From the IMG/VR virus record IMGVR_UViG_3300014494_000005, positions 62,001 to 126,000 of that record: 64,000 bases of DNA, one strand, 5' to 3'. Below the pieces are notes generated by a model that saw nothing but the letters and a program-made list of their open reading frames with translations, had not been told where the DNA came from and did not search any database. The number at the start of each line of letters is the position of its first letter. Positions within the stretch are counted from its first letter, which is position 1. The translations under genes and the position numbers were made by a program. This document shows, in pieces, positions 1 to 64,000 of the stretch. This stretch comes from a virus.

Positions 1-508
1 CCTGTGTTGCATTTGGGTCTTGTAAATAGATTAACATGATATTACTGAAACTATATTTATGAAATTTATGAGAAAAATCTAAAAATTTTTGAAATTCTGC
101 ACTTGCTGCTCTTTCATCAGTAGCATTTGCAATATCTTCAATATATTGTTCTATTTTTGTTTCAAGTTCTGATTTTGTTTTTGCTGGCATACTTGAATTT
201 TGAACTTCGGATTTAAGATTTTCTAATTGTGACATAAAATCTTCAAGATTACCAGTTTGACCACCTTGTGTTTCTAATTCAGCATTAATTGTTTTTAATC
301 CATCAAGAACTGCAGTACTTAATTTATTTCCGAACATCCACCATTCTTTACCATTCCATTGAAAACCAAGTGCAGATAATTTTTCTTTTACTTTTTTTGT
401 TTCTAAATTTACATCAGAAACTACAATATATCTCACATAAGATTTTCCTTCTTTACTGGTAAGATTTTGCTTTTGTAGATTAACATACTCGAAAATACCT
501 TTTTTCAT
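1..508 (-). CDS. ArdC-like protein, N-terminal part (partial)
   Basis: The gene runs off the left edge; 169 residues are visible from an ATG at 508. After a first domain of about 70 residues (containing KEWWMFGNKL) and a charged linker, the last visible stretch reads FSHKFHKYSFSNIMLIYLQDPNATQ. This resembles the start of the ArdC N-terminal domain (YSxxNxxLIxxQxPxATxV), a ssDNA-binding antirestriction domain that often forms part of larger phage and plasmid proteins. The GTATTTATA motif lies 16 bases upstream, supporting the start. The role is probably DNA protection or ssDNA binding; the C-terminal part, which may carry a peptidase, is outside the window. Confidence 0.6.
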   Translation of the reverse strand, partial: MKKGIFEYVNLQKQNLTSKEGKSYVRYIVVSDVNLETKKVKEKLSALGFQWNGKEWWMFGNKLSTAVLDGLKTINAELETQGGQTGNLEDFMSQLENLKSEVQNSSMPAKTKSELETKIEQYIEDIANATDERAASAEFQKFLDFSHKFHKYSFSNIMLIYLQDPNATQ

Positions 509-524
509 AGTATCAAATATTTTT

Positions 525-533
525 TATAAATAC
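525..533 (-). promoter_or_regulatory. Putative phage promoter element GTATTTATA
   Basis: Coding-strand GTATTTATA lies 16 bases before the ATG of the ArdC-like gene. It is one of about 15 near-identical copies placed just upstream of minus-strand genes in this window. Confidence 0.5.
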
Positions 534-538
534 TTGAT

Positions 539-1156
539 TTAATTGTAAATTATCTCTGGGTTATTTTTTTTGAGTTTGGTTTTTATATAATTAACTCTAT
601 TACTAATTGTAGAACTTGTAACATTAAATTCTTTTCCAATTTCGCAATAATCGTATCCTTGAACGTATTTCATATCAAGCAATGTAAAATCTTGTGGTGA
701 TATTTGTGTTGAAATATAACTTATTGAACTATTATTTTCGAATTCCATATTATTTGTAGTACATATTCCATTTGCCATAAATGTTAAACTGCATGTATTA
801 TTGGATGTCGTGGTGAATGAATTACTAATATCTGCTGATGATGTAAATGATATATTACCAGTTATTGATGTAGCGGTACAAGAATTATTTCTCCATTTAT
901 CAATCATATAATTTTTAGCAATACTAAAAACCCATGACCTAAATTTTGATTTTGTACAATCAAATGATTTTAAATTTAAAAAAACTTTAATCATTATTTC
1001 AGATACATCATCTTCAAGGTCGTAATAAATAGAATATTTACTTTTTAAAAAATTTTTAACAGATTTTTTATATTTGTTATATAGTTTTTCTTGTGCTTGT
1101 TGATTTCCATTCAAAATATTTTGAATAAGTATCGTATCTTCCTGTTCTATTATCAT
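539..1156 (-). CDS. ECF-like RNA polymerase sigma factor
   Basis: The N-terminal third matches sigma region 2: ILNGN, EKLYNKYK, then a run with DDVSEIMIKVFLNL and FRSWVFSIAKNYMIDKWR. The C-terminus matches region 4, a helix-turn-helix (MKYVQGYDYCEIGKEF followed by SSTISNRVNYIKTKL). An unusual Ser/Thr/Asn-rich linker of about 60 residues separates the two. An upstream ATG at 1189 is possible, but 1156 gives the normal sigma N-terminus. Either start lies inside the 3' end of the primase gene, an overlap of 80 or 113 bases. It probably redirects host RNA polymerase to phage promoters; the recurring GTATTTATA motif is a candidate target (inference). Confidence 0.8.
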   Translation of the reverse strand: MIIEQEDTILIQNILNGNQQAQEKLYNKYKKSVKNFLKSKYSIYYDLEDDVSEIMIKVFLNLKSFDCTKSKFRSWVFSIAKNYMIDKWRNNSCTATSITGNISFTSSADISNSFTTTSNNTCSLTFMANGICTTNNMEFENNSSISYISTQISPQDFTLLDMKYVQGYDYCEIGKEFNVTSSTISNRVNYIKTKLKKNNPEIIYN

Positions 1157-2147
1157 ATGGTTTTTGTAACTTATTAATAAAATAATCATCTATAGTTAAA
1201 CCTCTTGCAGTATAAAGACTTTTAATTACTTCATCAATTCCTTTATTTTTACGAAGTTCATCTAAATCTTTTTCATTTGGAATTTTAACTAATTTAACCC
1301 TTTCTTCACAGCCAACATAAATAGTATGTAACATATAATATAGTTCTATAGCATTTTTATAGGCATCAGGGTCTAACAAAATAACGACATCAGGTTTTAA
1401 TTCTTGCAGTTTCAAAAACAATGTGGCTGATAATGTTTTTCCTAATATTGGTATAATATTGACGGGAAATGATAACATTTCAAACGCACCTTCAACAAGG
1501 TATACAGTAGAATCCCAATTTACAAAACCTTCATTAAAAATGATTTTATCTTTATCCGCAAATGGATTTAAATATTTTTTTCTTTTTTCTTTCGGGTCAT
1601 AACTTCTACCAACAAAATAATTTATTTCACCGTTCTTATCATAAGATGGAATAATTATTCTTTTAGCATATTTTCCAGTAGTACAAAAACCAAGCCGATA
1701 TTTTAAAATAATATCTCGACTTATTTTTCTTTCATTAATGATATAATTATATGCTTCAAAATGTTCAGGATTTCCTTCTTCTAATTGAGAAAACGATATC
1801 ATTTCATTAGGAAGTTTAATTTGTACAAATTCTTTTTCATCTTCATTATTACTATAATCAATTAAAATGTTAGCATATGACTTATATATATCATAATCCA
1901 TATGACTACCAAACATTCTAATTAACCTACCCAAAGAACCAGAAAATTTAGGTTCATCACATTTCCAACAACGAAACATTCGTTTGGCAGTATTTATTTC
2001 CAAATTAAATTTTTCATCTGGATAAGATAAACCTTCTCTTTCTTGACAACGAGGACAATTTACTTGCAATTGTTCGCTTTGCAAATAACCATTAACATCA
2101 CCAAAAATATTTTGAATGATAGCGTGAAATTCTTGTCCTCTAACCAT
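1077..2147 (-). CDS. DnaG-type DNA primase (zinc finger plus Toprim)
   Basis: Synthesises RNA primers for replication. A zinc-binding domain is visible at C31-x2-C34 and C60-x2-C63 (CPRC, CWKC). The primase core follows, with the Toprim acidic motifs VEGAFE (218-223) and LLDPDA (257-262). At 356 aa it is short for DnaG and has no helicase or helicase-binding domain, like T4 gp61 or the primase half of T7 gp4. A terminator-like hairpin separates it from the upstream gene, so it probably starts its own transcript, which continues into the overlapping sigma gene. Confidence 0.88.
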   Translation of the reverse strand: MVRGQEFHAIIQNIFGDVNGYLQSEQLQVNCPRCQEREGLSYPDEKFNLEINTAKRMFRCWKCDEPKFSGSLGRLIRMFGSHMDYDIYKSYANILIDYSNNEDEKEFVQIKLPNEMISFSQLEEGNPEHFEAYNYIINERKISRDIILKYRLGFCTTGKYAKRIIIPSYDKNGEINYFVGRSYDPKEKRKKYLNPFADKDKIIFNEGFVNWDSTVYLVEGAFEMLSFPVNIIPILGKTLSATLFLKLQELKPDVVILLDPDAYKNAIELYYMLHTIYVGCEERVKLVKIPNEKDLDELRKNKGIDEVIKSLYTARGLTIDDYFINKLQKPYDNRTGRYDTYSKYFEWKSTSTRKTI

Positions 2148-2158
2148 TATACAAATAT

Positions 2159-2195
2159 AAAAAAAAAATGCCCTAAATCAAAGGAATTTAAGGCA
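2159..2195 (-). terminator. Rho-independent terminator
   Basis: On the minus strand GCCTTAAAT pairs, with one mismatch, with ATTTAGGGC and is followed by a run of about ten T. It lies between the 116-aa gene and the primase start. Confidence 0.6.
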
Positions 2196-2217
2196 AATCA
2201 TATAAATATTTTTAATT

Positions 2218-2568
2218 TTATTTTTTCATTTCATTAATTTTCTTTTCAGAAAATTCAGTACAAAAAGCTAGTTCTTTATCGTTTTCATATAATTCTTCAT
2301 CAAAAGTATTATATTCATAATATTGTTCTTTAATTTCTTGAACAATATTTTCTATATCATCAGTGGTAATATCAACAACTGCACCAATTCGTCTTATTAT
2401 TGGAAATGAGAGTGATTCAATATCTCCATTATTAGATATATCATTTTCTACTAAATAATTTAATAAGAATTCAAATGATGTTGCAACCATTTCTTTTCTA
2501 TCTTCAGGAAGACCATCTAACATTCCAGTTTTAGACCATCTTTCAATAATTTGTTCATTTGTTTTCAT
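2218..2568 (-). CDS. Conserved-looking acidic hypothetical protein
   Basis: A 116-aa acidic protein, predicted mostly helical, with no motif I recognise. The N-terminus (MKTNEQIIERWSKTGMLDGL) and the central LSFPIIRRIGAVV look like a compact folded domain. The C-terminus is rich in Glu, Asp and Lys. It sits between a coiled-coil protein and the primase and ends just before a terminator, so it may close a replication-associated transcript. No function is assigned. Confidence 0.65.
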   Translation of the reverse strand: MKTNEQIIERWSKTGMLDGLPEDRKEMVATSFEFLLNYLVENDISNNGDIESLSFPIIRRIGAVVDITTDDIENIVQEIKEQYYEYNTFDEELYENDKELAFCTEFSEKKINEMKK

Positions 2569-2608
2569 AAATATTATATTTAAAAATTCATTTATTTATA
2601 TCAATAAT

Positions 2609-3121
2609 TTAAAACCTTCTAATATTTTCCAAGAAAGGAAAGAATAATATTAAACGATTTAAGAAACCCGGACAATAAATTCTAAAATTACCAATACCTG
2701 ATATAGGGTCAGTACCTAATTGATTATGATTATTTTGTAATTCATTAAACAACTCAATTATTTTTAATTTTATTGCACCATCTCCAACACCATCTTTAAG
2801 ATGTTGATTTTCTTCGAAAATTCTTACATAATCATCTTTTGCAAGGGTTAATTCTGATTTAAGATTTTCATTTGCATTAGAAAGTAATTGAATTTGTTCT
2901 TCAAGCCATTCAATTCCTTTTGGTTCTTCATCAACTTCAAGCAATTCTTCTTCTTTTTTTTCTGATGTTAATTGTACATCTTGTAATAGTTCTTCAACTT
3001 TTTGTTTTGCCTTTAAGTCACGTTCTTCTGCAGGACTAATTATTTTTTCTTCTTCTTTTTCTGGTGTAGATATTTTATTATCTTTTGCCAATTTTATTAA
3101 ATTATTATCTTTTTTTGCCAT
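2609..3121 (-). CDS. Hypothetical charged coiled-coil protein
   Basis: 170 aa. Residues 1-75 are very rich in Lys and Glu and probably disordered. A heptad-like segment around 75-110 (WLEEQIQLLSNANENLKSEL) predicts a coiled coil. The C-terminus is hydrophobic and aromatic (FLNRLILFFPFLENIRRF). I do not recognise the family. The adjacent homing endonuclease gene separates it from the phosphoesterase gene, so these two were probably neighbours before that insertion. Confidence 0.6.
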   Translation of the reverse strand: MAKKDNNLIKLAKDNKISTPEKEEEKIISPAEERDLKAKQKVEELLQDVQLTSEKKEEELLEVDEEPKGIEWLEEQIQLLSNANENLKSELTLAKDDYVRIFEENQHLKDGVGDGAIKLKIIELFNELQNNHNQLGTDPISGIGNFRIYCPGFLNRLILFFPFLENIRRF

Positions 3122-3125
3122 ATTA

Positions 3126-4244
3126 TTAAATTATTTGAGGTTTTAAAATATTTATTAATTTATTATTTAGAAATTCATTAATGTTTTTTTCTTTATATGA
3201 AATTCTTATTAATTGAATATTATTATTCGAACAATATTCATTTTTTATTATATCATTTTGTTTTAAATTTAAAAATTCAATCAATGCCTCATTATCTGAT
3301 AATAATTTATTAAATTTTACTATTTCAAAATGTTGTTTTCCATCAAATTCAATTAATATATTATGATTTGGTAAATAAAAATCAAAAGGAAGTTTAAATA
3401 TTTTTCCAATACAATCGTCAAATTTTTTTTGATGTTCAAATTTAATATTATTATTTTTTAGATAATTAATTATTTGTTGTTCACCTTTACTACTTTTACA
3501 TATAGGACAACCACTACCAACTAAATGATTACTTGTTTTTTGAATAAAAGAACCATGAATAGGACAAATAATTTCAATTTTACTTCTATTTGAAATATAG
3601 ATACTATTGGAATAATCATATTTATTACCATGAATCTTTTTTGCTTTTTCAATAAAAACATCTTTATTACATTTATGACCACAACAATATGAACAACCTG
3701 AACCACCTAAATGGTAATTTGGTTTTTGCTCAAACTCACCATGTTTGGGACATATTATTTTTACTTTACTAATATTATCGACATAAACTACTTTAGAATA
3801 ATCATATTTATTGCTATGAATTTTATTTGCTTTCTCAATAAAATATTCAGTATTCATAAATAGACCAGCACATTTAGCACATCCCTTACCAATTAAATGC
3901 GATTTTGGTTCTTGAAAAAATTCTCCATGTTTAGGACAAATTATAGAAATTGGAGAAGTATTATTAATATAAACTGATTTAGAATAATCATATTTATTAT
4001 TGTGTATAATTTTTACTTTATTGATAAATTCATTTATGTTAGATTTTAATTTTCCATAACAAATAGGACAACCCCGACCACGTAAATGTGAATCTGGTTG
4101 TTGTTCAAATATACCATGCGTCAAACATATAATTTTAATTTTTGTTCTATTATTAAGATAATTAACTAAAGAATAATCATATTCATTGTGATGAATATGA
4201 TTAGCTTTCATTATAAATTCTTTAGTTGTTAATCTTTTTGACAT
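3126..4244 (-). CDS. Putative homing endonuclease: zinc-finger repeats plus VSR-like nuclease domain
   Basis: Four tandem modules of about 60 residues, each with IHxxxYDYS, then ICxxHGxFxQxxxxHLxGxGCxxC, suggest repeated zinc-binding DNA-recognition units (DUF723-like). The C-terminus carries a PD-(D/E)XK-type core, LPFDFYLPNHNILIEFDGKQH, of the kind found in VSR-like and EDxHD homing nucleases. The ATG at 4244 is preferred to a TTG at 4268, which would overlap the phosphoesterase gene. The protein is free-standing between unrelated replication genes, as expected of a selfish endonuclease. A close relative lies at 19013-19915. Confidence 0.72.
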   Translation of the reverse strand: MSKRLTTKEFIMKANHIHHNEYDYSLVNYLNNRTKIKIICLTHGIFEQQPDSHLRGRGCPICYGKLKSNINEFINKVKIIHNNKYDYSKSVYINNTSPISIICPKHGEFFQEPKSHLIGKGCAKCAGLFMNTEYFIEKANKIHSNKYDYSKVVYVDNISKVKIICPKHGEFEQKPNYHLGGSGCSYCCGHKCNKDVFIEKAKKIHGNKYDYSNSIYISNRSKIEIICPIHGSFIQKTSNHLVGSGCPICKSSKGEQQIINYLKNNNIKFEHQKKFDDCIGKIFKLPFDFYLPNHNILIEFDGKQHFEIVKFNKLLSDNEALIEFLNLKQNDIIKNEYCSNNNIQLIRISYKEKNINEFLNNKLINILKPQII

Positions 4245-4260
4245 TAATGTTTTAATTATA

Positions 4261-5688
4261 TTAATCAATATTTAAATTAGCGTTTAAATGCGCCAATAAT
4301 CCTGTCTTATCGTTCCAGATAAAACCATCTGCAGCTTTTATAGCACCTATAAAACCTTTCGAAAAATGCCATTGGTCAGTACCTGTCAAACTTGATAAAT
4401 ATCTAACAGTAACACCAAGGTCTTCGCTTAATACTTTTGCTTTATCTAAAACTGTGAATTTAATATCTTTTTTACGATGAATGTGCCCAATATGAAATTC
4501 ATGATATAAAGTATTACTCCAATATGGTTTAGATTCAATATCACTTGCCATTAATAATGGTAATGAATTTTCTTTTTCTTCACTACCATGAGTAAATCCA
4601 AGTAAAACATTACCGTGTTTATAATATTTTCGTGGTAAAGCATCGTTATTAACACATACTTGTTCATCACCATTAAACCATGCTTCTAAATATGAACCCA
4701 TATAATAACTACGTTCAAAATCATGATTGCCGGGAATTACAATTATATCAATTGGTACACCAATTTGTTTTAATATATTAATGCCATCAACCAAAAGTTT
4801 AACACCCACTGTAAATGTTTTTTGCCATCTAACATCTTCATCTTGACTAGTTTGATGACTTGTCGTATCAAACATATTATCTGAATTAAAAAAATCATTT
4901 CCAACTGGAAATAATATTCGGGTAATAGGAAATCCACTTGCATGTCTTAATAATGTTTCAATTGCATTAATAAATCTTTTACTTGCGATTTTTATGTCAT
5001 AATCCTCACCAGTTTCGCCATGCCATGCTAATTTACCAAAATGTAAATCAAATATGCTAATTTCGAGTAAATTATTCTCTTCAGATTTTTTTTGTAATTT
5101 TGGAGTAACATTTAAAATAGGTGGTTTATACGTTTGTGCCATGTCAGCAAATATCTTTTGAATATCTATTGCTTCACTAAGTTGAACATCTTTTTCAAGA
5201 CGTGCTTTAACTTGAAAGTTTTGAATTGTTTCAGGATTTTCTTTTTTCCATGAAGTAACATCCCATTTATTAATTACAAAATCTTTTACTTTCCAAATAT
5301 CTAAATCAACATCAGCTACTTCAAGTAATTCATCAAGAGTTTTTATGTGATTTACCGGATAATTTGAACCAGTTTTCCATTCAACTTCCATTTCATTTCC
5401 TTTACCAGTAATAGTTGTTTTTCCATCTGATTTTTCTTTATTTATAATATTATCTTCTTTTATACTAAAACCACGATAATATTTATATTCTTCATATGCT
5501 TGATTAAATAATTCAAATAGTTCATCTTCAAGAATTCCATTATAATATTCATCATATGCCAATGCTTTGATGTTTTTTACATATGTATCTGAATACCCAC
5601 ATTTTACTGAGGCTTCTTTAACCGATATTTGATTTTTTGTTGCGTAATTAAGGATTTCTACTGCTTTTTCTATTCGTTCTTTTTTCAT
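4261..5688 (-). CDS. Calcineurin-like metallophosphoesterase with N-terminal helix-turn-helix
   Basis: Residues 1-50 form a helix-turn-helix-like region (ISVKEASVKCGYSDTYVKNI). The C-terminal half has every metal-binding motif of the calcineurin-like fold: DLH (214), GND (263), GNHD (320), THG (366) and GHIH (401). It probably hydrolyses phosphodiesters, perhaps in DNA processing like SbcD/Mre11 or T4 gp47, but the usual capping domain is not recognisable. The ATG at 5688 is used instead of an upstream TTG at 5730. Neighbours are DNA-processing genes. Confidence 0.8.
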   Translation of the reverse strand: MKKERIEKAVEILNYATKNQISVKEASVKCGYSDTYVKNIKALAYDEYYNGILEDELFELFNQAYEEYKYYRGFSIKEDNIINKEKSDGKTTITGKGNEMEVEWKTGSNYPVNHIKTLDELLEVADVDLDIWKVKDFVINKWDVTSWKKENPETIQNFQVKARLEKDVQLSEAIDIQKIFADMAQTYKPPILNVTPKLQKKSEENNLLEISIFDLHFGKLAWHGETGEDYDIKIASKRFINAIETLLRHASGFPITRILFPVGNDFFNSDNMFDTTSHQTSQDEDVRWQKTFTVGVKLLVDGINILKQIGVPIDIIVIPGNHDFERSYYMGSYLEAWFNGDEQVCVNNDALPRKYYKHGNVLLGFTHGSEEKENSLPLLMASDIESKPYWSNTLYHEFHIGHIHRKKDIKFTVLDKAKVLSEDLGVTVRYLSSLTGTDQWHFSKGFIGAIKAADGFIWNDKTGLLAHLNANLNID

Positions 5689-5732
5689 GTATATATAATT
5701 AGATAAAATTATTTTTTGATGTTTTGTCAAAC

Positions 5733-6071
5733 TTAATACAAATATACCAAAAACACAAGGTTTTTTATAAATACATTTCCACTTTTTTTCAAAAATACTA
5801 GATTTTCCTCAATTTTTTGACATTCTTTATTGAAAGTGGTTTCATTAATTACAGATAAATCAAACCATTCACCTTCTTTTTTTAAGTGTGAATATCTTCG
5901 TTGTAATGTTCTTTCGATTTGATGTGCAAATTCTGATTGATATGAATCAATTAATTTTAATTCAGAAGAGTTTCCCGTTTGCAATTCTTTTAGACGTTTA
6001 TTTGGATGCTTAGATACTCCAATTTTATAATAACTATTTTCTAATGATTGAATTAAATATATGTATTTCAT
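5733..6071 (-). CDS. GIY-YIG-like (T5orf172/MUG113 type) protein
   Basis: 112 aa. The N-terminus YIYLIQSLENSYYKIG with SKHPNKRLKELQTGN and the later EWFDLS match the T5orf172/MUG113 branch of the GIY-YIG nuclease fold, found in DNA-binding and nuclease proteins of many phages. The start overlaps the end of the RuvC-like gene by 4 bases (ATGA), so the two are translationally coupled. The last 20 residues are hydrophobic. It could be a structure-specific nuclease or a remnant of a homing endonuclease. Confidence 0.72.
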   Translation of the reverse strand: MKYIYLIQSLENSYYKIGVSKHPNKRLKELQTGNSSELKLIDSYQSEFAHQIERTLQRRYSHLKKEGEWFDLSVINETTFNKECQKIEENLVFLKKSGNVFIKNLVFLVYLY

Positions 6072-6679
6072 TTAATTATTTTCAATTGTTTTAATCCAGC
6101 AAATCCAACAGCATAACTATCAGACATATCAAAACACATATCTTTTGGTTCTTTACTATCTTTTTTATAAAACCATTCAATTTGGGGTTCTAATTTACAA
6201 ACTTTTTCCCAGATATACAACTTTTTCTTATCACGATATTCAGGTGGAAATGAAAGCGTTTCAACTTTTTCTCCCTTTTTAAATGTAACTTTAACTAATT
6301 CAGAACAAAATATTTTACGTGAGTCATATACACTTATTTTCTTAGGATATAAACCAAATATAGTAAATAAAATATATCTACAAATACCATTGAATCCATA
6401 TAATAATGATACTGTGTTCGCATTATTGCTTCCACCAAGTGGTTCTTCTACAATAATATGTATTATTTCACCGTTAAGTTCATGTAATATACGTTCTTTA
6501 TATTCATTTACATATTTTCTAAAAATTTCTGCTTTATGAATATCTCTAATTTCAACAGGAATATTTTTATCAGTCTTTAATTCAAGATGTTTTAGTTCAA
6601 TAAGTTTTCCTTTATCAGACCATAAAGCACTTCCAATATTAGTTGTACTTATATCTAATGACCATATGTATTTTTCCAT
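6068..6679 (-). CDS. RuvC-like Holliday junction resolvase
   Basis: An RNase H-fold nuclease of 203 aa. The acidic catalytic residues are visible: D9 in SLDISTTNIG, E78/E79 in IVEEP, and D184/D187 in FDMSDSYAVG. This order and the length match phage and poxvirus-type RuvC-like resolvases, which cut branched DNA during recombination or before packaging. It is coupled to the downstream GIY-YIG gene by an ATGA overlap and preceded by a small ribbon-helix-helix gene. Confidence 0.8.
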   Translation of the reverse strand: MEKYIWSLDISTTNIGSALWSDKGKLIELKHLELKTDKNIPVEIRDIHKAEIFRKYVNEYKERILHELNGEIIHIIVEEPLGGSNNANTVSLLYGFNGICRYILFTIFGLYPKKISVYDSRKIFCSELVKVTFKKGEKVETLSFPPEYRDKKKLYIWEKVCKLEPQIEWFYKKDSKEPKDMCFDMSDSYAVGFAGLKQLKIIK

Positions 6680-6696
6680 AATAGCATCTTTATATA

Positions 6697-6930
6697 TTAT
6701 ACGTAATTTAAATGTTTTTCTTTAAATTCGTCAATCATTTTTTGAATTGCTTTGGGGTTATCCAAATACAATTGTATAAGGTCTTCGATAACACCACCAA
6801 TTTTTAAACTTTTTCCTTTACATAATAACTTAAATCTATTATGTAAATCACCTTCAATTATAATAGATTTTGGTTTTGTATTACTGAGCGTAAGTAAATC
6901 TTTCATATTTTTATTATAAATTTTATCCAT
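6697..6930 (-). CDS. Ribbon-helix-helix-like small DNA-binding protein
   Basis: 77 aa. The central part, KPKSIIIEGDLHNRFKLLCK followed by GGVIEDLIQLYLDNP, has the strand-helix-helix pattern of ribbon-helix-helix regulators (CopG/Arc/ParG type). A degenerate promoter-like AATAAATAC (plus strand) is only 7 bases upstream. It probably represses its own or nearby transcription. A second such protein is at 47150-47314. Confidence 0.6.
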   Translation of the reverse strand: MDKIYNKNMKDLLTLSNTKPKSIIIEGDLHNRFKLLCKGKSLKIGGVIEDLIQLYLDNPKAIQKMIDEFKEKHLNYV

Positions 6931-6984
6931 AATTTATAATAAATACTAAGAAACTATAAAAAAATATAAAATTTTATGATTATT

Positions 6985-7728
6985 TTAAAAATCAATTGCA
7001 AAAAGAAGTGTTCTGGAAATTGTTTCATCTTTTGGCACAGGGTCATTCAGTTTACCAATAGCAACTAAATTTTTATTACTATCAAATAATGCAACTTCAC
7101 TAATATAAACTTTAGAAAAACCACCTTCCCAAGATAAATTAGTACTTGAATTAAATTCATTTAAATTTACATTGATTGACATGTCTGTAGTATAAACATC
7201 TGCTTTAATTTCGGTAGTTACATTTCCAAAAAAATATTCTTCATCACCAAAACATAATTGACCTGTTTGACTTGCTGATGGATAATTAAGATAGTCTAAA
7301 TCATAAGTTAAATAATGAGTATAATTTATGAATGGTATTTTAAAAACAATACTTGTTAAATCTTTTGCAGTTAATGGATTATGATGTCCAATAATTTGGT
7401 CGGTAACATCTAAATATTTCCAATCAGTTGATACTGGTTTTGGTATTGGTTGTCCGGGTTGATTAAAAATTCTTTGAAATATTACATATATTCTATTAAC
7501 AGTATATCCTGTTGCAAGTGTAATAGCAGTATATCCTGTTGCACTACTTAAGAATTTAAAATCACTATTGTTTACAAAATTAATGCGAAGTTCTTCTACA
7601 TTAATATTAGTAGTAATAAGTTGTGTGCTATTAATATAATTACAATGAATTGCTCGTCTATATCCTGCTGCTGTATTTCCAGTTGGAACTAATGCGTATG
7701 TTGCATAAATTGTATAAGTAGATGCCAT
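6985..7728 (-). CDS. Putative tail/baseplate structural protein
   Basis: 247 aa, beta-rich by composition (many Thr, Asn, Tyr, Val) and with little charge, like virion proteins. I recognise no family. It is the last gene of the baseplate run and starts 5 bases after the 437-aa structural gene ends. The C-terminal segment (GGFSKVYISEVALFDSNKNL) resembles strands in phage tail-fibre or baseplate domains that describe surface loops. The assignment rests mainly on context. Confidence 0.55.
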   Translation of the reverse strand: MASTYTIYATYALVPTGNTAAGYRRAIHCNYINSTQLITTNINVEELRINFVNNSDFKFLSSATGYTAITLATGYTVNRIYVIFQRIFNQPGQPIPKPVSTDWKYLDVTDQIIGHHNPLTAKDLTSIVFKIPFINYTHYLTYDLDYLNYPSASQTGQLCFGDEEYFFGNVTTEIKADVYTTDMSINVNLNEFNSSTNLSWEGGFSKVYISEVALFDSNKNLVAIGKLNDPVPKDETISRTLLFAIDF

Positions 7729-7733
7729 ATTAT

Positions 7734-9047
7734 TTATGTATTAATTGTATAATTAGGAAGAGTCCAAGACCTATTTGATTTATATGACATTGCATATAAT
7801 AGTTCTTGGTCTTCTATAACAAATATTTTTAATTCAAGAAATACTTTACCAACAGAATATGGCGTTGATGATGTATCATTAACATCAACAAGATAATAAT
7901 AAGCAGTTCTTAATCCATGATTAACATTTTTATCTGCAATATCATACATAGGATTTCCATCTGCTGAATATGCTTTTAATTTAAGTCCTAATTCTGTTTT
8001 TTTTGATTTATGCCACATTATTGTAGGAATTTCTAATACTGGTGAATCTAATAAAAATCCTTCCCCATAAACATTAGCTGGACTTGAATTTGTATAATGA
8101 ATAACCCCCAATTTTTTATAAATAGGTGCTTGATTTTGAATATATGATACAAAACTACCAAATGCTTTGTTTTTAAATTGTGTATATTTTATATTTGCTG
8201 CTTTTACTCCTGCAATTTCTTCTGTAAATATAATTGACATATTCCAAAAAGGAAATATAATTGTTGGACATTGACTATTTTGTAAAAAAGATAAAACACT
8301 TTCATCAAGATATTCAGTAGAAGACATATTTGCTATAGTATCACCAGTATAATGAATTGTATTATAATAAATCATTGCACCTACAGTAATTCCTGAAGAA
8401 AGTCCCAACATACTAAAATCAGGTAATTCTCTATCAACAGTAATATGACGACCATTTTTTGCTAAAGTACCTGATTTTATAGTAATAATTTTATACCATA
8501 AATAAGGTGAGGGATGATTTTTATAAACATAATATCCTGTATGGGGTGTCCATTTTATAAGTAATAAATCACCAGCTTTGGGTTCATTTCCACTTTTGCC
8601 ATATGTTGGTGCTTTATATAATACAAGGTCTAAACCACCCACAATTTCATTTACTCGAACCATTGCATCTGGTTGTTTTACGTGATTACTATCTACAATA
8701 AAATAATCACCATCATTTGTAAAAAATCCTATAGAATCTACTTTATTTTCAACACTATATGAACTAACTGGTATGCTTGATATTACATTATATGGGTCAC
8801 CACTTAAATTTCTTGGAATGAAACTTAATACATTCGGATTCTTATCAACGGGTTTTAATATATTTGTATTAAATGCAGTATATCCAGTAGAAACAGCATT
8901 AACTGCATCTGTATATGCATAATCTACTTCACTATCACCAATAGTATAATATTTAAAATTTAATTTACCTTGAGATAATAATTCTCTACCTTTTGATGTT
9001 AATTTTATGTCTATAACAATAGGGTCTTTTTTTTCAATAAATGCCAT
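7734..9047 (-). CDS. Putative baseplate/tail structural protein
   Basis: 437 aa. The N-terminus, IDIKLTSKGRELLSQGKLNF followed by YYTIGDSEVDY, is a pattern I associate with structural proteins of large contractile-tail phages, though I cannot name the family. The rest is beta-rich, with repeated aromatic strands. It has its own GTATTTATA motif 16 bases upstream and lies in the tail-tip cluster. It may be a baseplate or fibre-attachment component; the exact role is unknown. Confidence 0.6.
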   Translation of the reverse strand: MAFIEKKDPIVIDIKLTSKGRELLSQGKLNFKYYTIGDSEVDYAYTDAVNAVSTGYTAFNTNILKPVDKNPNVLSFIPRNLSGDPYNVISSIPVSSYSVENKVDSIGFFTNDGDYFIVDSNHVKQPDAMVRVNEIVGGLDLVLYKAPTYGKSGNEPKAGDLLLIKWTPHTGYYVYKNHPSPYLWYKIITIKSGTLAKNGRHITVDRELPDFSMLGLSSGITVGAMIYYNTIHYTGDTIANMSSTEYLDESVLSFLQNSQCPTIIFPFWNMSIIFTEEIAGVKAANIKYTQFKNKAFGSFVSYIQNQAPIYKKLGVIHYTNSSPANVYGEGFLLDSPVLEIPTIMWHKSKKTELGLKLKAYSADGNPMYDIADKNVNHGLRTAYYYLVDVNDTSSTPYSVGKVFLELKIFVIEDQELLYAMSYKSNRSWTLPNYTINT

Positions 9048-9063
9048 TTAATTATTATTTAGA

Positions 9064-9072
9064 TATAAATAC
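9064..9072 (-). promoter_or_regulatory. Putative phage promoter element GTATTTATA
   Basis: Lies 16 bases upstream of the ATG of the 437-aa structural gene. Confidence 0.5.
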
Positions 9073-9086
9073 AGAATAATTATTTT

Positions 9087-10040
9087 TTATATTATCTTGT
9101 ATCTTGTATCTGCAAAAATACTATATGGTGAACCAACAGTATAATGACCAATACAATTACATATACTACTAATATTTGCTGATGCAGTAGTATATGATGA
9201 ACCATCAGTATTTGCTTCAGCACATAATACAATAACATCATTTGAATCAACGAGAAATGGTGCGAATGAACCACTACATGAAAATGCTAATCTACTAACT
9301 CTTCCACCACCACGAATACAAGCACCATTACAATAAACACTAACTGTACCACCTTCTGGGTCTGATGTTGCTCCTTTTACTACTGTCCAATTAATTGTTG
9401 GATAGAAACAATCGCCAGCAGTTCTTGTTATTGAATATATAAAACATGCACTTGATTCTACACTATCACCACTTCCAGATGTATCACAAAGACTACAAAG
9501 TGAAACTGTATTAACTAATGTTTGTTTACATTGAACACTGCCATATCCAATACCAACAGCACTTTTTGCAAATGCTCGAAAATATGTCATAGTATTTGAT
9601 GCAAGACCACATGCTAAATTACTAAAAGGAACTCCTGCACCAATTACAGAACAAGTTGAATTTATTTTCAAATAAGTTGGATAATTTGAGTAAATTAAAT
9701 TAGAATCTGTTCCCCATGCACTAAGTTGGGTATATAATATTCCATATTCCATAATTGGAGCATCACCTATAGTATTTACCTCACTATTATTTACAGGAAA
9801 TTCTGTTGGTAAAGCAGCACCTGCAGTACCAGTACTTACTGTCGGTGAAGCAAGTGTTGCTGGTAATGTTGTACCAGTAAGTATATTACCATAATATGCA
9901 GTACCATTAACAATAAAATATGCTCTATATTCATATATAGTACTTGCTGACAAATTTGGAATTGACATAGTATATGAATTACTTGCGAGAGGTCCTGCAG
10001 TCAGAGTTGTTGTTGTCCAAGTTGGTGTTGGTGTTGGCAT
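9087..10040 (-). CDS. Tail-tip protein with fibronectin III-like domains and Cys-rich C-terminal module
   Basis: 317 aa. It begins with a PTPTPT linker and an FN3-like strand pattern (IPNLSASTIYEYRAYFIVNG), followed by a second FN3-like unit. The last 130 residues are rich in Cys (CSLCDTSGSG, AGDCFYPTI, YCNGACIRGG) and end in HYTVGSPYSIF. The same C-terminal module ends the neighbouring 1509-aa protein (AGDCYY... TYTVGSPYLIS), so the two share an exchangeable surface or adhesion domain. It is probably a baseplate decoration or short fibre. It has its own promoter-like motif. Confidence 0.6.
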   Translation of the reverse strand: MPTPTPTWTTTTLTAGPLASNSYTMSIPNLSASTIYEYRAYFIVNGTAYYGNILTGTTLPATLASPTVSTGTAGAALPTEFPVNNSEVNTIGDAPIMEYGILYTQLSAWGTDSNLIYSNYPTYLKINSTCSVIGAGVPFSNLACGLASNTMTYFRAFAKSAVGIGYGSVQCKQTLVNTVSLCSLCDTSGSGDSVESSACFIYSITRTAGDCFYPTINWTVVKGATSDPEGGTVSVYCNGACIRGGGRVSRLAFSCSGSFAPFLVDSNDVIVLCAEANTDGSSYTTASANISSICNCIGHYTVGSPYSIFADTRYKII

Positions 10041-10064
10041 ATTATATTATTTTATTATATTATT

Positions 10065-10073
10065 TATAAATAC
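10065..10073 (-). promoter_or_regulatory. Putative phage promoter element GTATTTATA
   Basis: Lies 24 bases upstream of the ATG of the 317-aa FN3/Cys-rich gene. Confidence 0.45.
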
Positions 10074-10084
10074 TCATTATTTTA

Positions 10085-13000
10085 TTATTCTGGTGTTGGC
10101 TTACCACCACAACAGCAACAGCAAGAAATATTTGATGTTGTTTCACTTATTAAATATGGAGAACCAACAGTATATGTTCCAACACTATTTGTAATACCAC
10201 CAATCCAAAGTTCAGCAATATCTGATGCGCATTTTGTATTATCGCTTATAGCACATGTAAATAATTGTAAATTATCACTATGACATATAAGTTTAGTACC
10301 AAAACTACCATCATAATATCCACTACCTTTACCAAGATTAGCAACACTACAATTCCATCCACTAATTGTAGTACCATTACATTTTACACAAACACAAGTA
10401 ATATGATTTGCTGCACTTGTACCTTTACATATATAATAACAAATATTTACATAGTAACAATCACCAGCATTTGGTGGAGTAATAGTACCCGGTTGATATA
10501 CATTGGTAGGATAACAATATCCACCAGTACAAGTAATTACATTTACTACATGTGTTTGTGGTACACCATTTTGTTCAAATACAACAATTTTAGGTATTCC
10601 AACTGTTGGCGTATATATTGTACAGCCAGTTCTTGCAACTGTAGTTGATTGTATTGTAACACTTTGTGTTATACCTGCTGGAGTTGGTGGGGCAGGTGTT
10701 TGTGGTGTTAACCAAGTAATTGGTGTTACTCCACATACAGCAGATACTGTAAAAGTATTACTTATTTCACCAACAATAGTTACATTACATACTTGAGATG
10801 TTGCTGGAATATTTGTAAATAATGTTGGTGTTACATTAAATGTTGCAGTACTTCCAATTGGTCTGTATTGCATACCATACCATTGAACATCAGCATAACG
10901 TTGAATTGCATAACCACCAGTATAATAAAGTGCTGATGAAGAACTTGATGTACTTTGTTTTGTTTTACCTGATGGTGGTGTTGGGGGTGGTGTTGATAAC
11001 GTTTTTAATGATAATGTATTACCAGTATCCGCAAGAACATCTGAATGAACAACTGCTTTATAATTATATACAGTACCTTCTAATAAACCATTTATTGTAA
11101 AACTAAATGAATTAGTTGAAGGTTTACCTGATACAAAATGTTTTGTCCATGTTGTAGATGTTGATTTCTTATACATAACACCATATTCTCTTATAAGACT
11201 TAATCCGGTAATATTTTTACCACCAATATTTATCATCGAGCCAATACCAGCAGTACCTGCTTTAGTTTCAACATATAAATCAATAGGTGATGGTTCTGGA
11301 TTTTGTTTTATAATAAACATAGCACCATCATCGCCCAAATATTGTACTGTTCCTCTATATGTTAAATTACCAACACCAATAGGTGGAATAGAATTTCCAT
11401 AATCATAAGGATTTGGTTCTGGATTATAATAATATGTTGTTCCAGATGGAGAGACGTTTACACCTCTCTTATACATGAATTTTTGTTTAGTAAATACAGT
11501 ATTACGAATTAATAATCCACCCTTTTTTAATATAATTGTAGCTGACAATAATTGGTCTACAAATTTTTGAAAGAATGCATTATATTTACTTAAAAACGAA
11601 TATAAGTTTTCAAAAGTATATCCATTTGAATGCAAAGTATCTCCTGTTGGAAGCAATGCTCTTTGTAAATACATTTCATAAATTCTTAATAATGCAGGAT
11701 ACCAACCGCCTTTAAAATCTGATATAGTTTTTCTATTTCTTGCATTAATCATTTTTCTTTGAATTAATTCAATAAATTCTAAAAATGATAATTTACTTAT
11801 ATCCCCAATTCCAAAACTATCTGAAACAACTGGTGTGAATGCAGCATTTCCACCAACAAGATAATAAGCACTAAGAACATTCCCATATCTAAGACCATTT
11901 GGTAAATATACTTCGTATGGATTCATTACGTTAATATCATAATCTCTATATGGTTCTAATGCAATACCATCTACTAAAAATTTAATATCAGATGCTTTAT
12001 TTGCCTTATAATTTAATTTATAAACATACTTATTTGCACTAAGATTAAAATATATTTTACTATTATTAAAACTATCAATTCTTACCACTTCACTTCTTGC
12101 ATTAATATCATTACTACCATGAACTTCAACATATGCTACTTGAACTTCTGGATTAATTGCTAAAAATGAAATTACATCTGTATTTTGTAAAATAATTTGA
12201 CTATGACCAGTAGTATTATTTGGGTCAATAATATAATCTGCAGTAAATTGTGATGTGCCTTTTGTTAGTGCAATACCATTTATTGTTACTTGAACATCAC
12301 CACGTGGAAAACTTGGTAATGGAATATATGTATATGGAAATTGTGGTTTAATACGTGTTACAATATATTGAATCGTAATACCTGTAACTGGTCGTGTTCC
12401 ACCACTATAAATAAAAGTTGCTTCAATAACATCTCTACGATTATTTGAATTTGTTGCATAATTACCATTTAAAATTGTAAAACTATTTCCAGAAACACTA
12501 TAATCAGCACTTAAATATTCTGGGTCTAATACTTCTTCAGCAGTTAAATTACCCATACCAATAGGTGGAATATCACTACCATAACCATATGGGGGATTAA
12601 AAATACGTGGTGCGTTTAATAATATACCATTATAACGAACTTCAAAATAACCTTGAGTTTTATCATATGGTGTTGGAAGTTGAAATGTATTTGAAGTTCC
12701 AGTATAATCTAATGATATATTAACATATGAATATGGTAATGTATATCCACTATTATTTGCTGGAAAATCTACATTTTTAATATAATCATAAACATCATAT
12801 TCTATACCACGTGCCATATCTAATGCAATATCAACTTCTTTGGTATTAATTACAAGTTTACTATCTTTTTGATAATATTGTGGAGTATCATAATGAATTC
12901 TTGTTGTTGCACCCGTTTGAATCCAAGATTTTTTATTATCGACAGTTGAAGAAAGATTAAATCCTGCCATACGAAATACATCAAGATATGCTTGACCACT

Positions 13001-14614
13001 ATCTGTATCTCCTGAAATTTGAAAATAAAAATCATTAGTTTCTAATGGTGCAACAGGATAACCACTTGTATCATAAGGTAATGAATTTGAAGGAAAATCT
13101 TGTTGAGCAATATTAACACTATTTGGATTAATTTTACCATCAACAGTATAAACGTATTCTGTAATATTAATGAATGGTTCAGGTATACCAATCAATAAAA
13201 ACATTGATTTAATTGCTTCACGAGTTCCTTTTGATTTCCAAAAATAGTTCGTATTGTTTAATATTCTTCTCCATAATTCAATATCAATTTCTGCTGGTAA
13301 AAGATTTTCATTTAAATTTCTTTCTTCATCATTAACAGTTAAAAATCCTTGAACCAATTCATTTTCATTAACTAATGAAAAATAATCCCATCCAAATGTT
13401 CTGGACATATTTTTTATTAATTGGTCAGGTATATTATTTAATTTGTCATATGTAACTTTATTAATATAAACTAAAGAATCAATAAATTGTCTTAATTGGT
13501 CAAATTCTCTACCATAAATTCGTAGTAGTTTAGTTATTTTACCTTCTTCTGTTTGGTCATATGTTTTTAGTGAAGAAGGTGTTAAAAATCTTGCAATTAA
13601 ATCCGTTTTAATTTTATCATATTTTGCACCAATTGTTAATACAATTTGTAAAAATTTTTGATAATTTGGGGTGTTTATATCTATATTATATTTATCAGAT
13701 GTTGTCCAAAGCATTATTGCATCTGAATATATAATTGTACCATCATCAAGTAATGTGGGGTCTTTTAATACGAATTGAAATCCATCAGTTCCATTTCTTT
13801 GTGAAACGATATATTTTTCATAATCATTAAGTAATGCTCGATACTCTTCAAATATAATATTGTTTGGTTTTATATGAAAATCAACATTACCTGTTTTAAT
13901 TTTATAATTAGGTGTATTACCTGTTTTCATGAAAGAAAATGGGTCACCAGTAACTTGCACTTTCAAATAATATTTTGAAAGAGTATACATACTATTTGTA
14001 GAATTTCCTGTAAATCCAACTATAGGATAAAAAGATTCTGGAGTAAATGGTAACCAAACAACGTAATTATTATATGAAATATTTAAATTTTTAATATCAA
14101 CATCACTTGATGTAGTTGTATTTCCTGAATTAAAGACTAATCCAAAAATATTTGTTGTAAATGCTGTTGGTATATAAAATGTAGCAGTATTTCCAGTTGC
14201 ATTATATGAATAGCCAGAAAATGTTATATTACCACCACGAACTTTTTGAGAATTTGCAAAAAGACTTCCCGGATATGCAAGAATAATATTTTGTATTGAT
14301 ACTCTTAAAAATTCATAAGCAGAACCAAATCTAATAAATGTATTTAAATCTGATTTATCAAGATTCAATACAGCATTTGTTGTATATGTTTGTAATATTT
14401 GTGACTGAACATCAGTAACACCCATTGTTTCTAATGTAACTGGACGAACAAATGAACTAAGTGTATTGGTATAGTCTATGGTTAATTTACCATCAAAATT
14501 AGATGTAACATTAAAACTTCCAAACGTAAATATTGTTTTTGAAGGAAAGTCATTAAAAAAAGTTCCATTTAAATTTTGGTCGAGATTTGTGTTTATTACT
14601 TTTACTTTTGCCAC
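10085..14614 (-). CDS. Large baseplate wedge protein (P2 gpI/T4 gp7-like core) with FN3 and Cys-rich tail
   Basis: 1509 aa, GTG start; the promoter motif 16 bases upstream supports it. Residues of roughly 350-500 (LLRIYGREFDQLRQFIDSL, then SRTFGWDYFSL, then LWRRILNNTNYFWKSKGTRE and MFLLIGIPE) match the pattern of P2 gpI-like tail proteins found in large baseplate wedge subunits. The central 700 residues are beta-rich. Near the C-terminus are an FN3-like unit, a PPPTPP linker and a Cys-rich module ending in SCCCCCGG. It probably joins the inner baseplate to surface-exposed decoration. Fusing a Cys-rich adhesin-like domain to a wedge protein is unusual. Confidence 0.68.
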   Translation of the reverse strand: MAKVKVINTNLDQNLNGTFFNDFPSKTIFTFGSFNVTSNFDGKLTIDYTNTLSSFVRPVTLETMGVTDVQSQILQTYTTNAVLNLDKSDLNTFIRFGSAYEFLRVSIQNIILAYPGSLFANSQKVRGGNITFSGYSYNATGNTATFYIPTAFTTNIFGLVFNSGNTTTSSDVDIKNLNISYNNYVVWLPFTPESFYPIVGFTGNSTNSMYTLSKYYLKVQVTGDPFSFMKTGNTPNYKIKTGNVDFHIKPNNIIFEEYRALLNDYEKYIVSQRNGTDGFQFVLKDPTLLDDGTIIYSDAIMLWTTSDKYNIDINTPNYQKFLQIVLTIGAKYDKIKTDLIARFLTPSSLKTYDQTEEGKITKLLRIYGREFDQLRQFIDSLVYINKVTYDKLNNIPDQLIKNMSRTFGWDYFSLVNENELVQGFLTVNDEERNLNENLLPAEIDIELWRRILNNTNYFWKSKGTREAIKSMFLLIGIPEPFINITEYVYTVDGKINPNSVNIAQQDFPSNSLPYDTSGYPVAPLETNDFYFQISGDTDSGQAYLDVFRMAGFNLSSTVDNKKSWIQTGATTRIHYDTPQYYQKDSKLVINTKEVDIALDMARGIEYDVYDYIKNVDFPANNSGYTLPYSYVNISLDYTGTSNTFQLPTPYDKTQGYFEVRYNGILLNAPRIFNPPYGYGSDIPPIGMGNLTAEEVLDPEYLSADYSVSGNSFTILNGNYATNSNNRRDVIEATFIYSGGTRPVTGITIQYIVTRIKPQFPYTYIPLPSFPRGDVQVTINGIALTKGTSQFTADYIIDPNNTTGHSQIILQNTDVISFLAINPEVQVAYVEVHGSNDINARSEVVRIDSFNNSKIYFNLSANKYVYKLNYKANKASDIKFLVDGIALEPYRDYDINVMNPYEVYLPNGLRYGNVLSAYYLVGGNAAFTPVVSDSFGIGDISKLSFLEFIELIQRKMINARNRKTISDFKGGWYPALLRIYEMYLQRALLPTGDTLHSNGYTFENLYSFLSKYNAFFQKFVDQLLSATIILKKGGLLIRNTVFTKQKFMYKRGVNVSPSGTTYYYNPEPNPYDYGNSIPPIGVGNLTYRGTVQYLGDDGAMFIIKQNPEPSPIDLYVETKAGTAGIGSMINIGGKNITGLSLIREYGVMYKKSTSTTWTKHFVSGKPSTNSFSFTINGLLEGTVYNYKAVVHSDVLADTGNTLSLKTLSTPPPTPPSGKTKQSTSSSSSALYYTGGYAIQRYADVQWYGMQYRPIGSTATFNVTPTLFTNIPATSQVCNVTIVGEISNTFTVSAVCGVTPITWLTPQTPAPPTPAGITQSVTIQSTTVARTGCTIYTPTVGIPKIVVFEQNGVPQTHVVNVITCTGGYCYPTNVYQPGTITPPNAGDCYYVNICYYICKGTSAANHITCVCVKCNGTTISGWNCSVANLGKGSGYYDGSFGTKLICHSDNLQLFTCAISDNTKCASDIAELWIGGITNSVGTYTVGSPYLISETTSNISCCCCCGGKPTPE

Positions 14615-14630
14615 AGTCTTTACAATTTAA

Positions 14631-14639
14631 TATAAATAC
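14631..14639 (-). promoter_or_regulatory. Putative phage promoter element GTATTTATA
   Basis: Lies 16 bases upstream of the GTG start of the 1509-aa gene and directly downstream of a terminator, so it marks the start of a new transcript. Confidence 0.55.
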
Positions 14640-14647
14640 AATAAAAA

Positions 14648-14680
14648 GAAAAATCCCAAATCTAAGATTGGGATTTTTTT
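14648..14680 (-). terminator. Strong hairpin terminator, likely bidirectional
   Basis: AAAAATCCC and GGGATTTTT form the stem around a short loop (AAATCTAAGATT), with A and T runs on both sides. It separates the 300-aa baseplate gene from the 1509-aa gene. Confidence 0.8.
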
Positions 14681-14702
14681 GAAATTTAATTAAATTCGTT
14701 TA

Positions 14703-15605
14703 TTATAAACCATTTGTAACTGAATTAAAGTTTTGTGTTTCGTCTAGATTCACACGTTTTTCTTTGACTTCATATAATGGCACATTACCAACATCATCTT
14801 TTATTTCATAAATATTAAATTGTTTTGTAATAACCCTATTTTCATCGTAATATGTTAATATTCCATTGTCAACATCTTTAATTTGTTCACCAGCAACAAT
14901 ATTAGAAAGAGTATCAATTGTATTTGCAACTAAATCGACTTCAATTACAAGTGGTGAAAAAAATGTATTTGAAATAATAATTGTTTGATTTGGATTACCA
15001 ATAAATGGTGAAATATTTGGTTTTACGTCTGAAGAACTACTTGGTGTTAATTGTAAAAATAATAAAGAACCACTATCATCAAAACGATATCTAATAGCTT
15101 TTTGACTGGTATTTCCAACATTTTCACTAACAGGAACTACTTTATTTGAGGTTACTACATAACGAACAACATTTCTTATTTTTTTATTGGTAGTTGCATC
15201 AATATATTCAATTCGATATCCCTGTAATGCATTATTTGCTTTCATATTTGATGGTAATTGATTACTATCAAGTACAATTCCTCTTACACTTGGTAATGAA
15301 GATAATACACTACAATCAATAATTGTAGTTATGGTTTTTTTAGGTTTTATATATAATGTATAAATACCTAAATTAGAAAATACTGATGCTGGTAGTCTTA
15401 AATTATATAATCCTTCAAGAAGATTTTCATTACCAGAAATTTGTTCATCTGTTGGTAAATAATTATATGATAATATTTCAGAAGTATTTAATTTAAATAT
15501 ATCATTATTTAATGTTTCCCTATTAGGAATATAATTATAATAAATATCAATATCATCGATACTAACATCTGCTGGTCTTGTTATGCCAAATGTACCTACT
15601 GCCAT
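14703..15605 (-). CDS. Putative baseplate protein
   Basis: 300 aa of mixed beta composition, starting MAVGTFGITRPADVSIDDID. It has no motif I can name, but it lies between gp6/gp25-like genes and the large wedge gene and is followed by a strong terminator. Its place in the operon suggests a wedge or peripheral baseplate subunit. A promoter motif 16 bases upstream gives it separate expression from the glycosyltransferase gene before it. Confidence 0.6.
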   Translation of the reverse strand: MAVGTFGITRPADVSIDDIDIYYNYIPNRETLNNDIFKLNTSEILSYNYLPTDEQISGNENLLEGLYNLRLPASVFSNLGIYTLYIKPKKTITTIIDCSVLSSLPSVRGIVLDSNQLPSNMKANNALQGYRIEYIDATTNKKIRNVVRYVVTSNKVVPVSENVGNTSQKAIRYRFDDSGSLLFLQLTPSSSSDVKPNISPFIGNPNQTIIISNTFFSPLVIEVDLVANTIDTLSNIVAGEQIKDVDNGILTYYDENRVITKQFNIYEIKDDVGNVPLYEVKEKRVNLDETQNFNSVTNGL

Positions 15606-15621
15606 ATTATGTTTTATTATT

Positions 15622-15630
15622 TATAAATAC
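15622..15630 (-). promoter_or_regulatory. Putative phage promoter element GTATTTATA
   Basis: Lies 16 bases upstream of the ATG of the 300-aa baseplate gene. Confidence 0.5.
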
Positions 15631-15637
15631 GTTCGTA

Positions 15638-16483
15638 TTAAATTTTAATTTCATTTAAAACTTCCATTTCATATTTATCAATCAAAGAATAATTATGTGG
15701 AAATTCTTGTCTAACCTTATTTTTCATTAATGTGATATTTCTATCAGTAAATTTATAACCAAACCATAAATGAGTATATTTTTTTATATCACCAGCACGT
15801 GATTTATTATATTTAACAATTAATTCGTGTGTTAATATATCATATAATTTTAAATTATAATGAATTGAAACTAAATATGCCGTTAATTCTTCCATTAAGA
15901 TACTAAGATTTTTACCAGTTACTACACCATTTTTAATTCCTGTATGTAATTTATCAACCGCATTGAAATATATATCTCTGACCCTTTTTTTAATTCCAAA
16001 AGTGCCACAACTTGTAAATCTATTATCATATTCATTTAAATAAATTATATCATTTTCACTTAAAAATTTTTCATTATCTTTTACAAAATCACCCATAACT
16101 ATATATGAATCTTTTGCTGGTGTTATATCTTGTACCATAATATCCCAATAATCATTATTAATGAATTCACTAAATAAATCATCGAAAATAAAAACATCAG
16201 AATCAACATGTATAATATCATCATCAATTATTTTCATTGCATCTATTTTATAGGCATTCCAAAAATTAATATCATTTTTATTTTCTTTTATAATTATTTC
16301 ATCATATGGTATATATTTTATAAAAGAATTATATGCTTCTTCATTACAAATCATTGTTACATTACCATAATATTTATTTAATGTTAAATAACTTAAATAA
16401 AATGAATAAAAATTTAAAAAAACGTTTTTGTTACTATAAGGACTACCTTCTTTAAATTGTGCAAAAGATTGAATTATTTTCAT
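15638..16483 (-). CDS. Glycosyltransferase (DUF6734-like)
   Basis: 281 aa. The start MKIIQSFAQF, the segment NFWNAYKIDAM and the metal-binding DxD-type motif IIHVDSDVFIFDDLF resemble GT-A glycosyltransferases of the DUF6734 type, which are common in Bacteroidota. It would transfer a sugar from a nucleotide-sugar donor; the acceptor is unknown. It sits in the baseplate operon between two small structural genes with very short spacing, so it is co-expressed with virion proteins. That suggests modification of virion components, although modification of host surface sugar or DNA is possible. Confidence 0.65.
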   Translation of the reverse strand: MKIIQSFAQFKEGSPYSNKNVFLNFYSFYLSYLTLNKYYGNVTMICNEEAYNSFIKYIPYDEIIIKENKNDINFWNAYKIDAMKIIDDDIIHVDSDVFIFDDLFSEFINNDYWDIMVQDITPAKDSYIVMGDFVKDNEKFLSENDIIYLNEYDNRFTSCGTFGIKKRVRDIYFNAVDKLHTGIKNGVVTGKNLSILMEELTAYLVSIHYNLKLYDILTHELIVKYNKSRAGDIKKYTHLWFGYKFTDRNITLMKNKVRQEFPHNYSLIDKYEMEVLNEIKI

Positions 16484-16486
16484 ATT

Positions 16487-16933
16487 TTATGTATTACTTA
16501 CTATATTAAAAAATCTACCACCAGCATATGTCGTTAAATCAATTAAACTTTTTATATATTCTAATCTATAATTTAAATCGAATGCCGATAATTCTTGTCT
16601 TATTATAAATATGTCATTATTAATTTCTGGATTGCTAATAATATTTTCTTTATTAAAATCTTTATAATATGGCTTATTAATAAAATCTGGACTATTATAT
16701 CCTTGTCCAGTAAAATTAAATGTTGTTGTTGTCGCACTTCCAATATAAGTATCAATAAATTTAATTCCACCAATATAATAAACAACAATCACATTTTCTG
16801 TTGAATTATTATAGTCAACACCATCAGTTAATGTTGAACCACCGTCAATATATTGTTGAAAAAATAGAACTCCTTTAGTATATTTTTTTAATTCCGTTAA
16901 TCTACTATTTATTGTTGTGCCTGTTATTATCAT
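16487..16933 (-). CDS. Small putative baseplate protein
   Basis: 148 aa, tightly packed between the 73-aa gene and the glycosyltransferase gene. It is Tyr-, Asn- and Ile-rich with alternating hydrophobic strands in the first 90 residues and a helical C-terminus (FNLD-like LSAFDLNYRLEYIKSL). Its position next to gp6-like is where T4-like phages carry small wedge proteins such as gp53, but I see no diagnostic motif. Confidence 0.5.
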   Translation of the reverse strand: MIITGTTINSRLTELKKYTKGVLFFQQYIDGGSTLTDGVDYNNSTENVIVVYYIGGIKFIDTYIGSATTTTFNFTGQGYNSPDFINKPYYKDFNKENIISNPEINNDIFIIRQELSAFDLNYRLEYIKSLIDLTTYAGGRFFNIVSNT

Positions 16934-16944
16934 ATAATTAAATT

Positions 16945-17166
16945 TTATAATAAATTTCCAAGTCCAATTGGTTCTTCATAACCATAAGGCAAAGAATCAA
17001 TCATATCTGCATCAAAAAAACCAAAATCATGTGTTTCTTGTACAAGACAAATTTTAATGTAATAAACTGCAACTAAATTTGGAATAATAATTCTGCAATT
17101 ACCTTTACATCCAGATGTTGTTCCAGTAGTTAGTGCTTGAAGTATAGTTTTTTTAATTATTTCCAT
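16945..17166 (-). CDS. Small hypothetical baseplate-operon protein
   Basis: 73 aa, overlapping the stop of the gp6-like gene by one base, so translated by coupling. It carries a GTTSGCKGNCRIIIPNL segment and ends in LPYGYEEPIGLGNLL. A related PIGxGNLT string occurs twice in the 1509-aa wedge protein (PPIGMGNLTAEEV, PPIGVGNLTYRG), hinting at a shared structural peptide. No function is known. Confidence 0.5.
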   Translation of the reverse strand: MEIIKKTILQALTTGTTSGCKGNCRIIIPNLVAVYYIKICLVQETHDFGFFDADMIDSLPYGYEEPIGLGNLL

Positions 17167-19013
17167 TATCCCACTTTTTTTCTTAAAAACACTGTAATAT
17201 CTTTTTGTGGATATTTAATTTCAAACATTGAATCTTGCATTGAATGAATTGTATTATTAACCACAGAAATTTCACCAGTAGTTGTATTTACTATTGGTTG
17301 TGCGATTATATTATTTGAATATTGTCCACCTACTTTATTATAAACCGTTATACCAATAACATTTATAACACCATTTGCTGCCAAAATTTCTTTTTGGAGT
17401 TGACCAAGAAATATGTCTTGATTCATTTCATGTGTATTAATATCAAGAAAATTTATAACAAGTGTTATAATACTATTCGCAACTTGATTATCTGATATAT
17501 TTTCAACATATACATCAATATCAAATGCTAAATTAAATATTTGACCATCCCTGATTTCAATGTAATCATTAATCATTCGATATTGTGATAAATATTCTGC
17601 AATATTTGCTTTTAATAAAGAATTACTTGTATTAGATAATTTACCATCCGAACCAATACCAAGTATTGGAATAACCACTTTATTATTTTCTTTATATGCA
17701 TTGGCTCGAAATGGAGAGCCAAATTTTCCCGGCATTTTATATACCTGTAATAAGTAATCTGTTAATGTTACACTTCTTTCTTGACTTGAAAAATTATATT
17801 TGATTAATTGTCTAATTTGTTCTACACTCAAACCATCATTTCCACCAATTGCTGGAATTGGATTTGTTACTTTTAAACTTCTTTGTACTGTTTGGTTATA
17901 ATCTTGACGAGAACCTGCTATTCTAAGATTATATGAACCAAATTGTGTAAGCACATCAGTACCGATATTTGAACTAATACCGCCACCTGTTCTATATCGT
18001 ACAAATAATGTATAATTTGCTTTAAGTTTTTCACCTAAAGCAGTATTATTTAAAAAATTTTCAAGAAAATAAACATTACTTACACCTTCTTTTAGAAAAC
18101 CTTCTTTAAATGCATTTACATCAGCATCACCAGAACCAAATGTTAATTTACAATAACCTTGTGGAGTATATTCTTTAATGAATTTTTTTGTTACATCAAT
18201 CCATGTTGCAGATTTCAATCCTTGTGTATTTGTATTAGCACTTGAACTTTGTGTATCTTCAACAAATACACGTTGTTGCGCTAAATAATCAACTTCAAAA
18301 TATCTATTATTTGTATTATAAAATTCACTAATTGGTGGATTTGTTGTATAATTAGTTCCTTCTAAAAGTATTATATTTTCAATTTCAATTACATCTGGGT
18401 CAGGTAATGTTATACTAAAAAATGGTATTACATCTGTTGAATTAATTATTTTTTTATATATATTTGTTCCACCATTTATAACAACTTCTCTTTTAGTAAC
18501 AAAATAACTTACAGGAATACCATTTGAATCTAAATTTGGTATAATTCTACGATTAGGGTCACCTAAACTACTAAATGGTGAATTCCAATCAATATTTGAT
18601 TGAGTTTCAAAAATTTTACCACCACCAATTACTTGTGCCCCCATATCTAAAACAGGATAATATGATGAGTCTGGAGCATTACCTAAAACAGGAACTACTA
18701 CTGTAAAATCTACAACTGTAACACTTGGTCTTCTTGCAGGAATATTAAATCCCATATTTTTTGCAATATTAAGAATCGATGACTTTTGTTGTGCATATTC
18801 TAAAATATTTTCCTGAAACGCCCTATCAGTATTGATACTCAAGTTATTGGCAACACCAGCATTTAAATCAATAAGCATTGCACCAACGCTTGAATCGGTA
18901 AAATCTTTAAGTACTTCAGGATACATTTGTTTAATTAAGGAAATTAAATCCATTCTTATTTCACTAAATGTTCGTGAACCATATTGAATTATATTTGTTG
19001 TATTATTAGCCAT
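17166..19013 (-). CDS. Baseplate wedge protein, gp6-like (baseplate J family)
   Basis: 615 aa, similar in length to T4 gp6 (about 660 aa). The N-terminal LISLIKQMYPEVLKDFTDSS with GAMLIDLNAGVANNLSINTDRAFQEN is typical of the gp6/baseplate J family, which forms the ring around the hub. Later segments (TDYLLQVYKMPGKFGSP, and the NFLDINTHEMNQDIFLGQL region) also fit. It lies in the order gp25, [cargo], gp6, but two cargo genes have been inserted between the two baseplate genes. Confidence 0.82.
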   Translation of the reverse strand: MANNTTNIIQYGSRTFSEIRMDLISLIKQMYPEVLKDFTDSSVGAMLIDLNAGVANNLSINTDRAFQENILEYAQQKSSILNIAKNMGFNIPARRPSVTVVDFTVVVPVLGNAPDSSYYPVLDMGAQVIGGGKIFETQSNIDWNSPFSSLGDPNRRIIPNLDSNGIPVSYFVTKREVVINGGTNIYKKIINSTDVIPFFSITLPDPDVIEIENIILLEGTNYTTNPPISEFYNTNNRYFEVDYLAQQRVFVEDTQSSSANTNTQGLKSATWIDVTKKFIKEYTPQGYCKLTFGSGDADVNAFKEGFLKEGVSNVYFLENFLNNTALGEKLKANYTLFVRYRTGGGISSNIGTDVLTQFGSYNLRIAGSRQDYNQTVQRSLKVTNPIPAIGGNDGLSVEQIRQLIKYNFSSQERSVTLTDYLLQVYKMPGKFGSPFRANAYKENNKVVIPILGIGSDGKLSNTSNSLLKANIAEYLSQYRMINDYIEIRDGQIFNLAFDIDVYVENISDNQVANSIITLVINFLDINTHEMNQDIFLGQLQKEILAANGVINVIGITVYNKVGGQYSNNIIAQPIVNTTTGEISVVNNTIHSMQDSMFEIKYPQKDITVFLRKKVG

Positions 19014-19915
19014 TATATTATTCCCCCCAATATTTGATTGATATTATTAATTTCGTTATATTTTATTCTCAATAATTTAAAATTATTATTTTTTGTAAAT
19101 AAATTTTTAATTTCGTCATTTTTTTGTCGTAATTTAAATGCAATCTTACCACCAAAATAGTTAACCAATTTTAAATGTTGCAAACCATCATATTCAATTA
19201 ATAAATTTTGTTTAGGTAAATAAAAATCATAATATAGCAAACGTTTATTCTTACAACCATCAAATGTTTTTTCTCTAATATATTTAATATTTCGTTTATC
19301 TAAATATTTTTTTATGATTATTTCGCCCTTTGATTCGTTACATAATTTACATCCTTTACCACATAAATGAGCACCAGCCATTTGTTCAAAAATACCATGT
19401 TTATTACAAATAATTTTTATTTTATTGTTCCACCCATTATATTCAACTAATTTATAATTATATTTATTTTCGTGTATATTTTTTGCTCTATTTATAAATT
19501 CCAAATTATCTAATTTAAATATTTTACCATTTTCATTATATCCGCAATCAGGACAACCATTACCATTTAAATGATTTGTTGGCATTTGGTTAAAAACACC
19601 ATGTATTTTACAAACAATATTAACATTAGCGTGTGAACCGCAATACTTCACTAAATTATATTCATATTTATTACCATGAATAACTTTAGACTTTTCAATA
19701 AAATTAATCGTATTCATTTTTTTATTTTTCACACAATCAGGACAACCATTGCCATTTAAATGATTATTTGGTGTTTGTTCAAATTTACCATGCTTTGGAC
19801 AAATAATTATTATTTTATTTTGTGAACCATAATATTCAACTAAAGAATAATCATATTTATTTCCATGTATATTTATTGCTTTTTTTATAAACTCATTGGT
19901 TGTATATTTTTTCAT
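19013..19915 (-). CDS. Putative homing endonuclease: zinc-finger repeats plus VSR-like nuclease domain
   Basis: 300 aa with three copies of the IHGNKYDYSLVEY...ICPKHGKFEQTPNNHLNGNGCPDC-type module and a C-terminal PD-(D/E)XK core (YYDFYLPKQNLLIEYDGLQH). It has the same architecture as the protein at 3126-4244, with one module fewer. It lies between a glycosyltransferase and the gp6-like gene and overlaps the latter's start by one base. It is probably a free-standing mobile endonuclease that inserted into the baseplate operon. Confidence 0.72.
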   Translation of the reverse strand: MKKYTTNEFIKKAINIHGNKYDYSLVEYYGSQNKIIIICPKHGKFEQTPNNHLNGNGCPDCVKNKKMNTINFIEKSKVIHGNKYEYNLVKYCGSHANVNIVCKIHGVFNQMPTNHLNGNGCPDCGYNENGKIFKLDNLEFINRAKNIHENKYNYKLVEYNGWNNKIKIICNKHGIFEQMAGAHLCGKGCKLCNESKGEIIIKKYLDKRNIKYIREKTFDGCKNKRLLYYDFYLPKQNLLIEYDGLQHLKLVNYFGGKIAFKLRQKNDEIKNLFTKNNNFKLLRIKYNEINNINQILGGII

Positions 19916-19919
19916 ATTA

Positions 19920-20669
19920 TTAATTTAATTTTCCAAAATCAATTCCTTCAAATTCGTTTGGATTCATAATATTATTATCATCATAATAATTCATAATTGT
20001 TTTATTATATTCCATTGTTTGATATATATCAGTAAAAATTATTCCATTAGGTAATTCTTTTTTCATATTGATAAATTTAACCTCATCATTTTGATGAATA
20101 ACACAATTTTTATTATAAAAAAATTCTTCTGGTAATAATATTTCTAAGCAATGAAGATATTTTTTAATTCTTAATTTTATGTCTTTATCATCATAACCAT
20201 ATGAAAATAAATTTTCATTATAACCACCTAATTTAAAATAATTAAATCTACTTAATCCTATAAATCCTAAACATTCTAAATCACATAAACATATGTTATT
20301 AATGTCATTTGATAAAAATGTTTGATATATAAAATTTATAATATTTTTATTTAATATATTATCACAATCAAAATTAATTAATACCTCTCCTGTTGAATAT
20401 TTATGTGCAATATTTTTGGAATGAGATGAATTATAATATTTTTTATTATTTATTTTAATATACCTTAATAGTCCTAAATTTATATATTCTTGAAGATTAT
20501 TCGAAACAAAATTATCCATATCATCTTTAGAATCATAATTACATAATGATATTTCAAATTTATCACTATTAGAAGCATTAAATTCTTTAATTAATTCAAT
20601 ATTTTTAAATATAGTTAAATTTAAAAACTCTATTCTATTCATACATGTAGTACACAAAGATATTATCAT
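19920..20669 (-). CDS. GT-A glycosyltransferase (family 2/galactosyltransferase-like)
   Basis: 249 aa. The start MIISLCTTCMNRIEFLNLTI is typical of GT2 enzymes. SHSKNIAHKYSTGEVLINFD with FDCDN gives the donor/metal-binding DxD region. FKLGGYNENLFSYGYDDKDI matches the acceptor-side GGYDExxxGYGxEDxD motif of galactosyltransferase-like GT2/GT7 enzymes. It starts 2 bases before the gp25 stop in the same operon, so it is made with baseplate proteins. It probably adds a sugar to a virion or host-surface acceptor. Confidence 0.75.
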   Translation of the reverse strand: MIISLCTTCMNRIEFLNLTIFKNIELIKEFNASNSDKFEISLCNYDSKDDMDNFVSNNLQEYINLGLLRYIKINNKKYYNSSHSKNIAHKYSTGEVLINFDCDNILNKNIINFIYQTFLSNDINNICLCDLECLGFIGLSRFNYFKLGGYNENLFSYGYDDKDIKLRIKKYLHCLEILLPEEFFYNKNCVIHQNDEVKFINMKKELPNGIIFTDIYQTMEYNKTIMNYYDDNNIMNPNEFEGIDFGKLN

Positions 20670-20671
20670 AT

Positions 20672-21070
20672 TTAAAAATTTAAATCAATATTACCTTCTT
20701 CATTAAGTACACCTTCAGTATATACAAACTTAATATTAACATTTAATTGACTATCAGATATTGGTTGTCCATTATCATCAACAAGTTTATTAAATGTTAC
20801 AGAAGTTATTTTAATCTCTGGAATATATAATGAAACAGTATTTTTTATTTCCTCTTCTATTTGACTTGAAGTTAAATCATCATTTGGTTCAAATATATAT
20901 TTTAATAAATTTGTACCATAATCAGGTTCATAATATCTTTCATTTTTTTGTGTCAATAAAAGTAAAAGCAAGTTAGAACTATATGAATCTTTAGTTACTT
21001 GATTCATTAAAAGAAACGAATTAGTTGCTTGGTCATCTTGAAATGGATAGGTAATATTATAAGAATTCAT
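20672..21070 (-). CDS. Baseplate wedge protein gp25-like
   Basis: 132 aa, the same length as T4 gp25. The central segment ERYYEPDYGTNLLKYIFEPN with the following ISSQIEEEIKN-like helix matches the gp25/GPW family, which anchors the sheath to the baseplate and starts sheath polymerisation. It is the first gene after the promoter motif at 21086 and so begins the baseplate operon. Confidence 0.85.
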   Translation of the reverse strand: MNSYNITYPFQDDQATNSFLLMNQVTKDSYSSNLLLLLLTQKNERYYEPDYGTNLLKYIFEPNDDLTSSQIEEEIKNTVSLYIPEIKITSVTFNKLVDDNGQPISDSQLNVNIKFVYTEGVLNEEGNIDLNF

Positions 21071-21085
21071 TGTAATTATTTTTTA

Positions 21086-21094
21086 TATAAATAC
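21086..21094 (-). promoter_or_regulatory. Putative phage promoter element GTATTTATA
   Basis: Lies 15 bases upstream of the gp25-like gene and just downstream of a strong terminator, so it marks the start of the baseplate transcript. Confidence 0.6.
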
Positions 21095-21104
21095 TTAATA
21101 AATA

Positions 21105-21133
21105 AAAAATCCCGACAAACTTGCCGGGATTTA
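21105..21133 (-). terminator. Strong hairpin terminator
   Basis: AAATCCCG pairs with CGGGATTT around ACAAACTTGC, with an A/T-rich run on each side. It follows the 154-aa gene and precedes the baseplate operon promoter. Confidence 0.85.
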
Positions 21134-21151
21134 ATATTATTAATAATTTAT

Positions 21152-21616
21152 TTACATTTGCTTTGGTTTTCTACCTCGTTTACCTTTTGTTAATGCTTTT
21201 GCCTCATCCTCTTTTTGTTTTTTTACATCATAAAGGCTTTTAATTGATTCATGTAATGTAATAATTGGAGCATGTCCATATTTTTCTAATACACCAGTAT
21301 GTGTATTGAAATTAGGTTTCTCTAATGAAACTGTGTCTGTTTCATTGACACTTACACCTGCAAGACATTCAACAATTGCAATTTCTTGTAAGTCTGGGGG
21401 TAATTGGTCGAAAATTTCTTCGTTAAAAATGACCGCAAAATTAATACCATTTGTTAATACCTCTACAAGGTCATTTGTTTTAACGATTTTATAAAGTTCC
21501 TTTTGTTTATTGTTACAAAGAACTTCAAATTCAAGCCAATTTTTGATTGTTGTTTTACTTTTAATTTCACCGAAAAGATTAATCATTTCTTCTGATGCTT
21601 TTTCAATTTTTGCCAT
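21152..21616 (-). CDS. Phage metallopeptidase-like scaffold protein lacking HExxH
   Basis: 154 aa. The segment INFAVIFNEEIFDQLPPDLQ, then ECLAGVSVNETDTVSLEKPN, resembles a phage protein family related to putative metallopeptidases (FxVxxxxxxFDxLxxxxQ followed by a conserved helix), but the helix reads IVECLAGV and has no HExxH zinc site. The C-terminus KGKRGRKPKQM looks like an AT-hook DNA-binding tail. It may be a non-catalytic DNA-associated protein. It is last in its operon, followed by a strong terminator. Confidence 0.45.
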   Translation of the reverse strand: MAKIEKASEEMINLFGEIKSKTTIKNWLEFEVLCNNKQKELYKIVKTNDLVEVLTNGINFAVIFNEEIFDQLPPDLQEIAIVECLAGVSVNETDTVSLEKPNFNTHTGVLEKYGHAPIITLHESIKSLYDVKKQKEDEAKALTKGKRGRKPKQM

Positions 21617-21627
21617 AATAATTATTT

Positions 21628-22137
21628 TTAATTGTTAATAATAGAATTCTTATATTTCATATTTATTTGATTAATTTTTTCAAGTAAGTTTGTAAATATT
21701 GGATTCTTTGCTTCAAATTCTTTACCAAATTTTTCTTCAAGTTCTTTGGTAAAAGATAATAAATCTTGAATGCTTGCTTTCAACATATCTTCAATTTCGA
21801 TAAGTGTTTCAAGTTGTTTATCAGCCAAATTTGTTAATCCAGCAATTCGTTTATTTTCTTCATCACTTTCTTTCATTTCTTGCATTTTTTTTTCATATTC
21901 TGAATTAAGTATAAGTACTTCTTCTTCACTTACAGTTTTAATACCTGCTTTTTTTACACGGTCATTAATTGATTTTGATAAATCACTATCATCAATAGAT
22001 ATATTAGGTTTTGTCATTGTTGATAATTTTTCATCTGCTAATTTATCAATTTCAATTATTTTTTTTGCTGCTTCTGAATTAAACTCACCAGTATCAACTG
22101 CTTTTTTGAGTTTTTCTAAAAAACTTGAATCTGCCAT
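21628..22137 (-). CDS. Hypothetical coiled-coil protein
   Basis: 169 aa, predicted almost entirely helical and highly charged. A heptad-like region runs about residues 70-130 (EEVLILNSEYEKKMQEMKES and following). There are no Cys or signal sequences. It is packed between the AT-hook protein and the 303-aa protein with 11 and 20 base gaps, so it is part of the same transcript. No family recognised; structural or chaperone roles are possible. Confidence 0.6.
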   Translation of the reverse strand: MADSSFLEKLKKAVDTGEFNSEAAKKIIEIDKLADEKLSTMTKPNISIDDSDLSKSINDRVKKAGIKTVSEEEVLILNSEYEKKMQEMKESDEENKRIAGLTNLADKQLETLIEIEDMLKASIQDLLSFTKELEEKFGKEFEAKNPIFTNLLEKINQINMKYKNSIINN

Positions 22138-22157
22138 AATATTTCGTTTTAGTTTTA

Positions 22158-23069
22158 TTATAATTTTATTGTTTCCATTTCAATTCCTTCAAATTTCAGG
22201 ACTTCATATATGTCATTATGTATTAATCTTTTCACGAATTTAATAATTCTAAATGCTTTCAATTCGCCATATTCATCTCTCACATAAATTTCTTTAATAT
22301 CTTGAATTTCCTTAAATGCATTTGAATCATCATCTAATTCTAAAGTTTTAAACTTCAATGGTATGAAAAATTCTAATATCCTATATTCAAAACCGATTCT
22401 TTTTATGTGTAAATATTCTGTTAATTCCTCAATTTTATTTATAATATTTTCATTAATATGTGTTGCTTTAATTGGAAATTCAAAAGATTTGGATTTCTTG
22501 AACATATCTTGTACCTCATATTTAAAATCCGCATTTTCTTTTTGGGTTTTTTCTACAACATCCAATACTTTTGCAAAACCCACTTCAATTGGTTTATTAT
22601 TAAAAATGTACATTATTTTATAATTGTCATCTTTAGTACGCCTTTCTTCAAATTCTAAAGTCAAAACCTCACCCAATGTCTTACCAGCATGTTTATGCTT
22701 ATCATCGAAAAATCCATAATGTTCATATCTACGACCATATTGGTCTTTCATTCCATAACTCATGCCATGTTTATCTGCAGCAACAGCCATTTGATGTGGT
22801 GTTGATTTGCACATAAATTTATCTGCTTTCTTAAGAAGTTCATAATAATCTTTAACATAGCGTTCATCACGTTGACCAGCATAAAATTTTTCAAGCAAAG
22901 GATTTTTATGAAGTTTTCTTGTTGTTTTTTTATCTTTATCCTGAATATCAATAGCAGATGATTTTAATATGTCTTCTTCAGTCCTATATAATGCCAAAGA
23001 AACATATATAATAATTGTATGAATTTTTATATATGTCCAAAGAATTATTTTTTGAAATAAATGTTTCAT
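22158..23069 (-). CDS. Conserved-looking phage protein of unknown function
   Basis: 303 aa. The first 28 residues are hydrophobic (KIILWTYIKIHTIIIYVSLA) and could be a membrane anchor, or the true start may be further in. A well-conserved-looking region follows: FYAGQRDERYVKDYYELLKK, HQMAVAADKHGMSYGMKDQY and RRYEHYGFFDDKH. I believe similar proteins occur in other large contractile-tail phages, but I cannot name a function. Confidence 0.6.
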   Translation of the reverse strand: MKHLFQKIILWTYIKIHTIIIYVSLALYRTEEDILKSSAIDIQDKDKKTTRKLHKNPLLEKFYAGQRDERYVKDYYELLKKADKFMCKSTPHQMAVAADKHGMSYGMKDQYGRRYEHYGFFDDKHKHAGKTLGEVLTLEFEERRTKDDNYKIMYIFNNKPIEVGFAKVLDVVEKTQKENADFKYEVQDMFKKSKSFEFPIKATHINENIINKIEELTEYLHIKRIGFEYRILEFFIPLKFKTLELDDDSNAFKEIQDIKEIYVRDEYGELKAFRIIKFVKRLIHNDIYEVLKFEGIEMETIKL

Positions 23070-23082
23070 CTAAATTTATTAA

Positions 23083-23694
23083 TTAACTATTATTTGCTTC
23101 ATTAGTCATATTATTAATTTTTTGTTCAACATTTTCTTTTTTCAATTCATCCAAATCAATTACTAATTTATTATTAATAATTGATTCTTTTTTTAAATCA
23201 TTCAAAGTAGTGGAAATATTATTTAATTCATTATTTAATGATAATTCTTTTTTTGCCTTATTATAATACACATCATTATAATCGTCAACAAATTTTTTAA
23301 ATTCATTAAAAAGATTCTTATAATATTCACCTTTCCAATTTCCATCTCGTTTAATAATTCTTTTATTTAATAAAACAGCTTCTGCTAAATAGTTAACAAA
23401 CCTAGTTTCAACACCAGAAGGAAACCTAGTTTCAACACCAGAAGGAAAAAAAGTTTGTTGAACTTTATTTTTAATTTCATCGATTTCTGGATATTCTTTC
23501 TTGATATTATCAAATCTCACATCCTCATCGAATGTAGTATTTGATTTATTGTCAACATTTTCTACTTTACCAATATCATCAGATTTGTTATAAATGTTCT
23601 GATATTTTACTGCATTTAATAATTCTTCTATTAAGAAAGGAAGTATTTTGTTAATTTCTTTTCTTATTAATTTTTTAATTTTACTTTTTTTCAT
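23083..23694 (-). CDS. Hypothetical charged coiled-coil protein with tandem duplication
   Basis: 203 aa, rich in Lys, Asn and Glu, predicted helical at both ends. The middle contains a perfect tandem peptide, FPSGVETRFPSGVETR, encoded by a 24-base exact duplication. The rest is low complexity and no family is recognised. It lies between the GT4-like gene and the 303-aa gene with 11 and 13 base gaps. Confidence 0.55.
   Translation of the reverse strand: MKKSKIKKLIRKEINKILPFLIEELLNAVKYQNIYNKSDDIGKVENVDNKSNTTFDEDVRFDNIKKEYPEIDEIKNKVQQTFFPSGVETRFPSGVETRFVNYLAEAVLLNKRIIKRDGNWKGEYYKNLFNEFKKFVDDYNDVYYNKAKKELSLNNELNNISTTLNDLKKESIINNKLVIDLDELKKENVEQKINNMTNEANNS
23401..23448. repeat. Perfect 24-bp tandem duplication
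   Basis: Two identical copies of a 24-base unit (positions 23401-23424 and 23425-23448) keep the reading frame and duplicate eight residues, FPSGVETR. Confidence 0.95.
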
Positions 23695-23705
23695 GTTTTT
23701 GTTTT

Positions 23706-25094
23706 TTAAATTACTACTAATGTTTTAGCAACTACTGCCTTATAAAATTCTGCACGTTTCTGGGTTACATTTTTTAATGAATATTCAACCTTAAAGTCTT
23801 CATATAATTGTTCACCAAGTTTTTTTCTTAAATCTGCATCCAATATAAGTCTCTTTAAATACTTAACCCAATATTTTCTTGCATTTTTTGGTAATTCCAT
23901 CGGAATTAATACACAATTTTCCATGTGCTTACCATGTACATTATATGGTGGAATATCTGAACATACTATAGGAAGTTTTCTTGTCCAACATTCAACTTGT
24001 TTAAGATTCGACTTCATTTTATTAAATGGATTATTGGCAAGTGGAGCAATAACTATATCAGTTTCATCAAGTACTTGTGCATATGTATTTGCTTTTTGTG
24101 TCCAACGTCTACCAAAATTACCCTCATTTTCATATTTTACGTTTCTTTCAAAATTCATAAGCCATTGAAGATAATCTGGATTTTTAATCATATGATGATT
24201 ATCAGTTAAAATTTTTTCATAAATTAAATACACACTTTCAACTGATTTAATATCTCTTTGTTTTTGATTAAAAACATTATTTCTATATTTTTCTTTCAAA
24301 TCTATGGGTAATTTAGGGATTATATCAACATTACCTCTGGAATTATTAATTGCTTTTACTGTTTGAGGTGTCCATAAACCTCTTTTTTGTAATTCATCAC
24401 CAAATTCTTGATTGAAAGTAATATCTGTTGTATTACCTTCAGTATCCCAACCGGAAATAATTACTTTGAATTTATTTCTAGTATTTATGTCATTTGATAA
24501 TACATTCATAACTCCTTCAAGTTGCTCCATATCACCTAAATGCGAACTACCTGCCATATAAGTAATTCGAACCAAACCATCAGGGTCAGGTTTCCAATTA
24601 TTTTGAAATTGTTTCATCCAAATAGGGTCAACAGAATTATAAAATACTTCAACATTATCTTTACCAGTTATTGTACGAATTTCTGAAGCAAATAAATCAG
24701 TTGTTGTTGTAACATAATCAGCAATTTTAAGATTTTCAATGATTGGAATATGTAATTTTTTTTCTTGACTCATTATATAAAAAGGATGTTGCCTATGTAA
24801 TTTCCAATAGTCATCAATATCAACAATTAATATTGTCCCAGCTTTTCTTAGTTCATTCGCTAATTGAATCATTTTTTGTGTTTCGCCAAGAAATTGGCGG
24901 TGATAATGTATGATATGAAATGTTTTAAGATAATCAATGTATTTAGGGTCATTAAAATCAATTTGTGGGTTAATTTCAACATAAAAATCTTCTGAATGAT
25001 TTCTTTCAAGTTCCATTGCTGGTGTTAATGTTCTAAAATAATTTACTCCAGCACCATCAAGATTGTAAAATAAAACTCTGATTTTTCCGTCCAT
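23706..25094 (-). CDS. GT-B glycosyltransferase (family 4-like)
   Basis: 462 aa with a two-lobed GT-B layout. N-terminal lobe: RVLFYNLDGAGVNYFRTLTP and IVDIDDYWKLHRQHPFYI. C-terminal lobe: RITYMAGSSHLGDMEQLEGV, and the donor-binding region DIVIAPLANNPFNKMKSNLK with VECWTRKLPIVCSD. This resembles GT4-type enzymes carried by large myoviruses. A near-motif TACTAAATAC (plus strand) is about 34 bases upstream. It could modify phage DNA, virion proteins or host surface glycans. Confidence 0.75.
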   Translation of the reverse strand: MDGKIRVLFYNLDGAGVNYFRTLTPAMELERNHSEDFYVEINPQIDFNDPKYIDYLKTFHIIHYHRQFLGETQKMIQLANELRKAGTILIVDIDDYWKLHRQHPFYIMSQEKKLHIPIIENLKIADYVTTTTDLFASEIRTITGKDNVEVFYNSVDPIWMKQFQNNWKPDPDGLVRITYMAGSSHLGDMEQLEGVMNVLSNDINTRNKFKVIISGWDTEGNTTDITFNQEFGDELQKRGLWTPQTVKAINNSRGNVDIIPKLPIDLKEKYRNNVFNQKQRDIKSVESVYLIYEKILTDNHHMIKNPDYLQWLMNFERNVKYENEGNFGRRWTQKANTYAQVLDETDIVIAPLANNPFNKMKSNLKQVECWTRKLPIVCSDIPPYNVHGKHMENCVLIPMELPKNARKYWVKYLKRLILDADLRKKLGEQLYEDFKVEYSLKNVTQKRAEFYKAVVAKTLVVI

Positions 25095-25184
25095 GTTTAT
25101 AATTTATTATAAAATAATGTAATTTATTACTAAATACGTAAAAATAATACAAAGTCATCAAATATGAAAGGGTTTTTAAAAAAA

Positions 25185-25967
25185 TTAAATAAAATTTAAT
25201 GTGCTTTTTGGTTTAATTTTATTTTCTATTGTTGGACATAATCCACAACACAATTCTTCTTTTGTAGATAAAAATTTTTTTAATTCATCATTTGAACAAT
25301 TTGAACTTAATGGTTGATACATATCAAATTCTTTCCAATATTGTTTTATTTCAGGATATTTTATTTTTTGTAATTGATAATATGTTACAATTGGACATTT
25401 CCATAATTTGCCATCATATAATTGTTTGCAAGAAACATCCCAACATACACTATAACTTTTTTTGGGATTATTTTCATTATGAAATGGTCGTATTAAATTA
25501 TCAATTCCGTTATATCTTTTAGACCAAATTTTAGTATTATCTATCACATCATATTTTATATCATATTTATTAACCCATTGATTTACCAATTCTAAATTTT
25601 CGTTTAAATTATGACCATGTAATGATATTTTTAAAAATATATTATTATTTTTTAAATAAATGGGCAAATTTGGATATTTATGTAATAATAATCCGTTAGT
25701 TAATAATTTTATATTACTATTTTTAAAATAATTTCTTATTAATTCTAATATTTCGTATATTTGGGGATTTAAAAGTGGTTCACCACCAAGTAAATGTATA
25801 CTACAAGGTTGAATTTTTTTGTACCATAATAAAAAATCATTTTCAATTTCTTTTAATGTTAATATTTTATTATGTTTACTATTTGTAAGATGATTACAAC
25901 TTTCACAACTTAAATTACAAAGATGAGATATGTGATAATCAATATGAAAATTTGTTTCTATATCCAT
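25185..25967 (-). CDS. Radical SAM protein with extra C-terminal cysteine cluster
   Basis: 260 aa. The SAM/[4Fe-4S] motif CxxxCxxC is at C17-C21-C24 (CNLSCESC), followed by IHLLGGEPLLNPQIYEILEL, the GGEP SAM-binding motif. A second cysteine set at the C-terminus (CWDVSCKQLYDGKLWKC, then CCGLCPT) looks like a SPASM/Twitch-type auxiliary cluster, found in enzymes that modify peptides, proteins or sugars. The substrate is unknown. A terminator separates it from the gene upstream, and the GT4-like gene is the next one downstream, suggesting shared surface-modification work. Confidence 0.8.
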   Translation of the reverse strand: MDIETNFHIDYHISHLCNLSCESCNHLTNSKHNKILTLKEIENDFLLWYKKIQPCSIHLLGGEPLLNPQIYEILELIRNYFKNSNIKLLTNGLLLHKYPNLPIYLKNNNIFLKISLHGHNLNENLELVNQWVNKYDIKYDVIDNTKIWSKRYNGIDNLIRPFHNENNPKKSYSVCWDVSCKQLYDGKLWKCPIVTYYQLQKIKYPEIKQYWKEFDMYQPLSSNCSNDELKKFLSTKEELCCGLCPTIENKIKPKSTLNFI

Positions 25968-25987
25968 AATTTTATTACTAAAAACAT

Positions 25988-26011
25988 AAAAAAAGCCAAT
26001 AAAATATTGGC
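25988..26011 (-). terminator. Rho-independent terminator
   Basis: GCCAATA and TATTGGC form a perfect 7-bp stem with a 3-base loop, followed on the minus strand by TTTTTTT. It ends the transcript of the 123-aa gene. Confidence 0.85.
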
Positions 26012-26038
26012 ATTATATTATTTAAAAATAAATATATT

Positions 26039-26410
26039 TTATATATGTGGTATATCTATCTCAGTATCTGTTTCTTCTTCTTTTTTAACTGATTTTTTTT
26101 TACTTTTTTGAACCGATTTTTTTTCTTCATCATCAATAACTTCTTTAGTAACTGTTTTGGTTTTTATATTATTCATTGATATAGCAAGTTCTGTACCATC
26201 AATTTCATCTACAGTTATTAAATTTTTAACTCTTAATCTATGTGCTGACAATGGTAATGATGATACCGTTAAATAAACAACATCACCCGGTTTTATACTA
26301 ATAACTTTTTTAGTCATTTTATCTACATAATCAATATCAAGTATTGATTTGTATTTAAAATCACGCTTTGAAGCGAGATTTGTTATGTTTGTAATTTTAA
26401 ATGTACCCAT
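26039..26410 (-). CDS. Small hypothetical protein with charged tail
   Basis: 123 aa. The first 80 residues look like a small beta domain (GDVVYLTVSSLPLSAHRLRV). The last 40 are a Lys/Glu-rich disordered tail (KKSVQKSKKKSVKKEEETD). It lies just downstream of the ParB-like gene and ends at a strong terminator. No family recognised. Confidence 0.6.
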   Translation of the reverse strand: MGTFKITNITNLASKRDFKYKSILDIDYVDKMTKKVISIKPGDVVYLTVSSLPLSAHRLRVKNLITVDEIDGTELAISMNNIKTKTVTKEVIDDEEKKSVQKSKKKSVKKEEETDTEIDIPHI

Positions 26411-26418
26411 ATTTTTAA

Positions 26419-27261
26419 TTATTTTAATCCTTGTATTAATGTATCGTTATATTTAATTCCATCATAACCATTTTTCATTGCTTTTTCTGCAATTGCTTTA
26501 TTTTTTAGATTCATTGATGGCACATTATATTGCTCACTTAATTTCTCAAAATTTACATGTGGAAACCAATTTTTTGCTAATATATCAACTGGTTCTTGTC
26601 CATCTTTATAAATAACACCTAATGCTTGTATGTCCAATAAATTTTCAAAATCAATTTCATATTTATCATATCCATCAATTGGTTTTAACATAAAAAAGTT
26701 TCCAATAACTGAATTTTCTTTAATTGGTTCTTTTCTATATGCGACAATTGTTTTTTCATTTTTACTTGGTGTTTCTGCTTGTAATGCAAGATTATCTTCT
26801 TCCAGAGAATCTAAAAATTCTGTATTTGTATTACCCTTACCACTTTCAGCATTATTATAATAATTGATTGCACCTTGATTTTCTACTTCTTCCATATTAC
26901 GTGCTTGCTCATATTCGTAAATATCTTGAATCTTATTTAATACCCTTGCTGTATCTTTTTCATTTAAATCAATTTTAATTGCTTTAAGTAACTCATTGTC
27001 AATTAATGCTTTAGTATATCTGTGGTGTCCATCAATTATTTGATTATCAATGCTTAACCAAATTGGATTCATATCATTAATATTACATTTTTCCATTTCA
27101 TCTGAATATACGACAGGTTGTGATGTTTTAATATCATCGTCTTCACTTGGATTTAATGAAATTAATTCATAATTTATACCTTCTTCATCAAGTTTTTGAA
27201 GAACTATTTCAAACGGTGCACTAACTTGTGGTAGATGATATGGTCTTCCATTTTTAAGCAT
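26419..27261 (-). CDS. ParB-like domain protein with possible ADP-ribosyltransferase-like C-terminus
   Basis: 280 aa. Residues of about 70-95 carry the ParB/Srx-like signature IDGHHRYTKAL after a strand (IWLSIDNQI), used by ParB-fold proteins for nucleotide binding or hydrolysis. A low-complexity linker follows. The C-terminus, NKAIAEKAMKNGYDGIKYND, resembles the final strand-helix of ADP-ribosyltransferase-like domains in phage polyvalent proteins (weak evidence). The promoter motif is 20 bases upstream. Confidence 0.6.
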   Translation of the reverse strand: MLKNGRPYHLPQVSAPFEIVLQKLDEEGINYELISLNPSEDDDIKTSQPVVYSDEMEKCNINDMNPIWLSIDNQIIDGHHRYTKALIDNELLKAIKIDLNEKDTARVLNKIQDIYEYEQARNMEEVENQGAINYYNNAESGKGNTNTEFLDSLEEDNLALQAETPSKNEKTIVAYRKEPIKENSVIGNFFMLKPIDGYDKYEIDFENLLDIQALGVIYKDGQEPVDILAKNWFPHVNFEKLSEQYNVPSMNLKNKAIAEKAMKNGYDGIKYNDTLIQGLK

Positions 27262-27281
27262 AATGTGTTATTAAATTTTAT

Positions 27282-27290
27282 TATAAATAC
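27282..27290 (-). promoter_or_regulatory. Putative phage promoter element GTATTTATA
   Basis: Lies 20 bases upstream of the ATG of the ParB-like gene. Confidence 0.5.
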
Positions 27291-27297
27291 AGTTCTT

Positions 27298-27864
27298 TTA
27301 ATTTTTTAATATATTTTGAATTTCTTCACGAATAATATTTAATATTGTAAATTTGTTTTCTAATAAAGATATTTTACCTTCTTTAGCTAAATATATGTTA
27401 AATCTAATACCTTTTGGAATCTGTTTCTTTATTGCTTCATAAGATTGAATATCAGTATCACGGTCTTCATAAACATTTATTTCCTTTAATTCTGGAAATT
27501 GCTGAATATAACGTAATGTTTTTTTACCCTTATCTGGTTCAGCACGTTTCATATCTACTTTATCAACACTAATATGATTTGCATCAAGTATTGCTTGAAC
27601 TTGTGGACGTAGTTTTTCCATTCTTGATGTAAGAATTACCACATAAGTATTTGGTTTTGCTTGTTCTTCTTTTAATTGTTTTAATACACTTGGAAATGGT
27701 TTAATATTGAAAACATTTAAATCCAAACTCTCAGGTCTGCCCCACCAACCTTGATATGGATATGGTTTTCCTATTTTCTCAGACCACTGAACTTTACCTA
27801 TTTCTTTTTCAGGACTCATTATGAGTGTCGAGTCAAAATCAAATACACAAAGTCTTTTTATCAT
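27298..27864 (-). CDS. HAD phosphatase of the RNA-repair (Swiss Army Knife) type
   Basis: 188 aa. HAD motifs: CVFDFDSTLI (nucleophile D and acid/base D), ILTSRME (motif II) and VYEDRDTD (motif IV). The intervening GWWGRPESLD is typical of the HAD_SAK family linked to RNA repair, where phosphate ends are removed. The ATG at 27864 forms an ATGA overlap with the nuclease gene; the TTG at 27873 is rejected. Next to a 2H phosphoesterase and a CCA-adding enzyme, its most likely job is healing 3' ends of cleaved RNA (inference). Confidence 0.8.
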   Translation of the reverse strand: MIKRLCVFDFDSTLIMSPEKEIGKVQWSEKIGKPYPYQGWWGRPESLDLNVFNIKPFPSVLKQLKEEQAKPNTYVVILTSRMEKLRPQVQAILDANHISVDKVDMKRAEPDKGKKTLRYIQQFPELKEINVYEDRDTDIQSYEAIKKQIPKGIRFNIYLAKEGKISLLENKFTILNIIREEIQNILKN

Positions 27865-28364
27865 AACAAACAATTATATTTCATTTCATTAATATTTCCT
27901 ATTTCTTCGCAATAAGGTTCAAAAAATCTTTTTGGTATTATATACATATCCATTTCTTTGAAAACACCTTTCTTTTGTTCAATCCTTGCTTTTTTCTTAT
28001 ATTCAATTTGATTTATATTTTCAACAATACAATCATGTATTCTTTTTGTTTTAGCAATATATGTAATTTTACCATCACTAATAATCCAATAATCAGCTTT
28101 TGTAATTAATAATCCTGATTGTCTTCCCCAATATCCGGTTTCAATACAAATATTGCCACTAATACTACCCATTTTATCAAATTTACATTCAATTGTTTTT
28201 TGTTTTTCTGCAAAGTTACCATTAAAAAGTATAATATCATAATAACTATATTCTTCTTTTTTCATATTTTTATATGCAAGAGGAAATAATTTTTCATTTA
28301 AATCTTTTAAACAAAAATCCTCAAATTCAAATCCCATTCTTGATGATTCTTTCCAATCAGCCAT
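27861..28364 (-). CDS. PD-(D/E)XK-like nuclease
   Basis: 167 aa. GFEFEDFCLKDLNEKLFPLA, then YYDIILFNG and KTIECKFDK, give the alpha-beta core with D and ExK catalytic residues of the restriction-endonuclease-like fold. It could cut nucleic acid or act as a junction resolvase. The stop overlaps the HAD start (ATGA) and the gene begins 1 base from the 2H phosphoesterase stop, so all are translated as one set. Confidence 0.65.
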   Translation of the reverse strand: MADWKESSRMGFEFEDFCLKDLNEKLFPLAYKNMKKEEYSYYDIILFNGNFAEKQKTIECKFDKMGSISGNICIETGYWGRQSGLLITKADYWIISDGKITYIAKTKRIHDCIVENINQIEYKKKARIEQKKGVFKEMDMYIIPKRFFEPYCEEIGNINEMKYNCLL

Positions 28365-28365
28365 G

Positions 28366-28749
28366 TTATTTATATTCTACTTCAGTTACTTTACCTGTCA
28401 CAAATATAGGTCTTTTTAATGGTTGCCAATTAATTAATTTATTTGACATCATTGGTTTACCACCATTTGCTCGATTAACAGCCATTGTTATATGTGCTTT
28501 AGCATTATGCGTTTCAAAACCACTGACACCAACAGCCATTACTTTATCATCTATAGCGAATTCATTAACACTTAATCGTACTGGTAATCCTAAATATTTT
28601 TCAAGTTCTGGGTCAATTTCACCCATGTTTATTGTCATATGGTCACAAATTATTTTCCAATCATTAGGAATTATTGAACTAAAACGTTCAATAAGTCGTT
28701 GTTTTGACCTATCATCAAGAACGACTGCACTATAAGATATGTTATTCAT
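28366..28749 (-). CDS. 2H phosphoesterase (LigT/CPDase-like)
   Basis: 127 aa. Two HxT motifs, DHMTINMG and KAHITMAV, sit about 50 residues apart, as required for a 2H active site. These enzymes open 2',3'-cyclic phosphates or ligate RNA ends, and this is a short, single-domain version. It starts on the last base of the isochorismatase-like stop codon and is followed directly by the nuclease and HAD genes. Placement suggests it processes cyclic phosphate ends on damaged RNA. Confidence 0.75.
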   Translation of the reverse strand: MNNISYSAVVLDDRSKQRLIERFSSIIPNDWKIICDHMTINMGEIDPELEKYLGLPVRLSVNEFAIDDKVMAVGVSGFETHNAKAHITMAVNRANGGKPMMSNKLINWQPLKRPIFVTGKVTEVEYK

Positions 28750-29405
28750 TAATATGTAAATTTTGTTAAAACATTATAATTTTTGTTTAATGCTTTTAAT
28801 GCTATTTCAACTTCTTTAAAGCATTCATTAATACCACCACCACATATTACTAATTTACCTGAAAATTTTTTTAAATAATCCATTAAGTCTGGTATATTAA
28901 TACAATCTTGTGCTGGTTCTAAAAGGTCACGAACAACACTTGTATCATAATCATATTGTCGCATAAATCCATTCCACATTTCTTCATCAATATCACGACT
29001 ATCATTAATATTGTGTTGAATCATATATTTAACAAGATTAACTGTTTCATCTTCTTCAGCACCTTCATCCATACAGGTTCTAAAAAAAGCATAACCTTTA
29101 TCTAAGTATTTGATAACCTGTAAATTATCTTCTTCCAATCCATTTTCTAACAACCACATTTTATAATCATTTTCACTTATCATACCTAATGTATCAGCAC
29201 CATTATATAATAAAGTAATTGAATTCATGTTATAAATATTTTCATTAATAAATTTTGTAAATTGATAAATATTAAAAGTAAAACCTTTTTCATATTCTGG
29301 TTGAATATCAACAGAAATTAAATTAGCGTTTTGAACAAGATTAATTCCAGAATCTTCCAATAATTTATTACGTTGCTGTTCTTTAATTATAATTTCTCTT
29401 TTCAT
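28749..29405 (-). CDS. Isochorismatase-like (cysteine hydrolase) protein
   Basis: 218 aa. An N-terminal strand ISVDIQPEY places an Asp like the isochorismatase/nicotinamidase D of the catalytic triad. The C-terminal KLVICGGGINECFKEVEIAL matches the CG-x5-C active-site segment, including the nucleophilic Cys, of that family. The Lys of the triad is not clear. It might hydrolyse nicotinamide or another amide. It is the second gene of the RNA-repair operon. Confidence 0.5.
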   Translation of the reverse strand: MKREIIIKEQQRNKLLEDSGINLVQNANLISVDIQPEYEKGFTFNIYQFTKFINENIYNMNSITLLYNGADTLGMISENDYKMWLLENGLEEDNLQVIKYLDKGYAFFRTCMDEGAEEDETVNLVKYMIQHNINDSRDIDEEMWNGFMRQYDYDTSVVRDLLEPAQDCINIPDLMDYLKKFSGKLVICGGGINECFKEVEIALKALNKNYNVLTKFTY

Positions 29406-29435
29406 TTAGTTAAAATTTCTTTTATGAAGATGTTT

Positions 29436-32400
29436 TTAAGCATAAAATATTTTATTTTTAATTGGTATTGCTTGCGGAGAATCCATAATATCTTCACCAT
29501 TTATATATAATTCTTCAATTTTTAATGATGTATTTTTAAATAATGTTATTTCTTTTTCATCTTCGCCAAGAGCCAAATCCATATTAGCATATATTGTATT
29601 AGTCCAATCAATATTGTCTTCTTTCACAGATGTTTTTATTATTGCTTTATTATATTTTTTACTATCTCCCCAATGTGCTTCAGCAGCATTTTCTTCCCAA
29701 GACCAATAAATACCTAAATGTTTTCCTTGTGTACCAATATGATAAATCCAATTATCATCAACTGTCATTTCTCTCCAAATATCAATAGTATCATTTGGTT
29801 TTATTTTTTCTTTTATTTTATCTATTACATCATCATATTTATATTTTAATTCCCATATAAACCATTCTTTAAAATCTTCATTTTGTTCAATAACTTCCTT
29901 ATCTTCATCCTCCAAATTATTTTCATATTTATAATATTCAATATATCTTTCATAATTATCACTACGTTTCACATCTTTTATATATTGCGGTGTTATTATA
30001 TTATCTGAAGTTATTGAATCAATTGGTGTTTCATTTAAAACATCATTATCTGTAAGTTTCCATAATAATTTATGTTTTAATTTTTCATTATGGCTAAAAT
30101 CTTCATAATTATTTTGTAAAAATTCTAATACTGATGCTTCATTTGGGTCTGAATATTCTGCTCTTCCTCTTCCACTTTCAGTATTCCATATATCATATTC
30201 TTTAGCAAAGAAATTAATATCAACTATTTTATTGTTTACAACATATTTACCATCACCAACTTCATGATATTCTTCAGTAAGATTAATAGGCATACTACCA
30301 TATTTAATAAGACCATAATATTCTAAATAAAAATCATATTGTGGATTTTTTCTTTTTGTTGCACGTAATATTTCAATTGATGTTTCTTTTTGGTCTTCAC
30401 CTCTTTGAATAAATTCTTCACCCGAATCACTCAATCCAAAATTATTAGAATCACTTACTCTTTGTAATACTTGATAATTGAAATTATTATATACATATTC
30501 GGTAATTCCTAATATATCTGCCATATCTGCATGATTAAAAGCACCATCAGATTGTGCAACAAATAAGTTTCCATCACTATCAGCAATTGCTCTAACATTT
30601 TTATCAAAATTAGTTAACGATTTTGGATTCTTAAAAAATAAATCACCCTCTTCACTAATTGCATATGGTTTTTCTTTATTTTTTTCTATACCACCCATTG
30701 CTTTAACATCCATTGCAGTATTTGAATCAGGAACATTAAAAGTTTTTTCTGCATATTTATCTGCAACACCTTCTTGTTTTATTGATTTATTTTTTTGACT
30801 TGTCAAATTTAATAAATCATCTCGATTATTCCTAACATTATTTGAATATACCTTTAACAATAATGATTTTAACATATCACCAATCTCTTTACCTTTTAAT
30901 CCAAATTGAATTAAATCATTGCCATTAATTGCTAGTTCACCAACTGCTTTTGGATATTTGCCTTGTAATAATTCTTGTGCTGCGGTTTCAATTACACTAG
31001 GTATTATTTGGCTTTGAAGTGATTGTGGTGATGTTACATACATATTATGCACAACTGTTCGTGCTTCAATTAAATTAGTTGCTTCACCACTATCAAATGC
31101 CATTTCAAGTGCTTTAATTTCCTTATAAGTATCAATATCACCCTTTAAATTATTTTTATAAAATTCTGCAGGATTTGGTAATAATCGTATTAATAAATAA
31201 ATAAACTCACCTATTGTTTTAACTTCTTCAAATGGACTTCTATCAATTGTTGATTGTTTTAAATCAAAATTAAAAATTTGTTGAAATAAACCAGTGTCTT
31301 TAAGTAGTTGTATACCAATACGTTTGTCACCTTTTTTTAAAATTTTATCGAACTCAATTAATATTCTTTCTGGCGGAATTTCTTTAATACGACTTGCATT
31401 ATCTTTAATCATTTGCATTGTTTGTGGTTCAATTGTAAAATCAAAACGACTTGCAAACCCTATCATTCGCATCATACGTAATGGGTCATCTGAAAATGCC
31501 TGTGGATTTGCAGCAGAAATTTGTTTATTTTTTATATCTTCCAATCCACCGAGTGGGTCAATAAATTTACCTGAATTAATATTAATTGCCATTGCATTCA
31601 GCTTTGCGTCACGTCTCGTCAAATCATCTTCAATTGGAAGATTTTCATCACTCTGAACATCAAAACCATGATAACCACCTTCACCATTTGGTTTTTCTTT
31701 ACGTGGTAACGCTATATCATAATCAGTACCATCTTTATCAATAAATTTTATAACACCAAATGATTTGCCAACAACATCAACTTTACCAAATTTTTGTAAT
31801 TGCGATATTAATAAATCAATTGATGTGTTTCTAACAATTAAATCAATATCTTTATTGGGTTTGTTAAGTACCAAATCTCTCACAACCCCACCAACAGCAT
31901 AAATTTCAGACCCTAAGTCATTTATAAGTGATTGAATAAATGGTTTTTGTTTTAAATTATTTACAAATTCAGTAATTTTATTATTTGGTTGTATATTGTT
32001 TTCGCACATATTCTCTGCAATATTTATTGAATCTAAATCAAAAACTACTTTAGCTGGAAATGATGAAATTCCTAATTCTCGTAATGCATCAAATCTATGA
32101 CCACCTTCTAAAACATATGAACCATCTTCATCAATAACAACAATTAGTGGACTAATTTCTTTATTATATTCAATCTGTTTTGCTAATTTTTTTGTTTTTT
32201 GTTCTTCATCAGGAGAATAATATTTTAAATCTCCCATTTGTGGAAATGAATTGAATGAAACTTCTCTAATTCCATTAAGTATTTCATAATTTGTTAATGA
32301 TGCTTCAATTGAATTCATGTTTGGAACATCATTTCGAATTATTAATCCATTAATATTATTTCCATTTATTATTGGAAATTCATGATTTAATGTTTCATAA

Positions 32401-32498
32401 CTAAAATTTTGTGCATTACTGATAACAGATTCATTAATTTGTTTTCTCATATAATTTTCAAATAATATTATTTCACTATTAATAATGTCTATTAGCAT
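29436..32498 (-). CDS. Polyvalent protein: ParB-like domain, CCA-adding tRNA nucleotidyltransferase, ADP-ribosyltransferase-like domain
   Basis: 1020 aa from the ATG at 32498; the promoter motif 12 bases upstream supports this over 32534. Residues of about 84-155 form a ParB-like domain (VLEGGHRFDALRELG). Residues of about 185-410 match class II CCA-adding enzymes: GGVVRD (203), DID metal site (217), DLTRRDAKLNA (292), IDPLGGLED (313), DDPLRMMRMIGF (337) and PPERI (375); all key residues are present. A less defined middle follows, and the C-terminus (WIYHIGTQGKHLGIYWSWEE and EKEITLFKNTSLKIEEL) looks like an ADP-ribosyltransferase-fold domain. It would restore tRNA 3' CCA ends. Confidence 0.8.
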   Translation of the reverse strand: MLIDIINSEIILFENYMRKQINESVISNAQNFSYETLNHEFPIINGNNINGLIIRNDVPNMNSIEASLTNYEILNGIREVSFNSFPQMGDLKYYSPDEEQKTKKLAKQIEYNKEISPLIVVIDEDGSYVLEGGHRFDALRELGISSFPAKVVFDLDSINIAENMCENNIQPNNKITEFVNNLKQKPFIQSLINDLGSEIYAVGGVVRDLVLNKPNKDIDLIVRNTSIDLLISQLQKFGKVDVVGKSFGVIKFIDKDGTDYDIALPRKEKPNGEGGYHGFDVQSDENLPIEDDLTRRDAKLNAMAININSGKFIDPLGGLEDIKNKQISAANPQAFSDDPLRMMRMIGFASRFDFTIEPQTMQMIKDNASRIKEIPPERILIEFDKILKKGDKRIGIQLLKDTGLFQQIFNFDLKQSTIDRSPFEEVKTIGEFIYLLIRLLPNPAEFYKNNLKGDIDTYKEIKALEMAFDSGEATNLIEARTVVHNMYVTSPQSLQSQIIPSVIETAAQELLQGKYPKAVGELAINGNDLIQFGLKGKEIGDMLKSLLLKVYSNNVRNNRDDLLNLTSQKNKSIKQEGVADKYAEKTFNVPDSNTAMDVKAMGGIEKNKEKPYAISEEGDLFFKNPKSLTNFDKNVRAIADSDGNLFVAQSDGAFNHADMADILGITEYVYNNFNYQVLQRVSDSNNFGLSDSGEEFIQRGEDQKETSIEILRATKRKNPQYDFYLEYYGLIKYGSMPINLTEEYHEVGDGKYVVNNKIVDINFFAKEYDIWNTESGRGRAEYSDPNEASVLEFLQNNYEDFSHNEKLKHKLLWKLTDNDVLNETPIDSITSDNIITPQYIKDVKRSDNYERYIEYYKYENNLEDEDKEVIEQNEDFKEWFIWELKYKYDDVIDKIKEKIKPNDTIDIWREMTVDDNWIYHIGTQGKHLGIYWSWEENAAEAHWGDSKKYNKAIIKTSVKEDNIDWTNTIYANMDLALGEDEKEITLFKNTSLKIEELYINGEDIMDSPQAIPIKNKIFYA

Positions 32499-32510
32499 AA
32501 AAATCTTTAA

Positions 32511-32519
32511 TATAAATAC
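32511..32519 (-). promoter_or_regulatory. Putative phage promoter element GTATTTATA
   Basis: Lies 12 bases upstream of the chosen start of the CCA-adding polyvalent gene and opens the RNA-repair operon. Confidence 0.55.
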
Positions 32520-32589
32520 AATAAAAAAAATCAATATTTAAAATTTTAAATAAAATTTTGTCCATCATAATAAAATATTAATTATTGTA

Positions 32590-32598
32590 GTATTTATA
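32590..32598 (+). promoter_or_regulatory. Putative promoter element GTATTTATA on the plus strand
   Basis: The same nonamer in plus orientation lies 66 bases upstream of the LAGLIDADG gene, the only plus-strand gene, so it could drive it. The distance is longer than for the other copies. Confidence 0.35.
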
Positions 32599-32664
32599 TA
32601 CATTAGAAGAAGATTTAAATTTTTTCCGTAATTATATGTTCTATTTTTAATAAAAAACAAATGT

Positions 32665-33669
32665 ATGAAAAATTATGATATAAACGAAATTGCAAATTTA
32701 TATTTTATAAAAAAATACTCATTAGAAAAAATAGGAAAACTCATGCACGTACAGCCAAAAAAAATTAGCAATTTATTAAAGATAAATGGATATGTTTTAG
32801 ATAATAGGTCTCATGATGGTAATAGTAGAAGATATTATGTTGATAAAAATTTTTTTAAAAAAATTGATAATAAAAATAAAGCATATGTATTAGGATTAAT
32901 TATTTCAGATGGTTGCATTTATAAAAATGCAATTACATTCACATCTAAAGATATTGAGTTGGTTGAAATCTTAAAGAGAGAACTTAAATCCGAACATAAA
33001 TTAGCAACATATAATGTTTTTGATAAAAGAACAAATAAATATTATTTAAGAAATTCATTATCAATTCCATCTAAAGAAATTATTAATGATTTAAATAATT
33101 TGGGTGTTTTTTCTAAGAAATCCTTTGATTGTCAAATGCCAAATATACCTGAAGAATATTTTTGGCATTTTGTTAGAGGTATTTTTGATGGTGATGGAAC
33201 AATATTTAAAGCAACATCAAATAAGGAAGGATGTTTATATTTTTCAATTATTGGGTCGGAAAATTTATTGACAGAAATAAAAAATAAATTTAATTTAGTG
33301 GGAATATCTAATACAAAAATAATTAATACTGATTATAAATCAAACAATGGACATCTTATTAGAATTAATTACCATTCATTTCATGATGTTAATATATTAA
33401 AAAATAAAATATATTGTGATTCTGAAGACTTAAGGTTATCAAGAAAATATGATTTATTTCAAACACTAAGAGAATATAAAAAAGGTAATTTTGACCACAC
33501 AAAACAATTACGACAAATAAAAATGTATGATTTAAATAATAATTTTATTAAACATTTTAATAATTTTCATGAAGTAAAAAAAGAAACAGGATTATCATAT
33601 AAATCAATTCATAGAGTTGCGATGGGTATTAGAAAAAACACCAAAAAATATATATTTAAATATATTTAA
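32665..33669 (+). CDS. LAGLIDADG homing endonuclease
   Basis: 334 aa. Two LAGLIDADG helices are visible: AYVLGLIISDGCIY and FVRGIFDGDGTIF, each with the catalytic acidic residue, about 100 residues apart. An N-terminal helix-turn-helix-like segment (SLEKIGKLMHVQPKKISNLL) and a C-terminal NUMOD-like region (KMYDLNNNFIKHFNNFHEVK) would add DNA binding. It is the only plus-strand gene, convergent with and overlapping by 4 bases the end of the kinase-like gene. It is free-standing, so probably a mobile endonuclease. Confidence 0.88.
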   Translation: MKNYDINEIANLYFIKKYSLEKIGKLMHVQPKKISNLLKINGYVLDNRSHDGNSRRYYVDKNFFKKIDNKNKAYVLGLIISDGCIYKNAITFTSKDIELVEILKRELKSEHKLATYNVFDKRTNKYYLRNSLSIPSKEIINDLNNLGVFSKKSFDCQMPNIPEEYFWHFVRGIFDGDGTIFKATSNKEGCLYFSIIGSENLLTEIKNKFNLVGISNTKIINTDYKSNNGHLIRINYHSFHDVNILKNKIYCDSEDLRLSRKYDLFQTLREYKKGNFDHTKQLRQIKMYDLNNNFIKHFNNFHEVKKETGLSYKSIHRVAMGIRKNTKKYIFKYI

Positions 33670-36600
33670 TTTATTTTTTTCTTGTGTTCTCTTGCATAAT
33701 TATTTACAAACTTATTATATATATTTTCACTTATTTTATGATTCATACCGCTTTTTACTTTTTTTCTAAATTCTACTTCTGCTTTATTGGCAATTTCATG
33801 TGCACCATCTTTGCCACTATCGTCATTACTATACTTTAAGCCATAATATTTCATTAAATGTCTTTCTAGCGTTTCATGTAAAAGTATTGCACCTAAATCA
33901 TCAGGTTTAATTAAAAATACATCATCAATCCAAATTTCGTCTTCAGGAATATATTTAGCATATTTTTGCTCTTTCTTTGGTAAATCCAAATCAACGTAAT
34001 GATGTCCACCGTCAACATATTCATCGAACGAATTTTTTCTCACATGGTCACCATTAATTGCATATACTTTATAGTCATCTTCTTGAAATAAGAACAATTT
34101 ATCTAATCCATGTATTTTATTGTCTTTTTCAATTTGCTTTTCAAAATCCTTAAATGATTGTTCATTAAGATTATTATTTTTCATTAAAACTAAATAACCA
34201 CCATCACCATCTTCAGCAATAATTTCGCCAGTTAAATCAAATTCATCAATATCTGAAAAATCATTTTCATTTGAATATCTTGTAGCATCTTCAAATGTTT
34301 TTGTAACCCAGACAATATTATTAGCAGGATATTTATTCAATTCAGCTAATTTTTCTTCAGGTATATTCATTTCTTCATTACCAAGTTCATCTCTTTCAAA
34401 CCTAACAACATCTCCAGCAGATGTACCTTTTTTTTGTGAAAATAAACTATCTACCCGATATGCTTTACCAATATAATTAACATTTTCATTAATTGTTTTA
34501 ATATCAAGATTATTAATATCACCTTGATTACAAGCTACACTTGTATTTCCCAAACCACCTAATCTACATTTCTTTTTTACTGTAACAGCTTGTGCTCCTT
34601 TCATAAATGATTTTTTTCCAATTTCATCAAGAGCAAATTTATCTTGTGTTGCATCACCTACAACATGATGATATTCTAAATCTTCTTTTACACTTTCTGG
34701 AGTTGTTGGTACGTTATTATCTGTAACTGGAGATGTATCATTATTTTCATATGGTGGAAAATTATCCTGTCCAATACTATTTGGTGTTGAGAATTTTGAA
34801 GTTCCATCTTCAGTTATTTTTATATTTTCTGCACCATTCGGTTGTAAGTAACCATTACTAAATCCCACATCAAAAAATGCAATTACTCCATTTTTTTTAT
34901 ATCCTAAATTAGTATAATTAAAATAATCCAAACTTTCAACTCCATATTGTTTTGCTTCTTCAGCAATTCTTAATATAGAATAAAAAAATTCAGCATCTTC
35001 TGGATTTTTTGACATATATCCATCAATTTTTTTTGTATCTATGTCCCCATATCCATTTATATAATAATCAATAATATCATAAAGTCTGAGATTAAATATT
35101 TTTCCAAAAATAAAATCAATTCTTTCTTTAAGTCTTTTAAATTTTTGTGGGTCTGTTTTTAATTTTTCCAAAACAATTGCATATGTTTTAGAAATATATG
35201 TATTTTTTGAATCGATTGTAAATACATTATATGGTTGTGCTATATATTTTAATGGTTTATTTATAAGTTTTAAATTTTCTGCTGCTTCACTATTATCTGC
35301 AGTTATTTTTAAAATTTTATCATCACCAATATCATAAGCAACACCATATTCACCAGCATCAATAAATTTTGGTTCGTTATATCCTCTTATTTTAGCAATT
35401 TGTTTTGCGATATTATCTGCAATATTTCTATTATATTTTTCATCTAATATTTCTTCGTTTTCAGGTAAAAATATAATATTTGCATCTCCCAAATCAGGTT
35501 CATTAACGCCATAATAATCACCAACATCAAAAAATTTTAAAATACCATCCTCATATCCAAGATTTTTGGGATTACTATAATCATCTGATTTAATATTATA
35601 ACTCAACAGTTCTTTTTTTATTTCAAATAATTCTATTAACCAATCATATGCTTGTTGTCTTTCAATATTAGAAATATTTACTTCAGGTTTTTCTGTAAGT
35701 ATATTTTTTGCCAAATTAACTAAATTATTATAATCAAAACGTTTTTTCATTATAATATAGAAATCAACTGTCGTCATATCATTTGGCATAATAGTATCTA
35801 TTATTTCAACATTTCGAACAAATTGTTGAACTGGTTTGTCAATAATATTACGTTCAATTATTCCAAAAAATGATTTATTTTTTTCAGTATCAACTATTTT
35901 ATATATATTGTAAACAATTGCAATATGTATTGGTTTTACTCTTATTAATTTAGCTGCAGCATCTGCTTCACTAATATCAGTAGTAAGTTTTAAAATCTTT
36001 GTATCTCCAATATCAAATACATGACCACCAGTACTACCTGCCATATATTCTATAGTTTTTATTCCTAATTTTTCTGCAATTGAATTTGCTAATTGAATTG
36101 CATAATTTTTATCAAATACGATGTCTTGAACTTGTGGTACTTCATGTTTAATATCTTCATTTATAACATATTCTTCACTACTAAGTGGTTCTCTATCATA
36201 ATAATTTTGTGAAATAAGATATTTTTGAAGTTCTAATAAATTATTATAAAATTTTTTCTTATCATCAACATGATTTAATGTTTCCTTAAGATTATTTACA
36301 CATTCATGAAAATTATCTACAAGTTGTGGCATATTTTTTATAGGCTTATTTGGATATATGCTTCTTCTTATAATAAATTCTTTAAATTCTTCATTTATTA
36401 CACCATCGCCATCACCTACACCATATGGCATTAATGCCCACATTCCATGTCTTTGGTCTTGTCCAACGTTACCTATATCGGAAAGAATATCATCATTACC
36501 ATTAGCAAAATTATACAATTCATACATGTGATATTTTTGTTTTTTTTGAGGACTATAATGAGTATCATATACTTCATCATTAAGACCATAATCAGTTAAT

Positions 36601-37157
36601 ACAATTGTGGGTTGACCATCATGAAGTACTTCACCATAAGAACTTGGTCTACTTAAATCACCAACATTTATTGAATAATTTGCAACAAAATCAATTAAAT
36701 CAATAACAAATTCATTATTATCTAATTGATTTTTAATATTTTCATCTTGTCCAAATATTGGTCTACCACCTCTATTTTCAGATTCATAGTTTCTTAAATA
36801 ATAAAATAAATCGCTAAGACTTGGAATACCAGTTAATTCTTTGATTCTCTTTTCACCCACCTTTTTTACTTTTTCCGCAATCAACCAACTATCATCATCT
36901 GCATTGTCATAAATAATTGTAACAATATGTTGTGTATCTCTATAATATCCAATATTGGCTTCGGCTTCATTTTGTGCAATACCTTTTTGATTTTTTGCTA
37001 ATTTTAATACTTTCTGACCATCAATATCATAAACAATTCTACCACTACCACTACCAATTCTTGATAGATGTTCATTAGCATATTGTATTCTACTTGCAAA
37101 TGATTTTATGTTAAGAAATTCCGTTAAGAAATTCTGTTTAAATTCATCGTATGTCAT
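33666..37157 (-). CDS. Polyvalent protein: three kinase-like domains, ADP-ribosyltransferase-like domain, zincin-like C-terminus
   Basis: 1163 aa. Three protein-kinase-like units are visible: G-loop-like IGSGSGRIVYDIDGQKVLKL (34-53) with LTDYGLND (187); AGSTGGHVFDIGDTKILKL (373) with KFFDVGDYYG (541); and AGEYGVAYDIGDDKILKI (601) with AFFDVGFSNG (760). The latter two have a D...NLG segment before DVG, like a catalytic loop. Residues of about 895-1000 (AYRVDSLF, IVWVTKTFEDATRYS) look like an ADP-ribosyltransferase fold. The end has LLHETLERHLM and AHEIANKAE, a zincin-like pattern. It may be an injected effector. Confidence 0.65.
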   Translation of the reverse strand: MTYDEFKQNFLTEFLNIKSFASRIQYANEHLSRIGSGSGRIVYDIDGQKVLKLAKNQKGIAQNEAEANIGYYRDTQHIVTIIYDNADDDSWLIAEKVKKVGEKRIKELTGIPSLSDLFYYLRNYESENRGGRPIFGQDENIKNQLDNNEFVIDLIDFVANYSINVGDLSRPSSYGEVLHDGQPTIVLTDYGLNDEVYDTHYSPQKKQKYHMYELYNFANGNDDILSDIGNVGQDQRHGMWALMPYGVGDGDGVINEEFKEFIIRRSIYPNKPIKNMPQLVDNFHECVNNLKETLNHVDDKKKFYNNLLELQKYLISQNYYDREPLSSEEYVINEDIKHEVPQVQDIVFDKNYAIQLANSIAEKLGIKTIEYMAGSTGGHVFDIGDTKILKLTTDISEADAAAKLIRVKPIHIAIVYNIYKIVDTEKNKSFFGIIERNIIDKPVQQFVRNVEIIDTIMPNDMTTVDFYIIMKKRFDYNNLVNLAKNILTEKPEVNISNIERQQAYDWLIELFEIKKELLSYNIKSDDYSNPKNLGYEDGILKFFDVGDYYGVNEPDLGDANIIFLPENEEILDEKYNRNIADNIAKQIAKIRGYNEPKFIDAGEYGVAYDIGDDKILKITADNSEAAENLKLINKPLKYIAQPYNVFTIDSKNTYISKTYAIVLEKLKTDPQKFKRLKERIDFIFGKIFNLRLYDIIDYYINGYGDIDTKKIDGYMSKNPEDAEFFYSILRIAEEAKQYGVESLDYFNYTNLGYKKNGVIAFFDVGFSNGYLQPNGAENIKITEDGTSKFSTPNSIGQDNFPPYENNDTSPVTDNNVPTTPESVKEDLEYHHVVGDATQDKFALDEIGKKSFMKGAQAVTVKKKCRLGGLGNTSVACNQGDINNLDIKTINENVNYIGKAYRVDSLFSQKKGTSAGDVVRFERDELGNEEMNIPEEKLAELNKYPANNIVWVTKTFEDATRYSNENDFSDIDEFDLTGEIIAEDGDGGYLVLMKNNNLNEQSFKDFEKQIEKDNKIHGLDKLFLFQEDDYKVYAINGDHVRKNSFDEYVDGGHHYVDLDLPKKEQKYAKYIPEDEIWIDDVFLIKPDDLGAILLHETLERHLMKYYGLKYSNDDSGKDGAHEIANKAEVEFRKKVKSGMNHKISENIYNKFVNNYAREHKKKIN

Positions 37158-37227
37158 TTTTGAATATAAGTATATTCATAAATAGTTAAGTTTTTAATGA
37201 ATTTTATAAAAATAATGAATTTATATG

Positions 37228-37941
37228 TTATTTTACTGTTTTTGCTTTACTCTTTGCTTGTATTTCTCGAATAGTTTCGTATACAAGTGTTTTTATCATT
37301 TCACGATTTTCCTGTAAAACTTCTTTAATTCTTTCAACTGCATACATTTCAATGATTGTACCTTTAATTGCTTCTTCTACAACAGGACCAAAATTATCTA
37401 TTAGATAATTATCAACAATTTTCTTTACATTCTCAACCAAATAACCTTCATTAATTTGCATTGGTTGTCCAGAATTTGGATTGTAAGATGATATTCCAGT
37501 ATTCATACCCTTATTCGATACTATTCCTGCAGATATTGCTTCAGCAAGTGTTTGTTTTCTTTTATTTTCAAGGTCTTTATATAATAATTCATCTCTTTCC
37601 GGTGACATATCAACTGCTTCATGTATAACTGGATGTTGTTGCGGACGTTGTTGTTGTGGATGTTGTTGTTGTGGATGTTGTGGTTCAACAGTTTCATTAA
37701 TCGGTAGTCTTGTTGTTTCTTTTTTCTTTACAGCCACTTGATTATCAACAATTTTAACTAAATTACTTGATGCTGTATCTCTACCAGTTTTTAAAGATTC
37801 TATTAATCCATATAAAAATGTATCTCTTGGTGATGCTCCGAATTGATTCTGTTCACCCATACCATCAGGTGCTATATTTTTCTCTTTTCTACGACTTGCT
37901 ATTTCGGTTTTAAGTTTATTTAAATCAGGTTTTGTTGCCAT
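37228..37941 (-). CDS. Hypothetical helical protein with Gln/Pro/His repeats
   Basis: 237 aa. A central low-complexity stretch of PQQQHPQQQ-type repeats separates a Lys-rich N-terminal part from a helical C-terminal part (YLVENVKKIVDNYLIDNFGP, then MIKTLVYETIREIQ). It has its own promoter motif 22 bases upstream. Scaffold, assembly or co-injected roles are possible, but no family is recognised. Confidence 0.55.
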   Translation of the reverse strand: MATKPDLNKLKTEIASRRKEKNIAPDGMGEQNQFGASPRDTFLYGLIESLKTGRDTASSNLVKIVDNQVAVKKKETTRLPINETVEPQHPQQQHPQQQRPQQHPVIHEAVDMSPERDELLYKDLENKRKQTLAEAISAGIVSNKGMNTGISSYNPNSGQPMQINEGYLVENVKKIVDNYLIDNFGPVVEEAIKGTIIEMYAVERIKEVLQENREMIKTLVYETIREIQAKSKAKTVK

Positions 37942-37963
37942 TTTATAAAATTTTATATTTTTT

Positions 37964-37972
37964 TATAAATAC
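37964..37972 (-). promoter_or_regulatory. Putative phage promoter element GTATTTATA
   Basis: Lies 22 bases upstream of the ATG of the 237-aa gene, at the stop of the WYL-like gene. Confidence 0.5.
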
Positions 37973-37973
37973 T

Positions 37974-38921
37974 TTATTGTTTGAAAAAAGTTTTTCTTTG
38001 AACAAGATTTTTTTCATTTTCTTTAACCATTGTAGGTGTTTTATTTATATTTGGTTGTTTTTTCATGACCGAATCTTTTTGTTGTTTAATGAAACTTTGT
38101 TCTGCAGGTACGGTTGTTTTTGTTGTTCTAACCAATTTATCATAAAGATTTGTTAATTTTCCAACAATTGCTTCTGGTGGAAGTTTATCTTTTTGAGCAA
38201 TATCAACAAGATGAAAATCTCCTTTTTTATCAATAGCAACTAAATATCTATCAGGTGATTTTTTCATAACTCTTTTAGCCACATCATATAAATTTTGAAT
38301 ATCTTTTGCTGTTGCATCTCTTTTTTGCTTACCAGCATTATAAAATTTCTTAAATTTATTTGTTTGTGTATCAAATTGTGATTTATCTACTTTTGCTGCA
38401 ACAACTGAAGGTGCTGCAACCTTACCTAAACCTTTTGTTTGTACTGATTTTGGCTCTTTTGGTGAAACGGAAGCAATAATATTTGTCATTTGTTTATCGT
38501 TTTGATTATATAATGGTGGAATCATTACATTACCATCTTCATCAACAAAACGTTTTCCTGTTGGATATGCTGAACTAATTTTGTCTACAAGAAATAATCT
38601 CCAACCAGCTTTTTCTTTACCATCATTATCTCTATGGTATTCATGGTCAATTCTTTTTCTTGGACTATCTGCTCTAAGACTATCACTTTTACCTTTATCT
38701 TGCCATGCCCTCAAAACTTTATTACCTGCAGTACTTGTACCTAATACAAATGGTCGTATTGTTCGATAACCTCTTTCAATTGTATTATCACCAGCATAAT
38801 AAATATAAATATACTCATGATTTTGAATTGCATTGACAATATCATTCTCACCGACACCTTCTTTTAAAAGATGACGAAAATTTTTAATATTATTGAATAA
38901 TATTTTAATTTCAGTTAACAT
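37974..38921 (-). CDS. WYL-like domain protein
   Basis: 315 aa. Residues of about 35-130 (IQNHEYIYIYYAGDN, RTIRPFVLGTSTAGNKVLRA, GWRLFLVDKI) follow the WYL-domain pattern, a ligand-sensing fold of regulators and of some CRISPR and phage proteins. The rest is a Lys-rich region and a helical segment. The ATG at 38921 is chosen over a TTG at 38945 because it avoids overlap with the Cys-rich gene. Its role could be nucleic-acid or ligand sensing. Confidence 0.55.
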   Translation of the reverse strand: MLTEIKILFNNIKNFRHLLKEGVGENDIVNAIQNHEYIYIYYAGDNTIERGYRTIRPFVLGTSTAGNKVLRAWQDKGKSDSLRADSPRKRIDHEYHRDNDGKEKAGWRLFLVDKISSAYPTGKRFVDEDGNVMIPPLYNQNDKQMTNIIASVSPKEPKSVQTKGLGKVAAPSVVAAKVDKSQFDTQTNKFKKFYNAGKQKRDATAKDIQNLYDVAKRVMKKSPDRYLVAIDKKGDFHLVDIAQKDKLPPEAIVGKLTNLYDKLVRTTKTTVPAEQSFIKQQKDSVMKKQPNINKTPTMVKENEKNLVQRKTFFKQ

Positions 38922-38926
38922 TATAA

Positions 38927-39208
38927 TTATGCTGTTGCTGAACAATATTCGTGTCCCGGAATATAACGTTTACTGTTTTTTGCAATTGAACAAGTTCTAT
39001 CTGCAATATCTTCATTAGTACCAATTGGAGCACCCGGTGTTTGTGGGTCTCTACCTTTACAATCGCCATCAGAAATTGTGTCTGGACTTCCTGCACAATA
39101 TTCTTTAGCACAAGTATAACGACCTGAATTCCTAACAAGATTTTCATCTCTAAAACTTGCACTATTTACTAATAGTCTACTACTATTATCACATGTAATA
39201 TCTGCCAT
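38927..39208 (-). CDS. Small Cys-rich protein
   Basis: 93 aa with six cysteines (C6, C33, C38, C50, C73, C88). CAKEYCAGSPD and CSIAKNSKRYIPGHEYCSA look like a duplicated Cys module. It may bind metal or form disulfides. A variant promoter (TATAAATAG, plus strand) is 32 bases upstream. An overlapping frame at 38911-39162 is low complexity and was rejected. No family is recognised. Confidence 0.55.
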   Translation of the reverse strand: MADITCDNSSRLLVNSASFRDENLVRNSGRYTCAKEYCAGSPDTISDGDCKGRDPQTPGAPIGTNEDIADRTCSIAKNSKRYIPGHEYCSATA

Positions 39209-39261
39209 TTTTTATGTTTTAATTTTTTATTATTATTTACTATAAATAGTTCTAAACTAAA

Positions 39262-40044
39262 TTATTTTTCATCTTCATATGACTTAAACACAAGTGTAAT
39301 ATATTCTATTAAATGAGGTACAATATCTAAATATTTCATTTCAGAAACACTATACCAACCATATTTTGTATTTTCATCATTTAATTTAACATCTGTTTCT
39401 TCACCAGTATATCTACAAGCAAATACATGTTCAATACTATCAGTATGTCTTTGAATACTAAATGTTTTTATAAATTTTTTAATTTCTAATTTAGTTTCTT
39501 CAAGAATTTCTCTTTCAATCGCTTGTTGTGGTTTTTCACCCTTTTTAATTTCACCGCCAACTAATGACCATTTATTTGGCATCCAAATTTTACTATCATC
39601 TGCTCTTTTAAGTAATAAAATTTTGTTATTATTATTAACAATTACTGCAACTGCGTTTTTTTTTAATTCTTTCTTTTCTTCATTTAACCTTGGTGTTTGA
39701 TATGGCATTAATTCTGAATTAGGATTTGTTGTCATATCTTGTTTAATTTTTTTTGACCTTTCAATACTTGCACGGTCTTGATTTAATGTTGTTTCAATAA
39801 AATTTTTCATTAAATCACCGCCAGCAAGTGCGTATTGTATTTTATCTCCAGTTTGTGGATTAAAATAATCAAAAAAATTCTTTAATCTTTTTAATGCTTG
39901 ATATGTCAAAACACCGTTTTTAAGTATAAAATTAGCTCGTTTTAGACCATCTGTATCTGAAGTGGATGCTTTTGCTATCTCAATACTTTTAAGTATATTT
40001 TGAGGTATATAATATTGTTTATTTAGTAATTCTTGATTTGCCAT
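39262..40044 (-). CDS. NUDIX hydrolase with N-terminal extension
   Basis: 260 aa. The NUDIX box is at GGEIKKGEKPQQAIEREILE followed by ET, matching Gx5Ex7REUxEE. The surrounding ILLLKRADDSKIWMPNKWSL and VKLNDENTKYGWYSV fit the fold. The N-terminal 110 residues are unrelated and of unknown function. Substrates could be nucleotide derivatives, ADP-ribose or damaged nucleotides. Its stop codon region overlaps none; its start overlaps the end of the neighbouring endonuclease gene by one base. Confidence 0.82.
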   Translation of the reverse strand: MANQELLNKQYYIPQNILKSIEIAKASTSDTDGLKRANFILKNGVLTYQALKRLKNFFDYFNPQTGDKIQYALAGGDLMKNFIETTLNQDRASIERSKKIKQDMTTNPNSELMPYQTPRLNEEKKELKKNAVAVIVNNNNKILLLKRADDSKIWMPNKWSLVGGEIKKGEKPQQAIEREILEETKLEIKKFIKTFSIQRHTDSIEHVFACRYTGEETDVKLNDENTKYGWYSVSEMKYLDIVPHLIEYITLVFKSYEDEK

Positions 40045-41285
40045 TATGATGTCATTATATTAACTGTAGATTTATTTATTATTCTTATCATATCTTTAAT
40101 TTTATCACAAGTAATATTAATTTGATTATCAATATCTTTCAAAAATTCTTTTTCATTAATTCTTATAATATGACAATTGTGTTTTTCCTTAAGATAATTT
40201 TCACGTATAATATCTCTTTCTTTACATTTTATTTTATTATGATTAATTTCATCCCATTCAATACATATATTATATTTCTCAATATAACCATCCACCCAAT
40301 ATCTTATAAATTTTTTCTCACCGCCATTTAATGCATGTTGAATTGGTAAACCTAGCTTTTCGGAAATCATATCTAAATAAATTATTGAATTCGCATTATA
40401 TGATGGAACACGTTTTTTCCAAATTTCACCATATCTTTCAATCATAGTATTTACAATTTTTTCTGAAACCAATTTATTTTGTGAGGGATATTCAACACCA
40501 AATCTTTCTAAACTCGTTTTTTTTATTTTATCTTTAATCTCTAAAGAAGAATTTGGATTCTTCACACCATATCTTTTCAAATTTGTTTTATTTGCCTTTT
40601 CTTTAACATTTTTATTCAATAATGAACATTCAACACCATATTTAATTAAATTAGTTCTTTTAATTTTTTCTTTGGTATCAGATGATTGTAAATTATATTC
40701 AACACCAAATTTTTTCAAACATGTTTGTTTTTTCTTTTCTTTAATTTTGGCAGATTGTGAATTATGTTCAACACCAAATTTTAATAAATTGGTTTGTTTT
40801 ATTTTATTTTTAGTATCTTTACACAATAAATTTGTTGTTGTGCCAAATTTTTTCAAACATGTTTGTTTTCTCTTTTCTCTAACTTCTGCTAATTGTGATT
40901 GATGCTCAACACCATGTTTTTCGAAAAATAATTTTTTTCTTTTTTCTTGTACTTCTAGTGATTGTAATGGATTTTCAACGCCATATTTTTTCAAATAACC
41001 TTGTTTTATTCTATTTTTAATATCCTCATCAGAACCTTTACATTTTACTGAACAATGCGTAGTATAACCTCTATTAAATTTTATAAATTTAACTAAATTA
41101 CCACACTTACATTTCGGTAATTCAGATATATTATTTAGATAATTAAATAACATTTGTCCCCAATTTGTTATCTTAAAATTTTTGTTAAATTCTATTATGT
41201 TATTAAGTTCATTAGGAAATTCAGTTCTTATTTGCGAAATTCCTTTATAACCACCATCTAAAAAATTTAAAAAATTATTATTCAT
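40044..41285 (-). CDS. KYGV-repeat putative homing endonuclease (copy A)
   Basis: 413 aa. An N-terminal CKCGN...HCSVKC zinc-ribbon-like region is followed by about eight tandem repeats of the form KKYGVExxxQSxEVxEKxKxT, DNA-binding-like modules common in phage mobile genes. The C-terminus has a nuclease-like core: YWVDGYIEKYNICIEWDE, then KERDIIRENYLKEKHNCHII. Copy B at 45992-47128 has a nearly identical C-terminus. It lies on the far side of the polymerase gene, so both probably arose from duplication of one mobile gene. Confidence 0.65.
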   Translation of the reverse strand: MNNNFLNFLDGGYKGISQIRTEFPNELNNIIEFNKNFKITNWGQMLFNYLNNISELPKCKCGNLVKFIKFNRGYTTHCSVKCKGSDEDIKNRIKQGYLKKYGVENPLQSLEVQEKRKKLFFEKHGVEHQSQLAEVREKRKQTCLKKFGTTTNLLCKDTKNKIKQTNLLKFGVEHNSQSAKIKEKKKQTCLKKFGVEYNLQSSDTKEKIKRTNLIKYGVECSLLNKNVKEKANKTNLKRYGVKNPNSSLEIKDKIKKTSLERFGVEYPSQNKLVSEKIVNTMIERYGEIWKKRVPSYNANSIIYLDMISEKLGLPIQHALNGGEKKFIRYWVDGYIEKYNICIEWDEINHNKIKCKERDIIRENYLKEKHNCHIIRINEKEFLKDIDNQINITCDKIKDMIRIINKSTVNIMTS

Positions 41286-41916
41286 TTTTTCTTTCTAATA
41301 AATTTATTAATTTGTCAATATCTTTTTTATCAAGTTTATTAATTAAACCCGCAACTTTTTGAAGTTTTTTGTCTTTAATTTCTTCATCTTCTGATTTCTT
41401 TGACATTTCATCTTCAGATTTTTTATTAACAAGTTTGTCTTCTTCTACTTTCGATTCAGTAATTGAATTCACCTCATCAATTGGTTCTTTAAATGCTTTT
41501 TCAAAATGTGGTTCCATTAATTTAATTATTTTTTTGGACCATTCTATATCTGCTTTCTGACATTCCTCTGAATGTCCACCTTCACTTGCTTTTCTATAAT
41601 CACTTTTTAATTTATTTGGATTTTTATAAAAATATTGTAAATCCTTCATATATTTTTCATGAACAAGTTCAGCCAAATCTTTTAATAATTCTATTTGACT
41701 ATCATTTTCTTTTCCTTCCATGAATGGTAGTAAGGAAAAACCTAGGCGACCTAAGAAATCATATCTAAAGGGTTGCGTACCAATTTTAGAATTATAGTCT
41801 GTAGTATTATTAGCTTGACTTTCTAAATCACTGCCATTTGTAGGTATATCGTTCTTACCAATTAACTCACCATTCGAATCAATTATTTCGAGTAAGTCTT
41901 TCTTTTTTAATTTCAT
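41278..41916 (-). CDS. Hypothetical charged protein
   Basis: 212 aa. The middle (YDFLGRLGFSLLPFMEGKEN) looks like a folded helical domain; the C-terminal third is very rich in Lys, Glu and Asp and probably disordered before a last helix (DIDKLINLLERKN). It overlaps the downstream endonuclease gene by 8 bases and carries a promoter motif 14 bases upstream. No family recognised. Confidence 0.6.
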   Translation of the reverse strand: MKLKKKDLLEIIDSNGELIGKNDIPTNGSDLESQANNTTDYNSKIGTQPFRYDFLGRLGFSLLPFMEGKENDSQIELLKDLAELVHEKYMKDLQYFYKNPNKLKSDYRKASEGGHSEECQKADIEWSKKIIKLMEPHFEKAFKEPIDEVNSITESKVEEDKLVNKKSEDEMSKKSEDEEIKDKKLQKVAGLINKLDKKDIDKLINLLERKNE

Positions 41917-41930
41917 ATAATTAATTTAAA

Positions 41931-41939
41931 TATAAATAC
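41931..41939 (-). promoter_or_regulatory. Putative phage promoter element GTATTTATA
   Basis: Lies 14 bases upstream of the ATG of the 212-aa gene, directly after the polymerase gene. Confidence 0.5.
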
Positions 41940-41947
41940 TCTTTATA

Positions 41948-44900
41948 TTAAGATTCACCATCATCAACATCTAAAAATTCTGCTGCTTCTTCCTCACCAT
42001 TTTCATGTTTTTCAATAACAAAATCTTCAAATGCTTCATCAGAATGTTCCATTTCAGCAAATACCCATTCCATAGTTTTATCTAATGGAATTTCGTATTT
42101 TTGTTTGAATTCTGCAAACGCAGTCATTCTAAATTTTCTTTCTTTTTCTAAAAACAATTCTCTATCACTTTTAGTTGCCAATTCAGTAATTTTTAATTCT
42201 TGAAGTTTCTTTTGATGTTCTTCTCTTTGTTTGTCAAGTTCAAGTTCAATTTGACTTTTAGGAATATCAACATTACTTCTGATTATTTGAATATAAACAC
42301 CATTATACAAACCAACATGATAATCACAACCATCTTTTACAAGTACTAAATCGCCTTCTTTATATTCATCATTTATTGATTTGATTCTTGGCTTATTACT
42401 TATTGTCATTTTTTCATTAAGATAAATTAATGCATTATCATATATTTCATAATGAACGCAATATTCTTCATTCATTTTAAAACCATTCCAAATCTTTCTT
42501 GGGTCATATCCGGTTTTATTCCAGAAATCAACTTCAAGGTCTTCCAAATGCATTGATTCATCAAAATTATCCGAATCAAAATTTCTTAATACTAATTCAT
42601 CAAGTAATGGACTAAAATCTGCTTTTATTAAATTATCTTCTTTATCCATTTTAACTAATATTTTTTTCTGAACATCTGGTGCAAATCCAACCAAAAGTGT
42701 TTCAACTCTTTTATTAAAAGCATCGAGATATTTCGCATAATTATAAACCCCTGTCATATTTGGATTTTGTTGAAGGTCTTCATTATTAATTAATGTGGCA
42801 CAATATCTTTCTTCACCAGTAATTTTATCAATAATTTTACGTGAATCTCCATGAGATTTTTTATATCCACTATTTACATAATATACCACGCTATCTAATT
42901 CAGGTTCTGCTGGCATGTAATTAGCAATTAACTTCATTTTATCATCAATAGTGGGTTCTTTTTTTAATTTTTCAAGATTAAGACTATCTTTATGCTTTTC
43001 AAAAAGTTCTTCTCCAATTTTTTCACGTTTTTCAATTAATAATTCCATATGTGCTTGCATGCCCTTTTCTCTACCATTTTTATCATCACCTCTTTTTTTA
43101 TAAGCACTTAAAGTTTTTTTAATTTTACTCTTACTTGCAATTTTCTTTAAAGGAATTCTCATATAACGAATATCATCAGCATAATCATAATAATACTTTA
43201 CAAATTCTTTACCTTGACCATGAAGAATCATTTTTAATCCCTCATCAATAAATTCTTCAATATATTCAGGCATTACTTTAGACTTGATAGTATTACCAGT
43301 TAATTTAATTTTTTCTTTCATTTCACCAGTTTTCTTATCTTTAGCCATTGAAAGTGTACCATAATTAATACGTGAAAGATTTAAACAAGAAATACTTTTG
43401 CCATCGTTATCTATGCTTATATAATTAGTTTTATTTGATGTATTACTTTGAAACTCTTCCTTATTATATTTTTCAATAAGTGCATCAATACCTACTTTAT
43501 CATCATACTTCCACATTTCTTCAATTGTACCATCGTAATCCATTATTCCTTCAATTGCTCCATTTAAACTAATATTAGTTCTTTCAGGATATTGAAAATT
43601 AATACCATCAGTAACCGCAAGTAATGCAATACAACCATATTTACTAAACCAATTAATTGCATGTCTTAAATGAATTCTACCCACACAAGTAATTCTTGCT
43701 GCACAAACATTATCTGACCAGTTAAATGAAATATTCGAACCCAATGCACCAAATAATGAATTATTTAAAATCTTAATAGGTAATTGTTTGACTTTAGACA
43801 TTGCAACATCTGCTGCAGTAAGTTCATTATTAATATATTTCACATGTATTTCAGGGTCAATTTGTCTTAACAATTCAACTTCTTCCTTATCCAATTTAGT
43901 ACTATTTGCCAATTTTTTGTAAATATTACGAGTAGTTGTAAGATAAAGTAATAATTTTTTCATAACACCTGTAATATCAAAAATTGGAAATACTCCTTCT
44001 GTTAATTGAATCATAGGATAAAGACTGGCATAATCAATTTTAATAATACGTTTTGAATATCCTGTTTTATAACATCTTGCTAAACCACCACTAAATTTTT
44101 CATATTTATCTGATTGAGGTATTGCCAAATCATTTTCATAACTCCACGCAGTCATAAGCAAATTCCATATTGCTGCAGTACCCATTGTACAAATACGTTG
44201 ATATGTAGTAGGTACTATTTTAGCAAGCATAAATGATGATTGATTATATAATTCATCGACTTGTTCTGTTTCCCACAAGTCATCAAGAAGATATTGTTTT
44301 ACAAGTTTCTTACCACCAATAAATATAATTAAATTTTTTGGAAGTGCTTCTATTTTAAACCAATCTATAAAACCCTTACATTCATCAAGATATGTCTTTT
44401 TTAATACTTTATATTGTTCATCATCAAAATTGGTTTTATTAATTTGAAGTTTGTATAAATTTCTTGATACTTCCTGATATTCATCAGGTACTTGAACATA
44501 ATTATTTTTTTCATCGATAAGAAATATTTTATTTTCATTATAATATTTACCAATTGAATTATCTTCTCCTTCGATATATGTTCTATTCTGTCTTGCCAAT
44601 TTTTCAAACTTTGCAATATATTTTAATCCTGTTGATTTTAAATCAGAATTTACTGCTGCAGTTCGTTTTGCAGCATGTAATGTATCAATAATTGAATATC
44701 CCCACATTTCTGTAGCAGTATATTTGTCAGCAGTGTTACCATACTTAACAGAAACATTACCTCTTCTTTTTAATTGTATTCCTTCTTTAAGTCCGGTAGG
44801 TACTTCAGTTAAATCCATTTTTAATAATTTTGCTCTACCTAGAATAAAGTCAAAATCGAATGTTTCAGAATTATGTCCTAAAATAACTGCTGGATGTAAA

Positions 44901-45619
44901 TGATTAATTAAATTAAAAAAATCTTGAATTAGTCGAATTTCAGATTCATCATCATTTGTTTTATCTACTTCCAGAATTGTTTCAAAACCACGATTATCTC
45001 TAACCCCAATTGCAAATACTCTGGCAATTTGATAACGTAAACCAGTGGTTTCAATATCAAATGTTAATTTATGAACATTTTTATATTCTTCATATCCTTT
45101 ATAAAGTCTTGTTTGTGTTGAAATAAAAAATTGTTCAGTTGTTCTTGGTGCATAAAACAAATCCCTATATAAATAAATTGGTTCACCTTTTTTATCTTTA
45201 ACTATCTGGTCATTATCATCAATTAATTTTTCATATGGGTCAATACCACCATCTTTAAAATAATTTCTAATATCATTATATGACCTACTACTGGTTATTT
45301 TATAACAATAACCTTCCACTAATCTTTTTTGATTACCAGTTTTTAATGGAATAATAGTAATTCCATATTTAATTTTTTTACTTTCAATATATTGTTCAGA
45401 TTGACCTTCATATAATTTCTTTACTTTTGATAAATCTTTCATATAAAGAAATGGAATATATTTAATGTTTTCTATTCTTGATTCTTTATTTGGTTCATGT
45501 ATTATGCATTGGGCAATATTTGTTCTTGGGTCGGTTTCAACATTAACTAAATATTTTAAATCATTATTATAACCTTCAAGAAATCCTTTAATTTCACCCA
45601 ATATGTTTTGTTTATTCAT
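41948..45619 (-). CDS. Family B DNA polymerase with 3'-5' exonuclease
   Basis: 1223 aa, longer than T4 gp43 (898 aa). Exonuclease motifs: DIETTG (188), GHNSETFDFDF (248) and YSIIDTLHAAKR (about 308). Polymerase motifs: A at DYASLYP (529), B at KILNNSLFG (616), and C at AVTDGINF (668). Motif C normally reads DTD; here the first Asp is replaced by Val and the essential second Asp is kept. An acidic extension ends the protein. It is the replicative polymerase, flanked by KYGV-repeat endonuclease genes. Confidence 0.93.
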   Translation of the reverse strand: MNKQNILGEIKGFLEGYNNDLKYLVNVETDPRTNIAQCIIHEPNKESRIENIKYIPFLYMKDLSKVKKLYEGQSEQYIESKKIKYGITIIPLKTGNQKRLVEGYCYKITSSRSYNDIRNYFKDGGIDPYEKLIDDNDQIVKDKKGEPIYLYRDLFYAPRTTEQFFISTQTRLYKGYEEYKNVHKLTFDIETTGLRYQIARVFAIGVRDNRGFETILEVDKTNDDESEIRLIQDFFNLINHLHPAVILGHNSETFDFDFILGRAKLLKMDLTEVPTGLKEGIQLKRRGNVSVKYGNTADKYTATEMWGYSIIDTLHAAKRTAAVNSDLKSTGLKYIAKFEKLARQNRTYIEGEDNSIGKYYNENKIFLIDEKNNYVQVPDEYQEVSRNLYKLQINKTNFDDEQYKVLKKTYLDECKGFIDWFKIEALPKNLIIFIGGKKLVKQYLLDDLWETEQVDELYNQSSFMLAKIVPTTYQRICTMGTAAIWNLLMTAWSYENDLAIPQSDKYEKFSGGLARCYKTGYSKRIIKIDYASLYPMIQLTEGVFPIFDITGVMKKLLLYLTTTRNIYKKLANSTKLDKEEVELLRQIDPEIHVKYINNELTAADVAMSKVKQLPIKILNNSLFGALGSNISFNWSDNVCAARITCVGRIHLRHAINWFSKYGCIALLAVTDGINFQYPERTNISLNGAIEGIMDYDGTIEEMWKYDDKVGIDALIEKYNKEEFQSNTSNKTNYISIDNDGKSISCLNLSRINYGTLSMAKDKKTGEMKEKIKLTGNTIKSKVMPEYIEEFIDEGLKMILHGQGKEFVKYYYDYADDIRYMRIPLKKIASKSKIKKTLSAYKKRGDDKNGREKGMQAHMELLIEKREKIGEELFEKHKDSLNLEKLKKEPTIDDKMKLIANYMPAEPELDSVVYYVNSGYKKSHGDSRKIIDKITGEERYCATLINNEDLQQNPNMTGVYNYAKYLDAFNKRVETLLVGFAPDVQKKILVKMDKEDNLIKADFSPLLDELVLRNFDSDNFDESMHLEDLEVDFWNKTGYDPRKIWNGFKMNEEYCVHYEIYDNALIYLNEKMTISNKPRIKSINDEYKEGDLVLVKDGCDYHVGLYNGVYIQIIRSNVDIPKSQIELELDKQREEHQKKLQELKITELATKSDRELFLEKERKFRMTAFAEFKQKYEIPLDKTMEWVFAEMEHSDEAFEDFVIEKHENGEEEAAEFLDVDDGES

Positions 45620-45627
45620 TTTTAATG

Positions 45628-45990
45628 TTATTTATTTAACGTAACATATTTCAACGTTTTAGTTTTGTTATTAAAAGTATATATTTTATCACCATATTTA
45701 TATTTATTGTCTTTCATTACCATGCTGGGATTTTCCATTAAAATACCTATACTCCAAAGACTTGTTGGTAAATTATTTGCAATAAATTTATAATACTCTT
45801 TAGATTTTTTTATCTTAAAATCTAAATAAATTAAATCACCTTCATTTTTTAAATAAGGTTTAAAGATTTCAATGAAAATATTGTGAATTTCTTCCTTTAT
45901 ATTATCATCAGATATATTAGCATTTGATAATAACATATTTAATAAAACATCTCGAATTGGATTCATATTCCAAGTATAAAGTGTAGCCAT
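45628..45990 (-). CDS. Small hypothetical protein
   Basis: 120 aa, mixed alpha/beta, 8 bases before the polymerase gene and in the same direction, so co-transcribed with it. The N-terminus MATLYTWNMNPIRDVLLNML and C-terminal GDKIYTFNNKTKTLKYVTL are visible, but no family is recognised. It might be a polymerase accessory protein (context only). Confidence 0.55.
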   Translation of the reverse strand: MATLYTWNMNPIRDVLLNMLLSNANISDDNIKEEIHNIFIEIFKPYLKNEGDLIYLDFKIKKSKEYYKFIANNLPTSLWSIGILMENPSMVMKDNKYKYGDKIYTFNNKTKTLKYVTLNK

Positions 45991-45991
45991 G

Positions 45992-47128
45992 TTATATGGT
46001 TGTATTAATTAAATTTATAATATTATTTATTTTATTACAAACAATGTTAATTTGATTGTCAATATCTTTAAGAAATTCTTTTTCATTAATTCTTATAATA
46101 TGACAATTGTGCTTTTCTTTAAGAAAATTTTCTCTAATTAAATCACGTTCTTTTTGTTTTGTTTCGTTATGACTAATTTCATCCCATTCAATACAAATAT
46201 TATATTTTTCAATATATCCATCAACCCAATATCTTATAAATTTCTTTTCACCGCCATTTAATGCATGTTGTATTGGTAAACCCAATTTTTCTGAAATTAT
46301 ATCTAAATAAATTATTGAATTTGCATTATATTTGGGAGCGTGTTTTAGCCATAATTCACCATATCTTTCAATCATTGTGTTTTTTGCTTTTTCAGAATAT
46401 TTTTTATTCATAGTAATATTTTCAACACCGTATTTTTTAAGATTGGTTTGTTTTATCTTTTCTCTTACTTCTTTATTTTGTAGCGTATATTCACAGCCAT
46501 ATCTTTTTAAATTAGTTTGTTTTGTTTTTTCTTTAATTTCATTAGAATTAACTGGATTTTTATATCCATATCTTTCCAAATTGGTTTTTTCTGATTTTTC
46601 TTTAAATTCTTTAGTATTAAAAAAGTAATTAACACCATATTTTTTCAAATCATTTTGTTTTTTCTTTTCTTTAATTATATTAGATTGTGAATTATGTTTA
46701 CAACCAAATTTTTTTATAGTCGTTTCTTTTATTTTATTTTTGGTGTCTTCACATAATAAATTTGTTGTAACACCAAATTTTTTTAAACACGTTTGTCTTG
46801 TTTTTTGTTTAATTTCATCTGAATTAACTGGATTTTTATATCCATATTTTTTTAAATTTGTTTCATAATATTTATTAATTGAACATTTGTCTGAACATCC
46901 GTAATAACCACCAGATTTAATATTTTTATTATAAACCTTATATGTTAAATATTTTTCTTTTCCACATATATCACATTTAACATGAACCATACAATGACTT
47001 CCATTTTTTAAATCAGAAACTTTAATTAAAATTTTATTATTAATTTTTGTAAAAACATAACCTTTATTTTGATAATATTTTTTATTACTTGCATGCCATA
47101 TTGTTTCAACAAATTCATCCAATATCAT
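45992..47128 (-). CDS. KYGV-repeat putative homing endonuclease (copy B)
   Basis: 378 aa. It shares with copy A the tandem KKYGVExxxNxxEVxEKxKxT repeats and an almost identical C-terminal third (IQHALNGGEKKFIRYWVDGY, ICIEWDE, KEKHNCHIIRINEKEFLKDI). The N-terminus differs and holds a zinc-ribbon-like CDICGKEKYLTY...GYYGCSDKC. DNA similarity extends over several hundred bases. It is upstream of the polymerase operon, a typical place for a mobile endonuclease near an essential gene. Confidence 0.65.
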   Translation of the reverse strand: MILDEFVETIWHASNKKYYQNKGYVFTKINNKILIKVSDLKNGSHCMVHVKCDICGKEKYLTYKVYNKNIKSGGYYGCSDKCSINKYYETNLKKYGYKNPVNSDEIKQKTRQTCLKKFGVTTNLLCEDTKNKIKETTIKKFGCKHNSQSNIIKEKKKQNDLKKYGVNYFFNTKEFKEKSEKTNLERYGYKNPVNSNEIKEKTKQTNLKRYGCEYTLQNKEVREKIKQTNLKKYGVENITMNKKYSEKAKNTMIERYGELWLKHAPKYNANSIIYLDIISEKLGLPIQHALNGGEKKFIRYWVDGYIEKYNICIEWDEISHNETKQKERDLIRENFLKEKHNCHIIRINEKEFLKDIDNQINIVCNKINNIINLINTTI

Positions 47129-47149
47129 TTCATATTTATTAACATAGTA

Positions 47150-47314
47150 TTATTTTTTTATTTCAATTTTACCTTCAATATCTTTTTCCATGAAAAACCT
47201 TAATCTTTTGGAAAGTGATAAGCCATTGTCATCACAAAATTTTTTATATTTTTCAGATAAAACTTTCGATATTTTAATCGTAATTGTATCAACTAATATT
47301 TTTTCTCTTTTCAT
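47150..47314 (-). CDS. 54-aa ribbon-helix-helix-like protein
   Basis: A short ORF from the ATG at 47314. The N-terminal strand KILVDTITIKIS and two helices (VLSEKYKKFCDDNG, LSLSKRLRFFMEKDI) fit a CopG-type ribbon-helix-helix DNA-binding protein. The promoter motif lies 19 bases upstream, supporting a real gene although it is very short. It probably regulates the polymerase region or itself. Confidence 0.62.
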   Translation of the reverse strand: MKREKILVDTITIKISKVLSEKYKKFCDDNGLSLSKRLRFFMEKDIEGKIEIKK

Positions 47315-47333
47315 ATTACTACTTATCTTTATA

Positions 47334-47342
47334 TATAAATAC
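47334..47342 (-). promoter_or_regulatory. Putative phage promoter element GTATTTATA
   Basis: Lies 19 bases upstream of the 54-aa ribbon-helix-helix gene. Confidence 0.55.
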
Positions 47343-47362
47343 TTTTAATTTTTAAAATAATT

Positions 47363-49156
47363 CTATTTTTTATGTTTATTTTTAATAATTTCGATTAAAT
47401 CATTAATAATACTTTGATTAATGTCTGATTCGGATTTTTTCCCATCAATTACCATTGAAAGTTCTTGATGTTTCTTTTCACATAAATCGAAAACGTATTC
47501 ATCTATAGTATCTTTATATACAAAAAAATATGCATTAACTGCATTGCGCTGATTTATGCGATAAATTCGAAAAACTATCTGGTCCATATCAGAAGGTGTC
47601 CACGGTACTGTAATAATACCAATCTTATTTGCTGCTGTTAATGTAAGTCCTTCAGAAATTGTACTTTGAGAACCCAATAATAATTTGGTTTTTCCATTTT
47701 CATCTTGAAAATCTCTAACAATTTCGGCTCTTTCAGTATCAGAAACATCTCCAATATGAAGTTTTGATATTTCAGGATATTTATCATGTAATTCATGTAA
47801 ACTTTTTTTGAAAAAATCTACAATTACTAATTTATCGCCACATTCTAAAATTGAATCTATTAATTCTCTCACACTATTTGTTTTCAAATGACTAGTATAT
47901 TCTCGTAACTTACTTAATATTGCTAATGGATGTATGATTTTTTTATCATTAAACTCATTAATTGTTCCATCTTCTAATTCATAATATATTTCATATTCTT
48001 TAGGTGTCATTTCAAGAACTATTTTTTGTACTGTTTTCTCTGGCAAATCGAGAAGCATTTCTTCAAGTTTTTTTCTGTATGTAAATGGGCTTATTTTATT
48101 AAATAATTCTTCGAATTTTGTTAAACTAATATCTGTTTCCCAACCAAAGCCATCAATATTATACGACATTCCACAATAAATTTTATAAAATTTATCTTTT
48201 GTTGGAAATTCTAATGGTGAAATTTGATGTAACACGCTATATAACTGATATGCGTGCGATTTTGCTGGAGTCCCGGACATAAAAATTTTTGATATTTTTC
48301 CATCATTAAAAATATCGTCTTTAAATAATCTTTTAAACGCTTTATACGTATTTGTTGAGGTTGAAGAAATACGATGACACTCATCTGCAATTAAACAATC
48401 TATTTTACCTATATTTAATTTATCAAACTTATCTTTTACCTTATTAAAATCAGATGAATTAAAATAATCATAATTGAAGATAATGTATTTACTATTTTCA
48501 ATATTACACGTATTTTTTTTACCAACAATAAAAACTTGTGAATTGTTTGAAAATTTTTTTACTTCATTTAAGTAATTGTATTTCAATGAGTTGGGTGTTA
48601 TAACAATTACTTTTTTAAAATCATTCATTTCTACATAACCTATTGAGATTAAAGTTTTTCCTGAACCCATCCCTAGAGCTAATAATGCATTTCTTACTAC
48701 ATTTAAAAACATTATTCCTACAACTTGATGTTTAAATAATGTTATATTTGGTTTTAAATTTTTTTGTACAACATCTATATATTTTTCATAAGTTTCTTCT
48801 AATTCTTGCTTGTATTTAACCCAAAATTCTTTCTTAATATTTAATTCGGCAATAAATTTACGTTTCTCTGCTTCAGCAATTTCAAGTTTTTGTATTTGTT
48901 GAATGAAAATATTTCGACTATCATCATTACCAAAGTCAAAATGAATTTTATTTGAACCTTTATATTTTTTGATTAAAGAAAATAATGACATTGTAGTTAC
49001 TTCCCATACCATCATACCAGCATTCCATTTACGAGTTTCTTCAGGTAATGATTTAAGATTATTTATTAATCCTTCATTATATTGAAACCTAAGATAATAT
49101 GCTTGTCTTTTAGAAATTCTTTCACAACAAACTATGAATGGGGGTAGTGATTGCAT
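47363..49156 (-). CDS. SNF2-family DEXH helicase/ATPase
   Basis: 597 aa from the ATG at 49156; a TTG at 49180 would add 8 residues. Walker A is GMGSGKT (162), Walker B DECH (258), motif III SGTPAKSHAYQLYSVL, and the C-terminal lobe has the SNF2 signature GSQSTISEGLTLTAANKIGI then QIVFRIYRINQRN. The N-terminal 100 residues resemble the HARP-like region of SMARCAL1-type annealing helicases (weak). It may remodel forks or branched DNA, like T4 UvsW or Dda. Confidence 0.85.
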   Translation of the reverse strand: MQSLPPFIVCCERISKRQAYYLRFQYNEGLINNLKSLPEETRKWNAGMMVWEVTTMSLFSLIKKYKGSNKIHFDFGNDDSRNIFIQQIQKLEIAEAEKRKFIAELNIKKEFWVKYKQELEETYEKYIDVVQKNLKPNITLFKHQVVGIMFLNVVRNALLALGMGSGKTLISIGYVEMNDFKKVIVITPNSLKYNYLNEVKKFSNNSQVFIVGKKNTCNIENSKYIIFNYDYFNSSDFNKVKDKFDKLNIGKIDCLIADECHRISSTSTNTYKAFKRLFKDDIFNDGKISKIFMSGTPAKSHAYQLYSVLHQISPLEFPTKDKFYKIYCGMSYNIDGFGWETDISLTKFEELFNKISPFTYRKKLEEMLLDLPEKTVQKIVLEMTPKEYEIYYELEDGTINEFNDKKIIHPLAILSKLREYTSHLKTNSVRELIDSILECGDKLVIVDFFKKSLHELHDKYPEISKLHIGDVSDTERAEIVRDFQDENGKTKLLLGSQSTISEGLTLTAANKIGIITVPWTPSDMDQIVFRIYRINQRNAVNAYFFVYKDTIDEYVFDLCEKKHQELSMVIDGKKSESDINQSIINDLIEIIKNKHKK

Positions 49157-49215
49157 ATAACTTTTTGACTTTACATGCAAAGATAATTAAAAAAATTTAA
49201 ATGTCAATTAATATT

Positions 49216-49638
49216 TTAAATTACTGTGGTTTTTGTAATACTATTAGATATTATAACATTTATATATCCATTAACAGGTAATGTTATTTTACCGCAACCG
49301 CCCTCATTTCCAGATGAAATAAAGTCTAATTTAAATTCCATTTTATAATTACCTGCTTTTCTTGTATCTCTTAACTTAAACCTATATGTTAATGTATATT
49401 TTTCTTCTGCAGGAAAATCTGGTCTATCATTATTAACAACAAGATTTGCTGGTGCGTTAGCAATTCGATATAATCCATTTTCATCAATCATTGATACAGT
49501 AACTGCAACATTTTCTAACATATCTGCAGTAATATCATATTGTTCTAATGTATGTTGAATTAATGGATATTTTAATTCAGGAAGTGTGCTATCTTTCTTA
49601 ATAAAAAAATTATTAATATTAAATGTTGAATAGTCCAT
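49216..49638 (-). CDS. Putative virion structural protein
   Basis: 140 aa with strong beta alternation and a central segment YTLTYRFKLRDTRKAGNYKM followed by EFKLDFISSG, like an immunoglobulin- or carbohydrate-like sandwich. It is packed between the holin-like gene and the helicase gene with a 2-base gap from the holin. Context suggests a tail-associated protein; no family is recognised. Confidence 0.5.
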   Translation of the reverse strand: MDYSTFNINNFFIKKDSTLPELKYPLIQHTLEQYDITADMLENVAVTVSMIDENGLYRIANAPANLVVNNDRPDFPAEEKYTLTYRFKLRDTRKAGNYKMEFKLDFISSGNEGGCGKITLPVNGYINVIISNSITKTTVI

Positions 49639-49640
49639 TT

Positions 49641-49952
49641 TTATTTATCAGTTTTAGTACTACTATCAGTATTGTCTATATTATTTATTTTATTATCTAT
49701 CAACTTACCGTCATTTTCAATTGTTTTCGCTTTGTTTTTACCATAAATAACACTACCTAAAAATAATGAATTAGCACCAATTACTGCTGCAATTTCAACT
49801 CCAGTATATTTAATAATATGAATTGCGAACTTTATATCTATAGTAAGTAATCCAGTTAATGTAGTTAATGCAGTTAATATAAATATTAATCTCATACTAC
49901 TTTCAGAACCACTACCTCTAAAAAAATTTGCAATAAAATTAGTTAATTTCAT
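49641..49952 (-). CDS. Holin-like small membrane protein
   Basis: 103 aa with two predicted membrane segments (MRLIFILTALTTLTGLLTID and VEIAAVIGANSLFLGSVIYG) and a polar charged C-terminus. An N-terminal SESSMRLIF pattern is common in phage holins. It would form the membrane hole at lysis. It has its own promoter motif 15 bases upstream. No endolysin was recognised nearby. Confidence 0.55.
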   Translation of the reverse strand: MKLTNFIANFFRGSGSESSMRLIFILTALTTLTGLLTIDIKFAIHIIKYTGVEIAAVIGANSLFLGSVIYGKNKAKTIENDGKLIDNKINNIDNTDSSTKTDK

Positions 49953-49967
49953 GATTATATTTTTAAT

Positions 49968-49976
49968 TATAAATAC
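49968..49976 (-). promoter_or_regulatory. Putative phage promoter element GTATTTATA
   Basis: Lies 15 bases upstream of the holin-like gene. Confidence 0.55.
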
Positions 49977-49988
49977 TAATATTTTATT

Positions 49989-50660
49989 TTAAAAAAATGA
50001 AACTTCACAATAAGTAATAACAATTTTTCCACTTGCTCCTGTACCACCAATTGATGTTCCACCCGTATATGCTCTAATAGCACCACCACCTCCACCACCC
50101 GGAGCAGTACCCGGATAACCATTTGAACTAGGTAATGTTATAGTACCATTTCCACCTGCACCACCACCAGCTACTCCTCCAGTACCACCTGAAGCCATAA
50201 TTGCGTTTCCACCAGCATTTTTATTTCCAGCAGCACCGCCACCTCCACCACCTCTTGGAGCACCAAGAATACCACCCGGATAACTATTTGCACCATTTCC
50301 ACCATTATATTTTATAGTTCCTGTACCACTACTTGCTTGTCCACCTTGTGTACCTCCCGTACTATCAAGTATTACTCCTGTACCACCTTTTGCAACAACA
50401 GTAGTAACATTAAAACTACTATCACCACCATTTATACCTGCAGCACCACCACTTCCAACTATAATAGTATAACCAGAACCGGGAATAACATTAACAAAAC
50501 CACTTGAATATGCACCACCACCTGCTCCACCACCACCATATGTAATAGTTGTCTTTGTTGCACCACCACCACCAGCACCCCAACATTCAACTCTTATTTG
50601 TGTTAGATATAATGGACATGTCCAAATAAAAGTACCTGATGTATTATATGTTATAACCAT
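49989..50660 (-). CDS. Glycine-rich tail adhesin
   Basis: 223 aa with long Gly-rich runs (WGAGGGGAT, GGGGAGGGAY, GGGGGGAAGNKNAGG, GGGGGGAIRAYTGG). The start VITYNTSGTFIWTCP and the WGAGGGG signature match the glycine-rich domain of phage proteins such as the Salmonella phage S16 gp38-type adhesin, where Gly runs form polyglycine-II helices at the fibre tip. Its position beside the giant fibre supports receptor binding. Confidence 0.7.
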   Translation of the reverse strand: MVITYNTSGTFIWTCPLYLTQIRVECWGAGGGGATKTTITYGGGGAGGGAYSSGFVNVIPGSGYTIIVGSGGAAGINGGDSSFNVTTVVAKGGTGVILDSTGGTQGGQASSGTGTIKYNGGNGANSYPGGILGAPRGGGGGGAAGNKNAGGNAIMASGGTGGVAGGGAGGNGTITLPSSNGYPGTAPGGGGGGAIRAYTGGTSIGGTGASGKIVITYCEVSFF

Positions 50661-50662
50661 TA

Positions 50663-53600
50663 TTATATATTTAATCCTACTAAATAACCATCATAAGTAT
50701 TACTTGATGTACTAAAGAAACCCAATACATCACGTTTACTTGCTGTTGTTGTTAATATTGGAGCAGTACCACCTGCCCATCTAATTGTACTAAACCAAGT
50801 AACTGTACGTCCACCAACACCATCTTGTGTAATATGTACAAAAAATTTTAATCCGTTTGTTGCGTTAGATACTGCAATTGTTATATTTCCTGCTGGCATT
50901 GTAATTTGATGATTCATTACCCTTGCATCAATAGTAACAGTAGCACCTGTACCGGGTGTATAACCACTATAACTTATTAATGATATTTTATTTGTATCAC
51001 TTGGATGTACATGGTCTTGTCTTGACCAATATGTTGAACTACCACTTGTTGCTGTACTATCCATTAATGGAAGTGCAGTACTACCTTGTTTGATATACCA
51101 TGCTGTTGTTGCAATACAAGTACTATTATTATTTACTGCAGGAGTAGGAGCGAATGCACTTGTTCCACCAGAAATCAATGGACTTTTTATACATGATGTA
51201 CCGCAAACAATAGGTGAACATACTCTTGTACTACCTGTTATTATTGGTGAACATATATAAGTACTTGCATTAATATTACCAGTTACAGATAAAGTACTAC
51301 CATTAAAAGTCATATTAGGTTGTGAACATATACAACTCATATTAACATATGTACCAACACCATTAGCAGTAGTACCTACCCAACAGAAAGGAACTGATGC
51401 TGCTTGATTACACCAACAACCTGTTCCATCTGCTGCCGAAGTTAAAACTTTTCCTATACCAGCACCTGTTTTTATTCTAATAACTGATGTTATCATACAA
51501 GTTGAACCTGATATAATAGCACCACTTACACATGAAGTACCACATACTATTGGAGAACATACTCTTGTTGAACCTGTTATTATAGTTCCTTTTACTGTAC
51601 CTGTTGAACATAATAATGCTGTTTGAACACATGAAGTACCACATACTATTGGAGAACATACTCTTGTTGAACCTGTTATTATAGTTCCTTTTAATGTACC
51701 ACTCATTGTACCACCACTTGTAAATAATTTACTTGTATCACTTGGATGTGTATGGTCTTGTTTTGCCCATAATGTTGAAGTACCAACTGTAGCAGTACCA
51801 TCCATTAAAGGCATTGCTGTTGCACATTGACCAATATACCATGCACTATTTATTACACAATTACTATTATCATTTGTTGCTGGTGTACATACATTAACTA
51901 CACCTGTAAATGTCACGCCACTTATATTTGCTTTTTTATTTAATATTGCATTTGTTGTTCCAGTATAACCACTTACAAATGACTTTGAAGCAAAAGTATT
52001 AGGTGCTGTTGTTCCAGTATAACCACTTACAAATGACTTTGAAGCAAAAGTATTAGGTGCTGTTATTCCAGTATAACCACTTACAAATGATTTACTTGCA
52101 TATGTTGCAGGTGCTGTTGTACCAGTATATGTTTGATATATACTTGTATTTAATTTACTTGTTAAAGTAGTACTAAGTGTACCACTATTAACATTTACAT
52201 TAAAACTATTACCTGACCAACAAATACTGTTTCCTGCAAGACTTGAACCATTTAAATTAATAACACCAGTACTATATTGTAAACCAATTCCTGCAATGGC
52301 TGAATTTACATATAAACCACTTACATCACTACATAAACTTGAATTGCTTGCTAATTTAACTGCAATATTATAGTTTCCACCTACTGATGTAACACAAATA
52401 CCATTACCACTAACAGTACCTTGGGTAGAATTGAATAATACAAATGTTAAAGGTGTAATTCCAATATAAATTGGGTTAGGTGTTGTGAGAATCCATGAAG
52501 TATTTTTATTGGTTGCACCACTGATAACTGACATATAAGCACCTGAAACAACATCACCAAAAACTGAGCCATTAAAATCTGATGCACGACCCCAATTGGT
52601 TGTTGATGCGGTATAAACACCATTTGTAGCACCACTTGCTTGATTTTTAACTAAAACTCTCATACCTATGGTAAGTTGAACACCACCAATTATTGTTAAA
52701 CCTGAAAGTGTTACAGGACCTGTTGTTGCTACTTCAACAGCAGCATGTACTTGTAAACCTGTTGCAACTGTATCAACATATGCTCTTGAAACCAAAGAAT
52801 TTGAACTGAAAGTACTACTATAATCATTATTATATTCAAAACCTCTTGGTATTGCTCTACTATCAGTAATTGTTACTTGAGTATTACTTAATTGAAAACG
52901 TATTGCTTCTGTACCATCACTTGTCATACCTTTTATAGAAATAGTACCACCACTGCTATAAAATTCCATACCACAACCATTTTTATCATATATTTGAGCA
53001 CCACATGAACTTGCAATATTAATTCTTCTACTTTGTAAACAAAAATCTTGATTTCCACAAATTATTATTGGTGCAGTTAATATACCACCAAGGCAAATAT
53101 TATGATTATCATATTTACAAATACCATTTGTTGCGCCAGTAATTACTTTAACGATTGCTGGTTGTGTACTACCAGTATATGCATTAAAATCACATGTTTT
53201 GAATAAAGTGTTGTTATTAGTACCACCGGAATTTAATATAAAATTACATAAATTTATATTATTTAAACAAGTACTTACTGGTAATTCTGGATTTCCAGTA
53301 AATATTGGACTTTCAAGAGATGAGAATGTTTTTCTTATTGTACTACCAGTTATAGTAAAATAAAAATTATAACCATCAAATTCAACTGCCCCCACTTCTG
53401 GACTACTAAGTAATGAACCACTTGTAAATTTAAGTGGTGCATTTGTTATAGTACCTGCTTTCAAATGTATAACAGCAGTTGGTACTATGCCAAAACCTGT
53501 GTTTCCAACAGCAGTAATTCTTACCTTTTCAGTCGGAACTGAATTAGTTGCAGTGTTAAATAATATATCACCATTATATGAACCAAGTAAACCATTACCT

Positions 53601-55840
53601 GTATATTGTGATATAATTGAGTTTACTGTTGCACCAGTATTAGCAATACGTGCTCTGAACCAAACGTGTCCAATTTCGTCACCATTTTGTACTCCACATA
53701 CTGAACATAAAGTACCTCTCGTCTTAACAATTGCTAAACCAGTACCAATCGCATCATTTGAACTTAATTTTATTCTTAAATCAGCAGCATTAGCATTATT
53801 GGAATCCATTTCAATAAGACTCTGACTACCAACAGCAACATCAAGAAAATTTGCTTCATTGATTTGAAATTTATTTAGTCTTGTTATTACGCCACCACCA
53901 ATATTTACACGACCTAAACTATCAACATACATATGTGGAACAGTATCATTTGGTGAAGACATTATTGCAAATCTATAATTACCACCACGAGCAAAACTAT
54001 TTGCAATAGGAGCAATGATTGGATTTGTTGTTGTTCTTATTCGTATCCAATATAAATAATTTTCATCTCCCGGTAAGTCAGACAAATCATCTTGAATCCA
54101 ATTTGTCATTAATGTACTATCCCATGATAATGAACCACTTTGTGTTAAATTTTTTGTACAATCTATATAATTATTATTAAAATTATTAATATCAACCCAC
54201 ATACTACCTGTCCAATATTCTGTAACTAAAATAATACCTGAAGCAATATTTAACATATTTACATAGATACTATCTATTTTAACTTGTGTTCCAAAATAAA
54301 TAGCATTAACAGTAGTACCAGAATTAAATATAATAACATCACCACCTAAAGTACTACTATTTGCTTCTGCAGTTATATTATTATAAATAATAGGATTTGC
54401 AGTATAATCTAATGTTTGTTGAACATCAGTAAAACCAACAGTTGATACAACAAAAGTTCCAATTGGTAATTGTCCAAAAGCGGCAAAAATAAATGTTGTT
54501 CCTAAACCATGTCCAGTAATATTTTTAAATTGAACTGTAATACCAGCATAAATTAATGTTGCACCAGTTGTACAACCGCTACTTATTGACCAAGCACTAA
54601 AAGTTTGTCCTTGGTCAATACTTATTTTCCATCTAAAAGTATCTGTTGTACCAGTAATACTATCAATTTCAAACTCAAAAATACTTATATAATTTCGAGT
54701 ATATATTCCACCAATCGATATATCATTTGGACCACCTATTACTAATGCAGCATGACTATTCATAATATTACTTGGGCTATTGACACCAAATCTACCAGTT
54801 TCTGAAATCACTATTGGACTATTATTATCGTCAATATTATAAAGATACCAAAATTTTGCATTTTCATCTCTATAAGTTTCTGCAAGCCATTTAGCAACGC
54901 CATTTTCTGCCCATTGAACATTTTTATCAACATCTAAAGAACCGTCTATAATAAGCGCATTAGTTTCAGTACCAATTAAATCACCAATAGTATCTATTCC
55001 ATATGCATGTACAAGACCTTTTGGTGTTATTGTTCCAAAACCAGTTAATCCACTTATTGTATTTATTGTAATAATTGGCGTTATACCATCTGCTTTATTA
55101 ATTGTAATGGCAGATACTGTGTCACCAGTTGGTCTAATTTTACTTGAAACTAAACCCCCATTAAAACTACTTTCAATATTTGTACTAGCATTAATTTCAG
55201 TAACTTGTTGCAAACCTGTTGAACCAGTATAATTATTAATTTGAGTCTTATTGTAATAATTTGTAGGTAATGTAGTACCAGTAAAGTTATTAAAATTAAT
55301 TATATTTAATTTAGTTCCAATTAATGTATTTGTTTTACCAGTATAGCTATTAATTTGTGCTTTATTATAATAAAATGTTGGTAATGTAGTACCCGTAAAG
55401 TTATTAAAAACACTGACATCTACTTTAGTATTTAAATCAGTAAGATACGCTAAAGTACCATCCGAATTTTGAATAGTTAAATTTCTAAAATTATTTGTAC
55501 TAATACCTGATGTAATAAACATTACACCTTTAGCATTATCTACACTATCATATATTTGAAAATTATTTGATTTAAAATAATCAGGTGTATCACCAAGAAA
55601 TTTCCAACTACTACCATTACTAAAATAAAATCCAGATGATTTTCTATTAGCAACATAAGTGCCACTACCACTTCTAACAACATAAATTTTACCACTTGAC
55701 GTACCTGCAGCAGGTAAATCTGTATATAAATTTACTTGTGGATATGTTGAACCTGTTGTTGGTGTACTTCCGCTACCACTGAAATTACCATTAAATAAAA
55801 ATATGTTTCCAGATAACAAATCTACTGTGAAAGTTGCCAT
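50663..55840 (-). CDS. Giant tail fibre protein
   Basis: 1725 aa. The start MATFTVDLLSGNIF at 55840 is chosen because the promoter motif lies 14 bases upstream and a terminator-like hairpin just beyond it; the longer frame to 55990 would overlap another gene. It contains a tail-fibre module (GMRVLVKNQASGATNGVYTA, then NWGRASDFNG and TNKNTSWILTT) also found in the 744-aa fibre, a GATNGICKYDNHNICL repeat, three TFASKSFVSGYTGTTAPN repeats and several VCSPIVCGTSCV units. Many cysteines are spaced regularly. It is probably a long, trimeric receptor-binding fibre. Confidence 0.72.
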   Translation of the reverse strand: MATFTVDLLSGNIFLFNGNFSGSGSTPTTGSTYPQVNLYTDLPAAGTSSGKIYVVRSGSGTYVANRKSSGFYFSNGSSWKFLGDTPDYFKSNNFQIYDSVDNAKGVMFITSGISTNNFRNLTIQNSDGTLAYLTDLNTKVDVSVFNNFTGTTLPTFYYNKAQINSYTGKTNTLIGTKLNIINFNNFTGTTLPTNYYNKTQINNYTGSTGLQQVTEINASTNIESSFNGGLVSSKIRPTGDTVSAITINKADGITPIITINTISGLTGFGTITPKGLVHAYGIDTIGDLIGTETNALIIDGSLDVDKNVQWAENGVAKWLAETYRDENAKFWYLYNIDDNNSPIVISETGRFGVNSPSNIMNSHAALVIGGPNDISIGGIYTRNYISIFEFEIDSITGTTDTFRWKISIDQGQTFSAWSISSGCTTGATLIYAGITVQFKNITGHGLGTTFIFAAFGQLPIGTFVVSTVGFTDVQQTLDYTANPIIYNNITAEANSSTLGGDVIIFNSGTTVNAIYFGTQVKIDSIYVNMLNIASGIILVTEYWTGSMWVDINNFNNNYIDCTKNLTQSGSLSWDSTLMTNWIQDDLSDLPGDENYLYWIRIRTTTNPIIAPIANSFARGGNYRFAIMSSPNDTVPHMYVDSLGRVNIGGGVITRLNKFQINEANFLDVAVGSQSLIEMDSNNANAADLRIKLSSNDAIGTGLAIVKTRGTLCSVCGVQNGDEIGHVWFRARIANTGATVNSIISQYTGNGLLGSYNGDILFNTATNSVPTEKVRITAVGNTGFGIVPTAVIHLKAGTITNAPLKFTSGSLLSSPEVGAVEFDGYNFYFTITGSTIRKTFSSLESPIFTGNPELPVSTCLNNINLCNFILNSGGTNNNTLFKTCDFNAYTGSTQPAIVKVITGATNGICKYDNHNICLGGILTAPIIICGNQDFCLQSRRINIASSCGAQIYDKNGCGMEFYSSGGTISIKGMTSDGTEAIRFQLSNTQVTITDSRAIPRGFEYNNDYSSTFSSNSLVSRAYVDTVATGLQVHAAVEVATTGPVTLSGLTIIGGVQLTIGMRVLVKNQASGATNGVYTASTTNWGRASDFNGSVFGDVVSGAYMSVISGATNKNTSWILTTPNPIYIGITPLTFVLFNSTQGTVSGNGICVTSVGGNYNIAVKLASNSSLCSDVSGLYVNSAIAGIGLQYSTGVINLNGSSLAGNSICWSGNSFNVNVNSGTLSTTLTSKLNTSIYQTYTGTTAPATYASKSFVSGYTGITAPNTFASKSFVSGYTGTTAPNTFASKSFVSGYTGTTNAILNKKANISGVTFTGVVNVCTPATNDNSNCVINSAWYIGQCATAMPLMDGTATVGTSTLWAKQDHTHPSDTSKLFTSGGTMSGTLKGTIITGSTRVCSPIVCGTSCVQTALLCSTGTVKGTIITGSTRVCSPIVCGTSCVSGAIISGSTCMITSVIRIKTGAGIGKVLTSAADGTGCWCNQAASVPFCWVGTTANGVGTYVNMSCICSQPNMTFNGSTLSVTGNINASTYICSPIITGSTRVCSPIVCGTSCIKSPLISGGTSAFAPTPAVNNNSTCIATTAWYIKQGSTALPLMDSTATSGSSTYWSRQDHVHPSDTNKISLISYSGYTPGTGATVTIDARVMNHQITMPAGNITIAVSNATNGLKFFVHITQDGVGGRTVTWFSTIRWAGGTAPILTTTASKRDVLGFFSTSSNTYDGYLVGLNI
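51528..51701. repeat. Two 75-bp direct repeats, 99 bp apart
   Basis: Copies at 51528-51602 and 51627-51701 differ by a single base over the stretch I compared. They encode the VCSPIVCGTSCV-type unit of the giant fibre with a period of 33 residues. Confidence 0.85.
51960..52121. repeat. 54-bp tandem repeats, three copies
   Basis: Repeats begin at about 51960, 52014 and 52068. The first two are nearly identical and the third is diverged. They encode 18-residue fibre units (ASKSFVSGYTGTTAPNTF type). Confidence 0.85.
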
Positions 55841-55854
55841 TATAATATCTTTTT

Positions 55855-55863
55855 TATAAATAC
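55855..55863 (-). promoter_or_regulatory. Putative phage promoter element GTATTTATA
   Basis: Lies 14 bases upstream of the chosen start of the giant fibre gene; it decides that start. Confidence 0.6.
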
Positions 55864-55873
55864 TAAATAGATT

Positions 55874-55900
55874 TAAATTGGCTTTTGTTTTTGCCAAAAT
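55874..55900 (-). terminator. Possible hairpin terminator
   Basis: TTGGC and GCCAA form a short stem with a 10-base A/T loop between the 82-aa gene and the fibre promoter. There is no strong T run after it. Confidence 0.45.
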
Positions 55901-55928
55901 AAAAATGATTATTGTATTATATATAATC

Positions 55929-56177
55929 TTATGCCGAATATGTGAAACCAAATCTACAATCCCAAGCAAAACCAAATTCTTGAGAACCATTTGGAAAACC
56001 TATGCTCCATTCACTACCTGATTTACAAATTCTTTTTATTTTCCAAGTATCTTTACTTATGTCTTTACTATTTGCTGAAACACCAATATAAATTTCATTT
56101 GATGATACTTCATCAATCAACATTGGTGATTCAATATTAGAAGGTAATTGAATGCTAAAATCTAATCCTTGTGCCAT
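55929..56177 (-). CDS. Small putative virion protein
   Basis: 82 aa, compact and beta-rich (IEIYIGVSANSKDIS-like core, then WSIGFPNGSQEFGFAWDC). It lies between the giant fibre and the GT9-like gene and has its own promoter motif 13 bases upstream. No family is recognised; a tail accessory role is suggested by location only. Confidence 0.5.
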   Translation of the reverse strand: MAQGLDFSIQLPSNIESPMLIDEVSSNEIYIGVSANSKDISKDTWKIKRICKSGSEWSIGFPNGSQEFGFAWDCRFGFTYSA

Positions 56178-56190
56178 AATTTTATTTTAA

Positions 56191-56199
56191 TATAAATAC
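56191..56199 (-). promoter_or_regulatory. Putative phage promoter element GTATTTATA
   Basis: Lies 13 bases upstream of the ATG of the 82-aa gene. Confidence 0.55.
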
Positions 56200-56230
56200 T
56201 TGAATTGTTACAACAAAATTCAATTCTAAT

Positions 56231-57142
56231 TTACTTTTGTTTATTAACTGCTTCAATAATTTTATTTATATCTAATACATTTACCGTATCATAAGGAAAC
56301 TGCTGTATCTGTCCTGCGATATCGAATTGGTCAAGATAACTAAATTTATTTAATTCTCTTACATAATTTGCACTTGGTATAACATTAATGTTTTCAGCAT
56401 AACCAAAAACTTCTGGTTTATTTCCAATCCATACAACAGTACTTTGTAAATCCAAAGCTGCTGCTACATGCTGAGCAAAACTATCGATAAATAATCTTTT
56501 AGTACTTAATGGAAATACTGCATATAATTCTCTATGTGGTAAATTAAGTTGTTCCACTCCTTGAAGAACTGGTTGTTCTGGAGATTTAATATGTAAAATC
56601 CTATATGATTTATTGAAATAATTTACAAGTTTTTGAGCAATTTCAATTGGCATATCTCTATACCAAGATTTTTTTGAATATTGTCCTTGTGGAGAACCAC
56701 CATGTGTTTGTAATAACATAATTGGTCTATTATCCGGTTTTATTTTATCTTTAGCAATTTCAATTTCTCTTGGATTTAAATATATTTTTGGTTTATATCC
56801 ATCATAAGGAATATTAAACATATCACACCAAGATTGTGTAAGATGTTTTCTTTGAAGAATATGGTCTTCACTATGATAAACTTCATGTCTGAAAATTTTA
56901 GTTGTTGGTCGAATAAAATCTGAAAAAAAGTACTGCATTTGACCAAAAGTATAAAATCTAAAAACGTCTGGATTATAAAAATAAGGTCCGTCCCATGCAC
57001 AAACAACCACAATTTTATATTCAGGATATGCTTTTTTTATTGCTCTTATTAAAGCACTAGACATTATACATTTACCATGACCACCTTCAACATGTACAAT
57101 TGCAAATTTATCATCATCTTTTATTTTGTCATCTATTATCAT
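56231..57142 (-). CDS. Family 9-like glycosyltransferase
   Basis: 303 aa. AIVHVEGGHGKCIMSSALIR with AIKKAYPEYKIVVV resembles the N-terminal lobe of GT9 (heptosyltransferase-like) enzymes. RLFIDSFAQHVAAALDLQST with VVWIGNKPEVFGY matches the C-terminal donor-site pattern (DSxxxHxAAAL...VxxxG). It is next to fibre genes, the fourth glycosyltransferase of the window. It could add sugars to fibres or alter host surface glycan. The promoter motif is 44 bases upstream. Confidence 0.7.
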   Translation of the reverse strand: MIIDDKIKDDDKFAIVHVEGGHGKCIMSSALIRAIKKAYPEYKIVVVCAWDGPYFYNPDVFRFYTFGQMQYFFSDFIRPTTKIFRHEVYHSEDHILQRKHLTQSWCDMFNIPYDGYKPKIYLNPREIEIAKDKIKPDNRPIMLLQTHGGSPQGQYSKKSWYRDMPIEIAQKLVNYFNKSYRILHIKSPEQPVLQGVEQLNLPHRELYAVFPLSTKRLFIDSFAQHVAAALDLQSTVVWIGNKPEVFGYAENINVIPSANYVRELNKFSYLDQFDIAGQIQQFPYDTVNVLDINKIIEAVNKQK

Positions 57143-57186
57143 AAATTTTCTTATTTATCATACTATTATAATTTTTTATAATATTT

Positions 57187-57195
57187 TATAAATAC
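57187..57195 (-). promoter_or_regulatory. Putative phage promoter element GTATTTATA
   Basis: Lies 44 bases upstream of the GT9-like gene, further than the other copies. Confidence 0.35.
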
Positions 57196-57235
57196 TAAAA
57201 TATTTATAAAAAGTTAATAATATTAAAAATATTTT

Positions 57236-59986
57236 TTATGGATTATCTAATTGTTTCCAACCACCACCATTATAGAAATATAAATGATTATCTGTGCAAC
57301 AAGTAAATATTGTACCTAGTGTTGGATTTGCTGGTGTTGTTGTTGGTGTTAAATTTAATATGTTATTTATTGTAACAGTACAACCAGTAACATTACCACA
57401 AATTATATTACCTATGGAAATTGAACAATTAATTGTTGATATACCACCAAGCATTGCTATTGAACAATCGCTACATGAAATACTATCACAACCAATTGCT
57501 ACTGAATATTTACCACACGTACGACTATCAGCCATTGCTACTGAATAACAACCATCTGCTTGACCACCAGCCATTGCTACAGAACTATAACCACCTGCAA
57601 CACCACTTGCCATTCCTACTGAATATGTTGCACTACCATATGTACTACTACCAGCTATTGCTATTGAACAAATACTACATGCAATACTATCAATCATTGC
57701 TATTGAACCACAACAATATGTAATGCTACCCACACCAATCGCTACAGAACAAGTTGCACCAGTATCAGTATAACCATTAATCATTGCCACTGAATTACAA
57801 CCAAATGTAGTTCCACCAATCATTGCTATTGAATTTATTGCTCCAGTTTGTGTTGTTCCATTAATCATTGCCACTGAATTACAACCAAATGTAGTTCCAC
57901 CAATCATTGCTATTGAACAATCGCTACAAACAATTCCATTAATCATTCCCACTGAATTAATTCCATATGTTTGACTACAAACCATTGCTACTGAAAAACA
58001 ACCAACTGCATGAGCACAAACCATTCCTACTGAAAAACAATTATTTGCTTGACCACCAGCCATTGCTACTGAATATGTTGCACCGCTTTGCGTTGCACCT
58101 AAAGCCATTGCTACTGAATTAATTCCGTTTGTTTGACCACCAGCCATTGCTACGGATTCATCACTAAAAGTAACACTTTCAGTATTCATTGCAATTGAGT
58201 TAATTCCGTTTGTGTAACCACAAGCCATTGCAACTGAATTAATTCCGTTTGTGCAACCACAAGCCATTGCAACTGAATTACAACAATTTGAAATACTACC
58301 ATTCATTGCTACTGAACATTCAGCACAAGTTAAACCACCAGTCATTGCTACTGAATTACAAGCCCAAGTACTACTATTAATACCAATTGCAATAGAACAA
58401 TCAGCACAAGTAATACCACCAAGCATTGCTACTGAATTAATACAATTTGTCTGACCACTAACCATTGCTACTGAATTAAAACCATTAGTAGTACCACCAG
58501 CCATTGCTACTGAAGAACAAGCATTAGTAAAACCATTAACCATTGCTACTGAATTATCACAAAATGTAATACCACCAGCCATTGCTACTGTATTACATCC
58601 AATACATGTAATACTATTACATCCAATAGCTACTGAATTACTACCAAAAGTAGTACCACCAGCCATTGCTACTGAAAAATAACCGCATGCTTGACCACAA
58701 GCCATTGCTACTGAACAATCAGAATATGTAATACCACAAACCATTGCTACTGAATTAAAACCACATACAGCAGTTCCACTAGCCATTGCTACTGAATTTG
58801 TTGCACCACTACAAGTAATACCACCAGCCATTGCTATTGAATTAATACCATATGTAGTTCCATCATTCATTGCTATTGAACAATCTCCATATGCTTCTCC
58901 AATCATTGATATTGAACAACAACCATGTGTTGCACCAATCATTGCTACTGACATACAACCAAATGCAGCACCACTAGCCATTGCTACTGAATTTGTTGCA
59001 CCAGTGTCTGTAAAACCATTAGCAATTGCCACTGAATTACAACCATGTGTTGCACCAACAGCCATTGCTACTGAATTACAACCATAAGTAATAGCATTAC
59101 CAATTGCTATTGAATTAATACCACAAGCAGTACCATTAGCCATTGCTATTGAATAATCAGCACAAGTATAACCACCAGCCATTGCTACAGAATTTGTTGC
59201 ACCACTATAAGTAGTACTACCACCAGCCATTGCTACTGAACCACAACCTAATGCTTGACTTCCATTATTAATTTGTAATGCATCTATTGTGTGGCAATAA
59301 ATTAAACCTGTACTACCACTTAATATATTATTTTTATTGAATATTATTTGTGTATCACTTGAACAAATATTAGTTCCACCAGTACTACCAGAAATTACAC
59401 TAATAACATAACCTTTGTCAACTAATGAACGATTAGTATAATTTACGCTATAATCACAATAATATTCAATACCTTTAAAACTACCAATATCGCTACAAAC
59501 TGTAATACCTGTTGGTATTATAGTTATTGCACTTCTTGAACCACTTCTTGCACCAATAAACACTTTATTATTACATGCTAAAATACAATCTCTTGTTACA
59601 GAAAAATATCCACCATTAAAATTAGCAGGATTACCTTGACCAACAGTTAATGTTATTTGGGAATTAAGTGGTAATGATATTAATGTATCACCAGTTAATA
59701 TACCACCTAACGATACTATATTACCATTTTTTGCTAAACCATTATTTGCACATAAAGTTGTACCACTGGCATTTTTAATTACCAAATTACCATCATTAGT
59801 ACCTGTTTGATACCAATATTCAGTATTAAGTATATTTACTGTTAAACCACTATATCTTTGTGATTGAGGAATGTCAGCATTAACTGCTGCAACACTCACA
59901 TATGGATAATTACAAGAATTTAAATATCTTGAATCAATTGGATTTCCAACATTAATCTTTAAATTATCATTTAATTGTATTGCCAT
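57236..59986 (-). CDS. YadA-head-like repeat fibre, Cys-rich
   Basis: 916 aa. An N-terminal part of about 250 residues includes a shared fibre connector (IEYYCDYSVNYTNRSLVDKG). Residues of about 250-860 contain some 46 repeats of about 13 residues, NSVAMAGGxTxGx or DCSIAMxGG, the pattern of YadA/Hep_Hag trimeric adhesin heads, which form left-handed beta-rolls. Many repeats carry a Cys just before the SVAM or SIAM step, so Cys could stack as a ladder in the core. It probably forms a trimeric rigid fibre. A short C-terminal domain follows (HLYFYNGGGWKQLD). Confidence 0.75.
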   Translation of the reverse strand: MAIQLNDNLKINVGNPIDSRYLNSCNYPYVSVAAVNADIPQSQRYSGLTVNILNTEYWYQTGTNDGNLVIKNASGTTLCANNGLAKNGNIVSLGGILTGDTLISLPLNSQITLTVGQGNPANFNGGYFSVTRDCILACNNKVFIGARSGSRSAITIIPTGITVCSDIGSFKGIEYYCDYSVNYTNRSLVDKGYVISVISGSTGGTNICSSDTQIIFNKNNILSGSTGLIYCHTIDALQINNGSQALGCGSVAMAGGSTTYSGATNSVAMAGGYTCADYSIAMANGTACGINSIAIGNAITYGCNSVAMAVGATHGCNSVAIANGFTDTGATNSVAMASGAAFGCMSVAMIGATHGCCSISMIGEAYGDCSIAMNDGTTYGINSIAMAGGITCSGATNSVAMASGTAVCGFNSVAMVCGITYSDCSVAMACGQACGYFSVAMAGGTTFGSNSVAIGCNSITCIGCNTVAMAGGITFCDNSVAMVNGFTNACSSVAMAGGTTNGFNSVAMVSGQTNCINSVAMLGGITCADCSIAIGINSSTWACNSVAMTGGLTCAECSVAMNGSISNCCNSVAMACGCTNGINSVAMACGYTNGINSIAMNTESVTFSDESVAMAGGQTNGINSVAMALGATQSGATYSVAMAGGQANNCFSVGMVCAHAVGCFSVAMVCSQTYGINSVGMINGIVCSDCSIAMIGGTTFGCNSVAMINGTTQTGAINSIAMIGGTTFGCNSVAMINGYTDTGATCSVAIGVGSITYCCGSIAMIDSIACSICSIAIAGSSTYGSATYSVGMASGVAGGYSSVAMAGGQADGCYSVAMADSRTCGKYSVAIGCDSISCSDCSIAMLGGISTINCSISIGNIICGNVTGCTVTINNILNLTPTTTPANPTLGTIFTCCTDNHLYFYNGGGWKQLDNP
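57400..59240. repeat. Coding repeat array, about 46 units of about 39 bp
   Basis: The array encodes the 13-residue YadA-like repeats. Units vary from 12 to 16 codons and share a GCCATTGCTACTGAA-like core (plus strand). Confidence 0.85.
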
Positions 59987-60005
59987 TTTTTTATATTTTT
60001 ATTTA

Positions 60006-61082
60006 TTAACTTATTAACATTGATGATGTTACACATGTTTGTTTATTACTAATATAAACTTTATAACTTTGTCCTGACCAACAAACTGTTGTAACACTAG
60101 TTATATTAGATGATGGAAATAAATTACATGCAGGACTAATACCGCCACCAATAGAACCATTATTAAGTGCAGTTATACACCAACATGTTTTATCTGTATT
60201 TGATGCTGGATATGCAAACCACAAATAATCATCACTACCACTATTAAAATTAATACTAATAGAACTTGATGAACTTGCAACAATTTTAGTTCCACCACCT
60301 ACCATAGCACTTGTTGCTGTTGGACGATTTGCTCCCGCAGCACCGGGACAAGTACATTTACCCCAAAAATATGGATAAATACCTGTTAATGATGCTGTTT
60401 GTTGTGTTGTATCACCAGCAGAAAGAGGTGAACCATAATTACCACCTGCACTATTTTTTGGCTGAACACCAGCACAATATGTTACACATGAACACCATGT
60501 TTGTGTACCCGCAGAAATAACATAAGAAGCAGCACATTTAGTTACACTTAATGCAGTGCATGCATAATTTCCAGTAACACCAACACCATTATATTTATAA
60601 CAACATGCACCATTACTTATTTTATTACATGTTGCTGTATATTGTGGATTAATACATCCTTGATTTAATGTAGTTATTACGCATAATGTTGAAATACTAC
60701 AACCAACTTCAAAAGTTCCTGAAGGATTTAAAGAAATTGAACTTGATGGATTAGTTAAAACTGGATTTAAAGTAGGAACTAATATTTCTTTTAGTATTTC
60801 GTTTGATGTTTTACCAGTTAAAATTGTTCCAACATCAATACCACCGACACATACTGAAGTAGGACTTGCTAATTTATAAACAGTACTACCAGTAGCACCA
60901 CTTGCTTGAAGGTCGACATATCTTTTATCAACAACTTGTGTATTTCCAGTAAAATCAGGATGTATTTGATATCTTAAATCACCAACTGTTGCAACTTGAG
61001 TTTTACCACTTAATACTAATGAACTATTTTGAGTTTGTTCAACATGTTGATTTGTTAATTTAATTTTTGTATTAAATGCCAT
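60006..61082 (-). CDS. Cys-rich tail fibre/adhesin
   Basis: 358 aa. It starts with a fibre connector (VGDLRYQIHPDFTGNTQVVD, KRYVDL). A long Cys-rich domain follows: CSISTLCVITTLNQGC, GACCYKYNGVG and TWCSCVTYCAGVQ. The stretch SLTGIYPYFWGKC and the following beta strands resemble IVGVYPLFG in the 187-aa right-end protein, so both share a tip domain. Directly adjacent to the YadA-like gene (19-base gap). It probably contributes to receptor binding. Confidence 0.65.
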   Translation of the reverse strand: MAFNTKIKLTNQHVEQTQNSSLVLSGKTQVATVGDLRYQIHPDFTGNTQVVDKRYVDLQASGATGSTVYKLASPTSVCVGGIDVGTILTGKTSNEILKEILVPTLNPVLTNPSSSISLNPSGTFEVGCSISTLCVITTLNQGCINPQYTATCNKISNGACCYKYNGVGVTGNYACTALSVTKCAASYVISAGTQTWCSCVTYCAGVQPKNSAGGNYGSPLSAGDTTQQTASLTGIYPYFWGKCTCPGAAGANRPTATSAMVGGGTKIVASSSSSISINFNSGSDDYLWFAYPASNTDKTCWCITALNNGSIGGGISPACNLFPSSNITSVTTVCWSGQSYKVYISNKQTCVTSSMLIS

Positions 61083-61174
61083 AATTTTATTTATTATATA
61101 TTATAATTTTATTTTTCTTTTAATAATAAATAGTTTTTTTATTCTTAATTATTTAACTATTTAAATATTATTCG

Positions 61175-63409
61175 TTAGTTAACAAAAGCAATTGCACTCC
61201 AAAAAATTCCATTATATACAAATGTTATTGAACCATAATCAGTATTAATTGTAGAATAACCACCATTGTTAATACATGTTCCATTACCATTAATTGTTAT
61301 TGGGTCTGCTAACGCATTTCCACAAATGTCGACAATTGTTATTTTTTGAGTGTAATTACAAACAACAACTGGTAATGATGGTAAAAATATTGGATGTGAT
61401 GAAACACCAGATACAGCAATAATATCATCGCAACTATATGTATAATAATTTTGATTTAATGTACAATAATAACCATTAAGTTTTATCTTAACAAGATTTG
61501 AAGTACCGCTTATTTGTTCATCAACATATTCTTTATCAGGAATCCAACGTGGATTATTATTACAATAATTACCGCCATATGTTAAACCACTATTACCAAG
61601 ATTAACTATTTTTAATGCACTTGAACATTTATTTGTAAATGTAATTCCAGTATTATAGATATTAATATTACTTCCATTTGAAAGATTTATACAATGATAC
61701 ATGCCAATATTTACACTATTACCAGATAATCCCCATTGTGCACTACTTCCATTTTGAGAACATATATTAAATTTTGAATCTGAATATATAGTATTTAAAC
61801 TAAAATCTGCAAGTCCATAAATATTTGTACTATCTGATTGTAAACGCAAACTATTATTACATAAATTAATAGTAGTAACACCAGTTAAATTACCACCAAG
61901 TTTAACTTGTCGTCCTTGTTTTGTTAAACCATTTGTTGCACCAGTTAGTGCTGAATTAAGTATTGTTTGAATTGTATTATCAAGACAAACATTATGACTA
62001 TCGTATTTACAAACACCATTTGTTGCACCAGTAACTGAAGTATTTAATGTGTTTTGTGTAATTGTAGTAAGACAAACATTATGACTATCGTATTTACATA
62101 TACCATTTGTAGCACCTGTTAATACTGAATTAAAAACAGTACCATCAAGACAAATATTATGATTATCATATTTACAAATGCCATTTGTTGCACCAGTAAC
62201 TGAAATATTTAATATGTTTTGTGTAATTGTACTGAGACAAGCATCATGACAACTATATTTTGTTAATCCACCAGTTACACCCGTTAATGTAGAATTAAGT
62301 ATTGTTTGAATTGTATTATCGAGACAAACATTATGACTATCGTATTTACAAACACCATTTGTTGCACCAGTAATTGTAACAGCAAGTATATCTTGTGTTG
62401 CATCATTAAGACTAATAATATGTGTTGTACCTGAAGTTGTAACAGTAATTCCTGTTCCTGCTTTAACATCAGTAACATGATTAAAATAAACAAATAATAA
62501 TGGAGTAGTGTCAACAATTATAGGGTCATCCGTTGCTAATACCCATGAAGTATTTTTATTTGTATCACCACTTAAAACCCATGCATATGAACCAGAAACT
62601 ACTTCACCACTTGGTGTACCATCGAAATCTATTGCACGTGTCCACGTACTTGCACTTGCAATCCAAATACCATTTGTTTTACCACTTGGTATAAATGGTA
62701 TTTGATTTTTTATTAAAACTCTATCACCATTTAAAAGTATAATACCATCAATTGTTGATAATCCACTGAAAGGATATGTTAAATTTGTTGTAGTAGCTAC
62801 TTTAACTACTTGTTTAGGTTTTAAACCAGTAACTATTTCATCCGCATATTGTTTAGTTATAAGAGAACGATTAGTGAAATAACTTTCATAATCACCACCA
62901 TATTTTATACCACCATTGTCTTCATAAGAAAATGAACCACCTGAAAATAAAAAAAGTAAACCAACATTATCAATACCAAAAATAGTTGTTAAACCACTTG
63001 TAGATACTTGAAAATCGGTGAGATTTGATAAACTTATATTATGTAAACCAATACCATTAATTGTTGTTCCACTTAAAAGATTACCACCTAATGCAACTGT
63101 TGTTCCACTATTTGCAAGATGTAAACCATTTGTTGCACCAGTTAATGTACCACTTCCACTTCCAACTTTTATCCAACTACTTGTTGAAGTATAGTTGTTA
63201 GCATCACATAAATAGAATAATCCTCTATTTACACCTGAAGCAACTGAAACTACTGCACCATCATAAAGCCAAACACTACCACTTCCACACCATGTTGCAG
63301 GTAATGTTAGGTCAGCATATGTACCAACTAATTGTTTTGCATCGATAGGTGCTTTTAAAAGACCTTCGAAATTTGCTGCAAAATTAAATGTACCTATATT
63401 TCTTGACAT
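61175..63409 (-). CDS. Large tail fibre protein with Cys-containing repeats
   Basis: 744 aa. It starts with a fibre N-terminal domain, then contains the connector YGGDYESYFTNRSLITKQYA and a module (GDRVLIKNQIPFIPSGKTNG, TRAIDFDGTPSG, TNKNTSWVLAT) shared with the 1725-aa fibre. At least five repeats of GATNGVCKYDSHNVCLDxTI follow, each with C-x7-C. The C-terminus is another connector and a beta domain. It is probably a fibre or spike of the same tail-tip complex. Confidence 0.7.
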   Translation of the reverse strand: MSRNIGTFNFAANFEGLLKAPIDAKQLVGTYADLTLPATWCGSGSVWLYDGAVVSVASGVNRGLFYLCDANNYTSTSSWIKVGSGSGTLTGATNGLHLANSGTTVALGGNLLSGTTINGIGLHNISLSNLTDFQVSTSGLTTIFGIDNVGLLFLFSGGSFSYEDNGGIKYGGDYESYFTNRSLITKQYADEIVTGLKPKQVVKVATTTNLTYPFSGLSTIDGIILLNGDRVLIKNQIPFIPSGKTNGIWIASASTWTRAIDFDGTPSGEVVSGSYAWVLSGDTNKNTSWVLATDDPIIVDTTPLLFVYFNHVTDVKAGTGITVTTSGTTHIISLNDATQDILAVTITGATNGVCKYDSHNVCLDNTIQTILNSTLTGVTGGLTKYSCHDACLSTITQNILNISVTGATNGICKYDNHNICLDGTVFNSVLTGATNGICKYDSHNVCLTTITQNTLNTSVTGATNGVCKYDSHNVCLDNTIQTILNSALTGATNGLTKQGRQVKLGGNLTGVTTINLCNNSLRLQSDSTNIYGLADFSLNTIYSDSKFNICSQNGSSAQWGLSGNSVNIGMYHCINLSNGSNINIYNTGITFTNKCSSALKIVNLGNSGLTYGGNYCNNNPRWIPDKEYVDEQISGTSNLVKIKLNGYYCTLNQNYYTYSCDDIIAVSGVSSHPIFLPSLPVVVCNYTQKITIVDICGNALADPITINGNGTCINNGGYSTINTDYGSITFVYNGIFWSAIAFVN
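61950..62420. repeat. Coding repeats of GATNGVCKYDSHNVCL type
   Basis: Near-identical blocks containing plus-strand GACAAACATTATGACTATCG recur at about 61984, 62070 and 62322, with diverged copies at about 62149 and 62237. Confidence 0.85.
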
Positions 63410-63419
63410 ATTTTATATT

Positions 63420-64000
63420 TTAAAAAACTAATCTTATGCATACTGCGCTTCTATCAACACCATTATATGTATATCTACAATAACCAATTGAATTTCCTTG
63501 TATTGTTTCTGATGATGTGCTACAATTCCATAATGCTAATGAACTTCCTTGTGAACCACCCGGATATTCCCATTGTGCTGAAACAGTATTATATTGTTGA
63601 ACACCTACTAATGGTCTATTAGTTGGTGTACTGAGCCAAGCACATGGAATTTCAAATTTTTGTTTATTTGGACTACTATCTGAAACTAAATTCATTTGAA
63701 CATTATTTGCTGTGGTCATATCTACTAATGATTGTTTAGTTAAAACAGTAATACTTGAAGTTGTTCCAAAAAGAGGATAAACACCTACAATTGAACTGTT
63801 TGCAGCACTTGTACAACCTGCTGATAGTGCTGTACAATATTGTGTACCTTTACTACCTAAAGCAGGACTACCTGCATCATAACAAGTACAAACTCCCCAA
63901 CTTTGTGAACTTATTATAACACTATAACTTGGATTTGTTTGTATTGCAGGTGATGATGCACAACTCTGAAAACCAGAAGGCATTCCACAACCAGTAAAAC
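63420..64000 (-). CDS. Cys-rich tail adhesin, C-terminal part (partial)
   Basis: The reading frame stays open through the right edge: residues before the ATG at 63983 (FTGCG) are in frame, so this ATG is probably internal. The visible 187 residues plus edge are Cys-rich (WGVCTCYDAG, QYCTALSAGC) and contain IVGVYPLFG, then beta strands ending in CIRLVF. This resembles the C-terminal half of the 358-aa adhesin and suggests paralogous receptor-binding tips. Its stop is 10 bases upstream of the 744-aa fibre start. Confidence 0.6.
   Translation of the reverse strand, partial: FTGCGMPSGFQSCASSPAIQTNPSYSVIISSQSWGVCTCYDAGSPALGSKGTQYCTALSAGCTSAANSSIVGVYPLFGTTSSITVLTKQSLVDMTTANNVQMNLVSDSSPNKQKFEIPCAWLSTPTNRPLVGVQQYNTVSAQWEYPGGSQGSSLALWNCSTSSETIQGNSIGYCRYTYNGVDRSAVCIRLVF

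Follow-up and report, generated by a model that had tools for sequence, protein, structure and literature searches.

A putative jumbo-phage tail fibre with a predicted YadA-head-type shaft and many cysteines at unconserved sites

Introduction

The heads of the adhesins YadA, EibD, BoaA and BpaC (PF05658) are long arrays of a short repeat with the canonical sequence GxNSVAIGAxSxAx, in which the residues at positions 5 and 7 belong to the trimer core (PMC9543794). The Gly at position 8 has been described as completely conserved in the adhesins, loop insertions fall between positions 14 and 1, each rung adds a rise of 4.8 Å and the head of BpaC contains 42 repeats (PMC9543794). A trimeric autotransporter adhesin also has a C-terminal anchor barrel and a secretion signal.

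For Cys-rich virus particles the best described case is Agrobacterium phage Milano. Its structural proteins contain 2.4% Cys, and disulfides have been proven in the capsid, neck, collar and tail (PMC10491603, PMC12796354). Reduction of this disulfide network weakens the particle, and the Cys residues are conserved in relatives (PMC10491603, PMC12796354). Milano, 7-7-1 and OLIVR4 (PMC10491603, PMC12796354) resemble the phage clade described here in having contractile tails and unusually Cys-rich virion proteins. Our literature search found nothing on Cys-rich phage fibres, and only Milano and 7-7-1 for Cys-rich virions.

Here we describe a fibre gene that combines a YadA-like repeat with a high Cys content. 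It lies in a stretch of 64,000 nucleotides, referred to as the window, which covers bases 62001–126000 of a 348,923-base IMG/VR phage record.

The fibre gene and its surroundings

The open reading frame (57236–59986, minus strand) encodes a protein of 916 aa and has exactly the coordinates given in an earlier note made from the DNA alone. The protein consists of an N-terminal module (residues 1–95; 59702–59986), a spacer, a shaft of 46 repeats with the consensus SVAMxGGxTxGxN that is predicted to form a beta-roll (residues 250–867; 57386–59239) and a short C-terminal tip (residues 868–916; 57239–57385), all on the minus strand. Residues 1–95 share 45% identity with the module of another fibre gene nearby in this phage and also recur in the fibres of relatives, so they probably represent the end that attaches to the virion. 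The tip carries the motif TLGTIFTCxTDNHLYFYNGxxWKQLDN and is well conserved among relatives. No match to the 916-aa protein was found among GenBank phage records, and a search of bacterial genome contigs gave no bacterial homologues.

The 62 Cys residues make up 6.8% of the protein compared with ≈1% in those proteins of the phages that are not fibres (binomial P ≈ 7e-32). His accounts for 0.5%. The repeat array (618 residues) has 50 Cys, 15 Asp and 4 Glu and a single residue each of Lys and Arg.

The gene belongs to a block of fibre genes that spans 50663–63983 and beyond, with the following members on the minus strand. Two of them have PHROG tail-fibre domains: a large protein of 1725 aa (50663–55840) with 2.1% Cys, chiefly in the C-terminal half, and a protein of 744 aa (61175–63409) with 3.0% Cys and imperfect tandem repeats around GATNGxCKYDxHNxCL. 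A fibre-like protein of 358 aa (60006–61082) has 5.3% Cys. The C-terminal end of a 655-aa fibre, Cys-rich in this part, lies at 63420–63983; this fibre extends past the window (L011:1421–3388) and also has the N-terminal module. Two baseplate wedge subunits with 0–0.2% Cys were recognised in the window, among them a PHROG 219 protein (17166–19013, minus strand) with 0.2% Cys, and their presence indicates a contractile-tail phage. The DNA polymerase gave distant matches only (26–30% identity). The best reading of the 916-aa protein is a tail fibre of a jumbo phage with a contractile tail.

Some other ORFs also drew attention. A protein of 317 aa (9087–10040), encoded near the baseplate genes and distant from the main fibre block, combines 4.1% Cys with a fibronectin-like motif (YEYRAYFIVNG). 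A protein of 1509 aa (10085–14614) has a Cys-rich C-terminal part with five consecutive Cys near the end (ISCCCCCGGKPTPE). A sigma-factor-like protein (539–1189) has an odd middle stretch rich in Ser, Thr, Asn and Cys (SCTATSITGNISFTSSADISNSFTTTSNNTCS). Cys/His-rich endonuclease-like ORFs are scattered through the window (3126–4268, 19013–19915, 40044–41285 and 45992–47128), some of them with internal tandem repeats of 69 or 186 bases. A replicative-helicase-like ORF of 1106 aa (L011:10770–14090) has an apparent intein of ≈350 aa at Walker A; the homolog in L007 is 757 aa long and has no intein.

The repeat array and its predicted fold

The earlier estimate of about 46 repeats was borne out, as exactly 46 motifs of the S[VI]A[MI] type are found in register between residues 250 and 867, compared with the 42 repeats of BpaC. 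Thirty of the spacings are 13 residues, seven are 15, five are 14, two are 12 and one is 16. The majority rung is thus a 13-residue SVAMxGGxTxGxN, in which Met replaces Ile and the turn usually holding the conserved Gly is one residue shorter; in most rungs SVAM is followed by A, V, I, N, or L. A minority of 14-mers with SVAIG, for example SVAIGNGSITCGYN, reproduce the canonical GxNSVAIGAxSxAx. Insertions, the additional residues of TYSGATN among them, lie between positions 14 and 1, as seen for the adhesins (PMC9543794). Since most rungs have 13 residues and no Gly at position 8, and not the 14-residue canonical form with this Gly, the array was classed as a variant of the YadA head. With mostly 13-residue rungs and usually Met at position 7, and in being almost uncharged and Cys-rich, the shaft differs from the YadA-type adhesins, with which it shares the long array and the place of the loop insertions.

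The earlier proposal of a beta-solenoid of the YadA-head type gained support from structure prediction. AlphaFold2 was run on eight repeats (residues 492–596; 58199–58513, minus strand), for which repeat blocks of three phages had been aligned in register as input, and gave a monomer model with two short strands per rung (pLDDT 95.8, pTM 0.85); the good model is restricted to this fragment, as the whole 916-aa fibre gave an unusable model (pLDDT 31.7). The eight repeats resemble YadA-like heads in the PDB. The best Foldseek match was EibD (2xqh; TM 0.86, rmsd 1.5 Å over 108 columns, probability 1.00), and BoaA (3s6l; 3s6l_B) reached a TM of up to 0.86. The E-values were modest (0.005–0.06), as expected for a query that is short and repetitive. 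Together with the predicted fold, the GxNSVA[IM] motif is common to the shaft and the heads of YadA, EibD, BoaA and BpaC.

Profile searches gave mixed results. The window fibre had no match in Pfam, YadA_head (PF05658) included, and a fibre of the close relative L007 scored 17.3 bits, under the cut-off of 25, whereas fibres with the same repeat in a more distant relative of 340 kb scored 42.5 and 30.8 bits. A profile search of the PDB gave one non-significant match, to the YadA anchor domain (2lme, E 0.12). No anchor family of trimeric autotransporters was found in the 916-aa protein at E-values up to 10; unlike these adhesins, with their anchor barrel and secretion signal, the fibre ends in a short tip. 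From the model, the shaft is predicted to be a left-handed parallel beta-roll of the YadA-head type. By analogy with the adhesins it is probably a homotrimer, and 46 rungs at 4.8 Å each would probably give this trimeric shaft a length of ≈22 nm.

The view that such repeats are rare in phage fibres did not hold, as a viral structure library lists many phage proteins named YadA-like head. YadA-like heads of tailed phages and giant viruses in BFVD (A0A6J5MR13, A0A8S5PYN4 and A0A8S5UN10) have a similar predicted fold, with weak matches to the eight-repeat model (E 0.06 to 0.8). The YadA-head fold is known, and what is undescribed in the literature and libraries searched is its 13-residue, nearly uncharged and Cys-rich version.

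Cysteine positions within the repeat

The 45 countable repeats of the window fibre contain Cys at position 10 (10 repeats), 12 (14 repeats), 13 (10 repeats) and 6 (8 repeats). Five fibres from four phages together supplied 110 13-mers, of which 39% have Cys at position 10, 34% at position 12, 13% at position 13 and 4–5% at positions 6, 8, and 11, with none at positions 1–5, 7, and 9. This placement is far from even (chi-square P ≈ 1e-57, or ≈1e-12 if restricted to the variable positions). The Cys alignment described in the earlier note therefore stands as far as the register goes, but it involves three main positions and not one. A check in related phages, as the note had proposed, found both the repeats and the Cys register retained (the same five fibres and four phages).

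Positions 10, 12, and 13 of the 13-mer correspond to canonical positions 14, 2, and 3, which are the two variable residues on either side of the Gly at position 1 and, at the edge, the Asn position. As these are not core positions, the Cys residues most likely run along an edge of the shaft's outer face. The earlier note had pictured them as stacked inside the beta-roll. Judged from the canonical motif, they lie off the trimer-core positions 5 and 7 and off the small interior positions, and stacking was not seen either: with each column shuffled within each array, same-position Cys in adjacent rungs were no more frequent than in the shuffled columns, and the longest run was three. Position 10 gave 13 adjacent pairs against 14.3 expected, and position 12 gave 6 where 12.6 were expected (P 0.007, uncorrected, with 35 comparisons made). 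Cys at both positions 10 and 12 of the same rung occurred 17 times against 15.5 by shuffling. Neither same-rung nor next-rung pairing in the beta-roll was thus above the shuffles. The number of Cys per rung is random and follows the shuffles as well, and an arrangement with one evenly spaced Cys per rung found no support in these counts.

The variable positions have mostly NNT codons, which suggested a diversity-generating retroelement. This idea was rejected, as no reverse transcriptase (PF00078) was matched in the 349-kb record, which is possibly incomplete.

Cysteine density across the phage clade

More than 100 loci of one jumbo-phage clade were gathered with the 303-aa neighbour of the fibre gene and the flanking helicase as markers, and ORFs rich in Ser, Thr, Gly and Asn and poor in Lys were taken as fibre-like. 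The Cys content of these ORFs ranges from 0 to 11% and is at least 2.5% in 119 of 258, while the other proteins of the clade (n = 645) have a mean of 1.0%. The Cys-rich fibres (2.5–11% Cys) include unrelated sequences, so Cys richness is not a design particular to the YadA-like fold. The highest content found was 11.2%, in a fibre-like protein of a relative (L047:10472–11086).

In-frame TGY makes up 4.2% in Cys-rich fibres and 1.1% in Cys-poor ones. Out of frame the values are 0.8 and 8.5% versus 1.0 and 7.6%. A nucleotide-level bias as the source of the Cys was therefore rejected, and the rise in the reading frame only points to selection on the protein and not on the DNA. Compared with the Cys-poor fibres of the clade, the Cys-rich fibres are lower in Asp, Glu, Arg, and Thr. 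The spacing C-x-C is 1.5-fold enriched across them, which suggests that the thiols often lie on one face of a strand.

Turnover of the sites was followed in an alignment of one homologous fibre family with ten members. Nine of these contain 2.9–4.6% Cys, and the tenth, from the 321-kb relative G007, has none. Cys occurs in at least one member in 57 columns, 27 of which have it in one sequence only, and its pairwise conservation is 0.34 compared with 0.44 for Ser/Thr. As the fibres of relatives are Cys-rich at shifting sites, it seems to be the Cys density of the fibres that is preserved and not particular sulphur bridges.

The conserved 303-aa protein is encoded within the fibre cluster (56231–57142, minus strand) and was found in 43 IMG/VR loci at 63–100% identity; the loci were collected via this gene and all have it by construction. 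It is well conserved among the members and absent from G007. The fibre cluster of this relative, L158 (G007:C1:27000-46900), has 0.48% Cys, and the same cluster in relatives with the gene (L011, L007, L163–L169) has 1.8–3.7%. Cys content is higher in clusters that have the gene (Mann-Whitney P 0.007 for 7 vs 4 clusters, with phylogeny uncontrolled). Two gene-negative contigs, both fragments, nonetheless contain Cys-rich fibres, and those fibres that lie closest to the gene show no clear excess of Cys over others (P 0.09). By eye, the ends of the protein resemble glycosyltransferase family 9, which no tool confirms. Pfam Glyco_transf_9 was found in 1 of 22 family members (E 0.054), the PDB gave no match, hhalign of the family profile against E. 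coli WaaF, WaaC, and WaaQ was not significant and no better than a GT4 control, and PF01075 was not found at the position of the gene in six records of the clade.

Discussion

The clade does not show the pattern known from Milano, where conserved Cys are enriched in the capsid, neck and tail. Here the fibres are the Cys-rich proteins (up to 11%), the two baseplate wedge proteins recognised contain next to no Cys (0–0.2%), the fibre sites turn over and any bonds are putative. The location of the enrichment, the Cys-poor wedges and the unconserved sites together make a specific disulfide scheme unlikely.

The explanation we favour, at slightly less than an even chance when taken as a whole, is a 46-rung YadA-type shaft with Cys along its outer edge, kept at high density throughout the clade, whose free thiols oxidise to opportunistic disulfides after lysis. 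Shaft length varies between relatives through gain and loss of repeats, and the enrichment, clade-wide and confined to fibres, is maintained as a density while individual positions turn over. In the reducing cytoplasm of the host the fibre Cys would most likely be free thiols. Oxidation after lysis could then form disulfides along, between, or across fibres, and these might make the fibres stiffer, bundled, or adhesive. The data show the gene and its repeats, the predicted fold, the Cys register without stacking, and the enrichment and turnover in the clade, and from these we infer the trimer, the outward orientation of the Cys, the oxidation and its benefit. Several points speak against this explanation: the proven disulfides of Milano use conserved Cys (PMC10491603) and the fibre Cys sites here are unconserved, and the beta-roll has no signal of Cys pairing, with stacking at position 12 even looking depleted. 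In addition, the good model covers eight repeats as a monomer, the side-chain directions come from the canonical motif, and the window fibre itself falls short of YadA_head.

Next in our ranking, and unlikely, is that Cys has no bonding role: the fibre surface would tolerate it as a residue that is small and mildly hydrophobic, in part in place of Asp, Glu, Arg, and Thr, and the fibre would be sticky or inconspicuous as a result. An inert, uncharged surface of this kind fits the turnover and lack of pairing, the per-rung counts that match the shuffles, the two Lys/Arg in 618 shaft residues and the lower Asp, Glu, Arg, and Thr of Cys-rich fibres relative to Cys-poor ones. Neutral tolerance, however, would not predict 2.9–4.6% Cys in all nine family members and none in G007, and the Cys are concentrated at positions 10 and 12 and nearly missing from the other variable position, 8.

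Covalent modification of the surface Cys by the 303-aa protein, for example glycosylation, ranks below this and is improbable. The conservation of the gene within the fibre cluster of 43 loci, its absence from the Cys-poor 321-kb relative and the higher Cys of clusters that have it (P 0.007, 7 vs 4) are what one would look for, but the protein was not recognised as a glycosyltransferase by Pfam, PDB, hhalign or PF01075 searches, the two gene-negative contig fragments have Cys-rich fibres, and proximity to the gene had no clear effect (P 0.09). We consider it marginally less probable again that the fibre carries metal ions or metal-sulphur deposits along its length, coordinated by outward-facing thiols: the C-x-C enrichment and the high thiol density retained without fixed sites would suit such a role, yet no Cys/His site came up repeatedly, His is scarce (0.5%) and the Cys of the beta-roll are neither stacked nor paired. 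The ladder of the earlier note, with aligned Cys stacked inside the beta-roll as a continuous disulfide or metal chain, shares the register with the data; with adjacent-rung Cys not enriched, runs of three at most and the core and interior positions (1–5, 7, and 9 of the 13-mers) free of Cys, it is very improbable.

A broader proposal, which we regard as rather doubtful, is that the clade keeps a high density of surface thiols, without fixed sites, on fibres unrelated in sequence because the thiols are functional collectively, whether covalently modified by a clade-specific enzyme from the fibre cluster, metal-loaded, or used to attach or cross-link covalently and non-specifically. If true, this would represent a covalent chemistry on a virus surface that is based on density and not on sites. 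The pattern of the clade, in which density is conserved, positions are not and only fibres are affected, is unlike that of the well-studied Milano, and the benefit of a thiol-coated fibre is a testable question. If the thiols react after release, the fibres might be flexible in the cell and turn rigid or adhesive once outside it. Such chemistry may also be of use in materials.
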